Below are positions 1-64,000 of a DNA stretch of 64,000 nucleotides, one piece after another. The notes under the pieces are model-generated. The model ran no database searches. It had not been told where the DNA came from and worked only from the letters and a program-made list of their open reading frames with translations. Position 1 is the stretch's first letter. Each line of letters starts with the position of its first letter. Source of the DNA: Enterovibrio sp. JCM 19048 (lineage in GTDB: Bacteria; Pseudomonadota; Gammaproteobacteria; Enterobacterales; Vibrionaceae); the NCBI GenBank assembly GCA_001310415.1, contig BAXE01000008.1, forward strand, positions 1-64,000. The letters are read 5' to 3'. The position numbers and the translations under genes are program-made.

Positions 1-161
1 AAGCGCCAATGTTGATCGCTATTCACTTTTTGGCGCTTGGGCAAATTTGTCCAGTTTTTACTGCTCGACCCCAACCCTCTCCCTTGTGATTATCGCCAGC
101 ACGAATCGTGAAAATAAAACAACAGACCACCAAGATCTGAACCGACGTGTTGGAGTTAGAA

Positions 162-464
162 ATGAACATTGTTGCGATCACCGCCTGTCCTTCCGGCGTT
201 GCACACACCTACATGGCTGCTGAATCTCTTGAACAGGCTGCGCTGGCGCGTGGCTGGACGATCAAAGTGGAGACACAGGGCGTTCTGGGCGCAGAGAACG
301 AAATCTCACAGCAGGATGTTGAAGAGGCAGACGCCGTTATTCTCACCACAGACATTGCCTTAAGTGGCACTGAGCGCTTCGACGGTAAAAAAGTGATTCA
401 AACCACCGTGAAACGCCTGGTGGTCGCACCTTCTGAAGCACTGGATGCGGCGGAGGCAGCGTAA
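162..464 (+). CDS. Orphan PTS fructose-type EIIB domain protein
   Basis: A 100-residue single-domain EIIB of the fructose/mannosylglycerate PTS family. It would carry phosphate on a cysteine between an EIIA and an EIIC. The phosphorylatable Cys is residue 9, in the motif TACPSGVAHTYMAA, which is diagnostic of this family. The ATG at 162 is preferred over an in-frame GTG at 147 because GGAG sits 6-7 bases upstream of it. The stop overlaps the next ATG (TAATG), so it is co-translated with the beta-mannosidase. No EIIC or EIIA lies next to it on this strand; the nearest partners are the EIIBC and EIIA encoded at 14.6-16.6 kb. It could be a trans-acting or duplicated B domain. The family call is firm, the sugar is unknown. 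Confidence 0.88.
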   Translation: MNIVAITACPSGVAHTYMAAESLEQAALARGWTIKVETQGVLGAENEISQQDVEEADAVILTTDIALSGTERFDGKKVIQTTVKRLVVAPSEALDAAEAA

Positions 465-2915
465 TGACAACAATGACCACACTGACACTGGATGGTGAAT
501 GGCAGCTGACCTCACTTAATACACCATCGATTACCGCTCCGATTACCCTGCCGGGAGACGTACACAGTGCACTGCTGGCGGCTGACATCATTCCTGACCC
601 CTACATGGGCTGCAACGAAACCAAGGTGCAGTGGGTGGGCGAGCACGATTGGCAGATGACACGTGAATTCACGGTGGATGCCGAACTGATGGCCGCCCGG
701 GAAGTCGATCTCAAGCTCAGCATGGTCGACACCATGGCGGAAATCGATATCAACGGCATCACCGCCATTACCTGCAGCAACATGTTCCGTCACTACCGCC
801 GCGATATCCGTCCTTTGCTGCGTGAAGGCAGTAACCAAATCATAGTTACCCTGAAGCGTGCTGACATTGAAGCCAAAGCGCGCGCCGAGCGCCTGCCGTT
901 TCCTGTGCCTTGGGCGGTGGGCAACAACCAGATCCCGCACATGAACACCCTGCGTAAAACCCAGTGCCACGCCGGTTGGGACTGGGGCATTTGCCTGCTC
1001 GCTAGCGGCATTTACGACAGCATCCGCATTCAGCCTGTTTCTCATGTCCGTTTACTCGACATGCGCACCGAGCAGCAGTGGCAGCATGATGGCCGCTGTG
1101 TTGTGGTCGCCAATATCCACACCGAAATGCTGGCTGGCGCGCAGCCACAACTGGCCGAATGTACGCTGGAAACGCCAGACGGTGAGCGCCATAGCCTTTC
1201 CGTGGCCATTGATGCTGCCGTGAATACGGTACGTTTTGAACTGGATAAACCGATGCGCTGGTGGCCAGCAGGATACGGCGAACAGCCGTTGTACCGCCTG
1301 CATCTGGCGCTGGATGGCCAGGTGATTGAAAAGCGCCTTGGCCTACGCGAACTGGCTGTTGATACCCAGGAAGATGAAATTGGTGCGGCCATGACCTTTA
1401 TGGTTAACGGCAAAGCCATTATGTCGAAAGGGGCTAACTGGATCCCGCTCGATGCCATGCCGGGCACCCAGACGCCGGCGCGTTACCGCCGCCTGCTGGA
1501 AGATGCCAAAGCCGCTAACATGAACATGATCCGCGTCTGGGGCGGCGGCATGTATGAGCGCGATTGCTTCTATGAGCTGTGTGACGAGCTTGGCCTGATG
1601 GTGTGGCAGGATCTGATGTTTTCCTGCGCCCTGTATCCATCGACACCGGAATTCTTGAGCGACGTGCGTGAGGAAATCACCGAGCAGGTACGTCGCCTGA
1701 GCGATCACCCGTCACTGGCATTGTGGTGTGGTGACAATGAAGTGATTGGCGCGATTGGCTGGTATCCGGAATCGAAGAACAACCGCGAAAAATACGTGGT
1801 TAACTATGATCGCTTAAACCGCGTGTTGCAGGAAGTGGTAGAGCGCGAAGACCCATCACGCCGCTTCTGGGCCAGCTCACCGTGCAACGGCGAACTGGAC
1901 TTCGGGGATGCCTGGCACGACGACAACAAAGGGACATGCATTTCTGGGATGTGTGGCATTCCGGCAAATCTTTCGATGCTTACCACAACATCAAGCCGCG
2001 TTTTTGCAGCGAGTTCGGCTACCAGTCATGGCCGTCACTGCCGACAGTAAAAACCTTTGCCCCCGAATCGGACTGGAACGTTACCTCACCGACGTTTGAA
2101 CAGCACCAGAAAAACGGCCGCGGCAACAGCATCATCACTGAAATGTTTACCCGCTATTTCCGTTTCCCAATGGACTTTGCCCAGATGCTGTACCTGAGCC
2201 AGGTGCAACAGGCGCTCGCCATCAAAACTGCCAGCGAATACTGGCGTGCAAACAAACCGGTCTGCCGCGGCATTCTTTACTGGCAACTCAACGACTGCTG
2301 GCCGGTCAGCTCCTGGTCGAGCATTGAATATACCGGCCGCTGGAAGCAGCTTCACTACCACGCCAAACGCTTCTTTGCCCCTCAGGCTGCCGTGTTTGTT
2401 GAAGAAGAAAACACGCTGCGTCTGCACCTTATCAACGATGAGCACCGTCGCTGCGACGTGAAGGGTCAGGTGACCTGGTATGACTGGCAGGGCGAGGTGA
2501 TTGATACCTGGCCGGTGGAAGCGTGCCTGGGTGAAGACGACAACCAGCTGGTGTGGCAGTGCGACCGCGAGGTGATCAACGAGCGCCAGCACCAGGCTTT
2601 TTCCATGTCGAGATTGAGGTGGAAGGTACCCGCTTTGCCAACACCTGGTTTGATGATGTGTACAAACGCCTGCCATTGCCCAAAGCCTCGGTCACCCCGG
2701 AGGTGAAAACGGTCAACGGCCAGGTGCAGGTGACATTCACCACGGACAAACCGGCCTTTTTCGTTCACCCGGAATTTGGTGGTGAAGGCCGCTTCAGCGA
2801 CGCCAGTTTTACCCTTATGCCATGTAGTCCGGTGACTGTCGATTACCTCGGAGAGGCAACGGCAGATGAACTGGCTCGGGATCTGACGGTTTACCACCTG
2901 GCGAACAGTTTCTAA
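464..2915 (+). CDS. Beta-mannosidase, glycoside hydrolase family 2 (two frame breaks)
   Basis: GH2 exo-beta-mannosidase, about 817 residues, no signal peptide, so cytoplasmic. It would release beta-linked mannose, as in Man-beta-1,4-GlcNAc of the N-glycan core or manno-oligosaccharides. The acid/base Glu is in ALWCGDNE (codon 1739-1741) and the nucleophile Glu in FCSEFGYQSWPS (codon 2011-2013); WGGGMYE and the N-terminal jelly-roll region are also typical. The reading frame breaks near 1932 (one G missing in a G run, between DDNKG and DMHFWDVW) and near 2600 (one T missing, between HQAF and FHVEIEVEG). Restoring both bases gives one continuous protein. It starts on the stop codon of the EIIB gene and is followed by the ABC binding protein. 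Family certain; the physiological substrate is inferred from neighbours. Confidence 0.9.
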
Positions 2916-2945
2916 TTAAGGTTTTCATGAAAGTAAGGACACGTA

Positions 2946-4604
2946 ATGCCGAGTAAAAAGACACTTGCAGCCCTCGTGCTTGCTGCATTAACCGCGCCCC
3001 AGGCGCTGGCTGAACAACGACATGAACTGACGATCGTGGCGGATTTCTATCCGACCATGATCCGCAACTTCAACCCGTACCTGTCGACTAACCTGCGTAC
3101 CACCACCGACTTTATCTATGAGCCGCTGGTGGTGTTTAACCAGATGCACGGCAACAAGCCGGTGATGCGTCTGGCGGAAAACTATTACCTGTCAGAGGAT
3201 CTGATGCAGGTAACGTTTGAGATCCGTGAAGGCGTCAAATGGTCAGACGGTAAGCCGTTTAGCGCGGAAGATGTGGTGTATTCCTTCGACCTTATCCGTG
3301 AAAAACCGGAGTTGGATCCGAAGGGCATGGATCGTTGGATTAAGTCGGTACGCCAGGATGGCAACAAGGTCATTTTTGACCTCACGGAAGTGAACACCAA
3401 CGTGCCTTACGAAATCTCTACCATTCCAATCGTGCCAAAGCACATTTGGAAAGACATTGAAAAACCGGAGCTGTTCACCAACGAAAATCCGGTAGGCTCA
3501 GGCCCGTTCACGGAAATCGACACCTTCACGCCACAGCTTTATGTCCAGTGCCGCAACCCGAATTACTGGGACAACGACAATCTGGAAGTGGACTGTCTTC
3601 GTGTACCGCAAATTGCCAACAACGACCAGTTGCTGAGCAAGATCATCAAGTCTGAACTGGACTGGACCGGTGCTTTTATCCCGGACATCGACATCACCTA
3701 TGCGGCGCGCAGCCCACACCACAAATACTGGTATCCGGCGGCAAGCCCGCAGGCGTTTGTGCTGAACTTCAAGTCGCCGCATCCGGGCAACAACGAGGCT
3801 ATCAATAATATTGATTTCCGCCGCGCGTTCTCGATGTCGATTGACCGCCAGAAGATCATCAATATCGCTTTCTACGGCAACGGTGTGGTGAACGACTACG
3901 CCTCTGGTCTTGGCAAAGTGTTTGAGTTCTGGGCCGATCCGGAAATCTACAACAAGCACAAAGGCTACAACACCTACAGCGTCGTCAATGCTAAAGCCAT
4001 GCTCAAAGACGCAGGCTTTGTGGATGTCGACGGTGACGGTTTTGTCGAAACCCCAACCGGCAAGAAAATTGAGCTGGAACTGCAATCCCCGACAGGCTGG
4101 ACGGACTTCAACAACGCCGTGCAGTTGGGTGTAGAACAGCTTCAGGCGGTCGGCATCAAAGCCAAGGCACGCACGGCAGATTTTGCGGTATACAACCAGG
4201 CGATGCTTTCTGGTACCTATGATGTGGCTTACACCAACTATTTCAACGGTGCAGACCCTTATCGCTACTGGAGCACGGGCTACCACTCCCGCTTCCAGGA
4301 AGGGGAAAGCATGCCGCGCTACGCCATGCATTTCTTCAAAAATGCCGAGCTGGACAGGCTGCTGGACACTTTCTACAAAACCGACAAGCAGGATGAGCAG
4401 AAGCTGATTGCCCATCAAATCCAGAAAATCATCGCAGAGAACCAGGTGACTGTGCCTGTGATGTCCGGCGTTGACGTTTACCAGTTCAACGAAAGCCGCT
4501 TTACCGGCTGGTGGAACGAGGGGAATCCGAAAGGCCGTCCATCGTCATGGGCGGGTGTGCCGGAGCGTCTGCTGCACGTGTTGGATCTCAAGCCGAGAGC
4601 GTAA
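2946..4604 (+). CDS. ABC importer substrate-binding protein, family 5 (oligosaccharide/peptide type)
   Basis: 552-residue periplasmic binding protein of the SBP family 5 cluster, which includes oligopeptide binders and also chito-, cello- and manno-oligosaccharide binders. It has a signal peptide of about 22 residues ending AQALA. Typical features are ADVVYSFDLIRE near residue 110-120, the FRRAFSMSIDR segment and a long C-terminal lobe. The C-terminal stretch YQFNESRFTGWWNEGNPKG recalls the Vibrio chitin-oligosaccharide binding proteins more than OppA; this is from memory, not a search. It is the first of five consecutive importer genes, and the glycosidase in front and peptidase/asparaginase behind suggest a glycan or glycopeptide ligand. 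A hairpin follows the stop codon. Intact. Confidence 0.85.
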   Translation: MPSKKTLAALVLAALTAPQALAEQRHELTIVADFYPTMIRNFNPYLSTNLRTTTDFIYEPLVVFNQMHGNKPVMRLAENYYLSEDLMQVTFEIREGVKWSDGKPFSAEDVVYSFDLIREKPELDPKGMDRWIKSVRQDGNKVIFDLTEVNTNVPYEISTIPIVPKHIWKDIEKPELFTNENPVGSGPFTEIDTFTPQLYVQCRNPNYWDNDNLEVDCLRVPQIANNDQLLSKIIKSELDWTGAFIPDIDITYAARSPHHKYWYPAASPQAFVLNFKSPHPGNNEAINNIDFRRAFSMSIDRQKIINIAFYGNGVVNDYASGLGKVFEFWADPEIYNKHKGYNTYSVVNAKAMLKDAGFVDVDGDGFVETPTGKKIELELQSPTGWTDFNNAVQLGVEQLQAVGIKAKARTADFAVYNQAMLSGTYDVAYTNYFNGADPYRYWSTGYHSRFQEGESMPRYAMHFFKNAELDRLLDTFYKTDKQDEQKLIAHQIQKIIAENQVTVPVMSGVDVYQFNESRFTGWWNEGNPKGRPSSWAGVPERLLHVLDLKPRA

Positions 4605-4612
4605 ACCGACAA

Positions 4613-4640
4613 CAGGAGTGCGCCCACCAGTGCACTCCTG
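4613..4640 (+). other. Intercistronic hairpin after the binding-protein gene
   Basis: Perfect 9-bp inverted repeat (CAGGAGTGC at 4613-4621, GCACTCCTG at 4632-4640) with a 10-base loop and no following T tract. Placed between the binding-protein and permease genes, it most likely protects the upstream mRNA from 3' decay, so that the binding protein is made in excess. This role is known for other ABC operons and inferred here. Confidence 0.55.
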
Positions 4641-4730
4641 ATCTTTCATATCAATCACCTTGATGAGCGTAATAAAGATTGCTGACAGGCAATTTTATTG
4701 GCGCGGGATCGTTGCACCTGAGGATAGGGT

Positions 4731-5713
4731 ATGGCTTTCTTTCTACGACGGTTGTCGTTTTATTTAATGGCGTTGCTGTTTGCCGCGACATTGAATTTCA
4801 TCTTGCCCCGCGCAATGCCGGGCGACCCGGTTACCATGATGTTTGCCAACGCCACGGCGCAGGTAACCCCTGAACGTATCGAAGCAATGAAAAAGCTGCT
4901 TGGCTTTGTCGACGCCCCTTGGTACCAGCAGTATTTTTCTTATCTGGGCAATATTTTTACCGGTAACTGGGGCTTGTCCATCAAGTACTACCCCATCACG
5001 GTCAATGAACTGCTCGGCAGCGCTGTGGGTTGGTCGCTGTTTTTGACCGGCTCGGCCATCATCCTGGCGTTTTGTATCGGCTCCGTGCTGGGCATTTTTG
5101 CCGCCTGGCGTCGCGGCAGCACTACGATGCCTTTATCTCCCGAGCATGCTGGTGTGCAGTCTATCCCGTCTGTGGTGGTCGCCATGCTGGTGCTCTACAC
5201 CTTCGCCATCGGGCTGGAATGGTTCCCGTCTGGCAACGCCTACACGGTCGGGACGCAGCCGGACTGGTCGAGTTGGGCGTTCTACAAAGATGTTGCTTAT
5301 CACGCTGTGTTGCCCTTGCTCTGTGCCACCGTTGGCCAGATCGGGGGCTTTTTGATCAGCATGCGTAACAACATGATCAACTTGCTCAACGAAGATTTCA
5401 TCACCATGCGAAAGCCAAGGGGTTGAGCGAAAACCGCGTGGTGTTCAACTACGCCGCCCGCAACTCCATGCTGCCAAGCGTGACGGCACTTTCTATGGCG
5501 CTCGGCTCTGCCATCAGCGGCCAGCTTATCGTGGAGATGATCTTCAACTACCCGGGTCTAGGCACCGTGCTGCTCAACGCTATCCATGCCCGTGACTATC
5601 AGGTACTGCAGGGACAACTGCTGCTGATGACCATGTTCATGCTGTTCTTCAACTTCCTCGCCGATCTGATGATCGTTTACCTCGACCCGCGCCTTCGCAA
5701 GGGAGGAAAGTAA
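4731..5713 (+). CDS. ABC importer permease 1 (frame breaks)
   Basis: DppB/OppB-type inner-membrane permease, about 328 residues, first of the two permeases of the importer. N-terminal membrane segment FLRRLSFYLMALLFAATLNF, then the family signature PGDPVTMMF and the C-terminal motif GLGTVLLNAIHARDYQVLQG. The frame breaks near 5408: the sequence reads ITMRKPRG then stop, whereas restoring one G gives ITMAKAKGLSENRV, which joins the C-terminal part. A second disturbed patch lies at about 5120-5160. Three one-base losses there cancel each other and leave a short wrong stretch (STTMPLSPEHAG) where family logic expects YDAFISPSMLVVQSIPS. Intact function is likely once corrected. Confidence 0.87.
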
Positions 5714-5715
5714 TC

Positions 5716-6735
5716 ATGAAAACCCTGTTCAAACTGCTGGCGGGCAATAAAAAGTCCCTCGCCGGTCTTATCATCCTGGCCATGTTTGCGCTCATCGCGA
5801 TCTTCGCGCCGTTGATCACCAAACACGCGCCGGATGTCGGCACCGGTAACCCGCACGAATACCCGGCCTTTATCGTTAAAGCCGCTAAAGCAAATCCTGA
5901 CGGCTGGATAGCGAAAAACCTCGCCAACAACCCGCGCCGCCTGATGATGTCGGAAGGCGCTGATCATGTGCTCGGTACGTCCCGCATGGGGCGCGATATC
6001 TGGTCGCAACTGGTTTACGGCGCGCGCACGTCACTGGCTGTCGGCGTGGGTGCCGGTGTCATGGTCTGTTTCCTGGCCACCGCGATTGGTGTGACCGCCG
6101 GATACTTTGGCGGCAAGGTGGATGACTACCTCTCTGCGGCCATGAACATCATGCTGGTGGTGCCGCAGCTGCCGCTGCTGTTTATCATCGCCGCCTTTAT
6201 CGGCCAGGCGGGGCCAGCAACCATTGCTGTGGTAATCGCGATAACCTCCTGGGCATGGGGCGCAAGGGTTGTGCGGGCGCAAACCCTATCGGTGCGTGAG
6301 AAAGAATTTGTCCGCGCCGCTGAAGTGCTGGGCGAGAAAACCTGGCGCATCATCGCTATCGAAATCCTGCCGAACCTGATGTCGATTCTGGGGGCGAGTT
6401 TTATCGGGTGTGTGCTGTTGGCCATCATGACTGAAGCCAGCCTTTCGTTTCTTGGCCTTGGCGATCCGAATGCCATCAGCTGGGGCGTGATGCTCTATAA
6501 CGTCCAGACATCCTCTTCCATGCTGATCGGTGCCTGGTGGGAAATCCTGCCGCCATGTCTGGCGCTGACTTTTATTGCGGTTGGTTTGTCGCTGCTCAAC
6601 TTTGCCGTGGATGAAATTGCCAACCCGCAACTTCGCTCGCACAAAGGGCTGCGCCTATGGAGCCAGCGCAATAAGTGGAGCAAGGCAGAGCCGGGCAAGC
6701 CTCGCCCTGTGTTTGGTAAGGAGGGTCAGGCATGA
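5716..6735 (+). CDS. ABC importer permease 2
   Basis: DppC/OppC-type permease, 339 residues, intact. It has an N-terminal membrane anchor (LAGLIILAMFALIAIFAPLI), a periplasmic loop, then GTSRMGRDIWSQLVYGARTSL, which is the standard entry to the permease core. The EAA-type loop that contacts the ATPases is in FVRAAEVLGEKTWRI. It ends with a long cytoplasmic tail after the last helix. It pairs with the permease encoded just upstream; the start lies 2 bases after the upstream stop, and its own stop overlaps the ATG of the first ATPase. Confidence 0.92.
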   Translation: MKTLFKLLAGNKKSLAGLIILAMFALIAIFAPLITKHAPDVGTGNPHEYPAFIVKAAKANPDGWIAKNLANNPRRLMMSEGADHVLGTSRMGRDIWSQLVYGARTSLAVGVGAGVMVCFLATAIGVTAGYFGGKVDDYLSAAMNIMLVVPQLPLLFIIAAFIGQAGPATIAVVIAITSWAWGARVVRAQTLSVREKEFVRAAEVLGEKTWRIIAIEILPNLMSILGASFIGCVLLAIMTEASLSFLGLGDPNAISWGVMLYNVQTSSSMLIGAWWEILPPCLALTFIAVGLSLLNFAVDEIANPQLRSHKGLRLWSQRNKWSKAEPGKPRPVFGKEGQA

Positions 6736-7709
6736 CAGACCCACAAATTTCTATCCGCGATTTGTGCGTGGATTACATTACCGATGCCGGGGATGTACGC
6801 GCGGTCAACCATGTCAGCTTTGATATCGGCAAAGGGGAAATCTTTGGTTTAGCCGGTGAGTCCGGCTGCGGAAAATCGACCGTTGCGTTTTCCCTGATGC
6901 GCCTTCACAAGCCACCGGCCTATATTTCCCAGGGGCAGGTGCTGTTTGATGGTCACGGCGACATCCTGCAAAAGAGCGATGAAGCCATGTCGCGCTTTCG
7001 CTGGAAGGAGGTTTCCATGGTGTTCCAGAGCGCGATGAATGCGCTCAACCCGGTGCTGACCATGGAAGAGCAGTTTTGCGATGTGATCCTACGCCACACC
7101 AACTTCACCCGCGAACAGGCGGTGCGACGCGCGGAGGGTTTGCTGGAAATTGTTGATATCCACCCAAGCCGTCTTCGTGACTACCCGCACCAGTTTTCCG
7201 GCGGTATGCGCCAGCGCCTGGTGATTGCCATTGCGCTCGCCCTTAATCCGAAAATGATCATCATGGATGAGCCAACCACGGCACTGGACGTGGTGGTGCA
7301 GCGCGAGATTTTGCAAAAAATCTATGCCCTGAAAGAGGAGTTCGGTTTCTCCATCCTGTTCATCACCCATGATCTCTCGCTGATGGTCGAGTTCTCTGAC
7401 CGTATCGGCATCATGTATGCCGGCGAGCTGGTGGAAGTGGCGCCGTCCAAACAAATCCTGACCACGCCGTACCACCCTTACACCCAGGGACTGGGCAGCT
7501 CGTTCCCGCCATTAACTGGCCCGAAAACGCGCCTGACCGGCATTCCCGGCAACCCTCTGAACCTGTTTGAAATCCCGGCCGGTTGCCGCTTCCAGGCGCG
7601 TTGCAGCAAAGCCCAGCCTGTCTGTTTCAGTCAGCCGACAGCGCTGCAACAGCTGGAGCCGGGGCGTCTTTCCAACTGCCATCTCTACACTGCGCAAATC
7701 CGGGGATAA
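6732..7709 (+). CDS. ABC importer ATPase 1 (DppD/OppD type)
   Basis: 325-residue ATP-binding subunit. Walker [10 protein letters not shown], signature FSGGMRQR, Walker [13 protein letters not shown] and the switch His in FITHDLS are all present. The C-terminal extension typical of oligopeptide/oligosaccharide importers includes the cysteine-bearing segment [15 protein letters not shown]; in relatives such cysteines can hold an iron-sulfur cluster. The start overlaps the preceding permease stop (ATGA). It forms a heterodimer with the next gene product to power import. Intact. Confidence 0.92.
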
Positions 7710-7718
7710 GGAGCCGTT

Positions 7719-8711
7719 ATGAGCAAGCCGACAGGAAAACTCATCATTGAGGGTAAAAACCTCGTTAAGGATTTTGCAGTTAACAGCAATACGCTGAACA
7801 AACCCAAGATGCGGGCCATCAACGATGTCTCGTTCAAAATGTACAAAGGCCGTGGTCTGGCGGTGGTGGGAGAGTCGGGCTCCGGCAAGTCCACCACTGC
7901 GAAGATGATTGCCAAAATGTATCCGCCCACCGCAGGCACTATCGAATACTGTGGCCGTGATATCCAGACCATCGCCCGTCGTGACGAGTTGATGCAATAC
8001 CGGCAGGGCGTGCAGATGGTGTGGCAGGATCCGTTTGGGTCGCTCAATCCCACCCACACCATTTTCCACCACATTGCCCGTCCGCTTTGCATCCACAACA
8101 AGGTGGACAGCCGGGATAAAAAGGCGCTGGAGGAGAAGGTTTACGATCTGCTGCTTCAGGTGGGGCTGACCCCGCCCAAAGAGACCGCGGCCAAATACCC
8201 GCACCAGCTTTCCGGCGGCCAGCGCCAGCGGGTGAACCTGGCACGCAATATTGCTGTTGGCGCAGAGGTGGTGTTGGCGGACGAGCCGACCTCCATGCTG
8301 GACGTGTCTATCCGCGCCGGTGTGCTGAACCTGATGGAAGAGATGAAGTTCGAGCGCGAAATGGCGCTGCTCTATATCACCCACGACATCGCGACGGCGC
8401 GCTATATCGCTGAAGATCTGGCGGTGATGTATGTCGGCCACATGGTGGAATGGGGCGATGTCGAGCAAATCATCCACGACCCGCAGCACCCCTATACCCA
8501 GTTGCTGGTGTCCGCCGTACCGGATCCCAACAAATCGATTCACGAAAAACTCAAAGGTAACCGTGGCGAGATCCCGCTCTGGACGCCGGAAAGTGTGGGT
8601 TGCCCGTTTGCCGGCCGCTGCCTTCACGCCACGCCGAAATGCCAGCACGCCCTGCCACCAGTTACTCAGTTAGCAGAAAACCACTTTGTACGTTGCTACC
8701 TCTACGAATAA
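7719..8711 (+). CDS. ABC importer ATPase 2 (DppF/OppF type)
   Basis: 330-residue second ATP-binding subunit. Walker A GESGSGKST, signature LSGGQRQR, Walker B VVLADEPTSMLD and switch ITHD are visible. The C-terminal cysteine segment (GCPFAGRCLHATPKC) is shared with its partner. It begins 10 bases after ATPase 1 and is preceded by AAGGAG. Intact, as expected for the fifth and last subunit of the importer. Confidence 0.92.
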   Translation: MSKPTGKLIIEGKNLVKDFAVNSNTLNKPKMRAINDVSFKMYKGRGLAVVGESGSGKSTTAKMIAKMYPPTAGTIEYCGRDIQTIARRDELMQYRQGVQMVWQDPFGSLNPTHTIFHHIARPLCIHNKVDSRDKKALEEKVYDLLLQVGLTPPKETAAKYPHQLSGGQRQRVNLARNIAVGAEVVLADEPTSMLDVSIRAGVLNLMEEMKFEREMALLYITHDIATARYIAEDLAVMYVGHMVEWGDVEQIIHDPQHPYTQLLVSAVPDPNKSIHEKLKGNRGEIPLWTPESVGCPFAGRCLHATPKCQHALPPVTQLAENHFVRCYLYE

Positions 8712-8735
8712 GTCGTGGCAACAGAGGAAATCAGG

Positions 8736-10119
8736 ATGATTCAATTTAGCTTTATCCGCACCCAAGAGACCGGCTCTGACTCGACCCGGACAGTGCGTAT
8801 TACCTTGGGAGAAAGCCGTTCACTGACACTTGATCAGGATGTCGACGGCTTCGACGGTGAAATCAGAAAAACGGCCTTTACGGTTGCTGATATTCAGGAC
8901 ACCGGCTTTTTACTCGCAACCACGTTCAAACGTGCCCAGACACTGGCGCTGCAGATCGACGACAGCGTCAAAGCGCTGTATGAACCGGCAGTTTGGGTGA
9001 AATGGTTGTCTCTGGGGCTGGCGCTGTCAGCTTACGACTACCAGCACAAAGCGAGCCACCTGCTTGAGCCAGCAATCAACGGGTTTGAACTGGCTTCGGG
9101 GGATCCGGCGCTGTGCGATGCCTTCTGCGAAGGTCAGGTACTGGCCGAAAGCCAGCTCATTGCCCGAGAACTGGTCAACAAGCCGGGCAATATTATCTAC
9201 CCGGCATCTTTTGTCAGTGCGGTGGAAGCGCTGGGCATGGATGGCGTCACGCTGACCTATCTCACCGAAGCTGAAATGGATGAACTGGGCTTTGGGCGGC
9301 TTGGTAGGGATTTCCCAGGGCAGTGAGCGCGATGGCCGTATGCTGTGCCTCGATTACTACCCGAAAAACGCCAAGACCACCATCGCGCTGGTGGGGAAAG
9401 GGGTCACGTTCGATACCGGCGGCATCAGCATCAAAGGCCAACTTCGCATGAGCACCATGAAAGTGGATATGGGCGGCGCGGCCGCAGTGTTGGCGCGATG
9501 AACGCCATTTCCCAACTGAACCTGCCTGTGCGCGTGATTGGCCTGTGTGGCCTGGTGGAAAACATGCCATCCGGTTGCGCCATCAAACCGGGGGATGTGG
9601 TAACTATGCTGTCCGGCAAGAGCGTCGAAATTATCTCGACCGACGCAGAAGGCCGCATGGTGCTGGCCGATGTGCTGCATTACGCCCAAAAACCTATCGT
9701 CCAGATACCTGATTGATATCGCCACCCTGACCGGCGCGACCGGTGTCTCCCTCGGTAAGGCCTATGCGTCACTGATGGGCAATGATGACCGCCTGATTGC
9801 GGCAGCCAAAACCGCCGGTGACACCTGCTCTGAGCCACTCTGGCATATGCCTATCGCCGATGATCGTTTTGAAGCGTCGCTGAAAAGTGATTTTGCCGAG
9901 CTGCGCCATGGTGCTGAAGACGGTGACGGTAACGCCAGTGTGGCGGCGACCTTCCTCAACCACTTTGTCTCGCCCAATCAGCCTTGGATCCACATCGATT
10001 CAGCGGCCATGTCCCTGGGCATGAACCATCGCAAGATTTACCCCAAAGCGGCATCAGGTTACGGCACCTTGCTGCTGACTGCGCTTTGCCAACAAATTGC
10101 TACCCAGAATGAAGAATAA
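8736..10119 (+). CDS. Cytosolic aminopeptidase, peptidase family M17 (several frame breaks)
   Basis: Leucyl aminopeptidase/PepB-type metallopeptidase of about 460 residues that removes N-terminal amino acids from peptides in the cytoplasm. Family motifs: [24 protein letters not shown] (metal and catalytic lysine region), the signature STDAEGRM and IDIATLTGA. The ATG at 8736 has AGAGGA seven bases upstream and is chosen over an upstream GTG at 8715. The frame is broken near 9295 (one extra G), 9494 (one G missing) and 9690-9710 (two bases missing). Correcting these gives one continuous M17 protein. Lying between the importer and the glycosylasparaginase, it may trim glycopeptides to single glycosyl-asparagine residues. 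Confidence 0.85.
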
Positions 10120-10129
10120 GGAAACACCC

Positions 10130-11055
10130 ATGATTTTGCTCGCTAACTCCGAAGCCTACCCAGGTATTGAAGAATCTGCCCGCCGCTTACAGGCAGGCGA
10201 AGAAGGGCTGCGTGCTCTGGTCGAAGGCATCAAGCTGGTGGAACTTGACCCGCGCGTGCGTACCGTGGGTTACGGTGGCTGGCCGAACGTGCTGGGTGAA
10301 ATGGAACTGGACGCCTCTGTGATGGACGGTGACAGCCTGCGCACCGGCGCGGTGGGTGCCCTGAAAGGATTTATGCACCCGGTAGAGGTCGCTTACAAGG
10401 TGATGACCGACCTGAACCATGAAATTCTGGTGGGCGAAGGGGCAGCTATTTTTGCCCGCGAAGTTGATGCGCTGGCTGGGGAGAACCTGATTGAGGACTC
10501 CAAAACCGTGTGGTGGGAAAAGCTGGAAGCGGCGATGACACCGGAGCAGCAGGCTGAATTTCCGAATGTGCCGCTGGCGCCGCTTTCAATAACGCTACCG
10601 ATCCGGAGCGCGTGCGGGATACCACGGTATTCCTTTGCAGCGACGGCAGTGAAAAGATCAGCGCGGCGACCTCAACCTCAGGCTGGGCGTGGAAATATCC
10701 GGGCCGTTTGGGTGATAGCCCAATCATTGGTGCCGGCTCTTACGCAGACAGCCGTTACGGCGCCTGTGCCTGCACCCACACCGGTGAGATGAGCATCCGC
10801 TGTTCGACCGCTCATGCCGTGGTGCTCTACATGAAGATGGGCATGACGCTGAATGAAGCGGTCTATGAGGCGATTAAGGATCTGGATTACCTCAAGGATG
10901 GTTACACCGAAGGGGTGACCATCCATGCGATTGACCGCTTTGGTAACCACAAGGTAGTGAGCCTGAACTGTCCGGGTAACATCACGTACTGGTTCTGGCA
11001 GACCGGAATGGACAAGCCGGAAGAGCGTCAGGCGGAAGTGATTTTCACCCGCTAA
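10130..11055 (+). CDS. Glycosylasparaginase (N4-(beta-N-acetylglucosaminyl)-L-asparaginase), Ntn hydrolase
   Basis: About 309 residues, Asparaginase_2/AGA family. It cleaves the GlcNAc-asparagine amide bond left after degradation of N-linked glycans. AGA hallmarks: VGYGGWPN and LDASVMDG in the alpha part, then DTTVFLCSDG, where the Thr after Asp (codon 10621-10623) is the autocleavage nucleophile. These are followed by TSTSGW and GRLGDSPIIGAGSYAD, which distinguish AGA from plant-type asparaginases. No signal peptide, so a cytoplasmic version. The start at 10130 follows AAGGA. One frame break near 10586 (probably one T missing) separates the two halves; the nucleophile is in the downstream half. 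Last gene of the plus-strand operon, just before the terminator. Confidence 0.88.
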
Positions 11056-11068
11056 CGCCCTGAACCGA

Positions 11069-11100
11069 AAAAGCCGTTTGAGCAATCAAACGGCTTTTTT
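11069..11100. terminator. Bidirectional terminator between convergent operons
   Basis: Stem AAAGCCGTTTG / CAAACGGCTTT with a 6-base loop, A-rich on the left and a run of T on the right. It ends the glycosylasparaginase operon on the plus strand and the RpiR gene on the minus strand. Confidence 0.85.
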
Positions 11101-11125
11101 GCATCTGTTTTTTTATCCGCCAGGA

Positions 11126-11927
11126 CTATTCGCCGAACGGCGCTTCGGTGGAGACCCAGTTTCTGATGGTGTCGCGGTTGGTCGAGACGTAATGGGAATA
11201 GAGGTGGTCGATTGCCATCAGGATGGGTAGCTGGGCCGTGATCATCCCGGTGCGCTCTTCACCGTGCAGCGACGCTGTCAGCAGCGTTGCGGTTGCGTGT
11301 TGCGCCAGCTGGATTTGCCGTTGGCAGTGATGAGATAGGTCGCAATGCCGCGGGAGGTCAGGTTTTTCACCATCTTCGCCATGTCCGCATTCAGGCCATT
11401 GAGGCTGAGCACAATCACCAGGTTTTCCGTGGTCAGTATGTCCTGATACATCATCATGGAGTTGGTGTCCTGCACCACCTCTACGAATTTGCCCAGGCGG
11501 CCAAAGCGGAACTTGAAATCCCCACCGGCCAGCGCGCTGAAACCGGTACCGAACACATGGATGATCTGGTGGCGGGCAATGGCCTTGGTGATTTGTTCAA
11601 TCACGGTTTCATCCAGACAGGTATCCAGCTGTTGCAGCAGGTCAAAATAGTCCTGGTGCAGGCTTTCATGCCCGCGTCTGGCTGGGGGATTTTGCTGTCG
11701 AGCTGCTCTTGATAGAGAAACAGCAACTCTTTGAGATTGTTCAGGCCAATCTTGCGGCAAAAGCGGGTAATGGATGCGGTGGAGACCCCGATATCAACCG
11801 CCAGTTCTTCGATGGTTTTGACCGGTTGGCGGGCAAGGAAGTAATCGGCGATTTTGTTGTCGGTGGCGGTGAACTTGCTCCGTGCATATTCAAAAAGCAG
11901 TCCGATATCTTTATTCATCAGTACCAT
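11126..11927 (-). CDS. RpiR-family transcriptional regulator (two frame breaks)
   Basis: About 268 residues. The N-terminal RpiR helix-turn-helix (SKFTATDNKIADYFLA, then IEELAVDIGVSTASITRFCR) is followed by a sugar-isomerase (SIS) effector domain (IHVFGTGFSALAG, IVLSLNGLNADMAKM). Family members sense phosphosugars. The frame breaks near 11668 (one G missing at DAG-HESLHQ) and again near 11310. Correct reading continues as QLAQHATATLLTASLHGEE to a stop at 11126, well past the apparent premature stop. It is the last gene of the PTS/alpha-mannosidase operon and is the natural candidate to regulate it, and possibly the facing operon as well. Confidence 0.85.
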
Positions 11928-11972
11928 AGTCTGTCATTCATTCGCCCCACTAACGTAGGGCGAACGCTCCGG

Positions 11973-14629
11973 TTATTCAAGCGGGATTTTGAAAGTGCGA
12001 ACTTGCTTGGCACGAAATGCGCCGGGTGTCAGGTCGCCGTACTCCATGGCGACAGGCGCAAGCGTTTCCAGCAGCATATTGGTTTCCGATGCCGTGCCGG
12101 TCGGCACATGGACAGCGATCTCGCCGCTCTGTTCCACGCTTCGCTCCGACGGGTTGAACAGGCGAAGGCAAAGGGCGTTATCCTCAAACTGCATCGCACT
12201 GTAAACAAGGGAATCTGTGCTGAGTGCCAACAGGCTAAAGGTGTCACAAACCGCCTGTTTGAGCGGATGCATCACAAAATACTTCAGGGTGTTGGTGAAC
12301 TGGTTCAGCGTCTGCGCCTGATAGTAAGGCAGGCTGACGCTCCAGCACTGGTGCTGGGTTGCACTGCGCGCCGGGTTAAATTCGTTGTCCAGTGCGATAG
12401 CAAATTTGGCTTTCTGCTGGCCGCGCATCTGACTGTCTGGCGTTGGGATGTATTTGTACTGCTGGCCGGAGGCAATGCCAGGGCGGCGCAGCAAATCCGG
12501 TTTTCCAAGCCAGCCAACACTGCGGAACAGGGTCAGCGCCAGTTTGCCGCTTGGCGATTGCGGTGAGTCCAGCAACACTTCGTACTCTTTGACGCCCTGC
12601 GCCATGACGGTCAGGCTCAGGTTGTCATCAGACAGGTTGGCATAGCTGATCATCGGATAGATGCCGCTTGGCTCTTCCTTCCAGCCACGTTCGCGCCAGT
12701 CTGCCATTTGGCTCTGGTAAACCGGGCGTCGGGCAAAACCAAACGGGGTATCTGCGATGCTCTCCCGGGTCTGGATTGGGCTGTTGACCACCAGTTGCAG
12801 ACGGTGATCGTCAGCCTGGTTGTCGACGCTTAGCTCAACCTGCAAAGGCTGCTCATCGGCGGTTAACGTCAGTGTCAGCGTATAGCTGCACTGGGTATCA
12901 GCAAATCGCTGTGCGCGGGCTTCAAGGTTTTCAGGCAGCAGCCAGTGACCTTTCAGTGTCAGGCTTTGCTGCAGTTCGCCACATTGGGTGGTGTAATCGG
13001 CGTGGTTGAAACCCAGATCCAGAACCCAGTCCTGCGCCGGCGGTGAATAGTCATAGGTATCACCATCATCCCCGCCATCACGCACGGACAGAAATTGTGT
13101 CCATTGCTGGCCCAACTTTTTGTCGGTCAGGTGTAATTCACCCTGGGTGAACACAATGCGGTAGCGTTCGTTCTCGATGCTGTTGCTGTGGCTTTCAGAC
13201 ACAGAATCCAGTGCAGCGCCTTTTTCGTTCAGCACCAGGGAGGTAAACCCAAGAGCTGGCAGAGCATGACGAAGCGCAATGGTGGTCTGGAAGTAATAGC
13301 CATCCGGCGCATTGTCTTTCGGATCGCGCTGGATACTGCCGTTGTAATGCCGGGTTTGGGACAATACATCAAAAGGAACATTCTCGCCTTCAAGGGTAGA
13401 CAGGCTAAAACCGCCGGACTTGGTGGACAGGGTCATTGTCTGCACCTGCGAGCGGGAAAACGGCAAGGTGTTGAACAGGGTAATTCGGCTGCCGTTTTGC
13501 AGTGCTGGCTGGGATTCGGCCAGCTTGCGCACCAGATAGTCACAGGCCGAGCCTGACATCTGGTCGACCTGCTCAAAGCGCTCAAGGATGATCTTGTTGG
13601 TTTTGTCTGTGTTGCAGGCACCGGCACTGTCATGGGCGTGGTTGCGCGTCATGGTGCGCCAGAGATTATCCAGCAAGGTTTTCTGGTAGCCGATACCAAA
13701 GCGGGTAGCGAGCACCATCAGGGCTCCAGCTCCAGTGTCAGCCTGCGCTCCAGCACATCATTCCAGCGTTTGTGATCGGCGCGGGAAGAATAAATCGAGC
13801 GGTGAATTTTCGATGCCTGACCATCAATCATCTCGCCACTCAGGCAGTCCATTGGCAAGTTCTGCTCGGACAGCTTGGCAAACAGGGCGTCGTAACTGCT
13901 TTCAATCAGACGGGTATCCATCTGCTTTTCTGCCAGTTGCTGGTTAAACAGGGCAATGCGTGATTTGACGTTGAAGTCGACGAAACGCTGGTCGCCGCCA
14001 AGCGGCAGGGCGATATCGTCAGACAGGCAGCCTTTGGACACCTGCGCAGCCATGGCTTCGGCATCATCACAGTAGATTAGCTGTCCGCCGACGTAGTAGC
14101 CATCGCGGATGTTGTAGAAAGTGACCAGACTGCCGTCTTCGCTTTGCCACTGGCCTTCACGGTGTGGGTAGACATCGGTCGACAGGCCGCGCCAGAACAC
14201 GGTTTTGTCGATGCCGACGCCATTGTAGATTTTGGGCATGTCCATGCTCTGGCCGAAGGCATCCGGCACATAACCCAGCATTTCCACCTCGCCCAGTGCG
14301 CGGCCAAGGCTGATCCCAAGCTGAAGGTTGCGGATGATGGATTCACCCGCAATGATCAGTTGGTCAGTCTGGGTATACCAGGGGCCGATTTTCAATTTGC
14401 CGCTGCTGACCAGTTCGGTAAAACGGGCTTTTTGCTGCGGGCAGGCGTTGAGGTAATCTTCAACAATGCTCAGTTGCCCATCCAGGTAGTAGCTCTCCAC
14501 GTCCCCGGATTCCAGGGCGTCCATCACCTCATCCATATGGTAAATCAGCTGGATAAGGGACTCATGGGCGGAGAAGTACCATTCAAAATCCCAGTGAGTA
14601 TGGGAGATCACATGAAGTTGTTTTGTCAT
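11973..14629 (-). CDS. Alpha-mannosidase, glycoside hydrolase family 38 (MngB-like; one frame break)
   Basis: About 885 residues, no signal peptide. The N-terminus HVISHTHWDFEWYF carries the zinc-binding His/Asp (residues 10-14). YVPDAFGQS contains the expected nucleophile Asp, and NHAHDSAGACNTD is the second metal/active-site region. Length and motifs match E. coli MngB, which hydrolyses 2-O-(6-phosphomannosyl)glycerate after PTS uptake. The frame breaks at 13720, where restoring one C joins TLELEP to LMVLATRFGIGYQ. It is preceded by the EIIA gene (18-base gap) and followed by RpiR. Substrate alternatives are PTS-imported alpha-mannosides such as mannosylglycerate, or alpha-mannosyl N-glycan fragments from the facing ABC operon. 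Confidence 0.9.
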
Positions 14630-14646
14630 TACGCTGCCCGCCGGGT

Positions 14647-15093
14647 TTAAGCAATCAGGTGGTGAATGGTGTCGACCACCGTTTCTGTGTCACCGGTTTG
14701 CAAGGTATTGCGGATATCCGGCTTCATCATGGCGCGGGATACTTTGGTCAGCATGACCAGACTCTCCTGCGCACCTTCGGCCGGAATCGCCAGCGATACC
14801 ACCGCCGAAACTGGCTCATCGTCCATGGTTTCCCAGGCGATAGGGTGGGCAAAGCGCACCACAAAGATGGCCGGTAAAATCACGTGCTCTGACTTGCAAT
14901 GAGGAACAGCAATCCCCCCCATAAAACCGGTGCTGTCGTGTTCTTCGCGCGCCTTAAGACCCGCAGCGAAACCGTCGACTGAGCTGACAACGCCAAGGTG
15001 GTATGCGTTTTCGGCAATAAAACGGAACGCTGCTTCCTGTGTGGTGGACTGGGTATCTGTCAGGATGTGTTGGCTTGAGAATACGTTTGTCAT
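14647..15093 (-). CDS. PTS fructose-type EIIA
   Basis: 148-residue EIIA of the fructose/mannitol class. The phosphorylated His is residue 65 in GGIAVPHCKS. It would take phosphate from HPr and pass it to the EIIB of the neighbouring EIIBC, or to the orphan EIIB at 162-464. The ATG at 15093 is preferred over one three codons upstream because AGAGGA lies just ahead. The EIIC gene probably stops six bases before this start. Intact. Confidence 0.9.
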   Translation of the reverse strand: MTNVFSSQHILTDTQSTTQEAAFRFIAENAYHLGVVSSVDGFAAGLKAREEHDSTGFMGGIAVPHCKSEHVILPAIFVVRFAHPIAWETMDDEPVSAVVSLAIPAEGAQESLVMLTKVSRAMMKPDIRNTLQTGDTETVVDTIHHLIA

Positions 15094-15098
15094 GGCAA

Positions 15099-16627
15099 TC
15101 ATCCTCTGACACTGCGGTGTTCAGCGCCGGTTCGGCTTTTTGCTCTGTCGCGGCTTCTGTGGTGACGGCCGGTTGCGGACGACGCCAGAAGCCGATGATC
15201 ATCGCAGTCAGGGTAATACCCGCCAGCGTACAGGCAATCCAGGTCACGAATGGGATAGGTTGCTCGATGTAACCGACAAAGGTGCCCAGTGGAGAGCCGA
15301 TGCCACCGTAGAATTTCACGTCCAGATAGCCAACCAGACCACCTGCAAGGGCAGAGCCTGCCACACTGGCGGTGATAATTTGCAGCGGGTTGGCCGCCGC
15401 AAACGGGATCGCACCTTCAGTAACCCCCACGATACCCATGCCGAATGCAGAGTTGGCAGAGATTTTTTCGGTCGCAGAAAAGCGTTTGGCAAACAGTTTC
15501 GACGCCAGGAAGATACCCAGTGGCGCGACAGAAATGGCAGCCTGAGCAGCCGTGCCGGGTACAAAGTTCGCGCCTTCAATGCCGTATTTGGCAACGGTAT
15601 CCGTCCAAACAGCGGTACCGAAAATCAGCGCGGTTTTGTTGACCGGGCCACCGAAGTCGAAACCGATCATGGCACCGATGATGGCACCGATAATGAAGGT
15701 GGAAGAGGCGTAGTTGGTAGTCATCCAGTTCAGGCCGTCATACAGCGCACTCATAGCGCCGGCAATCGGCTGGCCGATCAAATACAGCACCACGACAGTG
15801 ATAAAGAAGGTTGCGATCAGTGGGATCACCATGATGGGAACGATGGGTTGGATGATCTTCGGCCATTTAACCTTTTTCAGGTATTTAACGAAGTAGCCCA
15901 CCAGGAAAGCCACCAAAATTGCAGACAGGAAACCGCCACCGGCGTTGGTGCCAAGAAAGCTTGGGTCATTTGCCATGTAAGCGCCAGCATCGCAGGGGCA
16001 ATTGCAGGGCGGTCAGCAATCGAGTTGGCAACGAAACCGGCAAACAGCGGGATCATCAGGGTGAAGCCAATCTGACCAACTTTGAACAGGTGGAACATGA
16101 AGTAGCCCAGCGGATCTTCCTGATCAAACCCCCACGCGACCATGCGGCCAAGATCGTCTTTCTGGAAAGCAAAAACGTTGGCGATAGCAGCAGCAGACCG
16201 GCGGCAATCACCATAGGTACCATGTAGGAGATGCCACTCATGATGTGTTGTACAAAACCGTTTTCGTTGGTTTTGCCCAGGGTGACATTGCGACCTTGGT
16301 GCCTTTTGCGCCAAACACAGTGGCATTTTCTTCGGCTTCTTTGATCAGTCCCATCGGGTCTTTGATCGCGGCTTTCGGGCGGGTTTTGTAAACGCGCTTA
16401 CCGGCAAAGCGGGCCAAATCAATTTCGATATCAGAGGCGATGATCACCAGATCTGCTTCACTGATCTCTTTCTCTGTCAGCACGTTTTCAGCGCCGATAG
16501 AGCCCTGGGTTTCGACTTTGACAAAGAAATTGTGTTCTCTTCCTGCTTGTTCCAAGGCTTCAGCAGCCATATAGGTATGCGCGATACCGGCTGCACAAGC
16601 GGTTATTGCCACCACGTTTTTGGTCAT
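15099..16627 (-). CDS. PTS fructose/mannosylglycerate-type EIIBC (several frame breaks)
   Basis: Fused EIIB-EIIC permease of about 510 residues. The N-terminal EIIB has the phosphorylatable Cys at residue 11 in TACAAGIAHTYMAA. A linker follows, then the membrane EIIC with GISYMVPMVIAAGLLL, GFVANSIADRPAIAP, GGGFLSAILVAF and the FDFGGPVNKTA signature. Frame breaks lie near 16290 (one A missing, joining GTKVA to NVTLGKTNENGFVQ), near 16190 (one G missing) and near 15980 (one G missing). A further break close to the C-terminus is inferred, because the uninterrupted frame runs 145 bases into the EIIA gene whereas a one-base correction gives a TGA at 15099. Imports and phosphorylates a sugar, plausibly an alpha-mannoside given the adjacent GH38. 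Confidence 0.85.
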
Positions 16628-16698
16628 GAGGTTCTCCTTCTACGACCGACGAAAGGAATAGGGACGGCCAGATAATGAAAATTTTCTCATTTCTCAAC

Positions 16699-16714
16699 TG
16701 TGATGGAATTCATA
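16699..16714. promoter_or_regulatory. Candidate CRP-cAMP site upstream of the PTS operon
   Basis: TGTGA-N6-TCATA, nine of ten conserved half-site bases, 72 bases upstream of the EIIBC start and in the gap shared with the divergent AraC gene. Catabolite activation would suit a PTS/glycosidase operon. Judged by eye against the known consensus. Confidence 0.5.
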
Positions 16715-16859
16715 ATAGCTATTTTATTGTAAATTTTTACAGTTAAAGGGTGCACTCCGTCATGGAAAAAAACGGTCAAAGCTGTAAATTTTTTCACCGA
16801 AAGCTGAACGGCTTTTAGCTTGGTTGATTTTATTTTCATCGGAATGTAGCGAGCCCTTT

Positions 16860-17688
16860 ATGTCCCATGCCCCTTTGTTGTCAGAACATCTCTCGTTTTT
16901 GGCTATGGCCGACAGCGTTTTGAAGATGCGGACGATTGCTGACAGGCACTGTTATCTGGCGGTTTCTTGCGATGACGCACCGCTGCTGGCCTGGAAAACG
17001 CCAGTATCAGAATGGAGATGGTTACGGAAGGTGAGCTCGAAATGCTGTTCAGTGGGCAAGGTGGTCAGCGAGAATCAAAAAGGCTGGGTGCCGGGGATGT
17101 GCTGTTTGTGGCGAGCAACGGCTGGAATCTGCCGTTGGTGGAGAAAGCCAACACCCTGAGTATCTGCTTTCGCGAAAACAGATTGTGGCTGAGCTATAAC
17201 CATTGGCAGGATGGCCGATGTATCAGTCTTGCGCGTTGGGATCTGGCCATGCCGGAAGCAGAAAGGTCAGGTGAGGCATACAGCCAAACAGATGTTGAAC
17301 AGGTTATGACGGTATTGGCATCAGCCTAGAGATAGAACTGGAGAAGGCGTCGCGCCAGCGTCAGCTGTTTCATCAGATCTTGACGTATTTACGTTGTCAT
17401 TTCGATGAGCCTATCTGCCGCGATTCTGTCGCGCGCCAGTTTTGTATCTCGCCGAGCTACCTGTCGCACTTGTTTATGCAATATGGCGAGGTGGGGTTTA
17501 ACGAGTACATCAACCGTGAACGTTTTGCCCATGCGCAACATTTGCTGGTGGAGAAGGGGTTAAGGGTGAAGCAGGCCGCACTGGAAAGTGGCTTTGTGGA
17601 TGCAGATTATTTCTGTCGCCTGTTTAAGCGCTTGGCGGGCATGACGCCAACCCAGTACCGTAAACAGCACGATGCGCTGGCGTTTTAA
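16860..17688 (+). CDS. AraC-family transcriptional regulator (two frame breaks)
   Basis: About 277 residues. The N-terminal part looks like a cupin-type effector domain (GELEMLF, LGAGDVLFVASNG). The C-terminal part holds the two AraC helix-turn-helix motifs (DSVARQFCISPSYLSHLFM and VKQAALESGFVDADYFCRLFKRLAGMTPTQYR). Breaks near 17000 (one A missing) and 17313 (one G missing) interrupt it. The ATG at 16860 is used, giving MSHAPLLSEHL. It is divergent from the EIIBC gene across a 232-base gap holding the candidate CRP site, so it probably controls the PTS/alpha-mannosidase operon. Ligand unknown. Confidence 0.82.
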
Positions 17689-17708
17689 AAAGCGGAACTG
17701 CAGATACG

Positions 17709-17737
17709 AAAAAGCGCAGCCGAAGCTGCGCTTTTTC
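17709..17737. terminator. Bidirectional terminator, araC-type gene / crr
   Basis: AAAGCGCAGC / GCTGCGCTTT stem with a 4-base loop, A tract before and T tract after. It serves the AraC gene (plus strand) and crr (minus strand). Confidence 0.85.
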
Positions 17738-17751
17738 TTGCGGTTCAAGAA

Positions 17752-18261
17752 TTACTTCTTGATGCGCAGTACTGGAGTTTCACCAACAGTAACAGAACCA
17801 GACAGCTTGTTCAGCTCTTTGATTTCGTCCATGTTAGAGATAACAACAGGAGTCAGGGTAGACTTCGCTTTCTCTTCCAGCATAGCCAGATCGAATTCGA
17901 TGATTGGGTCACCAACTTTAACAGTCTGACCTTCTTCAGCGATGCGCTTGAAGCCTTCACCTTTCAGCTCAACGGTATCAATACCGAAGTGAACGAACAG
18001 CTCGATGCCGTCTTCAGATTCGATAGAGAATGCGTGGTTAGTTTCGAAAATCTTACCAATGGTACCGTTTACTGGTGCAACCATTTTGTCGCCAGCTGGT
18101 TTGATCGCGATACCGTCGCCCACGATTTTCTCAGCGAAAACAACATCTGGCACATCTTCGATGTTTACGATTTCGCCAGACAGTGGTGCGATGATTTCGA
18201 TTGCGCCAGCGTCGCTGCTGTCGTCAGAAACCAGCTTTTTCAGTTTGTCAAACAGACCCAT
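17752..18261 (-). CDS. crr: Glucose-specific PTS EIIA (EIIA-Glc)
   Basis: 169 residues, full length. Phosphorylation site His91 in [10 protein letters not shown] and the supporting His76 in [10 protein letters not shown] are present. It transfers phosphate from HPr to EIICB-Glc and is the regulator that drives inducer exclusion and adenylate cyclase activation. Third gene of ptsH-ptsI-crr, 42 bases after ptsI. The base composition is smooth and there are no frame problems. Confidence 0.97.
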
Positions 18262-18303
18262 AGTGTTTGCTCCTAAGCGTTTACAATACTTTGCTGCCGT
18301 ATT

Positions 18304-20031
18304 TTAGCAGACAGTTTTCTCAGCAATGAATTTTTCTACGTGCGCAGCGATTTCTTCTGCGGTAGGCATTGCCAGTGCTTCTTCTGCCATTGCTTTAACA
18401 TCAGCAAAGTTAGCATTACGGATGATTTTCTTAACGCGCGGGATAGAGATTGCACTCATGCTGAACTCATCCAGACCCATGCCCATCAGAAGCAGGGTTG
18501 CACGCTCGTCGCCAGCCAGCTCACCACACATGCCAGTCCATTTACCTTCTTTGTGAGAAGCGTCAATAACTTGCTTGATAACGGTCAGTACTGCTGGAGA
18601 CAGTGGGTTGTACAGGTGCGAGATAAGCTCGTTACCACGGTCAACCGCAAGAGTATACTGGGTTAAGTCGTTTGTACCAATGCTAAAGAATTCAACTTCT
18701 TTTGCCAGGTGGTGCGCAATCGCCGCTGCAGCAGGGGTTTCAACCATTACACCGATTTCGATGTTTTCGTCAAACGCCAGGCCTTCAGCACGCAGTTCAG
18801 CTTTGTATTCTTCGATCGCTTTCTTCAGCTCACGGATTTCTTCAACAGAGATGATCATTGGGAACATCACGCGAAGTTTGCCGTGTGCAGAGGCACGCAG
18901 GATAGCACGCAGCTGGTCACGCAGGATTTCACGGCGGTCCAGGCTGATGCGAACTGCACGCCAACCCAGGAATGGGTTCATTTCTTTTGGCAGATCCATG
19001 TAAGGCAGATCTTTGTCGCCGCCGATATCCATAGTACGGATGATCACAGCGTTGCCTTCCATCGCTTCTGCGACTTCTTTGTACGCTTTGTACTGCTCTT
19101 CTTCAGTAGGCAGTGCGTCGCGGTCCATGAACAGGAACTCAGTACGGTACAGACCAACACCTTCGCCGCCGTTACGGTTTACACCGTCACAGTCTTTAAC
19201 GGTACCGATGTTGCCGCATACTTCAACCTGATGGCCATCCAGAGTGATTGCTGGCAGGTCTTTCAGTTTTGCCAGTTCTTCTTTCTCTGCGATGAACTCG
19301 TCACGGATCGCTTTGAATTTGTTCAGCTCTTCTTCACTTGGGTTGATCACAATCTTGTTGTTGATTGCGTCAAGTACCAGCATGTCACCGTTGTGAACAC
19401 GCTTAGTGATGTCGTTAGTACCCACGATCGCTGGCAGCTCAAGAGAACGTGCCATGATAGAAGTGTGGGAAGTACGGCCGCCGATATCTGTGATGAAACC
19501 CAGTACGTAGTCCAGGTTAATTTGAGCTGTCTCAGAAGGCGTCAGGTCGTTAGCAACCAGAATCACTTCTTCGTTGATTGAGCTCAGAGAAACGATATTG
19601 ATACCCAGTGCGTTTTTGATGAAACGTGAGCCGATGTCACGGATGTCAGTTGCACGCTCTTTCAGGTACTCATCGTCCAGAGATTCGAGGGTAACTGCTT
19701 GCTCTTCGATTACGCTGTGAATCGCGTATTCGGTAGAAGCATTGTTGTCCTTAATGAAAGCTATGATTTCTTCTTCTAGCTCTTCATCTTCAAGCAACAT
19801 GATGTGACCTTCAAAGATCGCTTCTTTCTCTTCGCCGAAAGTAATGCGAGCTTTTTCTTTAATCACTTCTAGTTGCTGTTTAGATTTTTCGCGTGCGTCG
19901 TACAGACGTGCGATTTGTGCGTCTAGCTGGTCAGCTGGAACTGGGTTTTTGTTGATGACGATTTCGTCTTCTTGAAGCAGCAGCGCTTTGCCGAATGCAA
20001 TACCAGGAGATGCCAGGATACCTGAAATCAT
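18304..20031 (-). CDS. ptsI: PTS enzyme I (phosphoenolpyruvate-protein phosphotransferase)
   Basis: 575 residues, normal length. It autophosphorylates with PEP and phosphorylates HPr. The phospho-histidine lies in [17 protein letters not shown] (near residue 189). The PEP-binding region [18 protein letters not shown] and the C-terminal active-site Cys in [13 protein letters not shown] are present. Intact; middle gene of the pts operon that feeds both EIIA proteins in this window. Confidence 0.97.
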
Positions 20032-20086
20032 AGCCTTACCCTACATTGATCAATTTAAAATACTAATGGATAGAAAAAGAGCTGGA

Positions 20087-20344
20087 TTATTCCAGCTCGT
20101 CCATCAGCTTAACCAGGTGATCAACGGCTTCTTGAGCTTGTGCACCTTCAGCTTTGATAGTAACAACAGTACCCTTGGTCAGACCCAGAGTCTGCAGCTT
20201 GAACAGGCTGGTAGCGCTTGCTTCTTTACCGCCAGATTCAACAGTGATTTTTGCATCGAAGCCTTTCGCTTCTTTTACAAACTGAGCAGCAGGACGAGTG
20301 TGCAGACCGTTTTCAGCAGTGATTTCTACTTGCTTTTGATACAT
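20087..20344 (-). CDS. ptsH: HPr phosphocarrier protein
   Basis: 85 residues. His15 in ENGLHTRPA accepts phosphate from EI; the Ser46-region helix ([12 protein letters not shown]) is present. First gene of ptsH-ptsI-crr, 55 bases ahead of ptsI. Intact. Confidence 0.97.
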
Positions 20345-20662
20345 GTTTTACCCCGATACATTATTTATTTAGGTTTATGTATTAAATCTTCGGTTAGCTT
20401 AAACTGAAAGGCCAGTTTTGGCTATCGATGGTCGGTAAACTAACCAAGATTTGAGTGCCCTTGCTTAATCCAAGTCAAAGTTTTGTGACATTTTCGCTCA
20501 AAATAACACCTGACTCACAGACGAGTCGCATATTAATTTCGAGGTGGAAAATAAAAGGCGGGGAATTTTTACTAGAGCAGGCTTAAAAAATCAAACAAAA
20601 AAGCCCCGTGCGGGGCTTTTTTCTTGTTGCGACTTATCGCGTAACTGTCGGTAAACCCGCCG
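20345..20662. other. Intergenic region upstream of ptsH
   Basis: About 318 bases carrying the cysK terminator and an AT-rich leader that must hold the pts promoter(s). A TTGACT -35-like hexamer reads on the minus strand around 20465-20470, and a CRP-like half site (TCACA on the minus strand) lies nearby, but neither is strong enough to call. Confidence 0.4.
20597..20623 (-). terminator. cysK terminator
   Basis: AAAAAGCCCCG / CGGGGCTTTTT hairpin with a T tract on the minus strand, 40 bases after the cysK stop. Confidence 0.85.
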
Positions 20663-21631
20663 TTACTGCTGGTTTTCCAGCTCGGTGAAGATACCGGCAA
20701 ACAGTGCGGTACTGAGATAACGCTCACCAGAACTTGGCAGGATGGTAACGATGTTTTTGTCCGCAAATTCAGGCAATTCAGCGATTTTGTTAGCTGCGAC
20801 AACGGCTGCACCGGAGGAAATACCCGCCAGAATACCTTCTTCTTCCATCAGGCGGCGAGCCATGGCAATCGCTTCGTCTGACGTCACCAGCACAGTTTTG
20901 TCGACCAGAGACAAATCCAGGTTGCCCGGCACGAAGCCTGCACCAATACCTTGAATTTTGTGTGGTGCTGGTTGCACGTCGTCGCCATTCACAGTCTGTG
21001 TGATAACAGGTGACTCAGCAGGCTCTACCGCTACGGTAGTGATCGCTTTACCTTTGGTGTTTTTGATGTAGCGGCTAACACCTGTCAGCGTACCGCCTGT
21101 ACCCACACCAGCAACAAAGACGTCGATCTCGCCATCGGTGTCTTCCCAGATTTCTGGACCGGTGGTTTTCTCGTGGATCTCTGGGTTTGCTGGGTTGTTA
21201 AACTGTTGCAGCATCAAGTATTTGTTCGGATCTGACGCAACAATTTCTTCGGCTTTGGCAATCGCGCCTTTCATGCCTTTTGCCGCTTCAGTCAGAACCA
21301 GGTTTGCGCCCAGTGCTTTCAGCAGCTTACGACGCTCAAGGCTCATCGACTCTGGCATAGTCAGCGTCAGTTTGTAGCCGCGCGCTGCAGCCACGTAAGC
21401 CAATGCAATACCCGTGTTACCACTGGTTGGCTCAACCAGCTCTGTACCCGGTTTCAATTTGCCGCTTTTCTCTGCATCCCAGATCATGTTGGCACCGATA
21501 CGGCATTTAACGCTAAAGCTAGGGTTGCGAGCTTCAATTTTTACCAGCACCTTGCCGTTTGATACACGGTTAAGACGTACCAGCGGTGTGTTGCCGATAG
21601 TGGTTGAATTATCTTCGTAAATTTTACCCAT
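20663..21631 (-). CDS. cysK: Cysteine synthase A (O-acetylserine sulfhydrylase)
   Basis: 322 residues, full length. PLP-dependent synthesis of cysteine from O-acetylserine and sulfide. Lys42 in [13 protein letters not shown] forms the Schiff base; [14 protein letters not shown] and the phosphate-binding loop GTGGTLTG are present. It follows cysZ on the minus strand, separated by the cysZ terminator, and lies upstream of ptsH in the same order as in enteric bacteria. Intact. Confidence 0.97.
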
Positions 21632-21725
21632 CTTCTTCGTTCCTTCGGTTTGCAGGGAATGTACGAGTACCAGAATATCCTGCTTTCAGGGATTTAAAAG
21701 GAATGGTTAGTTATATCTTATTGAA

Positions 21726-21769
21726 AAAAGCACGTAAAAGCCGCGTGGATAGCGGCTTTTACGTGCTTG
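21726..21769 (-). terminator. cysZ terminator
   Basis: Long perfect stem (AAGCACGTAAAAGCCGC and its complement) around a 7-base loop, followed on the minus strand by a run of T. Confidence 0.85.
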
Positions 21770-21784
21770 AATACTGGTAGTTAT

Positions 21785-22546
21785 TTAGTAACGGGCGTGA
21801 CCGTTGCGGTATTTGTCTACCCACATTGCTGTTGCGCCACAGACTGCGGCTGGCATGACAAACAGGTTGAGGATTGGCGTCATGGTGAAGAACATCACCA
21901 ATGCACCAAAACTCATGGTCGAGCCTTTGTGTTCTCGCAGTGTGGCTTTCATGTTGTGAAACGGCACGCGGTGGTTATCGAACGGGTAGTCACAGTACTG
22001 AATACCCATCATCCAGGCACTGAACAAAAACCACAGCACCGGGCCAAGGGTTTGTCCGATAGCCGGTATCCACATCAGCAATAGAAGCCCTAATGCTTTC
22101 GGAAGGTAATAAGCCAGTTTCTGCCATTCGCGTTTGAACACCCGGGGCAGATCTTTAACGGCATCCATCACACCGTCTTCGGGCGGACGCTTGCCAACCA
22201 GCTTAGCCTCAAGGTGCTCTGCCAGTAAGCCGTTAAAGGGCGCGGCAATCCAGTTGGCGACGGTACTGAAAAAATACGAGCAGATAACCAATACAGCAAT
22301 AGCCAGCAGCGGCCACAGAACATAGGAAAGCCAGCTTAGCCATTCAGGCACCATTGACAGCCAACCGTTAATCCAGTCACTCAGCTGAGACAGGATGATA
22401 CCAATCAATGACCCCATTAAAAGCAGGTTCACCAAAAGTGGAATAATGACGAATCGTCGGATGCCCGGGGTAAATGCCAGTGAAAATCCCCGGAGAAAAT
22501 AGCTAGCCCCAGATACGGGTTGCCTTGCCAGTTGGGTAGGGGTCAT
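21785..22546 (-). CDS. cysZ: Sulfate transporter CysZ
   Basis: 253 residues, the usual CysZ length. Integral membrane protein that takes up sulfate for cysteine synthesis. Membrane segments are visible at [20 protein letters not shown] and [18 protein letters not shown], among others, and it ends GHARY. The ATG at 22546 is chosen because AAAGGAG precedes it; an upstream in-frame ATG at 22573 lacks a site. Adjacent to cysK, as in related genomes. Intact. Confidence 0.94.
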
Positions 22547-22827
22547 GGAGTCTCCTTTTAAAATCCCTGCCATGTTAACGTTTCGCGCCAGAAATTGGTA
22601 ATTTACGCCAGTGATGAATTATTCAGCGCTGACGTTGTCAAATCTTCGTAAGAACAGTGACTTTTTCAGTGTTCTAGCGGTATGGACGTTAACTTTTATA
22701 CGCTTTTTGGTACAGTAGTCAGCAATTTGACTGTGTGACATTGCCAAAGGTTGTACCAAGGTGTTTAGATAGGTCACAACCGCTTGCGGTCTCTCGTCGT
22801 TATTTGGATAAATGCTGAGATTAAGTA

Positions 22828-23784
22828 ATGCAGGAATTGCGCCTTGTTTTGATCATTCTGGGAGCGGTGGCGATTGCCGCGCTGTTGCTTCATGGCCTGT
22901 GGACCAGCCGAAAGGAAAAACCTGCCAAGTTTGGTGAAAAGCCCATCGGTAAATTGCGCGAGAAAGATGACACTGGTTTTGATCAGGATGGCATCGGCTC
23001 AGTGCGCGTGATTAAACCTGGCACGGTCGAGAAACCAAAGGTTGAGCGAAAAGAACCAGGTTTGAACTTCGGTGATAAGCCTGATGTCGACCCTTTGTTT
23101 GCGGGTGTTGAAGATTCCCCGACCCCGGAAAAAGCCAAGCTGGAAGATGATATCGAATTGCCGTCTATTTCAGCCACGGATTTGGATGCTGATACAGCAC
23201 CAAAACCTGCATCGGCGGAGAAGAAAGAAGAAATCATTTCTGAGCCAGTTATTGAATCAACTCCTGTTACAGACAGTGTTGAAGACAAACCTGAGCAGGA
23301 TGAAGAAGTACCTGAAGAGGTTGCTGAGGTAGAGGTCGAAGAGCCTAAAGAGCCGGAGCAACAAGTTCTTATCCTCAATGTGCAAGCTGCGGGGAACAAA
23401 GAGTTTGACGGTGAGGAGCTGATTAACTGTCTTGAGCAACACGGCATGATTTTCGGTGAGATGGAGATTTACCATCGCCACGCTGATCTGGCCGGTAATG
23501 GTGAAGTGCTGTTCAGTGCTGCTAACATGTTTAATCCTGGCAGCTTCCCGCTGGCGACAATCCATCAGTTTACGACGCCGGGTATTACTTTGTTTATGAC
23601 ACTTCCGTGCTATGGCGAAGCGGAGCAAAACTTTAAGCTGATGCTTCAAACGGCGCAGCAAGTGGCGGATCAACTGGGTGGTTTGGTGATGGATGATCAG
23701 CGTAACATGATGACGCCACAGCGCTTGATGGTTACCGTGAAAGGATCAAGCGATTCCACGCCCATGCGTAACGCTTCTAACTGA
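22828..23784 (+). CDS. zipA: Cell division protein ZipA
   Basis: 318 residues. Bitopic division protein that anchors FtsZ to the membrane. A short N-terminal transmembrane helix (LRLVLIILGAVAIAALLLHG) is followed by a charged, Pro/Glu-rich linker (about residues 40-180) and the C-terminal FtsZ-binding domain. That domain starts at VLILNVQA and includes LLNC-type and MDDQRNMMTPQR segments. Divergent from cysZ. In many vibrios ligA follows directly; here about 5.3 kb of other genes intervene. Intact. Confidence 0.95.
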   Translation: MQELRLVLIILGAVAIAALLLHGLWTSRKEKPAKFGEKPIGKLREKDDTGFDQDGIGSVRVIKPGTVEKPKVERKEPGLNFGDKPDVDPLFAGVEDSPTPEKAKLEDDIELPSISATDLDADTAPKPASAEKKEEIISEPVIESTPVTDSVEDKPEQDEEVPEEVAEVEVEEPKEPEQQVLILNVQAAGNKEFDGEELINCLEQHGMIFGEMEIYHRHADLAGNGEVLFSAANMFNPGSFPLATIHQFTTPGITLFMTLPCYGEAEQNFKLMLQTAQQVADQLGGLVMDDQRNMMTPQRLMVTVKGSSDSTPMRNASN

Positions 23785-23785
23785 C

Positions 23786-23816
23786 TAAAAACGCCCCGAA
23801 TTCGGGGCGTTTTTGT
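23786..23816. terminator. Bidirectional terminator, zipA / LPMO gene
   Basis: AAAAACGCCCCGAA / TTCGGGGCGTTTTT hairpin serving zipA on the plus strand and the LPMO gene on the minus strand. Confidence 0.88.
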
Positions 23817-23840
23817 TGGTGCTTTGTCTTAAATTGACAC

Positions 23841-25412
23841 TTATTTGACTGCCTGCCATGGGCCACCATTGGTGGGAACATCTCCTTTAGTCCACCATTT
23901 GGCTTTGTAGGTTTGTCCTTTATAGGTCACCACGTCGCCACTGGTATAGGAAAGTTTGCTGTCCCATGCGGTATCGCCTGCACTTTTTTCTGCTTTCCAG
24001 GCGCTGACTGTTCCCGGCTCTTCACCTTGCGTCCACCATTGAGCGGTGTAAGCCGTACCAGGTGCGTCACTTTGTCTCCGGCAAGATAGGCGCGCTTGGG
24101 ATCCCAATCAGAATTGCCCGGTTGGGTACCAGAGCCTTTCACGGTAACAGTGATGGTGGACGAAGCCGTCGCTTTGCCATCAGTGACGGACACAGTGATT
24201 TGTTCACGTAATCGACAGTGGTAACCGGTGCTGAGTAACTCAGGGTGGCACTATTGCCGTTCACGGTAAGTTCGCCCGCACTGGCCGTAAAGGTCAGCAC
24301 ATCCTTGTCTGCATCGAAGGCGGTGAGGTCGACAGTCACGGTTTCACCACTGTTTACGGAAGCGCTCACTGGCGCAGCCAGTGTGGGGGCAGTATTGACT
24401 GCGCCGGCTTTGACTTCCAGTTGGAAGCTGGCATCAGTATTTTTCACGTACACCAGATTACCGTACAGATCGGCACTGTCCCAAGTTACCAAACCGCTCG
24501 CATCAAGTTTGCCAAGACCAACGCCACTTGCTGAGGCATTGATGGTTTGCGCCAGCTGTTCGGCCCATACAGATTCATTTTGGTTGTTGGCATCGATCGG
24601 CAGTTTTTCGAACACAGTCTCATTGCCGTTGCCATCAAATACGCGGAACCAGACGGTATCACCGGCGTTGGCATCCGTCGTTGGTTTGAGTGCGCCGCCA
24701 AGGCTTGTCCATGGTGACGGGATAACCTCACCACCGAAGCTGATATCACTACAGTTGTAGAAACCTTCACCTGCCGGATCGACACGCTGCCAGCGGGAAT
24801 AAAGAACGGCATTGCCGGTACGGTCGGTTGGCAGAGTAATGCTCATCTGGTAGTACTTTTTCTCATTGATCAGTACAACCGGAAGGTTGTCGAACTCGGC
24901 TACTAAGTCGAGATCAGACCATGCGAGTGCATCTGTAGCGGGGTTGTAGCCCGGTTTAGAAAGATAAATTTTCCAGAAGCTTGGATTGTGCGGCGTGGAA
25001 GCGCGGTAAAGCAGAGTCAGTTTGCCATTCAGTGACGGGTCGATAGGCGTCGCTTGCCAGTCGGCAGAAGGAATATCCATCCCTGCTTTTTTGCATCGGC
25101 GGCAGCGCAGAGTGTGCCATCCGGAATAGCTGCTTCAACGGCTGCCTGGTTAGTGAAGTCAGAAACCAGTTTGGCAAATTCAGGTTTTTGCACAAACGGA
25201 TACCAGCTTGATTCCAGATAGGCCGAGCGACAGGCTGCATTTGGAATACCGGAGCCGTCCGTTGCGCCCCAATACCCACCATCGCTGTCACAAACTTCCT
25301 GACGTGCAGGTGGATAATCCATGTAACCATGCGCAGCGGCCACTTGAGGCAGCGCAATGGCAGAGAGTGCGGCACCCGCGGCGAGCGCAGGGAATGATCG
25401 AGTGCGTAACAT
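23841..25412 (-). CDS. Secreted lytic polysaccharide monooxygenase, AA10, with two chitin-binding modules (frame breaks)
   Basis: About 525 residues. A 27-residue signal peptide ends VAAA and leaves His28 as the mature N-terminus (HGYMDYPPARQ), the copper histidine-brace residue. The second histidine is in ASTPHNPSFWKIYLSKPG. After the AA10 domain come a spacer (YNCSDISFGGEV onward), a cadherin/Ig-like module (NTAPTLAAPVSASVNSGETV) and two CBM5/12-type modules with WDSKLSYTSGDVVTYKGQ and AKWWTKG. The likely role is oxidative cleavage of chitin. One A is missing near 25087 (AKK-AGMDIPS), and further single losses lie near 24205 and 24060. The start at 25412 follows GAGGAAC. It lies next to a SecDF pair. 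Confidence 0.88.
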
Positions 25413-25639
25413 GTTTGTTCCTCGTGTTGTTGGCTGTTTTTGTTGCTTTTTTGTTATTACGCACTGAATTTGTGGGAAAGGGCACTGCCATTGTTTTGCT
25501 GTTTGTATAAATAAATGGTCACTCGAAAAATGGAAGGGCAAATTTTCATGTGAGTGAAATGTAAAAAGATAAATATCAGGGCAAATCACTATTTTCGGAC
25601 AGGTAGGTAAAAGCCGCATTGTGGGATGAATGGATGCTC

Positions 25640-25674
25640 AAAAAACATAAAAAAGGCCTGATGAGCAGGCCTTT
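25640..25674 (-). terminator. secF terminator
   Basis: AAAGGCCTG / CAGGCCTTT stem with a 5-base loop, followed on the minus strand by a long T tract; directly after the secF stop. Confidence 0.85.
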
Positions 25675-25681
25675 GATAATG

Positions 25682-26577
25682 CTATGGGGTATCGGAAACC
25701 GGTGTAGGGCGATAGTGCTCGGGACCGAGTTTTGTGAATTCGGGAAGCACAGTTGCAACGGTCATGGTCGACCAGGTGCCTGCGACGATACCGATAAACA
25801 TGGTGACCGAAAATCCAAACAGCGGTTCACCACCCAACAACCACAGTGACCCCACCGATATCAGGGTGGTGCCTGACGTAATTAAGGTGCGTGAGAGCGT
25901 TGAAGCAATCGCGCGGTTGGTAAGCTCTGCGATCGGTAAGCTGACATTTGCGCGCAGCAACTCCCTGATCCTGTCAGATATAATGATGGAATCATTCAGG
26001 GAGTAACCCAATACCGCCAGTAATGCAGCCAGTACTGTGAGGTTAAATTCCATCCCTGTGATGGAGATGAATCCGAGTAGCAACACAATGTCATGGACTA
26101 GCGCGAGCAAGGCACCGCTGGCCAGTCGCCATTCAAAACGGACGCTGAGGTAACCCAAAATCACCAGCAGGGTGACAAGCACCGCCAGACCGCCTTGTTC
26201 TGCAAGCTCTTGTCCTACCTGTGGCCCAACGAGACTGACGTTTATCATTTCAACTTCGGGTGATAACGATGCCAGTACGTTTTTGAGATCCGGTTGTGTG
26301 CTCATATTATGCGGTGCCGCATAGCGGAGTACCCAGTCGCCCGGTTCGCCGCTGGATACCACGGTTACAGGTTGATGCAGTGCTGACTCTAAATGAGTTT
26401 GGATCTGCGCTGCTGTCAGTGTGGTGTCCAGTTTGACTTCACTGATCATCCCACCGGTAAAATCGAGGCCAAAATTCAGCCTTTTGTGCAGAGCGAGATA
26501 ACCGACAGTACGATTAGCACACAAGAAATAAGGGTGCCAATGTGGCGCAGTCTGGTTGCGTTATTTATCTTCATCAT
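25682..26577 (-). CDS. secF: SecF-type protein translocase subunit, second copy (one frame break)
   Basis: About 298 residues. Inner-membrane RND-like subunit that uses ion flow to pull secreted proteins through SecYEG. SecF hallmarks: NFGLDFTGG near residue 35, the YLSVRFEWRLASGALLALVHD helix and ALLAVLGYSLNDSIIISDRIRE. The first 33 codons (MMKINNATRLRHIG onward) are offset by one lost G near 26484. It starts 2 bases after the secD stop. It is more divergent than the housekeeping SecF expected next to yajC, so it is probably the SecDF2 pair known in vibrios; the other copy is outside this window. Confidence 0.88.
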
Positions 26578-26579
26578 GT

Positions 26580-28392
26580 TTATATCCTCACACCACGTCG
26601 TGAATCTTTACCCCAAACCAGATTGATCACTGCGCGCGAAGCAAAAATGCCGGTGAACATACTGGTCAGCAATCCTAATCCCAGCGTCAATGCGAACCCT
26701 TGTATTGGCCCGTTGCCAATGGCATAGAGAGTGGCTGCGGAAATCAGTGTGGTAATGTTGGAATCTAGAATCGTGCTGAACGCGCTGCTAAAGCCCAAGT
26801 CAATCGACTGTGCCAAGCTTCGTCCTTCACGCATCTTTTCTTTTATCCGCTCGAAAATCAGCACATTGGTATCAACAGCCATACCGACCGTCAGCACCAG
26901 ACCGGCAATGCCGGGCAGGGTAAGCACCGCACCAGGCAGTAGGGCAACCAGACCCAGCAACATCACCATATTGATCACCAGCGCCAGATTGGCCACCCAG
27001 CCGAGTTTTCGGTACCACACCGCCATAAACAGCAAAGTCAGCCCCATTCCCAGAGCCAGTGCAGCAAAGCCGTTCTGAATGTTTTCTGCGCCTAAAGAAG
27101 GGCCAATTGTGCGTTCTTCAACAATGGTGACAGGGGCGGTCAGGGAACCGGCACGCAGCAGTAAAGCCAGTTGTTGTGCATCTGCCAATGAGCCAACGCC
27201 TGTAATGCGGAAGCGGTTTCCAAGTTGGGATTGAATCGTCGCCACGCTGATGATTTCCGTATGTTGAACCGTTTTTCCTTCTGCATTGCGGCTGTATTCG
27301 CTGTAGCGGTCGCCATCGGTTTACCAATATGGTGGGCAGAGAAATCTGACATTTCTTTGCCGCCGAGGGTATCGAGAGAGATGTTCACTTCTGGCGATCC
27401 CATCTCGCCCATGCCTGCGCGCGCATCGACAATGTGCTCGCCAGACAACACCGGTTTGCGGGTGACAAATATTTCCTGTCCATACTGATCAGGTATCGCG
27501 ATTGAACCGGGTTTGTGATCACTGACCACCTCGTAGAACGCCAGGCTAGCTGTGGCTCCAATCACATCTTTGGCGGTAGCAGGATCCTGTACGCCTGGCA
27601 GTTCAATACGGATGCGGTGATCACCCTGACGCTGCACTGAGGCTTCAGTAATGCCCAGTTCTTCAATCCGTGAGCGCATAGTCTGCAGGTTCTGTTGAAC
27701 AGTCAGGTTAGTGAGCGTTTGCTTTTCTGCAGCTTTCAGACTCATGGACAGGGACAAATCGCCATTGCCTTTCACTGTCCATTGCGGGAACTGTGCACTG
27801 GCGAAGGTACGAAGTGCTTGCAGCGCCTTTTCATTGCTGGATTTGAGTTGAATGTCATTGCTGGCATCAATTTGTACCTGAACACCGTGCAACCTCGCTT
27901 CCCGTGCATGTTCACGGATTGCGTCGGCAGCCTGATCTGCGTGGGCGTGGAAAACCGCCTGCGTATCGACATCCAGCAAAACTGGACGCCTCCTCGCAAA
28001 TCCAGCCCTAATTTGATGGGTTTAAATCCCATATCGAGCAGCCATTGTGGTGCTGCCGGTACCATGGCGAGTGTGACGGATTCATCTTTCGCTGCAGTAC
28101 CGGCAAGTGCCTGTTTTGCCGCATTTTGCTGCGTATTATCACCCAGCACGACGGTGGTTTTTCCATTCGTCTGATCGATACGTTTTACGTCGATGGAATG
28201 CTGGTTCAGGGTGGTATTAATCGTTGTCAGTGAGGGGGCGGTATCTTTGTGGGTGATCAAAATCGCCGCGTTCTCGCCAAACCATGAAGGTAAAGCGCTG
28301 AAGAGCAGCACAATAATTGTGGTAATGAGCACCACGTATTTCCATTTTGGGTAATGGTTTAGCAGGGTCGTCCGGGACGTTTTTCTTTGCAT
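26580..28392 (-). CDS. secD: SecD-type protein translocase subunit, second copy (two frame breaks)
   Basis: About 605 residues. N-terminal membrane helix (YVVLITTIIVLLFSALPSWF), the motif GLDLRGGVQFLLDVD, a large periplasmic P1 region, and the C-terminal six-helix part with VGMAVDTNVLIFERIKEKM. Breaks occur at about 27985 (one T missing, VQF-LLDVD) and 27318 (one G missing, KPM-GDRYSEYSRNAEGK). The ATG at 28392 is used in preference to a GTG at 28401. With SecF it forms the SecDF accessory complex. The adjacent LPMO is a plausible Sec client, but a specific link is only a guess. Confidence 0.88.
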
Positions 28393-28504
28393 AGGACTCA
28401 CTCAATGCCGCACATAGGTGGCAAGTTGGTCAACAACATTCACTGCTGAATTTAGAAATCGGCAGCCTAAAAATCGCTAAAAGCGCAATAGAGTGGGAAT
28501 GGTG

Positions 28505-28957
28505 TTAAGCCTGAGCCTGGCTGATGTAGCGGTAGAGCAGGTTGGAGTCCTTCCAGCCGCCAATTCGGTGTGTGGTGTTGGGCGGGCTGAGCGTCCAGTC
28601 TTTCCAGTAACTGAAAAGGGCTGCAGTGCGCGCGTATCGTTTATGGCAATGCTTGTCAGTAAACTCGATGACAAGTTCGTATTCCGGCTCGCTGTTTCCC
28701 AGCTTTTCGGGAAGCCAGGAGCCTGACCGAAGAAGAGAGGCCAGATCCGGCGATAAGGACGTAACCGGGGCACGGTGTTCATTGATCGTTGAGTCTGAAT
28801 GACCAAACTCGTCGAAAGTCTGTGCCGAGACGCTATCAAAACGGGCGCTTGAATATTCAAAAAAGAGGGATGTCTGTGCAGGTAACGCGAGCATCATCAA
28901 CAGCATTGCAAATACAACACTGATCAAGGGGCGATGATGGGTTACAGGACTTTGCAT
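28505..28957 (-). CDS. Hypothetical exported protein
   Basis: About 150 residues from the ATG at 28957; an upstream in-frame start would add 19. The first 40 residues contain a hydrophobic stretch (LISVVFAMLLMMLALPA) that can act as a signal peptide. The remainder has a conserved-looking, tryptophan-rich C-terminal part (FSYWKDWTLSPPNTTHRIGGWKDS) and a CHKRY segment. No family recognised. It sits upstream of the secD gene on the same strand with a 112-base gap, and divergent from ligA. Length and codon use support it as a real gene. Confidence 0.65.
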   Translation of the reverse strand: MQSPVTHHRPLISVVFAMLLMMLALPAQTSLFFEYSSARFDSVSAQTFDEFGHSDSTINEHRAPVTSLSPDLASLLRSGSWLPEKLGNSEPEYELVIEFTDKHCHKRYARTAALFSYWKDWTLSPPNTTHRIGGWKDSNLLYRYISQAQA

Positions 28958-29128
28958 GGAGCAGCTCTTTAAATTCGACCGCCGCATCTTAGAACCCCTT
29001 TCGCCTGCAAACAACCTTCAGGATGATCTTTCTGCAGTGTCTGGTGTCTTCGTGACGCTATCTACATCAGGTATACTGTCGGCCATTCTTACGACCCAGC
29101 TACCCTAAGGTGGCGAAGATTTTATTAG

Positions 29129-31148
<2,020 letters not shown>

Positions 31149-31171
31149 TTATAATCAAACGCGCCAATTCC

Positions 31172-31197
31172 AACGCCAGCAATCAGCTGGCGTTTTT
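31172..31197 (+). terminator. ligA terminator
   Basis: AACGCCAGC / GCTGGCGTT stem with an AATCA loop followed by a T run. Confidence 0.88.
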
Positions 31198-31200
31198 TAT

Positions 31201-31675
31201 GCCCATAAATACAGCTTTTGCGAGTGATGTCTGATAATTCGCGTCGTGAATATTTAATGCAAATATACAAAATCTTGGTTTGAAATTCCCATTATTGACT
31301 CTGTGATAACGATCTCAATACAAATGCCTGGGTGGATTTCGATGTGATAAATCATGACTTAATTATATGAAAAACATCGTTTATTTATTTTTATTTTATG
31401 TATTTATATAAATGCGAGATGTGGATCACGAACTTTCAGGGAACTTTGCACCGAGTCATATTTTTTTAATAACAAATAAAGTTCTCGTTGATGTTTTTTG
31501 TGGGGAAGTAGTCTGGGACTCATCGATTGATAGAGAGTTCAATCGGTAATAAAAAATCTAAAGCGATGAATTTGATGCGTTTTAGAACTTCGAATAATCG
31601 AGTCATTGCTTCGGCGGCCAACCTTAACAGCGATGATTTGTGATTCTGAAAAATCCCTTTTAGGAGTTATTTTCC
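31201..31675. other. Long AT-rich leader region of the first porin gene
   Basis: About 475 bases with no supported gene, strongly AT-rich between 31240 and 31500. It must hold the porin promoter. The 10-mer GGCGGCCAAC at 31613-31622, 53 bases before the start codon, recurs at the same distance from the second porin. An AGGAG ribosome site lies just before the start. Confidence 0.6.
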
Positions 31676-32671
31676 ATGGAAAAATGTTCAAACGTTCAGT
31701 ACTGGGTGCAGCAGTTGCTCTGGCTGCAGTTTCAGGTAGCGCAAATGCAGCAATTGAACTGGCTGGCGATGCAGTTCAGCTGTACGGTCAAGCTGCAGGC
31801 TTCATGCACTTTACTAACAAAAGCTTCGGGTAAAGATGGCGCAGCTCAAGCAGTTATCGAATCACGCATTGGTTTCCGTGGCCGTGTTGCTTACGACGAA
31901 ATCGGTCCTGACTTCATTTGGCAGATCGAAGGCGGTAACGCTGACAACTCAGACAAGAGCGGTCAACTTGGTGCGCGTGACACCTACCTGGGTTTTGACT
32001 TTGACGGCGTAGGTTCATTCAAATACGGTCGTCAGCTGGTAGCAGCATACAACTATGTAGACTGGCCTCACTCAAACCCAGGTCTGGGTAATGTGTTTGA
32101 CTGGCACAACAAGATTGACGCTTCTTACTCTGACCGTGCAGACAACGTATTCCGTTTTGACTCAGCAAACTTTGGTGGTTTCAACTTCCAAGCTACTTTG
32201 AGCGGCATGGGTTCAACAACTGAAGCGCTTGTGAGCAGCATCGCGGGTTCTTACTCTCAAGACATGTTTAGTGTTCATGCTGGTTACTACAACCAAGCTG
32301 ACTACATGGACGGCGCAGAGAAGAAAGGTGACGTTTCTTACACCATCGTGGGTGGTAGCGTATTCCTGGACAGCCTGACACTGACTGCTGCTTGGAAAGC
32401 CATGGACAACAACCTGACTAACAAAGACCAAGATGCATACTCTGCAACTGCACAGTACGTAATCGATGGTACTTATGTACTGAAAGCAGGCTACGCGGCA
32501 ACTTCAGATGTTGATGGCGCAGACAATGGTTCTCAAGCAATCACGGGTCGTTTTGGTTACTTGCTGCCAAGCACTTACCTGTTTGTTGACGTACGTAGCT
32601 ACGACTACAACGGTGCAGACGATTCAGATGACGGTACTAACATCCTAGTCGGTGCAGAATACTACTTCTAA
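31676..32671 (+). CDS. Outer-membrane general porin, copy 1 (two compensating indels near the N-terminus)
   Basis: About 331 residues, trimeric gram-negative-type porin with the typical last strand ending AEYYF. The uninterrupted frame from the ATG begins with about 50 nonsense residues. The genuine signal peptide (MFKRSVLGAAVALAAVSGSANA) and first strand lie in another frame from about 31684 to 31828. One A lost near 31683 and one G gained near 31830 explain this, and the second porin shows the expected N-terminus. The core is nearly the same as copy 2 (KYGRQLVAAYNYVDWPHSNP, FRFDSANFGGFNFQATLSGM). Diffusion channel for small solutes; specific type unknown. Confidence 0.9.
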   Translation: MEKCSNVQYWVQQLLWLQFQVAQMQQLNWLAMQFSCTVKLQASCTLLTKASGKDGAAQAVIESRIGFRGRVAYDEIGPDFIWQIEGGNADNSDKSGQLGARDTYLGFDFDGVGSFKYGRQLVAAYNYVDWPHSNPGLGNVFDWHNKIDASYSDRADNVFRFDSANFGGFNFQATLSGMGSTTEALVSSIAGSYSQDMFSVHAGYYNQADYMDGAEKKGDVSYTIVGGSVFLDSLTLTAAWKAMDNNLTNKDQDAYSATAQYVIDGTYVLKAGYAATSDVDGADNGSQAITGRFGYLLPSTYLFVDVRSYDYNGADDSDDGTNILVGAEYYF

Positions 32672-32699
32672 GCTATAAGGCATTTGTAGTAATATCGAT

Positions 32700-32728
32700 G
32701 CGAGCGTCACTATGGCGCTCGCTTTTTT
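32700..32728 (+). terminator. Terminator of porin copy 1
   Basis: GCGAGCG / CGCTCGC hairpin with a 9-base loop followed by six T. It lies just before the next gene's ribosome site. Confidence 0.8.
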
Positions 32729-32741
32729 CATGGAGGGCAGT

Positions 32742-33418
32742 ATGAAGCGTTTTTTTAGTTCGGTGTTACTTCTTGGTAGCTTGGTTCCTTTTACTTCGTC
32801 AGCAGCAGTATTTGTTGAGTTAGACAAAGATGTAGAAGCGTTGGTTGTAAATGGCGAAGAACTTCCAATTACCATCGTGGGACATCGTTCATTTGATTTG
32901 GAAGATGGGAATAACCAAATAGTTGTTCGCGTTTCTAAATTGGTTCAGAAAGGTTCTGAGTTTGAGAAGTTCAAGTCAGACCCTATGGTGGTCACGTTTA
33001 ATACCGCTAATAAAGACATTCTATTGTCACCTTCTCAGACAATCACAAAACTCAGTGACGCTGAAAAATTCGATGAGAAGCCGTCTTTTTCACTAGAAGA
33101 TAAAAATGGCACTAAGATTTCTTCTCAGCAGGCAGTGCTGCCGCGTGGTCCAGGCATGATGCGCGACTATGAGCGTGAAGTGGCCAAGTTCAACCACAAG
33201 CAGGGAATTGCTATCGCGCCAAATACATATGCTGCGTCTTTAGTTGCTGGAGAGCAATATGTTCAACCAGCACCAGTTGCCGTTCAGCCAGCCAAACAGG
33301 CATCTGCCCTTTGTCTAACGAACAGTCCCTTATCCTGTTGCAAGCTGACTTTATTCGCCTGAGCGCTGAAGAGCAGAAAAAATTCCTTCAATGGGCGGTT
33401 GAAAACGTTCGTTCTTAA
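32742..33418 (+). CDS. DUF2057 (UPF0319/YccT-like) secreted protein (one frame break)
   Basis: About 225 residues. Signal peptide MKRFFSSVLLLGSLVPFTSSA, then the family pattern LDKDVEALVVNGEEL and FDLEDGNNQIVVRVSKLV. The ATG at 32742 has GGAGG in front and is used instead of an in-frame start ten codons upstream. A frame break near 33318 hides the true C-terminus (SNEQSLILLQADFIRLSAEE, ending VENVRS); the stop is at 33416-33418. Function of the family is unknown; it is exported and occurs beside porins here. The C-terminal segment resembles a stand-alone conserved tail seen in this family. Confidence 0.8.
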
Positions 33419-33439
33419 TAAGTATTTTGACTAATCAAG

Positions 33440-33474
33440 AAACGGGTACATGGCTGTTGTCATGTACCCGTTTT
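33440..33474. terminator. Bidirectional terminator
   Basis: AACGGGTACATG / CATGTACCCGTT stem with an 8-base loop and T/A tracts on both sides. It lies between the DUF2057 gene (plus) and the small secreted protein gene (minus). Confidence 0.85.
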
Positions 33475-33477
33475 ACT

Positions 33478-33681
33478 TTAATTCTGATAGCCCCAGTTGC
33501 GAACAAATGTGCCGCCTTCATAGGTGCAAATCATGGTAGGAACATAGTCGGTCGTTCCATCGTTGTAGGTGCAGTTTACCAGTGGGCCTGCTTGTGTCGC
33601 CCAACCTGCGTCTGCACTTGCAGTGAAATTGATACCTAGAGCTAAAGTCATCGCAGATATCATTAACATCAGCTTTTTCAT
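33478..33681 (-). CDS. Small secreted protein of unknown function
   Basis: 67 residues. Clear signal peptide (KKLMLMISAMTLALGINFTASA, cut near residue 23), leaving a mature peptide of about 44 residues. It contains two cysteines (NCTYNDGTTDYVPTMICTYEGG) that could form a disulfide and two short NCTY/ICTY-like repeats. A strong AAAGGAGAG ribosome site sits at the right distance, and a terminator follows the stop. The family is not recognised. These signals support a real gene despite its size. Confidence 0.72.
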   Translation of the reverse strand: MKKLMLMISAMTLALGINFTASADAGWATQAGPLVNCTYNDGTTDYVPTMICTYEGGTFVRNWGYQN

Positions 33682-33946
33682 TATTACTCTCCTTTATGTG
33701 TATGAACAATTATGTGTTTGTTCACAATCATGTTAGGAGTGTTTTACATTTTGCGTGAAAAAATAAGATTCCGTTCTCAAATCTGGTTCTGAAAGACGGT
33801 TTTTGATGCCTTGCAGGCGATAACCCAACAAGTTTTTATTCAAATGATTTCGAATCGTTGTTCAGTGCATCCGGGAAGAATACAATACCGTCTTTACCGG
33901 ATTCCCTCCGAACTCTTTCATCCATGCCGAACGTTATAGGATTAAC

Positions 33947-35368
33947 ATGAAAGTTAAAACACGTTTTGCTCCAAGCCCAACGGGCTTTTTGCACGTAGGC
34001 GGTGCGCGCACTGCTCTTTATTCCTGGCTTTTCGCCAAACACACAGGCGGTGAGTTTGTTCTTCGAATTGAAGACACCGATTTAGAGCGTTCTACCCAGG
34101 AAGCTATCGACGCCATCATTGAAGGCATGGAATGGCTGGGTCTTGAGTGGGACGAAGGTCCTTACTATCAAACCAAACGTTTTGACCGTTACAACGAAGT
34201 TGTTGACCAGCTGCTTGCAGAAGACAAAGCGTACAAGTGTTACGCGTCAAAAGAGTTGTTGGACGAGATCCGCGAAGAGCAGATGGCTGCGGGCCTGAAG
34301 CCACGTTACGATGCAAATCATCCTCGTGTTGTGGAAGCAAACGCTGCCGCAACTGAGGAGACCCCATTTTGCATCCGCTTCCGTAACCCGAAAGAAGGCT
34401 CAGTGGTATTTGATGACAAGATCCGTGGTCGTATCGAATTCCAAAACACTGAATTGGATGACCTGATTATTCGTCGTACTGACGGCAGCCCGACTTATAA
34501 CTTCTGTGTCGTTATTGATGACTGGGATATGGGTATTACCCAGGTTGTTCGTGGTGAAGACCACATCAACAACACGCCACGTCAAATCAACATTTACAAG
34601 GCACTGAACGCACCTGTACCAGAATTTGCGCATTGCTCAATGATTCTGGGTGATGACGGTGCAAAACTGTCCAAGCGCCATGGCGCCGTGAGTGTGATGC
34701 AGTACCGTGATGAAGGCTACCTGCCTCAGGCTCTGCTGAACTATCTGGTTCGTCTTGGTTGGTCACATGGTGACCAGGAAATCTTCTCTATGGAAGAGAT
34801 GATTCAACTGTTTAGCCTGGAGTCAGTCAGCAAGTCTGCTTCGGCGTTCAACACAGACAAGCTGCTGTGGTTAAACAACCACTACATCAAGTCATCTGAG
34901 CCAGAGTATGTTGCTAAGTATCTGCAATGGCACCTTGATGCCAAAGATATCAGTACTGAAAATGGTCCAGCGATTGCTGATGTCATCAAACTGGTTGGTG
35001 AACGTTGCAACACCTTGGTAGAACTCGCCGAGCAAAGCCGTTACTTCTACCAGGACTTTGAAGCATTCGATGCTGATGCGGCGAAAAAACACCTGCGTCC
35101 AGTCGCGAAGGAAGCGTTGGAACTGGCACTTTCTAAGCTTGAAGCATTGCAAGAATGGAATACTGAGAATCTGCACACTGTGATTGCCGATACTTGTACT
35201 GAGCTTGAGCTGGGTATGGGTAAAGTTGGCATGCCACTGCGAGTGGCGGTGACAGGTCAAGGTCAGTCACCGTCTGTTGATGCGGTTATGAACCTGATTG
35301 GTAAACCACGTGTTCTGGCGCGTCTTGGTAAAGCAATTGCCTTTATTAATGAAAGAGCAGCTCAGTAA
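33947..35368 (+). CDS. gltX: Glutamyl-tRNA synthetase
   Basis: 473 residues, full length. Charges tRNA-Glu. Class I motifs: HVGG in [17 protein letters not shown] (residues 8-20) and the KMSKS-equivalent LSKRHGA. The catalytic core and the anticodon-binding C-terminal half are intact. AGGA precedes the ATG. It sits between the two porin genes. Confidence 0.97.
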
Positions 35369-35390
35369 CAACTGCTAGGCTAGCTCTGAG

Positions 35391-35417
35391 AAAAACCCGC
35401 TTTACGCCGGGTTTTTT
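35391..35417 (+). terminator. gltX terminator
   Basis: AACCCG / CGGGTT stem with an 8-base loop followed by a T run, 24 bases after the gltX stop. Confidence 0.85.
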
Positions 35418-35816
35418 GTATCTGTACATTTGTTCTTCAGGTTTGTGCCGCATAAAAATGCGAATTGGATCAAGTTGACGATATTGATGATTCCTGGTTC
35501 GGGCTGTGTATTTTTACTTTTCCCCTCTCTAGTGCAATCCAGATCACGTTCACTCTGTTACATCTAAATTCCAATCGGTTTTAGAAATTCTTTATTTTAT
35601 TAAGTTGCTGTATTTAAAGGATAAATAATGTTTTATCTTTTAATTTTGAACCAATTCAAACTTCATTCAGCCAGAGATTTTTTTTATCGATACGAATTAA
35701 GCTTCTCCCCGTTGATAAATCACATCAATAAAAATACCGGTGACGTTTGCATTTTGGCGGCCAACTAAAGGCAAACGGACTCTCCATCGGATTTAGTAAT
35801 CTTTAAGGAGTTTTCC
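35418..35816. other. AT-rich leader region of the second porin gene
   Basis: About 400 bases with no gene. AT-rich, like the leader of porin copy 1, and carrying the same GGCGGCCAAC 10-mer at 35756-35765, 51 bases before the start. TAAGGAG lies before the ATG. Confidence 0.6.
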
Positions 35817-36809
35817 ATGGAAATGACTTTCAAACGTTCTCTACTGGGTCTGGCTGTTGCAGCAGCTGCAATGTCTGGCTCAGCAAACGCGGCAATTGAT
35901 CTGCACGGCGAAGCGGTGCAACTGTACGGTCAAGCTGCAGGTTTCATGCACATCGTTAACCCAGAAGTAGGTGACGGTGCAGCACAAGCAGTAATCGAAT
36001 CACGCGTTGGTTTCAAAGGCCGCGTAGCATACGATGAAATCGGTCCAGACTTCATTTGGCAAATCGAAAGTGGTGACGCGAACGGCACTGACTACGGTAC
36101 TTTCGGTATGCGTGACACCTTCCTGGGCTTTGATTTCGAAGGCGTAGGTTCATTCAAATACGGTCGTCAGCTGATCGCTGCTTACAACTATGTTGACTGG
36201 CCACACTCAAACCCAGGTCTGGGTAACGTGTTCGACTGGCACAACGCTATCGGCGCTAACTACGAATCACGTGCAAACAACGTATTCCGTTTTGACTCAG
36301 CTAACTTCGGTGGTTTCAACTTCCAAGCTACTCTGAGCGGCATGGGTTCAACGACTGATGCAATGGTTGGAAGTATCGCAGCTTCTTACTCTCAGGACAT
36401 GTTCAGTGTTCACGCTGGTTACTACAACCAAGCTGACTACATGGAAGGCACTGAGAAGAAAGGCGACGAGTCTTACACCATCGTGGGTGGTAGCATGTTC
36501 CTGGGTGACGTAACCCTGACTGCTGCATACAAGATGATGGAAAACGGCCGTACTGGCGATGACCAAGATGCATACTCTGCAACTGCACAGTACGTAATCG
36601 ACGGTACCTGGGTTCTGAAAGCTGGCTATGCTGCAACTTCTGAATCTAAACTGGGCACAAACGATGATTCACAAGCAATCACCGGTCGCCTGGGCTACCT
36701 GCTGCCAAGCACCTACCTGTTCCTGGACGTTCGTTCATACGACTACAACGGTTCAGACGACTCAGCTGACGGTACTAACGTCCTGATCGGTGCTGAGTAC
36801 TACTTCTAA
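35817..36809 (+). CDS. Outer-membrane general porin, copy 2
   Basis: 330 residues, intact. Signal peptide ends SGSANA; the mature protein begins AIDLHGEAVQLYGQAAGF. Sixteen-strand general-porin pattern with alternating aromatic residues, closing GAEYYF. It shares long near-identical blocks with copy 1 and differs mainly in external-loop segments (for example TDYGTFGMRDT against DKSGQLGARDT). This gives the correct N-terminus for judging the damaged copy 1. Confidence 0.93.
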   Translation: MEMTFKRSLLGLAVAAAAMSGSANAAIDLHGEAVQLYGQAAGFMHIVNPEVGDGAAQAVIESRVGFKGRVAYDEIGPDFIWQIESGDANGTDYGTFGMRDTFLGFDFEGVGSFKYGRQLIAAYNYVDWPHSNPGLGNVFDWHNAIGANYESRANNVFRFDSANFGGFNFQATLSGMGSTTDAMVGSIAASYSQDMFSVHAGYYNQADYMEGTEKKGDESYTIVGGSMFLGDVTLTAAYKMMENGRTGDDQDAYSATAQYVIDGTWVLKAGYAATSESKLGTNDDSQAITGRLGYLLPSTYLFLDVRSYDYNGSDDSADGTNVLIGAEYYF

Positions 36810-36837
36810 TCTCATTAGAACGTTGTCTTATCTCCAT

Positions 36838-36869
36838 AAACGGGCCCTTGTGGCCCGTTTTCTTTTTTT
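36838..36869 (+). terminator. Terminator of porin copy 2
   Basis: AAACGGGCC / GGCCCGTTT stem with a short loop followed by a T-rich tract. Confidence 0.85.
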
Positions 36870-36979
36870 ACAAAAACAAGCAATCAATTAAGCAGAACGC
36901 AGAAAACAGATAGGGAATGTCCGTAGGAGACTGATTGACAGTGTGTCGATTGGATTTACTGGGGTAACTAAGAAAGAAA

Positions 36980-37055
<76 letters not shown>

Positions 37056-37132
37056 GACGGTGCCACTGCGATTGAGCAGCACCGGATTGATAGTATACAG
37101 AAACATGCCTGAAGGTTAAGGCTTTGAATCGG

Positions 37133-38271
37133 TTACTGAGTGTGTTTGGTCACCAAATCACCAATTTGAACACTGGCTCCCAATTCAACAGGTGATACAT
37201 CAATCTCTGAAGAGCTTTCATACACCCGGGTGACTTTCATCGTAATGTTGCTCTTTTTAAACTGACTGCGGTTCACACCATACTGGTCGGTAAACGAAGC
37301 GTTGTGCCAAAGTGCCAGTTCATCGCCGTATTTCACACCGTGGATCCTTCCGGCATTAATTTGCCCCATGTCACCGTTGATGGAGATAACTTCCGGTGTT
37401 GTCGCGCGGCAAGCCAGGTTGCTTTCCAAATCCAACAAGATATTTCGGCTGACACGTTGTGCCATTTCCCCGTAAGGCGACGTCCAGAAACGAGCAGTCT
37501 TGGTATCTACCTTACTGTTTCTTTCGAATGGCCATGCGGCGATATCGCGGTAGATATTCTGATAGATCACCTCGCCGGATTTGCCATCCATCACATCGAT
37601 AGAGAGTGCAAGCTGTCGGTTAGTCTGCTCTTTTTTAAGCAGTCCCGGGTCGTCTATCGTGGCACTCATATCCGTAATTGAACCCGCGAGAAGATATTGT
37701 GCGCCGGTATCTTCCGCCACCATGGTGGCCATATCAGGCTGGGTAGGGGAAATTTCGTACGGGGTAATCCCTTGAACGACAAAGCTCTGCGCCTGGGTTT
37801 CAAACTGGCGTTGCAGTAAAACGGTAAAGTCATCCCCAAACTGGAACACGCCACCGAGCGCCGCATGCTGAGGCGTCACGATATCGAACCGGCTCAGCAC
37901 CAAACCTTTTTTGTACTGGTTTTTGTGGCAAGCATTTGCCGTCGGGTAGATATCGATACGCACCGTCAATTTCATGGCGCCACCTTTTTGTTCCGTGTTG
38001 ATCACCTGAATCTGACGGATCTCATCACCACTGAACTGGTAGTCGTCCCTGACTTCTTTTAGGTAGGGACGGATGGTGGCAAGGCCGGCAATATCTGCAC
38101 CGGAAAAGCGTAAAGCTTGGTAGATAGCATCTTCCAGTGCACGTTCCCTAGCCTGGTTTTTACTTTCCAAAACTGTACTGACCCAGTGACCTCATACCAG
38201 GCGGCGCTTGCTGTCAGCGGTGTCAGAGCCATAGAGGCAAGCACGAGAGGGCTCAGAAAACTTTTGCGCAT
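37133..38271 (-). CDS. flgT: Flagellar H-ring protein FlgT (one frame break)
   Basis: About 380 residues. Periplasmic protein of the vibrio H-ring that surrounds the LP ring and supports MotX/Y assembly of the sodium-driven motor. Signal peptide MRKSFLSPLVLASMALTPLTA, mature start AAWYEVTGS. The frame breaks near 38165 (one base missing after GSVQ, then LESKNQARERALEDAIYQ). The C-terminal domain includes DGKSGEVIYQNIYRDI and the closing segment VELGASVQIGDLVTKH. Divergent from flgO-flgP, as in other vibrios. Codon use is uniform. Confidence 0.9.
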
Positions 38272-38476
38272 AACCTTAATTCCAATAGTGGGTATAAAAA
38301 TTGCTAGACCAGATTAAATCGCGGCAAAAGCGGCAATGTGGTTAGCAAGCGTTGCGAGAATATAGCCACAACAATGCAAATAGTGTTCCCAAAAAGTAGG
38401 GGCGAAAAATGGACCAAGAGGTCGCCAGAATTGGCAGCGCTGAACCGTCCGTTAACGTGTCCGGAGCCAGACGACA

Positions 38477-39111
38477 ATGAAAAACTGGATAGTGATATTA
38501 CTGAGTCTAGCAACCGTTTCTTGTGCTTATAACCCGATCTATAACGCAAGGAGCCGTATGCGGGGAGCGAGTTCCTGTTGCAGCAAACCCCAAAGCACAC
38601 TTTGGACTATTTTCTGGATGGTATGGCCAGCGAGTTGTTGGAAACCAACAATTATCTGACGGCCAGAACCCCCATGGCGGTTGTTTCATTTGTTGATGTC
38701 GAGGAGATGGATGAAACCAACTGGCTTGGCAATTCAGTGACCGAAGGGATGATTTACCAGATGCAGCGCCGCGGATTCACTGTGATTGATTTTAAAAACA
38801 CAGGCACCATCCGTGTGACAAAAGAAGGGGATTTCTCCCTGAGCCGCGACTGGAAAGAGCTGCATCCAGAACAACAGATTGATTACGTGTTGACAGGTAC
38901 CATGCTGCGTCAGGGCGGCGGTGTATTGGTTAACGCCAGAATTGTCGGTATGCGTTCACGGGTGGTGGTCGCCTCGGCACAGGGCTTTTTGCCCGCAGAT
39001 CGCATTGGGCGCGATATTGATACGCTCAGAAAAGTACGTATAGAAGACGGTGTGATCATTCGCGGCGACAAGCGCAAGCACACCTCAGATACCATCATGT
39101 TGAAACCTTAA
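38477..39111 (+). CDS. flgO: Flagellar outer-membrane lipoprotein FlgO (one frame break)
   Basis: About 210 residues. Lipoprotein signal with lipobox LATVSC (Cys16), then the FlgO domain (HTLDYFLDGMASELLETNN, AVVSFVDVEEMDETNWLGN, EGMIYQMQRRGFTVIDFK). One G is lost near 38560, offsetting the first 30 codons. FlgO and FlgP are outer-membrane proteins needed for stable vibrio flagella. It overlaps the flgP start region closely. Confidence 0.88.
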
Positions 39112-39124
39112 TATGGACATCACG

Positions 39125-39551
39125 ATGAAAAAATGGCTTTCAATGGCAGTAATTTTGTTGCTCACCGCGTGCCAGCCAATTACCCAGATCCGCTCTGAAG
39201 ACATGGTGACGGCAGTTGGTACAGCATCCATCAGTCGCAACGTGGCGAAACGTTGGAAGAAAAGCAGTTCCGTGCCATGCGCGCCTCCAAACTGGAAGCG
39301 TACAAAGAACTGTCTGAGCAGATTTACGGGATCCGGGTCAGTGGATTAACCAAGTGGATGATCAGCAACTGGGGCAGGATCGCACCCACGGGGCAGTAGA
39401 CGGTATCATCCGGGCGGCAGAAGTTGTCGCCAGCTATAAAGTCGGCGACAGCTACGTAACTGAGCTGCAGCTTAACCTTCGAAAAATGAAAGAAATGGCT
39501 CAATACGGTGAGTCTCACCACGTTCCAAGAAACGACGCCATTATTTTCTAA
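39125..39551 (+). CDS. flgP: Flagellar outer-membrane lipoprotein FlgP (two frame breaks)
   Basis: About 142 residues. Lipobox LLTAC near residue 16; the body includes VGTASISR, EEKQFRAMRASKLEAYKELSEQIYG and AVDGIIRAAEVVASYKVGD. Frame breaks near 39240 and 39350 split it into three readable parts. The ATG at 39125 is used; an earlier in-frame ATG at 39113 is possible. In vibrios FlgP builds a ring under the outer membrane with FlgT/FlgO. Confidence 0.85.
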
Positions 39552-39559
39552 TCCCCAAA

Positions 39560-39589
39560 AATAAAACGCAGCCTGGGCTGCGTTTTATT
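39560..39589. terminator. Bidirectional terminator, flgP / flgN
   Basis: AAAACGCAGC / GCTGCGTTTT stem with a short loop, flanked by A and T tracts, between the convergent flgP and flgN genes. Confidence 0.85.
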
Positions 39590-39618
39590 TGAATTCTATT
39601 GTGTCAACCAGAAACAAA

Positions 39619-40050
39619 TCAGGCTTTGACGTTTGTGCCCAAAGTGCGGCTTCCTGAGGCCTGACCTTCACTGTCATAGGTCATTTCACTTTTTCCTGTC
39701 GCTTCCTGGAACAGGTTGCGAAGCTTGTGCATGCTCAAATGGGCACGCTGCAATACCACGCCGTTGGCTTCATTAAGCTGCTGGCATTTCTCTAATTCGG
39801 TTTTTATTGCCTGTATGGCTGCTTTTGTATCGTCAGAAGGGGCTTGGATTTCAGGACAGCGGGCGAGTTTGGCGTCTCGCAACTGAATGGCTTGGATTAG
39901 GTTAAGCTTTTGCTTAGCGCATGCTTCGATGGCAGAAGCCTTGCGTGACGCGATAGCGTCCGTTTCGCTTTCCAAAAGCGAAAACAACGCTGCGATATCA
40001 TCGGCCTGTTGCTGTAAAAGTGCGTCAAATGACAAAGGTTGGTCAGTCAT
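39619..40050 (-). CDS. flgN: Flagellar export chaperone FlgN
   Basis: 143 residues, helical, of the expected size. Chaperone for the hook-filament junction proteins FlgK and FlgL. It lies 9 bases after flgM, the usual pairing. Similarity is modest to the eye (ALLQQQADDIAALFSLLESE, KLRNLFQEATG), so position and length carry much of the call. Intact. Confidence 0.85.
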   Translation of the reverse strand: MTDQPLSFDALLQQQADDIAALFSLLESETDAIASRKASAIEACAKQKLNLIQAIQLRDAKLARCPEIQAPSDDTKAAIQAIKTELEKCQQLNEANGVVLQRAHLSMHKLRNLFQEATGKSEMTYDSEGQASGSRTLGTNVKA

Positions 40051-40059
40051 GGCCTTTTA

Positions 40060-40374
40060 CTATAAACCGCGCAGCTCATCTTCATGCTTGATGATATTTG
40101 CTGCTAATCGATCAGCATCCACTTTGTAGGAGCCGTTGGCGATCGCCGCCTTGATAGCTGCAACTTTGGCGCTGTCGAAATGTGCTTCGCTCGCCATTTG
40201 CTGGTTTAGAGCACCTATCGCTTTGCTTTCATCGCTCATAGAAAATGCATCGCCGCGATGGTTGCGTACTTCACCGGCACCACTGGTTTCTGCAGAGGTC
40301 TGCTGTGTTTTGTTGTGATTGCTTCTGTTCGTGTTTAACGGCTGACCAGAACGCAAATGATCGATACTTGCCAT
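40060..40374 (-). CDS. flgM: Anti-sigma28 factor FlgM
   Basis: 104 residues. The disordered N-terminus (MASIDHLRSGQPLNTNRS) and C-terminal sigma-binding helices (DSAKVAAIKAAIANGSYKVDADRLAANIIKHE) are classic FlgM. It holds FliA inactive until it is exported through the finished hook. It has its own sigma28 promoter at 40415-40441. Intact. Confidence 0.95.
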   Translation of the reverse strand: MASIDHLRSGQPLNTNRSNHNKTQQTSAETSGAGEVRNHRGDAFSMSDESKAIGALNQQMASEAHFDSAKVAAIKAAIANGSYKVDADRLAANIIKHEDELRGL

Positions 40375-40414
40375 AATTAAGCCTTATTTCTGTCCGAACC
40401 TTCTGTTGCTCACA

Positions 40415-40441
40415 GTATCGGCCACACTTCTATGAACTTTA
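40415..40441 (-). promoter_or_regulatory. Sigma28 (FliA) promoter of flgM-flgN
   Basis: Minus strand reads TAAAGTTC-N11-GCCGATAC, essentially the sigma28 consensus, 41 bases upstream of flgM. It fits feedback control of the anti-sigma factor by its own target. Confidence 0.88.
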
Positions 40442-40459
40442 GCACTGAATTGAATAATT

Positions 40460-41158
40460 TTAGAATTTTACAACCACTTGACCGACAGAGGTGATTGTAC
40501 CATCGACAATTCTGTTCGATTTGCTGTTGCGGACTTTAATTTGTTCACCGAGAGCACCGTCACTTAAAGCTGTGCCTTTTGCAATAATATTCAAGCCGTT
40601 ACCAGTGGCTGTGATCACCACCTCATCATTGCGGCAGACCATACAGATGTCATTTCCGTTAATGGGCTCACCAATCCCGACAGCACGCTTAACCCGAGCG
40701 CCAATAAGGGTGGAATTGTCGGTATAAACCTGACCACGCTGGAAGCGCGCATCAACCAATTGAACGATAAGATCATCGCCAGCCAGGGTAATTCCCCGAT
40801 CGAGTGGGCGTTTGGCAACCACGACAGGAGTAAGCAAGCGGATCTGCACAGGTACATAAACTTGCCAGTTGTCCTCTTCGCAGCTCACCATCACAGTGAC
40901 ACTTTTATTCAGGGTCTGGCGGCCGGGTACGTCGACGTTCAATGGTGAGGGGCAGTCAGACAGTTGCAGGCGGCTGTCGAGATTTCCCGGAACCACTTGA
41001 AGTTCACCGTATTCAGGGGGTGAGATAAGGCTTTCTACATGTTGCTTTGCAGCTTCTTTTACAGCTTCAAGTTGACTTGTTGGAGCAGCGGCTATAATTG
41101 AGCTAAAGCTACAAAGAAATGTGCCGATAAAGAGCCAGGCTAATCGCTGATAACACAT
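40460..41158 (-). CDS. flgA: P-ring assembly chaperone FlgA
   Basis: 232 residues with a signal peptide (LAWLFIGTFLCSFSSIIAA). Periplasmic chaperone for FlgI. The C-terminal SAF domain starts near VVVAKRPLDRGITLAGDDL and ends with SNRIVDGTITSVGQVVVKF. Divergent from cheV, upstream of flgM. Intact. Confidence 0.93.
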   Translation of the reverse strand: MCYQRLAWLFIGTFLCSFSSIIAAAPTSQLEAVKEAAKQHVESLISPPEYGELQVVPGNLDSRLQLSDCPSPLNVDVPGRQTLNKSVTVMVSCEEDNWQVYVPVQIRLLTPVVVAKRPLDRGITLAGDDLIVQLVDARFQRGQVYTDNSTLIGARVKRAVGIGEPINGNDICMVCRNDEVVITATGNGLNIIAKGTALSDGALGEQIKVRNSKSNRIVDGTITSVGQVVVKF

Positions 41159-41203
41159 ATGTCACAAATCTGGTTAGTGTGGTGAATTTAGCTGCAGTCT
41201 CCC

Positions 41204-41219
41204 TACAATTCGCGTGCCA
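41204..41219 (-). promoter_or_regulatory. Candidate sigma54 promoter of flgA
   Basis: Minus strand TGGCACG-N4-TTGTA, matching the -24 element fully and the -12 element except for T in place of C. 46 bases upstream of the flgA start. Confidence 0.6.
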
Positions 41220-41288
41220 ACATAAGCATGCGGTCTAGGCGCTCGCTGCAATACGATAACAAAAACAGGGCAATATGGAGTTTATCTT

Positions 41289-42228
41289 ATGTCGGGGATT
41301 CTTGATACGGTCAATCAACGCACCCAATTGGTGGGGCAAAACCGCCTCGAGTTGTTGACCTTTCGTTTAATGCGTAACCAGCGTTACGGCATTAACGTGT
41401 TTAAAGTAAAAGAAGTACTCCAGTGTCCAAAACTGACCTCGATGCCTAATTTGCACCCACTGGTGAAAGGTGTGGCGCATATTCGAGGGCAAACAATTTC
41501 CGTTATTGACATGAGCCTTGCTACTGGCGGCCTGCCAATCACCGACCCTGAAAACCGCTTTATTATCATTTCTGAATTTAACCGCTCAACGCAGGGATTT
41601 CTGGTTGGATCGGTTGAACGCATTGTGAATATGCACTGGGAAGCGATTTTGCCGCCTCCAAGTGGCACGGGCAGCTCCAACTACCTGACAGCTGTGACCG
41701 AAATCGAGGGCGAGCTGGTTGAGATTCTGGATGTGGAAAAAATCCTCAACGAAATCTCGCCGGTGAACGAACAAATCAGTGAAGAAGTGTTGTCTGAAAA
41801 ACCTGTGTTTGAAGAAGGCAGCAATGCACCGACCAAAGTGTTGGTGGCTGATGACTCAAGCGTGGCACGCCGTCAGGTTAAACGTGCAGTTGAAACGATC
41901 GGTTATGAAGTGTTGCTGGCAAATGATGGTCAGGACGCCTTGAACCAGCTCAAAGCCATGGCCAAAGAAGGCAGTATTTACGAGCAGTTGGCGCTGGTTA
42001 TTTCTGATATTGAAATGCCAGAGATGGACGGTTACACGTTAACCACTGAAATCAAAAAAGATGCGAACCTCAAAGATCTTCATGTAGTATTGCACTCCTG
42101 CTGAGTGGCGTATTTAACGAAGCCATGGTTAAGCGAGTCGGGGCGGACGCTTCATTCCTAAGTTTGACCCAGATGAGTTGAGCGGCGCGGTTATTCAAGC
42201 GGTTAAAGGTCAAGATACGAATCAATGA
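41289..42228 (+). CDS. cheV: Chemotaxis coupling protein CheV (frame breaks near the C-terminus)
   Basis: About 313 residues. The N-terminal CheW-like domain (MRNQRYGINVFKVKEVLQ to about residue 165) couples receptors to CheA. The C-terminal receiver domain has the phospho-Asp in VISDIEMPEMDGY and VLVADDSSVARRQVKRAVE at its start. Breaks near 42098 and 42150 separate the tail LSGVFNEAMVKRVGAD and FIPKFDPDELSGAV. Its stop overlaps the cheR start (ATGA). Confidence 0.92.
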
Positions 42229-43049
42229 CGAATATAGCGATAACAGACCAAGAGTATCGTGATTTCTGTAAATATCTCGAAGGTAAATGTGGCATCGTTC
42301 TCGGTGACAGTAAGCAGTATCTGGTACGAAGCCGACTCAGCCTCTGATCAGTCGATTCAAATTGGCTTCTATGTCGGAACTGTTCCAATTGGTTCTGACA
42401 AACCGTAACCGAGAGTTGGCGGTAGCGGCCATTGATGCGATGACAACCAATGAAACGCTTTGGTTTCGAGATGCTTACCCGTTTGAAGTGCTCGCCAACA
42501 AACTGTTGCCTGAAGTGGCAGAAAGCCGCCGTCCAATCAAGATTTGGTCGGCAGCCAGCTCATCAGGCAAGAGCCTTTTTCGATTGCGATGACGATTCAG
42601 GAAGTGCAGAGCAAAAAGCCTGGCTTGCTGAGCAACGTTCAAATCACAGCAACGGATATTTCTTCATCCATGCTCGAGCACTGCCGGGCCGGGGTTTATG
42701 ACAATCTGGCATTAAGCCGAGGTTTGTCCCCTGAGCGCAGACGCCAGTTTTTCGAGGATGCAGGAGATGGCCGAATGAAGGTGAAAGAGCCGCTTAAACG
42801 CATGGTGACGTTCAAGCCTCAAAACCTGATGGAAAGCTACAGCATGCTGGGTAAGTTCGACATCATCTTCTGCCGGAACGTACTGATTTACTTCTCGCCG
42901 GATATGAAATCTCAGGTGCTGAACCAGATGGCGGGCAGCTTGAACCTGGTGGCTACTTGCTGTTGGGGGCGTCAGAGTCACTGACAGGTTTGACCGACAG
43001 GTTTGAGATGATCCGTTGTAACCCTGGCATCATCTACAAGCTCAAATAG
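42225..43049 (+). CDS. cheR: Chemoreceptor methyltransferase CheR (three frame breaks)
   Basis: About 276 residues. Methylates glutamates on chemoreceptors with SAM. Readable parts: ITDQEYRDFCKYLEGKCGI, then MTTNETLWFRDAYPFEVL, IWSAASSSGQEPFSIAM (SAM-binding), DISSSMLEHCRAGVY, FDIIFCRNVLIYFS and GGYLLLGASESL. One base is missing near 42344, 42567 and 42953. Restoring all three gives an intact CheR ending at 43049. Overlaps cheV by 4 bases. Confidence 0.92.
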
Positions 43050-43069
43050 AATTATCCCTTAATTGATTG

Positions 43070-43098
43070 AAAGCGGCACAAAGTTTGCCGCTTTTTTC
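43070..43098 (+). terminator. cheR terminator
   Basis: AAAGCGGCA / TGCCGCTTT hairpin with a 7-base loop and T tract. Confidence 0.85.
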
Positions 43099-43187
43099 TT
43101 GCCCGTTTTTCACCTTCTCTCTCTACCTCTTTATTAATCTGCTGTTTATAAAGAAAAATTTCTTATTTGTTCCTCCGTGCTTAAAGT

Positions 43188-43203
43188 TGGCACCTAATTT
43201 GCA
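43188..43203 (+). promoter_or_regulatory. Sigma54 promoter of the flgB operon
   Basis: TGGCAC-N5-TTGCA with 10 bases between the GG and GC elements, a full match to the -24/-12 consensus, 34 bases upstream of flgB. Confidence 0.9.
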
Positions 43204-43236
43204 AAATTTCCGGTAAGAAAGTTTTGGAGGTGCCGT

Positions 43237-43632
43237 ATGGCGATATCATTCGACAAAGCGCTGGGCGTTCATCAACACACGGTCGGTGTGCGTGCTCAAC
43301 GGGCGGAAACGCTGGCGAGCAACCTGGCTAACGCCAATACACCAGGCTACAAAGCGCAGGATCTTGATTTCGAACGAGCCTTACAAGCGGCAACTTCCGG
43401 GGCAAACTTTGGCCTGAGCCGAACTAACGAGCGGCATATCCCTGCCTCCTCGCAAGTCAGCGGCCAAAAAATGTATCGCATTCCAAACCAGCCTGATACT
43501 GGTGATGGCAATACCGTAGATTCACAGGTTGAACGTAACCTGTTTATGCAAAATGCCCTCGAATATCAGGCGTCATTGGATTTCCTTGGATCCAAGTTCA
43601 AAAACATGTCCAAGGCACTGAAAGGGGAATAA
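43237..43632 (+). CDS. flgB: Flagellar rod protein FlgB
   Basis: 131 residues, proximal rod subunit. The N-terminal ETLASNLANANTPGYKAQDLDF is the rod/hook family signature and the C-terminal MQNALEYQASLDFLGSKFK closes the coiled coil. First gene of the flgB to flgE block, GGAGG just before the start. Intact. Confidence 0.95.
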   Translation: MAISFDKALGVHQHTVGVRAQRAETLASNLANANTPGYKAQDLDFERALQAATSGANFGLSRTNERHIPASSQVSGQKMYRIPNQPDTGDGNTVDSQVERNLFMQNALEYQASLDFLGSKFKNMSKALKGE

Positions 43633-43634
43633 TG

Positions 43635-44050
43635 ATGAGTCTTTTTAATGTGTTCAATGTGACCGGTTCTGCCATGAGTGCAGAGTCAGTCCGACTCAAC
43701 ACCACATCCAGTAACTTGGCGAACGCGAACTCGGTCAGCAGCTCAGCGGCTGAAACCTACAAAGCGCGCCATCCGGTATTTGCCGCCGAGCTGAACAAGT
43801 ATTCAGCCGAGCAAGGCAGCAGCGTGCCGGTACGTGTCGCGGGCATTGTGGAAAGCCAAAAGCCGTTGCGTGCGGAATACAACCCCGAACATCCAATGGC
43901 GAATGCTGAAGCTATATTTTCAAGCCCAATGTGAACGTGATGGAAGAGATGGCAAATATGATCTCGGCATCCCGTTCGTATCAAACCAACGTAGAAGTGG
44001 CAGAAGCGAGCAAGCAAATGCTGATGCGCACACTACAGATGGGCAATTAA
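43635..44050 (+). CDS. flgC: Flagellar rod protein FlgC (one frame break)
   Basis: About 139 residues, proximal rod. SSNLANANSVSSSAAETYKARHPVF is typical; the C-terminal half EEMANMISASRSYQTNVEVAEASKQ is displaced by one lost G near 43906 (ANAE-GYIFKPNVNVM). Two adjacent ATGs are possible at 43632 and 43635; the second is used. Confidence 0.93.
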
Positions 44051-44067
44051 GGTAGGAGTGAGGCAAC

Positions 44068-44814
44068 ATGAATCCTATTGACGGTGCAGGCGGAGCAGGA
44101 AGCTATATCGACCAACTGAAGGCGTTGCAGGAAAAGCAGCGTGCAGAACGTGGTGATACCGGCGAAAAAGTCACTGGCCAAACCGACCTTAATCAAGAAG
44201 ATTTCCTGTCACTGCTGACCAAGCAGTTGGCAAACCAGGACCCGTTCAAACCGGTCGACAACGAGCAGATGATCGCGCAAATGGCATCGTTCGCTACCGT
44301 TGACGGCATCGGCAAGATGAACGAGCAATTTGGCTCGCTGAACGCGGCAATGACTTCCAGCCAGGCGCTACAAGCTTCTTCACTGGTCGGTCAGGACGTG
44401 TTGGTTCCGGGTAATGAAGGCTTTAAAACTGCCGAAGGTGGCATTGCCGGTATGGTGAAACTGCCACAGGCACTGAACGACGTAATTGTGCGCGTTCAGA
44501 GTGAGACAGGTGAGCTGTTGCGATCATTCAGTCTTGGCGCGATGTCCCCGGGTGACCACCGTGTTGAATGGGACGGCAAAGACGACAACGGCAATCCACT
44601 GCCGCAAGGCAACTACAACATTAACGTAAGTGGCAACATTGACGGTAAATCTCAGGATCTTGAGCTTTCTACCTATGCCAACGTAAACAGTGTTCTGTTG
44701 GGGAATGGTGACGGCAACGTGATGCTAAACATCGCGGGTTACGCTTCTCCGGTCAAACTCTCTGAAGTGCTGGAAGTGGGTAAATCCAATCTCAGCAACG
44801 TGAGCAAGAGCTAA
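44068..44814 (+). CDS. flgD: Hook-capping protein FlgD
   Basis: 248 residues. Cap that directs hook polymerisation. LNQEDFLSLLTKQLANQDPFKPVDN is the FlgD signature; the FlgD Ig-like domain follows from residue 110. Intact, 17 bases after flgC. Confidence 0.95.
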   Translation: MNPIDGAGGAGSYIDQLKALQEKQRAERGDTGEKVTGQTDLNQEDFLSLLTKQLANQDPFKPVDNEQMIAQMASFATVDGIGKMNEQFGSLNAAMTSSQALQASSLVGQDVLVPGNEGFKTAEGGIAGMVKLPQALNDVIVRVQSETGELLRSFSLGAMSPGDHRVEWDGKDDNGNPLPQGNYNINVSGNIDGKSQDLELSTYANVNSVLLGNGDGNVMLNIAGYASPVKLSEVLEVGKSNLSNVSKS

Positions 44815-44835
44815 AAGGACAGAGGAGTTCCAGCA

Positions 44836-46142
44836 ATGGCTTTGAATATCGCACTGAGTGCCTGGCGGCAGCTCAAAAAGACATGAACACCACCAGTAAC
44901 AACATTGCAAACGCCAACACCTTTGGTTTTAAGGAATCGCGTGCTGAGTTTGGTGATGTGTATTCAGCGTCGATCTTCTCGAACGCAAAAACCACAACCG
45001 GTAGCGGTGTACAAACCTCTATCGTGGCTCAGCAGTTCCACGAAGGTTCGAGCATCTATACCAATAACCCGTTGGATTTGCGTATCAGTGGTAACGGTTA
45101 CTTCGCGGTCGCGAACGACAAGCTGGCAACGCAGGATAACTTCCTGACCCGTAACGGCGCGTTCCACCTCGATAAAAACAACAACATCGTTAACTCTGAA
45201 GGCCAGTTCCTTTTGGGCTACAACGTAGATAATGAAACCCTACAGGTGGGATCGTTCGAGCCAAAAGCGCTGAACGTACCGGATCAATTCGGTCAGCCAC
45301 GTGCGTCAGAAAACGTAGAAGTGGGCCTGAACCTGCCAGCGGGCGGTGATGAAAAAGACCCAGCGTTGTTTAATCCTGAAGATCCGGATACCTATAACAA
45401 AGCAACATCGGCCACTATCTTCGATTCACTGGGCCAGCCATACAAACTGACCACTTACTATGTGAAAGACAACACCACGCCAAACAAATGGGCGGTGTAC
45501 TACACGGCGACCGATCCAACAGGTGAAAAACCACTGAGCCTGGCGGCCGGTGAGTTTACCAACGCCGCAGGCCAGGTGGGTCACTCTATCCAGTTCAATG
45601 CCGATGGCTCACTGGATTCTATCAACGGCGGCAACCCAATCCAGACCGTGGAGTTTGGCCCGAACGGTGCTGGCCTTGAAATGAATGGCGCGGACGGTGC
45701 ACAGGCATTGACCATCAATTTCGATGAGCCAACGCAATACGCATCACCATTTGAAATGCGTAAGTTTACGGAAGATGGTGCAACGACCGGTTACCTGGCT
45801 AAAGTGGATATCGACCCGAAAGGTACCATTATGGCGACCTACAGTAACGGTGAGAACGTTGCCTTGGGCCGTGTTGCCATGGTTCGTGTGTCTAACCAGC
45901 AAGGTATGTCGCAAGCGGGTAATACCCAGTGGAAAGTGACACAGCAATCCGGTGAAGCGGTTTGGGGTGAAGCAATGCTGGGCGCATTCGGTAAGATCAA
46001 AAGCGGTACTATCGAGCAATCCAACATCGACATGACCCAGGAGTTGGTGGATTTGATCACCGCCCAGCGTAACTTCCAGGCTAACTCCCGTTCACTGGAA
46101 GTCGGCAACCAGATGCAACAGACTATCCTGCAGATCCGTTAA
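44836..46142 (+). CDS. flgE: Hook protein FlgE (one frame break)
   Basis: About 435 residues. Begins MALNIALSGLAAAQKDMNTTSN once a lost G near 44862 is restored, followed by NNIANANTFGFKESRAEF. The C-terminal IEQSNIDMTQELVDLITAQRNFQANSRS is the conserved hook/rod tail. Forms the extracellular hook. Confidence 0.94.
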
Positions 46143-46158
46143 TTGCGTTTCCGCATTG

Positions 46159-46190
46159 TTTGCCGCCCGTTCAGTGGGCGGCAAATCTTT
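46159..46190 (+). terminator. Terminator after flgE
   Basis: TTTGCCGCCC / GGGCGGCAAA hairpin with a 6-base loop and a short T tract. Confidence 0.75.
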
Positions 46191-46269
46191 TCCCGCTCAT
46201 CCGCTATCTCCGCATTTATGATTGGTCAAATAACAGCCTAACCCATTGTAACTACTCGATCTTATTAAT

Positions 46270-46285
46270 TGGCATTCTTCTTGCT
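46270..46285 (+). promoter_or_regulatory. Sigma54 promoter of the flgF operon
   Basis: TGGCAT-N5-TTGCT with correct GG-GC spacing of 10, 35 bases upstream of flgF. Together with the terminator after flgE it shows that flgF onward is a separate transcription unit. Confidence 0.85.
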
Positions 46286-46319
46286 TTATGTCTGTCATAA
46301 GCGACAGGAGAACGTCTAA

Positions 46320-47069
46320 ATGGATCGCGCATTATTCCTCGCCATGAGTGGCGCCAAACAAGATATGCAAGCTATGCAATTGCGGGCCAACAACCTCGCA
46401 AACGCCAGCACTACCGGCTTCCGCTCTGATTTGGAGCAAGCACGTGCTATGCAGGCATACGGTGAAGGTTTGCCAACCCGCGTGTTCAATATGACAGAGC
46501 GCCCGGGGTACAGCTTTGCACAAGGCTCCACCATTACCACCGGTCGCGAGTTGGATGTGGCGATCAAAGGTGACGGTTGGCTGGCGGTGTTGGATGGTAC
46601 CGGTCAGGAAGGGTATACCCGCGTGGGTAACCTGAAAGTTGACCAGACCGGCATGCTGCAAAATGGCCATGGACACGTGATCCTCGGTGAACGTGACGCA
46701 CCGATTATTCTCCCGCTACCTGTATCCAAGATTGAAATCGGTACCGATGGCACAGTGTCTGTTCTCCCACAGGGCGCGCCACCGGATGCGATGGAACAGA
46801 TTGACCGCATCAAACTGGTTCGTCCGGACAATGGTGCCCTGTTCAAAGATAAAAATGGCGTGTTCAAACCGATCAATCCGGCCGCAACCTATGCCGCGGA
46901 CGCAGGCGTATCCCTGCTGACCGGCGCGCTGGAAGGCAGTAACGTCAACCCAATCAGTGAGATGACAGGACTTATTGACCTGCAACGTCACTTTGAAATG
47001 CAAGTAAAACTCATGAAATCAGCAGAGGAAATGGATCAGGCGTCCACCTCTTTGCTGCGCATGGGTTAA
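46320..47069 (+). CDS. flgF: Flagellar rod protein FlgF
   Basis: 249 residues, distal-side rod. MQLRANNLANASTTGFRSDL at the N-terminus and NPISEMTGLIDLQRHFEMQVK at the C-terminus are family signatures. Intact; first gene of its operon. Confidence 0.95.
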   Translation: MDRALFLAMSGAKQDMQAMQLRANNLANASTTGFRSDLEQARAMQAYGEGLPTRVFNMTERPGYSFAQGSTITTGRELDVAIKGDGWLAVLDGTGQEGYTRVGNLKVDQTGMLQNGHGHVILGERDAPIILPLPVSKIEIGTDGTVSVLPQGAPPDAMEQIDRIKLVRPDNGALFKDKNGVFKPINPAATYAADAGVSLLTGALEGSNVNPISEMTGLIDLQRHFEMQVKLMKSAEEMDQASTSLLRMG

Positions 47070-47087
47070 TATGGAGAGGGAATCAGT

Positions 47088-47876
47088 ATGCATCCTGCAC
47101 TTTGGGTGAGTAAAACCGGTCTAGACGCACAACAGACCAATATTTCCACCATCTCGAACAACCTGGCAAACGCCTCCACGGTGGGCTTTAAAAAGTCACG
47201 CGCGGTGTTTGAAGACCTGTTCTACCAGAACATCAACCAGCCGGGCGGTCAGTCATCGCAGAACACTGAACTGCCGAGTGGTCTGATGCTGGGCGCAGGT
47301 TCCAAAGTGGTGGCAACGCAGCGCGTTCACACCAATGGTAATGCCCAGACCACCAACAACGCGCTTGATCTGATGATCGAAGGCGATGGTTTCTTCCAGG
47401 TGCTGCTGCCAGACGGCAACATCGGTTACCAACGCAACGGCCAGTTTACCCTGAACAATGAAGGCGTGTTGGTGACAACGGGAGCGGGCTATCCGCTGGA
47501 GCCGGAAATTGTTGTGCCACCTGATGCAATTCAGGTGACCATCGGTACCGATGGTGAAGTCTCTGCAAGGCTGCGTGGCCAGACGGCCAATGCGGTACTG
47601 GGTCAGATCACCACGGTTGATTTCATCAACCCGGGCGGCCTTGAGCCTATCGGGCAAAACCTTTACCTGCCAACCGGTGCGAGCGGAGACCCTCAAGAAG
47701 GTGTGCCAGGGCTCGATGGTTTGGGCAGTATCCGCCAATCAATGCTGGAATCGTCAAACGTTAACGTCACAGAAGAGCTGGTTAACATGATTGAAGCCCA
47801 AAGGGTTTATGAAATGAACTCTAAGGTGATTTCATCTGTCGACCAAATGTTGAGCTACGTGAACCAGCAGCTCTAA
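47088..47876 (+). CDS. flgG: Distal rod protein FlgG
   Basis: 262 residues. NNLANASTVGFKKSRAVFEDLFYQ and the C-terminal SSNVNVTEELVNMIEAQRVYEMNSK identify FlgG. Intact, 18 bases after flgF. Confidence 0.95.
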   Translation: MHPALWVSKTGLDAQQTNISTISNNLANASTVGFKKSRAVFEDLFYQNINQPGGQSSQNTELPSGLMLGAGSKVVATQRVHTNGNAQTTNNALDLMIEGDGFFQVLLPDGNIGYQRNGQFTLNNEGVLVTTGAGYPLEPEIVVPPDAIQVTIGTDGEVSARLRGQTANAVLGQITTVDFINPGGLEPIGQNLYLPTGASGDPQEGVPGLDGLGSIRQSMLESSNVNVTEELVNMIEAQRVYEMNSKVISSVDQMLSYVNQQL

Positions 47877-47891
47877 AGGAGTAAAGCGCAG

Positions 47892-48675
47892 ATGAAGAAG
47901 TTACTGATCACCAGCCTTTTGCTGGCCACTGTGTCGGGGTGCAGCGCACTGAACCCAGAAGCCCTGTTGGCGCAGAATGACATTGTGCAAGGTACGACAG
48001 ACACCGATGCGGTGGAAGGTACCAAACAACCGGAAGGGGAAGGGCTGGTCGGTTTGCTTCGTCAGCGCGAAGATCCGGTTGCCGGTGACCCAAGCTGGGC
48101 GCCATTGCTGCCAGCACGTCAGCCAGAGCATTATGCAACGGCCACGGGTTCACTGTTCAATGTTGGGCAGGCACAGAACCTGTATGACGATACCAAGCCT
48201 CGCGGCATTGGCGATATCGTCACCGTGATGCTGGAAGAAAAACCCAGGCGAAAAAAAGCGCCAGCAGCGACGCGGCTAAATCAAGCGATCTCAGTATGGA
48301 CCGCTTGAGCTGGGCGGTCAGGAAGTGACCATTGGCGAGCGTAACCTTTCTTACGCGGCAAGCCATGACAACTCCACCAGCGGCTCAACCAGTGCAGATC
48401 AGAGCAACAGCATCAGTGGTTCGATCTCTGTTGAAGTGATTGATGTGATGGCTAACGGTAACCTGATGATCCGTGGCGAAAAATGGCTGACACTTAACAC
48501 CGGCGACGAATATATCCGCCTGAGCGGCACCATCCGCCCGGATGATATCAGCCCGGAAAACACCATTGCCTCAACCCGCATTTCCAACGCACGCATCCAG
48601 TATTCCGGTACCGGAGATCGTCAGGATACGCAGGATCAGGGATGGTTGGCACGATTCTTTAATGTCGTCCTGTAA
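47892..48675 (+). CDS. flgH: Flagellar L-ring protein FlgH (two frame breaks)
   Basis: About 261 residues. Outer-membrane lipoprotein with lipobox ATVSGC (Cys17). FlgH features: [31 protein letters not shown], then [17 protein letters not shown] and [11 protein letters not shown]. One base is missing near 48245 and another near 48302. Forms the L ring around the rod. Confidence 0.93.
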
Positions 48676-48703
48676 TACGTAGATACGTTGTCGGAGATTT
48701 GAC

Positions 48704-49782
48704 GTGAAGCATTGGCTGAAGCTTTTATTAGTAACTGTATTGGTAAGCCCGTTGGCGCAGGCGGCACGCATTAAAGACGTGTCCGAAGTGGCCGGGGTTC
48801 GTAGCAACCAACTCGTGGGTTACGGACTGGTCGTCGGTCTTGCCGGTACCGGTGAGAGCACACCTTTTACCGATCAGAGCTTTAATGCCATGCTGCGCAA
48901 TTTCGGCATTCAATTGCCGCCGGGCACCAAGCCAAAAACCAAAAACGTTGCCGCCGTTGCCGTCAGTGCAGAGCTACCCGCCTTCTCTAAACAGGGTCAG
49001 AAAATTGACGTTACTGTGTCATCTATCGGTTCGGCAAAAAGCCTCCGTGGTGGCACACTGGTGCAGACCTTCCTTAAAGGCCTGGATGGCAAAACCTATG
49101 CTGTGGCGCAGGGCAACCTGATTGTCGGTGGCTTCAGTGCGGAAGGGGCTGACGGATCTTCCATTGTCGGCAACACGCCAACCGTTGGGCGCATTACCGA
49201 CGGGGCCACGGTTGAACAGGAAGTACCCACCCCATTTGGCCGTGGCGACCATATTACCTTTAACCTGTTTGACTCCGATTTCACGACAGCGCAGCGCATG
49301 GCTGACTCCATCAACAGTTTCCTGGGGCCAAACACCGCGTCAGCAATGGATGCAACCTCGGTACGTGTCCGTGCACCGCGGGATTTGTCGCAGCGTGTCG
49401 CTTTCCTGTCGACGGTTGAAAACCTGGAATTCCACCAGCAGATGCGGCAGCAAAAATCATTGTAAATAGCCGTACCGGTACCATTGTCGTGGGTCAAAAC
49501 GTGCGTTTGCGTCCTGCCGCCATCACCCACGGCGGCATGACGGTCACCATCAATGAAAACCTGCAGGTGAGCCAGCCAAATGCGCTTGCCGGTGGGGAAA
49601 CCGTGGTGGTGCCGGACTCCGGGGTAGAAGTGAAAGAAGAAGATGGCCGTATGTTCCACTTCCAACCGGGTGTCACCCTGGATGATCTCGTCCGTGCCGT
49701 GAATGGCGTGGGGGCAGCTCCTTCAGATCTGATGGCAATTTTGCAGGCGCTCAAACAAGCGGCGCGATCGACGGCCAACTGA
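48704..49782 (+). CDS. flgI: Flagellar P-ring protein FlgI (one frame break)
   Basis: About 360 residues, GTG start at 48704. Signal peptide ends [33 protein letters not shown]-like opening. One G is lost near 49439, after which [15 protein letters not shown] continues to the real C-terminus. Periplasmic P ring, assembled with FlgA. Confidence 0.94.
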
Positions 49783-49796
49783 TAGTGATTTAAGCC

Positions 49797-50795
49797 ATGA
49801 AAGCACCTTTAGACACAGGTTTTATTCATGACCTCAGCCAACTGGACGTACTGCGCCAAAAAGCGGCAAACGGCGAGCAGTCAGACGATGCGCTGAAAGC
49901 GGCAGCCGAGCAGTTTGAAGCCCTGTTTACCCAGATGCTGTTCAAGTCCATGCGTCAGGCGAACGAAGCATTCGAGTCTGATCTTGTCGATAACCGCACC
50001 TCAAAGTTTTACGAACAGATGGCCGATGAACAACTGGCGAGCGCCTTGTCCCGGGAAGGCTCGCTTGGGCTGGCAGATTTGATTGTCCAGCAGTTCAAAG
50101 GCTCGATGATCAGCGAACCGATGGATGTGGGTGCCAACAGTGCCAGTGACCGCATTCGCCTTCAGCCAACTCAGCCGAGTGCGCCTCTGTCACCGGAAGC
50201 CGATGCGTTGAAAGCGCAAATCCCGGTATTGGGTGATGACGTGGTTATCCCAAGTGCCCATATGCTGGCGCAGCAAAATGCCACGCCCGCGCCAAAAGCG
50301 GACAAACCTTTTGAATCACCGGATGACTTTGTTTCCCGTTTAACGCCCTATGCGAAAAAAGCGGCGCGTATGCTGGGAACCGATCCGGCATTGTTGATTG
50401 CGCAGGCGGCTCTGGAAACCGGCTGGGGTAAAAAGGTGATCGCCAACGCCCGCGGCTCGAGCAACAACCTGTTTAATATCAAAGCTGATCCCCGTTGGAA
50501 TGGTGGCAAAGTCGCTACCCAGACCCTTGAATTTCACGATGATATTCCTGTGCAGGAAATGGCTTCGTTTCGCGCCTATGCTTCTTATGAGGACAGCTTT
50601 AACGACTATGTCAGCTTCCTGAACCGTAATCCGCGTTACGCAACAGCATTGCAGCAAAGCGCGCAGCCTGAGCAGTTTATCCGTGGTATTCACCAGGCAG
50701 GTTACGCAACGGATCCTCAATATTCCGATAAAGTACTCAGCGTATTTAATCGTGTAAAAGGCATGATGGAGCCTAAGCGGCCGCAGTGGCGGTGA
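49797..50795 (+). CDS. flgJ: Rod cap and peptidoglycan hydrolase FlgJ
   Basis: 332 residues. N-terminal rod-cap domain (AAEQFEALFTQMLFKSMRQAN), then a C-terminal GH73 glucosaminidase domain. That domain starts near residue 170 with the catalytic Glu in AALETGWGKKVI and NNLFNIKADPRW. Opens the wall for rod growth. Intact. Confidence 0.94.
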   Translation: MKAPLDTGFIHDLSQLDVLRQKAANGEQSDDALKAAAEQFEALFTQMLFKSMRQANEAFESDLVDNRTSKFYEQMADEQLASALSREGSLGLADLIVQQFKGSMISEPMDVGANSASDRIRLQPTQPSAPLSPEADALKAQIPVLGDDVVIPSAHMLAQQNATPAPKADKPFESPDDFVSRLTPYAKKAARMLGTDPALLIAQAALETGWGKKVIANARGSSNNLFNIKADPRWNGGKVATQTLEFHDDIPVQEMASFRAYASYEDSFNDYVSFLNRNPRYATALQQSAQPEQFIRGIHQAGYATDPQYSDKVLSVFNRVKGMMEPKRPQWR

Positions 50796-50833
50796 TGTCG
50801 CTGCTCGCTCTGTCTTTGAACAAGGGAAACCCG

Positions 50834-51322
50834 ATGGCCGAGCAGCAACCCACACCGCAGCAACCCACACCGCAGCAACCCACACCGCAGCAACCCTCAG
50901 AGCCGCAAACCCAGCGCATTTCCAGTTTTGCCAACGGCTCTATTCACCGCGATCCCTTTATCCGGTCTTTTCTCGACAACACCCCAAAAGATGTCGCGGA
51001 CTCATTTACCGATGCCCAACTGCTGCAGTTGAAGCTGATGTTCGGCACCCGTGCCAAAGCCCGTCATACCATTGATGTGCGTACCGTCTTGGGTGGCTTT
51101 GGCTGGAATTACTATCTGGTATTCCTGTTTGGCCGCAACCGCCGTGATTTAACCCGTGCAGAACAGAAAGCGGCGAATGCCAGCCGGATCCTGGTGATGT
51201 TGGCGGGAACCTTCGTGCTGTTTTCCATCGTCGTAACTTCGCTTTATCTGCTCAAATCCTTCCTGGGTATCGATGTGTTACCCAATTTCTCATTTGGGCT
51301 TTGGACCTGGCTGACCAGCTAG
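50834..51322 (+). CDS. Hypothetical membrane protein with QQPTP repeats, inside the flagellar operon
   Basis: 162 residues from the ATG at 50834, with AAGG ahead of it; an earlier start inside flgJ would add 16. After MAE come tandem QQPTP units (residues 4-22), then a soluble segment (HRDPFIRSFLDNTPKDVADSF, LLQLKLMFGTR). A first hydrophobic patch (GFGWNYYLVFLFG) and a clear membrane helix (ILVMLAGTFVLFSIVVTSLYLL) follow. No family recognised. Its stop is 174 bases before flgK. Codon use matches its neighbours. Confidence 0.72.
   Translation: MAEQQPTPQQPTPQQPTPQQPSEPQTQRISSFANGSIHRDPFIRSFLDNTPKDVADSFTDAQLLQLKLMFGTRAKARHTIDVRTVLGGFGWNYYLVFLFGRNRRDLTRAEQKAANASRILVMLAGTFVLFSIVVTSLYLLKSFLGIDVLPNFSFGLWTWLTS
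50843..50896 (+). repeat. 15-bp tandem repeat encoding QQPTP
   Basis: CAGCAACCCACACCG occurs three times in perfect tandem (50843, 50858, 50873), followed by a 9-base partial copy. In frame, it adds five residues per unit and could vary in copy number by slippage. Confidence 0.92.
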
Positions 51323-51424
51323 CGGCAGACCCGTAGCGGCAATCCCTTGCCTGTTGGTAAGAGAGATACCTTCAAAATGCGCAAATAAACAGCTATCTAT
51401 ATGAAATTTAGAGATTTAATTGTG

Positions 51425-51440
51425 TGGCACGATTCTTGAA
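51425..51440 (+). promoter_or_regulatory. Candidate sigma54 promoter of flgK-flgL
   Basis: TGGCACG-N4-TTGAA: full -24 element, -12 element with A for C. 57 bases upstream of flgK. Confidence 0.65.
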
Positions 51441-51496
51441 TTGTTCTGTGCAATAGATAATTTCGTAGGTTATGCGTTTCCGCATACGGAGGCAGA

Positions 51497-53370
51497 ATGG
51501 GGTTTGATCTGCTGACGCTCGGTTCTCAGGGCGTTCTGACAGCACAGCGACAGCTGAATACAACGGGTCACAACATTTCGAATGTGAACACTGAAGGCTA
51601 TAGCCGTCAGTCCGTTGAGCAGCGCGCGAATGACTCCGCCTATTGGTCGGCAAACCAATGGGGCGCCGGTGTGCATGCGGCCGCCGTACGCCGCAACTAC
51701 GACAAATTTGCCACCAACGAATTCAACATCACCACCTCGGCACTGGCTCACGCCCAAACCCGCAACGGCCAGCTGACCCTGCTCGATGACATGATGTCCC
51801 ACTCCGCCAAGAAAATTCCCGAGAACATGAACGAGTTCTATGGCGCGGTGAAAGGCTGGCAGACAGCCCGAGTGACATGGGCGCGCGCAAAGTGGTGCTG
51901 GAAAAATCCCGCCTCGTTGCCGCAGGCTCAACGACATTAATAACGTTCTGCAGACCCAGGAAGCAGATACCTCGGTCGAGATTGATGCCACGCTGCAACG
52001 TATGAATGATATCGGCCGTGAGATTGTCGATATCCACAAAGCGCTGCTGAAAAGTCAGGCGGTGGACAACGATCTGCTCGACCGTCACCAGCAACTTATC
52101 AACGAATTGTCTGAGTTCACTCAGGTCAGCGTAAACCAACGGGATGACGGTCTGTATAACGTCATTATCGGCAGTGGTCATACGCTGGTTTCCGGCCTGC
52201 ATTCCAGTGAGCTGCAAACCGTGCCCGGCGTGCCGGATCACCAAAAACGCCGTTTGGCGCTGGTGGAAGGGAAGACGCTGAAGCCGATTGATAACAGTGA
52301 TATCCGCGGCAAGCTCGGCGCCATGTTCGAATACCGTGACCAGACGCTGGCACAGGCGAGGGATGAAATTGGCCGTCTGGCGGCGGGCTTTGCCATGTCG
52401 ATCAACGAGCTGCAGTCACAAGGTTATGACCTCAGCGGCAGGTGGGTGAGAATATCTACATTGACTTCAACAGCGATGACATTGCGGATGACCGCGTTGT
52501 CAAAGGCTCAGACTCCACTGCCGAGCTGAAGGTCTACATTGACGATCTTTCCAAACTGAAAATTGGTGATTACCAGCTTAAGTTTGATGGCAGCCAGTAC
52601 ACCATTATGGATCCGGAAAAGAATGCCGTGGCGGTCACGCCATCCGGTACGCCGCCATCCATCAATGTCGATGGCCTGCGCATTCAGGTGGATATCGGCC
52701 TTGCCGCCGGTGAGCGTGTGATTATCCGTCCGGTACGTCAGGCTGCCGGCCAGATTGGTGTGACCATGGAAGATCCCGCGAAGATTGCCGCGCAAAGTTA
52801 TGTCAGCTCGAAATCTATTCTCACCGGACAGGGCGATCTGAAGGTGTTGCAGCAAGGTGCGCAGCAGGAATTTCAGGTCGCGATTTCGCCGGATGCTTCC
52901 CAATTCGCGGTGCTGGATATGAAAGGTAATATCCTCTTGGCGCCACAGGCCTATCCGCCATCAACGCCGGTCACCGTAAACGGCACCATCTTTGAACTGA
53001 GCGGTGGCGCAGCGCCGGAAGATTTGTTTGCTGTCAGCCTGCTGCCCGCAGACGGGGAAAACGGCAACCTTATCCGTATGCAGCAACTGCAGACCCAAAA
53101 GTTGATGGACGGTGGCCGCTCCAGCCTGATTGATGTTTTCGAAGGGTTAAACACCGACCTTGGCGTGCAGAAGCTTCTTTCGCCCGCCTGGAAGATGTCA
53201 GCCGTGTTGAGCACGACGCAGCAGCAGGCCGTGTGGCGGAGATTTCGGGGGTGAACCTCGATGAAGAAGCGGCCAACATGATGAAATTCCAGCAAGCCTA
53301 TATGGCGTCGTCGCGCATCATGACGGCAGCCAACGAAACCTTTGAAACCCTGCTGAATGCAACCCGATAA
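51497..53370 (+). CDS. flgK: Hook-filament junction protein FlgK (four frame breaks)
   Basis: About 626 residues. MGFDLLTLGSQGVLTAQRQL and NISNVNTEGYSRQSV are the FlgK opening; the closing segment SGVNLDEEAANMMKFQQAYMASSR is the junction-protein tail. Breaks near 51870, 51925, 52440 and 53190 (all one-base losses) split it into five parts. First junction protein, exported with FlgN help. Confidence 0.92.
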
Positions 53371-53381
53371 GGATCTGAGTG

Positions 53382-54574
53382 ATGATTAGCCGTATTGCCA
53401 GTTTTCACAATTACCAGTCAGTGTCCAATGACCTGATGCGCCAGCAGGTGAAGTTGCAGGATAACCAGGATCAACTCGCCACAGGCAAACGAGTGTTGAC
53501 GGCGGGGGATGACCCGGTGTCGTCTATCTATATCCAGAACTTCCGCCAGCAGGACAAACAACTCGACCAGTATGTCGACTCCATCACCCTGGCGCGTAAC
53601 CGCCAGACCCGTGCCGAAATCGCGGTGGATGACGCTGAGCAGCTGGTTGACAGTGCCAAGCGCAAAACCATGGAAATGATCAACGGTTCGTTGTCTGAAG
53701 ATGACCGCACTGCGCACAAACAGGATCTGAAAGGCCTGTACGACAACTTCATGAACCTGGTCAATGCCAAGGATGAGTCCGGCAATTTCCTGTTTTCCGG
53801 TACCCAGTCGAGCAAGCAACCGTTTTACCGTGATGGTGCTCTGAATGTGCGTTATGCCGGTGATAGTTATCATGCACGGCACAGGTAGCGCCGGCGGTTG
53901 AAGTACAGACCAGCGATCCGGGCGATCAGGTGTTTATGGAGATAGAAAACCCGTTTGGTGACTATCAGCCAGAGTACGATCTGCAAAGCGGCTCGCTGCT
54001 TTTGCTGGCGAATGCGCGCAACACTAACAACGCTGACAATTCTGAATATGCGGTGAGCTTCAGTGTGGATGGCAACGGCCAGACCATGTATGAACTGACA
54101 CAGGATGGAAATGTGGTAAACAGCGGTGTGTACGACCCGCAAAACGGTGTGCAGTGGGGCACGGTGAGCATGAGCTTTGAGGGCGAAATGCTGGATGGCG
54201 ACCGCATCGTCCTTGAGCGTCAGGGTACTTTCAATGTGTTTGATGCGTTTAAAAGGGGTATTGAGCTTTCCGATGAAAGCATTTTCAATGCGTCAGCCAC
54301 CGCAGAGTTACATCAGGTAACCGAACAATTCGCTGCGGCCTTTAAACATCTCAACAAGGCACGCTCAGAAATCGGTACCCGCCTGACCACGCTCGACAGG
54401 CAGGAAAGCATGCACAAGGATTTCAAACTGGTGCTGAATCGCTCGCTCGGTACCATGGAAGATCTGGATTACTCGACGGCAGTGATCGACATGAACGAAA
54501 ACCTGCTGGCACTGCAAGCCTCGCAAAAGGCGTTTTCCAAAGCCAAAGAGCTGACCCTGTTCAATTACGTGTAA
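53382..54574 (+). CDS. flgL: Hook-filament junction protein FlgL (one frame break)
   Basis: About 397 residues. RIASFHNYQSVSNDLMRQQVKL and LATGKRVLTAGDDPVSSIYIQNFRQQ are FlgL/flagellin-like; the C-terminal helix ENLLALQASQKAFSKAKELTLFNYV closes it. One base is lost near 53880. The ATG at 53382 follows AAGGA. Confidence 0.93.
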
Positions 54575-54632
54575 TCCCAATCGGTTCCTACTACCGATAG
54601 CCCAGGGCTCAGGAACGGGAACCGTCATCTTC

Positions 54633-55520
54633 CTACCCAAACAACTTCCTGAATTCGGTCGGTGTCATGCTCTTTGCCGACTTGAACTGGCGGTTAAAGT
54701 TCGACAGGTTGGTAAATCCTACCTTTTCCGCTACCACAGAAACCGGTTTATTTGACCGCACCAACAGTTCACAGGCCTTGCCGAGCCGGTAGTTCTTCAC
54801 GTAGTCGATAAAACTGTCGGCAAAATGTTTCTCAAACATCCGGTAGACGGAACTCTCACTCATGTGCAGGTGCTTGCATATATCCTGAACAGAAATTTGC
54901 GCGTGATAATGCTCGGCGATAAACTGCTGCGCTTTTTCCAGCTTGTCGAGGATGGGCGTGTCTTTTGCCACGTAAAAACAATACGGGCGAGAGGTCAGCG
55001 TCTGCGCCGATTTGTCTTCACAAAGCAGCATAAGGATTTCCATCACCCTGACAAACTGGGCGACAGGTTTAAGCTGCGACGCGCCATTCATCAAAGGGTA
55101 CAAGGCTTCAAACGTTGCTTTTGACAGCTTCAATCCTTTGTTGGCGCGTACCAACATGTCACTGACGGTAGACAATGCCGGCACGGTGACCACCAGGGAC
55201 TGAATCCAAGACTGATCAAGCCAGAGCACATGTGAACTGCTGGGTTGCTCCCGCGTTGCCGTGGATGCGGATCGAGTAAGCATGTGCGGTAAGCCGGGGC
55301 CGGTCAGGTAGGCATAGCCGTGTGCAGCCTCTCCGACATAGTCATCAATGATGATTTTTCCCGCGGAAACATCATGCGGGTCAAAGTACAGCACCAGCTC
55401 AATTTCGTCGTGGTAATGCCAACCGCACGGCACGCCGATAGTTGGTTCTGTGCAGTGGTAGTCGGCAAAGTGCCAGCTCGGGCTGACCGCTTTTTGAACA
55501 CGTTCAATGGTAGGTTTCAT
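54633..55520 (-). CDS. AraC-family transcriptional regulator
   Basis: 295 residues, intact. N-terminal cupin effector domain (CGWHYHDEIELVLYFDPHD), C-terminal two helix-turn-helix motifs (ISVQDICKHLHMSESSVYRMFEKHF and VSVVAEKVGFTNLSNFNRQFKSAKSMTPTEFRK). Divergent from the sugar-efflux MFS gene, the obvious target. It lies between flgL and the flagellins, where it has no expected flagellar role. Confidence 0.9.
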   Translation of the reverse strand: MKPTIERVQKAVSPSWHFADYHCTEPTIGVPCGWHYHDEIELVLYFDPHDVSAGKIIIDDYVGEAAHGYAYLTGPGLPHMLTRSASTATREQPSSSHVLWLDQSWIQSLVVTVPALSTVSDMLVRANKGLKLSKATFEALYPLMNGASQLKPVAQFVRVMEILMLLCEDKSAQTLTSRPYCFYVAKDTPILDKLEKAQQFIAEHYHAQISVQDICKHLHMSESSVYRMFEKHFADSFIDYVKNYRLGKACELLVRSNKPVSVVAEKVGFTNLSNFNRQFKSAKSMTPTEFRKLFG

Positions 55521-55615
55521 GGTGCCGCTTCATTGGATGATGGTTGTCGCTGAAACCATTTTTACCCAGCTTGTCAGTGAGTTGGAAGAAAATGAATGAA
55601 TAGTATCAGCGGTTG

Positions 55616-55631
55616 CTTGATAGCTATCACA
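55616..55631. promoter_or_regulatory. Candidate CRP-cAMP site between the AraC and MFS genes
   Basis: CTTGA-N6-TCACA: one perfect half site and one 3/5 half site, in the 215-base divergent gap. Weak to moderate by eye. Confidence 0.35.
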
Positions 55632-55735
55632 CGGGATGCATATTTGTCCCTAAACTGCATCACAATTAAGAAATTTCCAAACGCGCCGGAGTCCGGCCGT
55701 CAGAGTAAGAACACAATCCTTGTGAGAAAAGACAA

Positions 55736-56957
55736 ATGAAAAACTACGTTAGTTTTTTAACCAATAAAGCATCGCTTTGCTACTTGCTGGTCTGCCTGTT
55801 TGCAGGTCTTGGCGGCGGCTTTTTCTATCCATTATTAGGGATTTTTGTTGTCGATGGATTGCACGCGACACCACTCCAGATGGGTGTGTTTCTCGCGATT
55901 TCAATTTGCAGTGGTGTGATTGTTTCACAACGCATCGCCAAACTGTCTGATGTGGGCTGGGATCGACGCCAAATCATTTTGCTGTCTCAGAGCGCCTTTA
56001 TTGTCGTGATGTCCCTGTTTATGGTGATACGCGATTATTACCTCGCGCTGGTGGTGATGATTTTCATCTCAAGCATCACAGCGGCATCCATGCCTCAGAC
56101 CTTTGCCATTGGCCGAGAGTATGCGGATAAAAACCTGGGCGATAACAGCACGCTGTTTGTGTCGCTGATGCGCGCCATGATGTCCCTGTCATGGGTGATT
56201 GGCCCGCCGCTGGCGTTTATTTTGTACGATGCGTTTTGGCTTTAACGGGGCTTTCCTGTTTGCAGCGACAACCATGGCGATCTCTATCTGCATCGTTTGG
56301 AACATGTTTCCAGCGGCAAAAATCAAACAAGCCAGCGATGAGGGTGTGGCTGAGATCCGCCAGCCATGGCGTAAAATTCCGGGTGCACCGCTGTATCTTG
56401 GCGCGGTATTCATGTTGTTCTTTGCCAACAATATGTACGTGATGTCGCTGCCGTTGTATGTCACGAAGGAGCTTGAGTTGGCAGGGTCTGTGGCAGGCCA
56501 GTTACTGGGGTTGGCCGCTTTTGTTGAAATTCCTGTGATGGTGCTGGCCGGTCTCTGGGCGGCGAAGGTCGCGCCGCAGCGCCTGATGGTATTGAGCGCG
56601 GCATCCGCTTGCCTCTTTTATACCTTGCTGTTTAATGCCGATTCCCTGTGGCAAATGTACGCCCTGCAAATTTTGAACGGTATGGCCGTAGGTATCAGCG
56701 CGAGTCTGGGCATGGTGGTTATCCAGAACAAGATGCCAAACCAGATGGGCGTAGCAACCACGCTGTTTAACAACGCGATCATGATTGCCAGCCTGGCATC
56801 AAGTGTGACTGTGGGTGTGGTGGCAGAGCTGTACAACTACCATATGGTGATCCTCGCCATGCTGATGGCAGGGACTGGTGCGTTTTTCCTGCTGTTGCTC
56901 TCAGCGCGGGAAACAAGGAGTACGCCATGTTCTGCCAATCTGATGGCAGATGCGTAA
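55736..56957 (+). CDS. MFS sugar-efflux transporter, SetA/SetB-like (one frame break)
   Basis: About 407 residues with about 12 hydrophobic segments. GLGGGFFYPLLGIFVVDGLHATPLQMGVFLA near the N-terminus and SDVGWDRRQ in the 2-3 loop resemble the sugar efflux (Set) group. The break near 56233 is one extra T (DAF then WL stop; corrected DAFGFNGAFLFAAT). Pairs with the divergent AraC gene as a small regulated export unit. Substrate unknown. Confidence 0.82.
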
Positions 56958-56962
56958 AAGAC

Positions 56963-56987
56963 AAAGGTCAGCGTTTGCTGACCTTTT
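56963..56987. terminator. Terminator after the MFS gene
   Basis: AAAGGTCAGC / GCTGACCTTT stem, four-base loop, followed by T on the plus strand; also read from the minus-strand TPR gene. Confidence 0.85.
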
Positions 56988-57006
56988 TACATCTTGCTGC
57001 CAGACG

Positions 57007-59101
57007 TTAGATTGCCTGGATCTGGCGTGCGATGGTTTCCAGTAATGGGTATTTGTTTTCCAGCATAGGCGGGTAGAAGTAACCCAGCTCGGAATCGCTA
57101 TAAAGCGTCTGTGGCTGGGTGAAATCTGACGTTTCTGTACCGGCAAAGAAGACATGACAAGGGGTGCCGACGGCGGTGGTCAGGCGGTGAACTGCGGTAC
57201 CGGCAGTGACCACAGCGTCCAACGCTTTGATCACAGCGGCAGTGCCTTCAAAATCATCACGCAAATCCAAACCATTAAGCTGCACAATGCGCACGCCGGA
57301 AAGCTTTTCTATCTTATTCAGCTCTTTGCGGCAATCACCGTATTGCAGGTTTACAAACACAGTGTCCGGGCACTGCTTCACCAGATGCGCGGCTTCTTCA
57401 GCCACCAGATAGTGGATGTTCCGTGTTGCCGCCGCCAGGCCGCTTCGCCAGCAAATACCCACCAGGTTAGCTTCCGGGTTCGCTTTGCGAAGCGCTGCTA
57501 CCTGTGACTGCCAGTGCGCCTCGGTTTCCTGCGCCAGCTTGATATACGGCGACTGGTAAATGTGGCGGCCAAAGTTGGCAAAGCAAATTCCGGCAAGGCT
57601 GCCACCGGCAACCCAGGCGGTAATGTCAGACAGGACAGAATCCGGTATATCAATGTCCTGGCCATGATCCCGTTTCACCGGCACCATCACCGCTTCCGGA
57701 TACGCGCGGGAAAGGATGGCTTCCAGACGCGGATCGCAGGCAACATACACTTTTTTGGCATTCTCCAGCACCATTGCCAGATTGTGGAAATAGAGGATTT
57801 CATCCCCCACGCCCTGCTCAGGCATCACCAGTACTACATCGTCTTTCGGGCGTTCAAGGTTCCATTGTGGAACATTGCCGTTGTACTGCAGGCGGCGGTT
57901 ACAGGTGATACCCAGTTCGTTGGCGCGGTAATAATTTTCCCATTCACCCAGGGTGCGGTAGACAAAGCTGATATTAAAGCCCGCTTCGATATCCTGCGGA
58001 TGCTGGGCAATATACTCTTCCAGCAAGGCTTTCGACGTATTGGCTTCACCTTTGTACCAGAGCACTTCCGCTAAATACGTGGAAAGGCGCTGTTTGTTTT
58101 CAGGTGTTGCCACACGGGCAGCCTGCTGGATGTGCTTTTGACAGGCGGTAATGGCCGCCGGGGTAAAGTTGTGGCGCGCACGCAAAAGCTGAAAACTGGC
58201 GGTAGCGAGGCGGTTCAGCAAATCGGCATCTTCAGGGTGCTGTTTGATAAAGCCGCTTGCCTGACGGTAAGCCTCCAGCCAGTTTTGCTCCTTTTCAAAG
58301 CTCAGAACCAACAGACGGCAGAAGATCGCATCCTCTGGCCAGTGCTGCAGTCCAAACCGGGCATGGGTACGAGCAGCCGGGTAGTCATCAATTTTGATTG
58401 CGCTGTGGCTGAGCAGGACGACAGTCTCTTTATCTGAATTATCTTGCTCGAAAGCGCGCAACAAGTGCTGGCGTGCCAGCCCGTATTTTTCCTCACCCAG
58501 ATAAATTTTTGCCAACCCCAGCAGGCTGCGGCACATCTCCCGCCACATTCATGACGGCATTAAACAAGAGCTTGGCCTGGTCGAGATTGCCGGTTGCCAC
58601 CATTTGCCCTGCCAGTGAGAGGGTTTCCTCCACTTCCTGCTTCAGGGCGCTCTGTTTTTGTGTGGAAACGGCATCCATTTGCTTGGCAGTGCGACGACTT
58701 TCGCCGCGTTGCCCGGTCGCCGCGGTAAGTTGTTGCCGCAGAGCGAGAAGTTCTTGGTTGGTCGGGGCAACATCCAGCAAGGCATCAACAATTTCCAGCG
58801 CTTCTTTATTGGCGCCGTGTTGAGCCAGTAAATGAGCCTTATCAAATAAAATTGAGGCATCACCCGGTGATACCGACAGCGCGTGGTCGAGCTTTCTCAG
58901 CGCGGCTTGCCACTGTCCTTCCTCGCTGTCGAGAACGGCAAGTACCTGCAGTACAGGCACTGCATCCGGTGCATGGTTCAGGATTTGTTCGAATACTTCG
59001 CGGGCTTCACCTTTTTTCTGGTGTTGATAGAGCGAAACGCCATGCTCAAACGCCTGTTCCAGTGTCATTGCACTTTCATTGGTCTGGGTGGGATTGGTCA
59101 T
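57007..59101 (-). CDS. TPR protein with GT9-like glycosyltransferase C-terminus (one frame break)
   Basis: About 698 residues. The N-terminal half is built of tetratricopeptide-like helices (AFEHGVSLYQHQKKGEAREVF, then further repeats to about residue 400). The C-terminal half has MPEQGVGDEILYFHNLAMVL, VGICWRSGLAAATRNIHYL and ALDAVVTAGTAVHRLTTAVG. This is the pattern of TPR-linked, heptosyltransferase-fold glycosyltransferases (usual form: EQGLGD, W-S-G, D-TAV-H-A). A break near 58540 joins GDVPR to SLLGLAKIYLGEE. It lies directly before the flagellin genes on the opposite strand. Flagellin glycosylation is an inference from position. Confidence 0.78.
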
Positions 59102-59568
59102 ATCGGATCCGTGTGGTTGTGAACGCGAATTGTGCTTCTTTTATTTACTGTGTTGTTCAGCAAATACCGTGCCGAAAGGCGCGTCATTACTGGAAAAAAC
59201 GCTTTCTCCCTGTTTCGGCGGCAAAAATCGACTCGCTTTATTTGTGAGTCACCACTCTTATTTATAGGATCTGGTGCTATGTTTATGAAGAGGCAATTAA
59301 CGGGGCGGCAATTTGCCGATTTTCTTGAGGGAAAAATGAAAAATTTGCCGTTTTAGCGATCTCTCCCCGCTCTGTTTGTTTCTAACTTAATGAAAAATAA
59401 GACTTTCCAAAAATTGGCATGCAAATTGAATATGATTAGGCATGAGGTGGCATTTCTGAGATGGCACCGTTCCTGAAAACGAATTGAAGGCTGGTCCCGC
59501 TTAACAATCGGACTTTTTGTCGCGGGTAGGCTGTTTCGCAACAAACGCGAAAGTCAAAGGAGAGCAAA
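59102..59568. other. Long intergenic region upstream of the first flagellin
   Basis: About 467 bases between divergent genes. It holds the sigma54-like flagellin promoter at 59415-59430 and a roughly 110-base leader; nothing else is supported. Confidence 0.55.
59415..59430 (+). promoter_or_regulatory. Candidate sigma54 promoter of the first flagellin
   Basis: TGGCATG-N4-TTGAA, the same A-for-C change in the -12 element as upstream of flgK. It suggests this flagellin is the sigma54-dependent core flagellin (FlaA type in Vibrio). Confidence 0.65.
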
Positions 59569-60710
59569 ATGGGTGTAACAGTTAACACCAACGTGTCTGC
59601 GATGACTGCGCAGCGTTACCTGAATAAGTCGACAAATGAGCTGAATACGTCGATGGAACGCTTGTCGTCTGGTAGTCGGATCAACAGTGCGAAAGATGAC
59701 GCCGCTGGTCTGCAGATCTCAAACCGACTCATTGCCCAAACGCGTGGTCTGGATGTTGCGATGCGTAATGCCAACGACGGCATTTCAATTGCACAAACCG
59801 CAGAAGGTGCGATGCAGGAATCGACCAACATTCTGCAACGTATGCGTGACCTGTCCCTGCAGTCAGCAAACGGTGCCAATGGCACGGAAGAGCGTAAAGC
59901 GATTCAGGAAGAGGTGGCAGCACTTCAGGACGAACTTAACCGTATTGCTGAAACGACAGCATTCGGCGGTCGCAGACTGTTGAACGGTTCATTCGGTGAA
60001 GCATCATTCCAAATCGGTGCGGACTCCGGTGAGGCAATTATCATGGGCCTGACCAGTATCCGTGCAGATGATTTCCGCATGGGCGGCACTGAGTTTGTGG
60101 CACTCAAAGCAAATCCGCGGGTTGGGAAGTGTCCGGCACAGCGGCAACGCTGACCATGAACTTCACAACCAAAGCGGGTAACACCATCAATATCTCTATC
60201 GACGCCAAAGCCGGTGACGATATCGAGGAAGTGGCGACCTTTATTAACGGTCAGTCTGACGAGATGGTGACGGCGTCTGTCGACGATAACGGCCAATTGC
60301 AGATCTTCGTTGCAGAAGAGAAGCTGCAGGGCAATGTCACCTTCGGTGGCGGCCTGGCAACGTCACTGGGCTTTGTGACCGGTGCGGGTGCAGCAGTCAC
60401 TACACAGGACATTAACGTAAGTAATGTCGGTGGTGCGCAAATGGCGGTGGGTGTGATCGATTCTGCGATGCAGTATATCGACAGCCAGCGTGCAGATCTG
60501 GGTGCGAAGCAAAACCGACTCAGCCACACTATCAGCAACTTGTCGAACATCCAGGAAAACGTGTCTGCGTCTAACAGCCGCATCCGTGACACGGATTTTG
60601 CCAAGGAAACGACAGAGCTTACCAAAGGCCAAATCCTGCAACAGGCAAGTACCTCGATTCTGGCGCAGGCCAAGCAGCTGCCTCAAGCGGCACTCAACCT
60701 GCTTCAGTAA
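59569..60710 (+). CDS. flaA: Flagellin 1, FlaA-like (one frame break)
   Basis: About 380 residues. Conserved N-terminus ([40 protein letters not shown]) and C-terminus ([37 protein letters not shown]) flank a variable middle. One base is lost near 60118, in the variable region. The sigma54-like promoter upstream suggests it corresponds to FlaA. Main filament subunit. Confidence 0.92.
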
Positions 60711-60728
60711 CCGGTTACCCGGTATTAG

Positions 60729-60758
60729 AAAAAAGCGGCAATGGTTTGCCGCTTTTTT
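60729..60758 (+). terminator. Terminator of flagellin 1
   Basis: AAAAGCGGCAA / TTTGCCGCTTTT hairpin with T tract. Confidence 0.85.
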
Positions 60759-61085
60759 GCGTTCAATTTCAGGTGGTTATCATCTAGCCTCTCGTATTTC
60801 CCTGTCTTTTTTGCCGTTTTAATTTTCCGCTAATTCAATGCCTTGCCTCTATTCTCCCGAAATTTTTCATTTGCCTGCCTAAAGTTTTCCCCGTCGCGGG
60901 CGAAAACTACAGGTAGCACCATGATATTGCGCTGTTTCTCCCCGGATTCTGGGGTGTAAAAAAAATAGGAAAAAAGGTGTAAAGGTTTTTCCAAGCGTGC
61001 CGTTACATGGGTTGTGAGAGATTTAGAACTGGTTTTCCCTGGGTTGCTGGGCGGAAGCCGGACTTAGTACCAAAGGAGAATAGTT
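60759..61085. other. Intergenic region with the flagellin 2 promoter
   Basis: About 327 bases; contains the sigma28-like promoter at 60880-60906 and a leader of about 170 bases. AAAGGAG precedes the start codon. Nothing else supported. Confidence 0.6.
60880..60906 (+). promoter_or_regulatory. Sigma28 promoter of flagellin 2
   Basis: TAAAGTTT-N11-GGCGAAAA: perfect -35, -10 with two changes from GCCGATAA, 180 bases before the gene. Confidence 0.72.
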
Positions 61086-62225
61086 ATGGCTATTACAGTA
61101 AACACTAACGTGCCTGCAATGACCGCTCAGCGCTACCTGAACAGCTCAACTGATTCGTTGAACGCGTCAATGGAACGTCTGTCTTCAGGCTTCCGTATTA
61201 ACAGCGCGAAAGACGATGCAGCAGGCCTGCAAATTTCTAACCGCTTGATTGCACAAAGCCGTGGTCTGGACGTCGCAGTACGTAACGCCAACGACGGTAT
61301 CTCCATGTCGCAAACCGCTGAAGGTGCGATGGAAGAATCAAGCAACATCCTGCAACGTATGCGTGACCTGTCGCTGCAATCTGCTAACGGTGCGAACGGT
61401 ACCGAAGAGCGTAAAGCGATTCAGGAAGAAGTTGTTGCCCTGCAAGACGAACTGAACCGTATCGCAGAAACCACCTCTTTCGGTGGTGCAAAACTGCTGA
61501 ACGGCACCTTCGGAACCAAAGCGTTCCAGATTGGTGCGGATGCCGGTGAAGCCGTGATGATGGACTTCAAAAACATCCGTGCTGACGAAGCAATGATGGG
61601 TGGTGCAACGTACAAAGCGACCGTTGCTGCATCTGTAGACATGGCTGCGTGGACCGCAACTGGCGGCGCTACCCTGACCATGAACATCACTAACGCCGAC
61701 GGTTCAACTGCAACACTGAACATCGCAGCGAAAGCAGGCGACGACGTTGAAGAAATCGCGACCTACATCAACGGTAACGCAGACAGCAAAGTTTCTGCAT
61801 CTGTGTCTGAAAACGGCGAGCTACAAATCGTTTCAGCATCAGGTTCAAGCGTTGCGTTCTCTGGTGCATTGGCAACTTCGCTGGGCATGGCAGGTGCAGC
61901 GAAAGTTGACGAAACTATCCAGAACGTGGACGTGAGCACCGTGGGTGGTTCTCAGAAAGCGGTTGGTCTTATCGATAACGCAATGCAGTACATCGATTCA
62001 CACCGCGCAGAGCTGGGTGCGAAGCAAAACCGTCTGAGCCACGCGATTGCGAACCTGGACAACATCAACGAAAACGTGAGCGCGTCTAACAGCCGTATCC
62101 GTGACGTTGACTTCGCGAAAGAAACTACACAGTTCACCAAATCTCAGATCCTGCAGCAGTCTGGTACGTCTATACTTGCACAAGCGAAGCAAGCACCGTC
62201 AGCTGCACTGAGCCTGTTAGGCTAA
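61086..62225 (+). CDS. Flagellin 2
   Basis: 379 residues, intact. Same terminal domains as flagellin 1; the variable middle differs ([21 protein letters not shown]). Transcribed from a sigma28-type promoter, so a late flagellin like the secondary flagellins of Vibrio. Confidence 0.95.
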
Positions 62226-62242
62226 TAGATAGTAGCCATTAC

Positions 62243-62269
62243 TGACGGTGAGCTTGCCACTCACCGTCA
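62243..62269 (+). other. Hairpin between flagellin 2 and flaG
   Basis: TGACGGTGAG / CTCACCGTCA, a perfect 10-bp stem with a 7-base loop and no T tract. It sits 17 bases after the flagellin stop and may stabilise flagellin mRNA or reduce read-through into flaG. Confidence 0.55.
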
Positions 62270-62293
62270 ATAGCTAACAGGAGGTGAACTACG

Positions 62294-62715
62294 ATGGACA
62301 TATCATCCGTTTCGACGTCATCCCTGTCTCATGTGACTCCACAGTCAGGCACGAAAGTTGCTAGCAGTAAACAATCTGTGGAGGGGACCCAACCCAACAT
62401 CACGAACCAGCAGAAGATGGCTGAGAGTGTTGAAAAGCTGTCACAGCGTCGTGTTGAACAGCTAACCGCCTTGAAGATACCCGCAAGCTGCAACAGGATC
62501 AGCTGGAAATGCTGGTAGAGCGACTGGATGAGTTTGTGTCTACCTTTAACAAAGGCTTGGCGTTCCGACTTGATGAGGATACTGGAAGAAGCGTTATCAC
62601 TGTTTACGAAATGAGTAGCGGTGACATCATTCGCCAAATCCCTGAAAAAGAAATGCTTGAGCTGGCACAGCAACTGTCCCTTCATGCGAGGGGGCTGGTT
62701 GCAGAAAAGGTATAA
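62294..62715 (+). CDS. flaG: Flagellar protein FlaG (one frame break)
   Basis: About 140 residues. The N-terminal half is low-complexity; the C-terminal FlaG domain is DRLDEFVSTFNKGLAFRLDEDTG-like and VITVYEMSSGDIIRQIPEKEMLELAQQL. One A is lost near 62473 (VEQLNRLEDTRKLQQDQ). Affects filament length in related bacteria. GGAGG precedes the ATG. Confidence 0.92.
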
Positions 62716-62730
62716 ATGAGGTGAGTTAAA

Positions 62731-64000
62731 ATGGGTTTAAGCGCGACCGGCCTTGGCAGTGGAATGGACATCAGTTCCATGGTCAACAAAATTGTTGAGG
62801 CAGAGCGTGCGCCCAAACAAGAGCGTATCGTCAAGGGCTTAAACGATGTTGAAACTAACATCAGCGCTTACGGTAGACTCAAAACTTCCCTCGATACGAT
62901 GAAAGATATGATGTATGACTTTCGTCGTAACAACACCTTCGCGGCGCGGAGTTCAGTTTCGGATAACCCTGAAACTGTCTCCGCCTCCGCTGACCACCAA
63001 GCCGTAACCGGCGTCTATTCCATCGATGTTCAGCAACTCGCCCAATCCCATAAACTGGTTTCTGACGGCCTCAACCCGAAAGCGAAATTTGGTGAAGGAC
63101 AACTGGTTTTAAGCCTGGGTGGACGCAGTGCGACCATTGATATTGAACAAAGCAAAAGTTCTCTGCTGGATATTGTCCGCACCATTAACAGCCATCCTTC
63201 CAATCCAGGCATAAAAGCTTCTGTCATCAATGACGACAGTGGCGCGCGCTTGATTCTGGGCGGGGACAAAACCGGCAAAGGCAACCAAATTTCTGTCGCG
63301 GTAAACGCGCCGCTCACCAGCCCGCTAATGGCAATGGAATACAAACCGGGCGCAGAAATGAACGCCATGAATGAAATGCAGTCAGCAAAAGATGCGCGCA
63401 TTGTCATTGATGGACTTGCCACGGTTTCCAGCGGCACCAATACCTTCTCCGACGCGATTCGTGGCGTCGAGATTTCGGTATCCCAGCTCACCAAGGCAGA
63501 AGATGGTCCGGTGACCGTGACCGTCGATGAAGACCGCGACAAAGTCAAAGCGTCGCTGGAAGAGTTCGTGGATGCCTACAACGCTTTCTACCAAGTCACC
63601 AAAGCGTTGGCAAAATACGACCCGGAAACCCAACAGGGCGGCCCGTTGGTCGGCGACAGTGTCATCCGCTCCGCGGTGAGCCAGATGCGCTCCCTGTTTT
63701 CAACCCCGATTGAAGCGCGCCGGATTCACTTAAAACCCTTAGCGAGCTGGGGATTGCGACCACAATGGATGGGCGGCTGGAAATCAACTACAGCATGCTC
63801 GACAAGCAATTGACGCAAAACTTTTCTGCGTTGGAAGGCTTCTTTGGTGACAACGACGGTTTTGCGCGTAAGGTTGAAGAAACTGTCAAAGATTTTACCG
63901 GGATAGGCGGGGCAATCCGTAACCGTGAGTCTACCTTGGGTGATCGCCGCATGCGCCTTGAAGATGAGCAGACAAAACTGGATCGCCGTATGGAAGATCT
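62731..64000 (+). CDS. fliD: Flagellar filament cap protein FliD, partial (one frame break)
   Basis: Runs off the end of the window; about 423 residues visible of an expected 450-670. SATGLGSGMDISSMVNKIVEAERAPKQERI is the FliD N-terminus; ASLEEFVDAYNAFYQVTKAL and LTQNFSALEGFFGDNDGFARKVEETVKDF are the FliD_C region. One G is lost near 63713 (PIE-GAPDSLKTLSELGIAT). Filament cap that folds flagellin at the tip; 15 bases after flaG. Confidence 0.94.

Follow-up and report, generated by a model that had tools for sequence, protein, structure and literature searches.

Gene content, binding-protein ancestry, conserved ligand contacts, and co-occurrence across genomes, all read directly from sequence, support the view that an island of Enterovibrio sp. 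JCM 19048 probably encodes those steps of a route for feeding on N-glycoproteins that take place inside the cell. Its substrate, either Man(0-1)GlcNAc2-Asn or some short glycopeptide, would be taken up intact and broken down in the cytoplasm. The island lies in the window, the 64,000 nucleotides of contig BAXE01000008.1 that we analyzed. The preliminary description of this DNA had proposed cytoplasmic breakdown of N-glycopeptides; its core, a route for Asn-linked glycans, is retained on the strength of a recurring gene core, the binding-protein site, GH92, and GH20, whereas its operon linkage and its peptide-type importer are not.

Family searches recovered the gene set: an EIIB, a GH2 enzyme, a complete ABC importer, an M17 aminopeptidase, and a glycosylasparaginase-like Ntn hydrolase (AGA), facing an RpiR regulator, a GH38 enzyme, and PTS genes. 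Operon A, on the + strand, begins with a fructose-type PTS EIIB that the preliminary description had not named (EIIB1; 147 to 464, likely ATG start at 162), identified by NCBIfam model TIGR00829 and the motif CPSGVAHTYMA at 186. It continues with a GH2 beta-mannosidase gene frameshifted into three pieces (464 to 2915), whose Enterovibrio calviensis orthologue was placed by PDB matches and by GH2 and mannosidase Ig domains, and with a periplasmic binding protein (SBP; 2946 to 4604; signal peptide recognized by eye). Family searches then identified an OppB-like permease (4731 to 5715, end approximate), an OppC-like permease (5716 to 6735), OppD-like and OppF-like ATPases (6732 to 7709 and 7719 to 8711), the M17 aminopeptidase (8715 to 10119; also by motifs, with the orthologue checked), and AGA (10130 to 11055, start approximate; also by orthologue alignment and by the orthologue's best PDB matches, glycosylasparaginases). 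Family searches likewise placed, on the - strand, the RpiR-family regulator (11124 to 11927, end approximate), the GH38 alpha-mannosidase (11973 to 14629, frameshifted near 13718; orthologue also compared), a fructose/mannitol-type EIIA (14647 to 15102), a fructose-type EIIC (15000 to 16290, ends approximate) that is 91 to 98% identical to that of other Enterovibrio loci viewed, and a second EIIB (EIIB2; 16238 to 16627). An AraC-type regulator on the + strand (16824 to 17688), read by eye, has 82 to 86% matches adjoining PTS genes in relatives.

The GH2, OppB, M17, AGA, RpiR, GH38, EIIC, and AraC genes are split over frames in the window assembly, which belongs to a genome of 70 contigs and 87.5% completeness. 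In E. calviensis, by contrast, the genes of operon A, RpiR, and GH38 have uninterrupted frames (loci L036 and L106; RpiR is intact in L036, and GH38 is truncated there by the end of the locus), and Pfam searches with the unbroken AGA, GH2, M17, and GH38 proteins of that species agree with the family calls. A hairpin scan placed a terminator-like hairpin of 16 pairs between the convergent operons (11066 to 11101), terminator-like sites as a class not being clearly above chance (25 observed versus a shuffle mean of 21.8, standard deviation 4.8). The promoter scan returned 7 sites, fewer than the shuffle mean of 10.8.

The window DNA encodes motifs that we take to be catalytic or active-site positions of each enzyme: WCGDNE and FCSEFGYQ in GH2, HTHWDFEW, GYVPDAFGQ, and RNHAHDS in GH38, FDTGGI and STDAEGR in M17, and RDTTVFL and GRLGDSPI in AGA. 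The top PDB matches of the E. calviensis GH2 are beta-mannosidases (E value of 1.3e-155), and by its motifs and nearest solved relatives we class the GH2 enzyme as a beta-mannosidase. The AGA orthologue falls in the Asparaginase_2 family (PF01112, 184 bits), and its Thr, presumably the nucleophile, and its GRLGDSP, presumably the GR-x-GDSP substrate motif, align with annotated glycosylasparaginases. The earlier observation that the hydrolases lack signal peptides was borne out by eye, none being visible at their N termini, that of GH38 included.

Our results depart from the preliminary description, which had spoken of a family-5 ABC importer: the complete importer is there, but the peptide type so implied does not hold, and plain peptide import was dropped, because the SBP is a paralogue of the chitobiose-binding protein. 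The best PDB matches of its orthologue are the chitin-oligosaccharide binding proteins VcCBP and VhCBP, and its nearest neighbors in the tree are all from Enterovibrio, which places the genome with that genus. The window's SBP and the other AGA-linked SBPs compared, 30 in all, fall into a single clade (SH-aLRT 100) nested within chitobiose-locus proteins. This tree had 66 rows (59 distinct, the AGA-linked SBPs including identical pairs from two collections) and covered SBPs longer than 480 aa, minus L096 to L101, so that it lacks the frameshifted E. coralii SBPs (L092 and L102); the comparison of contacts between clades further set aside L062, L072, L085, L089, and L090 of the chitin group, leaving 26 chitin rows. 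Twelve ligand contacts of VcCBP were taken from PMC10667598 and PMC8449061. Nine (Asp9, Arg27, Asn203, Phe221, Trp362, Asp364, Asn408, Arg435, and Trp512) are identical in 30/30 AGA-linked SBPs, Phe410 is kept in 24 (V in 6), and Phe436 in 23 (Y in 7). Ser220, close to the N-acetyl group of the inner sugar, is found in none of the 30, being replaced by A in 25 and H in 5, and further clade-specific changes adjoin contacts at positions 8, 411, and 511 (VcCBP numbers); position 417 is clade-specific as well. Among chitin-locus SBPs, position 220 is Ala and position 512 is Ile in L072, and L089 and L090 deviate at several contacts. By its nested position and conserved site-1 and site-2 contacts, the SBP is assigned to the chitooligosaccharide-binding protein family, and it keeps a putative GlcNAc-disaccharide site. 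We suggest only tentatively that the duplicated protein may have been retuned to hold mannose, not GlcNAc, in the innermost pocket, its ligand then being Man-beta4-GlcNAc-beta4-GlcNAc-Asn, the N-glycan core glycoasparagine.

The core of SBP, permeases, M17, and AGA recurs: AGA is present in 22 of 67 SBP loci, and M17 in all 22. GH2 is absent at the locus in 7 of these 22, and OppDF in 11. A chitobiose-type SBP accompanies AGA in 12 of the 13 genomes whose AGA surroundings were viewed, out of 25 AGA genomes besides the window's (G081, G036, G031, G060, G013, G041, G067, G054, G061, G044, G126, G051, and G124); the exception, G013, has by eye a MalEFGK-like importer in its place (L116). The expectation that the two operons stay together failed, RpiR-GH38 lying beside AGA in 4/22 AGA loci (L036, L037, L038, and L092; L035 ends too early to show it). 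Because the operons stay apart in most relatives, and because another Enterovibrio (G063) has GH38-RpiR directly facing GH2-EIIB with AGA on a different contig (L200), we conclude that the island consists of two separable modules, which adjoin each other in no more than some Enterovibrio.

Co-occurrence was scored in 296 Vibrionaceae genomes, 26 of which carry this AGA (at least 84% identity). GH92 mannosidases are found in 22/26 AGA genomes versus 26/270 others (Fisher 3e-16, a value that ignores phylogeny). Nineteen of the 26 genomes with GH92 and without this AGA belong to genus g12, in which GH92 is absent from the only genome carrying this AGA, and eight genomes with a 58 to 62% identical AGA have no GH92 and have other transporters. 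A GH2 homologue is present in 26/26 AGA genomes versus 75/270 others; this universal beta-mannosidase homologue was also counted toward the mannose-in-pocket reading. Only a few kilobases separate GH92 from AGA in six loci (Pfam on one), two of which come from the same genome; the neighborhoods of GH92 and GH38 were inspected in part of the genomes. The window's genome has five tandem GH92 genes (C4, 215.5 to 229 kb) between genes for an HPr-EI-EIIA protein and AraC-EIIB-EIIC, and the array proteins have lipoprotein-like N termini. The EIIC of a similar GH92-array locus in E. calviensis is 84% identical to that of a Photobacterium AGA locus, where an EIIC-EIIB-AraC set lies immediately upstream of GH2-SBP-permeases. 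The beta-N-acetylhexosaminidase (GH20) noted as missing from the island is, as anticipated, encoded elsewhere in the window's genome, which also has a separate chitobiose operon. A GH85 endoglycosidase was found in 0/18 genus-g1 genomes and in 2/296 across the family (control matched in Lactococcus lactis). PNGase profiles PF12222 (control matched in one genome) and PF09113 gave no match in the same 18; with PF09113 the control also matched nowhere, and that result is no evidence of absence.

From these data we infer substrates, enzyme activities, locations, and an order of steps. GH92 exo-mannosidases, encoded by the array on another contig, would trim high-mannose N-glycans, the freed mannose entering via a fructose-type PTS, and secreted proteases would pare the remainder down until Man(0-1)GlcNAc2 sits on a lone Asn or on a peptide of very few residues. 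The dependence of a glycosyl-Asn importer on extracellular proteolysis counts against this reading. The stub would be caught by the periplasmic SBP, the putative duplicate of the Vibrio chitobiose-binding protein, and brought in by the ABC transporter that belongs to it. Once it is inside the cell, GH2 would take off the beta-mannose, M17 would release Asn from N-terminal neighbors, and AGA would cut the GlcNAc-Asn bond to give Asp and an amino-sugar decaying to GlcNAc(2), which could enter the known chitobiose pathway (GH20 plus kinase). If so, Enterovibrio, Photobacterium, and Aliivibrio would be able to feed on N-glycoproteins without a GH85 endoglycosidase, via a copied chitin importer; the GH92 arrays of these bacteria would be explained, an uncharacterized AGA subfamily would gain a substrate, and a few binding-site residues would make a natural experiment in the shift from chitobiose to glycoasparagine recognition.

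An unlikely alternative is that the AGA-like enzyme is no glycosylasparaginase and instead acts on a different aspartyl compound with an N4 or beta linkage (isoaspartyl peptides or other N-substituted asparagines), the island scavenging modified peptides with the GH genes as passengers. The adjoining M17 gene would fit, as would pairwise identities of 32 and 30% with two bacterial enzymes annotated as glycosylasparaginases against 33% with the E. coli isoaspartyl peptidase IaaA, an N-terminal alignment column with Asn where both annotated glycosylasparaginases have Trp, and a Phyllobacterium relative located with amino-acid ABC genes. (Open-licence papers yielded no helpful information about the Trp11 residue of glycosylasparaginase.) However, a sugar ABC importer is also present in Phyllobacterium, a glycosylasparaginase ranks first in the PDB (117 bits versus 97 for the best L-asparaginase entry), and the retained GlcNAc-disaccharide site and the GH2 and GH92 co-occurrence also speak against this alternative. 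We consider it quite improbable that the importer is instead a second chitooligosaccharide importer, in a locus that helps the cell to use chitin and in which GH2 would handle minor mannosides. The window SBP is 66 to 75% identical to seven aligned Vibrionaceae chitin-locus SBPs and keeps chitobiose contacts, and the canonical chitobiose operon is present in the same genome; yet that operon already being there speaks against this reading, the loss of Ser220 and the changes beside other contacts set the clade apart, and chitin leaves AGA, M17, GH2, and GH92 unexplained.

That the GH38-PTS operon represents an mngAB system for mannosylglycerate, adjoining the AGA operon by chance, is very improbable. 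The best NCBIfam model for GH38 is indeed mannosylglycerate hydrolase, and the PTS subunits likewise match the MngA model, but the two GH38 pieces score 398 and 308 bits, far below the MngB equivalog cutoff of 1138. That role for GH38 was dropped, given 33.5% identity between the E. calviensis GH38 and E. coli MngB and a much closer mngAB in the window's genome (C12; 51 to 77% in pieces). Moreover, seven genomes (G063, G149, G124, G138, G132, G083, and G013) have a window-like GH38 no farther than ~7 kb from GH2, and in three of them GH20 is beside this GH38 (by eye; Pfam on one). Weighing against the main reading, 9 of the 21 genomes in which such a GH38 occurs are without this AGA and 5 are without a GH2 match. 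GH38-PTS-RpiR is probably a second, separable mannoside-import module, often traveling with GH2, for phosphorylated alpha-mannosides of the same glycans.

Among open-licence papers, we found no description of a glycoprotein-feeding route of this kind in Vibrio, Photobacterium, or Enterovibrio, and no paper on N-glycan use by Xanthomonas. Cytoplasmic glycoasparagine use has a precedent in Lactobacillus casei, where, according to PMC6960285, the alf-2 cluster likewise imports a glycoamino acid (fucosyl-GlcNAc-Asn) whole and combines an exoglycosidase, a glycosylasparaginase without a signal peptide, and a peptidase gene; it uses the MFS permease AlfH, the fucosidase AlfC, and a dispensable PepV, whereas the island has a chitobiose-type ABC importer, a beta-mannosidase, and M17. 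The EndoD/NgtS/CPL system of Streptococcus pneumoniae, as described in PMC5215778, likewise trims with GH92, takes up part of an N-glycan through an ABC importer, has an intracellular GH38, and encodes GH20 and a ROK kinase at its locus, but requires EndoD (GH85) and imports Man3-5GlcNAc freed from Asn; the 18 genus-g1 genomes gave no GH85, and in the route proposed for the island the bond between sugar and Asn would be broken only within the cell. E. coli mngAB, in its annotated record, also pairs a fructose-type PTS with GH38, but the island differs from it in GH38 sequence and in having RpiR rather than MngR, split PTS subunits, and a separate mngAB in the genome. The Vibrio chitobiose uptake operon (VcCBP/VhCBP), as described in PMC8449061 and PMC10667598, shares the SBP-permease order and ligand contacts; downstream it carries GH9-kinase-GH20, where the AGA loci have M17-AGA, a replaced Ser220, and, in half of the loci, no OppDF.

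Operon A, on the forward strand of the island (162-17688), reads EIIB, GH2, substrate-binding protein (SBP), two permeases, two ATPases, M17 and the glycosylasparaginase-like hydrolase AGA; it converges with operon B on the reverse strand (EIIB, EIIC, EIIA, GH38, RpiR), from which an AraC gene diverges. Position 1 of the window is the first base of contig C8 in a 5.27-Mb genome of 70 contigs. Several island genes are broken by frameshifts in this assembly. Because E. calviensis (L036, L106) has intact reading frames for RpiR, GH38 and all genes of operon A, these frameshifts are likely assembly errors. The window DNA contains motifs typical of the active sites of the island hydrolases. By eye, the genes immediately past AraC (17752-20031, reverse strand) are ptsI and the one for glucose EIIA (crr), so that the island adjoins the general PTS operon. 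A frameshifted gene at 24139-25619 (reverse strand) encodes a secreted protein that resembles, by eye, a chitin-binding lytic monooxygenase.

The SBP of the importer is akin to proteins that bind chitin oligosaccharides. Among solved structures, the E. calviensis SBP matched those of Vibrio (1zty, 5yqw and related entries) at E <1e-245; the next family, with a mannoside SBP among its members, followed at 1e-51. A scan of named genomes yielded 67 SBP loci. AGA was found in 22, all with M17 and 15 with GH2; in 30 of the remaining 45, which lack AGA, the locus included the chitobiose-operon GH20 (cluster 6). Most of these 30 also had GH9, a kinase and a sensor kinase that by eye is ChiS (GH9, GH20 and kinase assigned by Pfam on one member each). 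In a maximum-likelihood tree, the 30 AGA-linked SBPs formed a single branch (SH-aLRT 100) nested within the chitobiose-locus SBPs. For the Vibrio chitobiose-binding protein VcCBP, PMC10667598 lists the ligand contacts of sites 1 and 2, together with Arg27 from site 3. Of these 12 contacts, nine were invariant across all 30 AGA-linked SBPs, and Phe410 and Phe436 were substituted in some from Enterovibrio. Ser220 was absent from 30/30 and retained in 26/26 chitin-locus SBPs counted; one row dropped from that count (L072) also has Ala at this position. According to PMC8449061, this Ser approaches, via water, the carbonyl of the N-acetyl group on the inner (non-reducing) sugar, and Arg436/Phe437 lie on the N-acetyl group of the outer sugar. 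With most contacts kept and Ser220 lost, the sequences suggest that the site still fits GlcNAc at position 2 and is relaxed at the inner position.

AGA belongs to the Asparaginase_2 family, and its best solved relatives are glycosylasparaginases. The E. calviensis protein is 88-92% identical to four others from chitobiose-type loci, 60% to two from other Vibrionaceae, and 57% to one from Phyllobacterium. Identity drops to 42-45% with the proteins of Thermomicrobium and Calothrix, and E. coli IaaA and two annotated AGAs from Bacteroidota follow at 30-33%. Lactobacillus casei AsnA2 cleaves GlcNAc-Asn although it shares just 28% identity with the Elizabethkingia enzyme (PMC6960285); distance alone is therefore no bar to such activity in AGA. 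The nearest solved relatives of GH2 are beta-mannosidases, and the M17 protein has the M17 family domain. In Vibrio renipiscarius (L046:15.7-18.1 kb), M17 and AGA are far closer to E. calviensis (90% and 95%) than are SBP and GH2 (78% and 62%), a difference suggesting that the M17-AGA part was transferred.

Other parts of the proposed glycan pathway lie elsewhere in the genome. Contig C4 carries five tandem GH92 genes, in 13 pieces through frameshifts, flanked by an HPr-EI-EIIA protein on one side and AraC-EIIB-EIIC on the other (domains verified on the E. calviensis copies). The EIIC of the E. calviensis GH92 locus shares 84% identity with its counterpart at the Photobacterium AGA locus, where an EIIC-EIIB-AraC set lies upstream of GH2-SBP; thus, parts found on two Enterovibrio loci stand together there. 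GH92 also lies a few kilobases from AGA in six loci (cluster 40; two are the same genome fetched twice; Pfam on one). The preliminary description had left only the GH20-type step, on the GlcNAc-GlcNAc bond, unseen. That step is available, since the window genome has two GH20 regions, one of them within its own chitobiose operon; the SBP paralogue encoded in that operon shares 59% identity with the SBP of E. calviensis.

Co-occurrence was counted in one set of 296 Vibrionaceae genomes. Window-type AGA (at least 84% identity over the C-terminal 147 residues) occurred in 26, GH92 in 48 and both in 22 (Fisher 3e-16, shared ancestry ignored). Within genus g1 (18 genomes), 9 had both, 1 AGA alone, 1 GH92 alone and 7 neither. 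Genus g12 breaks the pattern: 19 of its genomes have GH92 without window-type AGA, and its sole AGA genome lacks GH92. In one g12 genome (G171), GH92 genes stand in tandem next to a PTS (L166:8266-19994, L167:1697-3561), with no window-type AGA. All 26 AGA genomes, versus 75/270 others, had a GH2 homologue at an E value of 1e-30 or below, again ignoring shared ancestry. GH85 was found in 0/18 g1 genomes and in 2/296 overall.

Window-like GH38 (E 1e-150 or better; identities 45-100%) occurred in 21 of the 296 genomes, 12 with window-type AGA and 16 with a GH2 homologue. In seven (G063, G149, G124, G138, G132, G083 and G013), GH38 lies at most about 7 kb from GH2 and the ABC-AGA block is absent from the locus. 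GH92 and both PTSs adjoin GH38-GH2 in G149; a porin, RpiR, a ROK kinase and GH20 are among the neighbours in G138, G132 and G083 (partly by eye; Pfam on G138). In G063 (E. norvegicus, as judged from matching coordinates), GH38-RpiR converges with GH2-EIIB, as at the flanks of the window island, and AGA is on a different contig. The simplest reading is that the island is this GH38-GH2 mannoside module with an ABC-AGA block set into it, whichever arrangement came first. The window genome also has a closer mngAB mannosylglycerate system (L203), whose pieces are 51-77% identical to E. coli.

In the pathway that we infer from these parts, substrates and reactions alike, GH92 and PTS would act outside, the chitobiose-type importer would take up the asparagine-linked core, GH2, M17 and AGA would act inside the cell, and the GlcNAc units would pass into the chitobiose pathway. 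In mode of working it resembles two known systems: the alf-2 pathway of L. casei, which handles glycoasparagine intracellularly, and the N-glycan system of pneumococci, with GH92, ABC import and GH38 inside (PMC5215778). The origin of the importer, the lack of GH85 and the AGA subfamily distinguish the island.

A second AGA group, 58-62% identical, occurs in 8/296 Vibrionaceae genomes (L107-L114), all 8 of which lack GH92. Its ABC importers are amino-acid-type in seven loci and, by eye, MalEFG-like in one. These loci also carry a LacI regulator and CutC (cluster 32; Pfam on L107; e.g., L107:12332-13075 and L114:10676-11434). A CutC-family gene recurs close to AGA or GH38/GH20 loci, adjoining an annotated glycosylasparaginase in Hymenobacter (L184) and GH20-GH38 at L210:1687-2433; an AGA product may be a substrate of CutC. 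The Phyllobacterium AGA relative (L179:2088-11744) shares one gene run with two ABC importers, one of sugar type and the other of amino-acid type, as would suit a sugar-amino acid.
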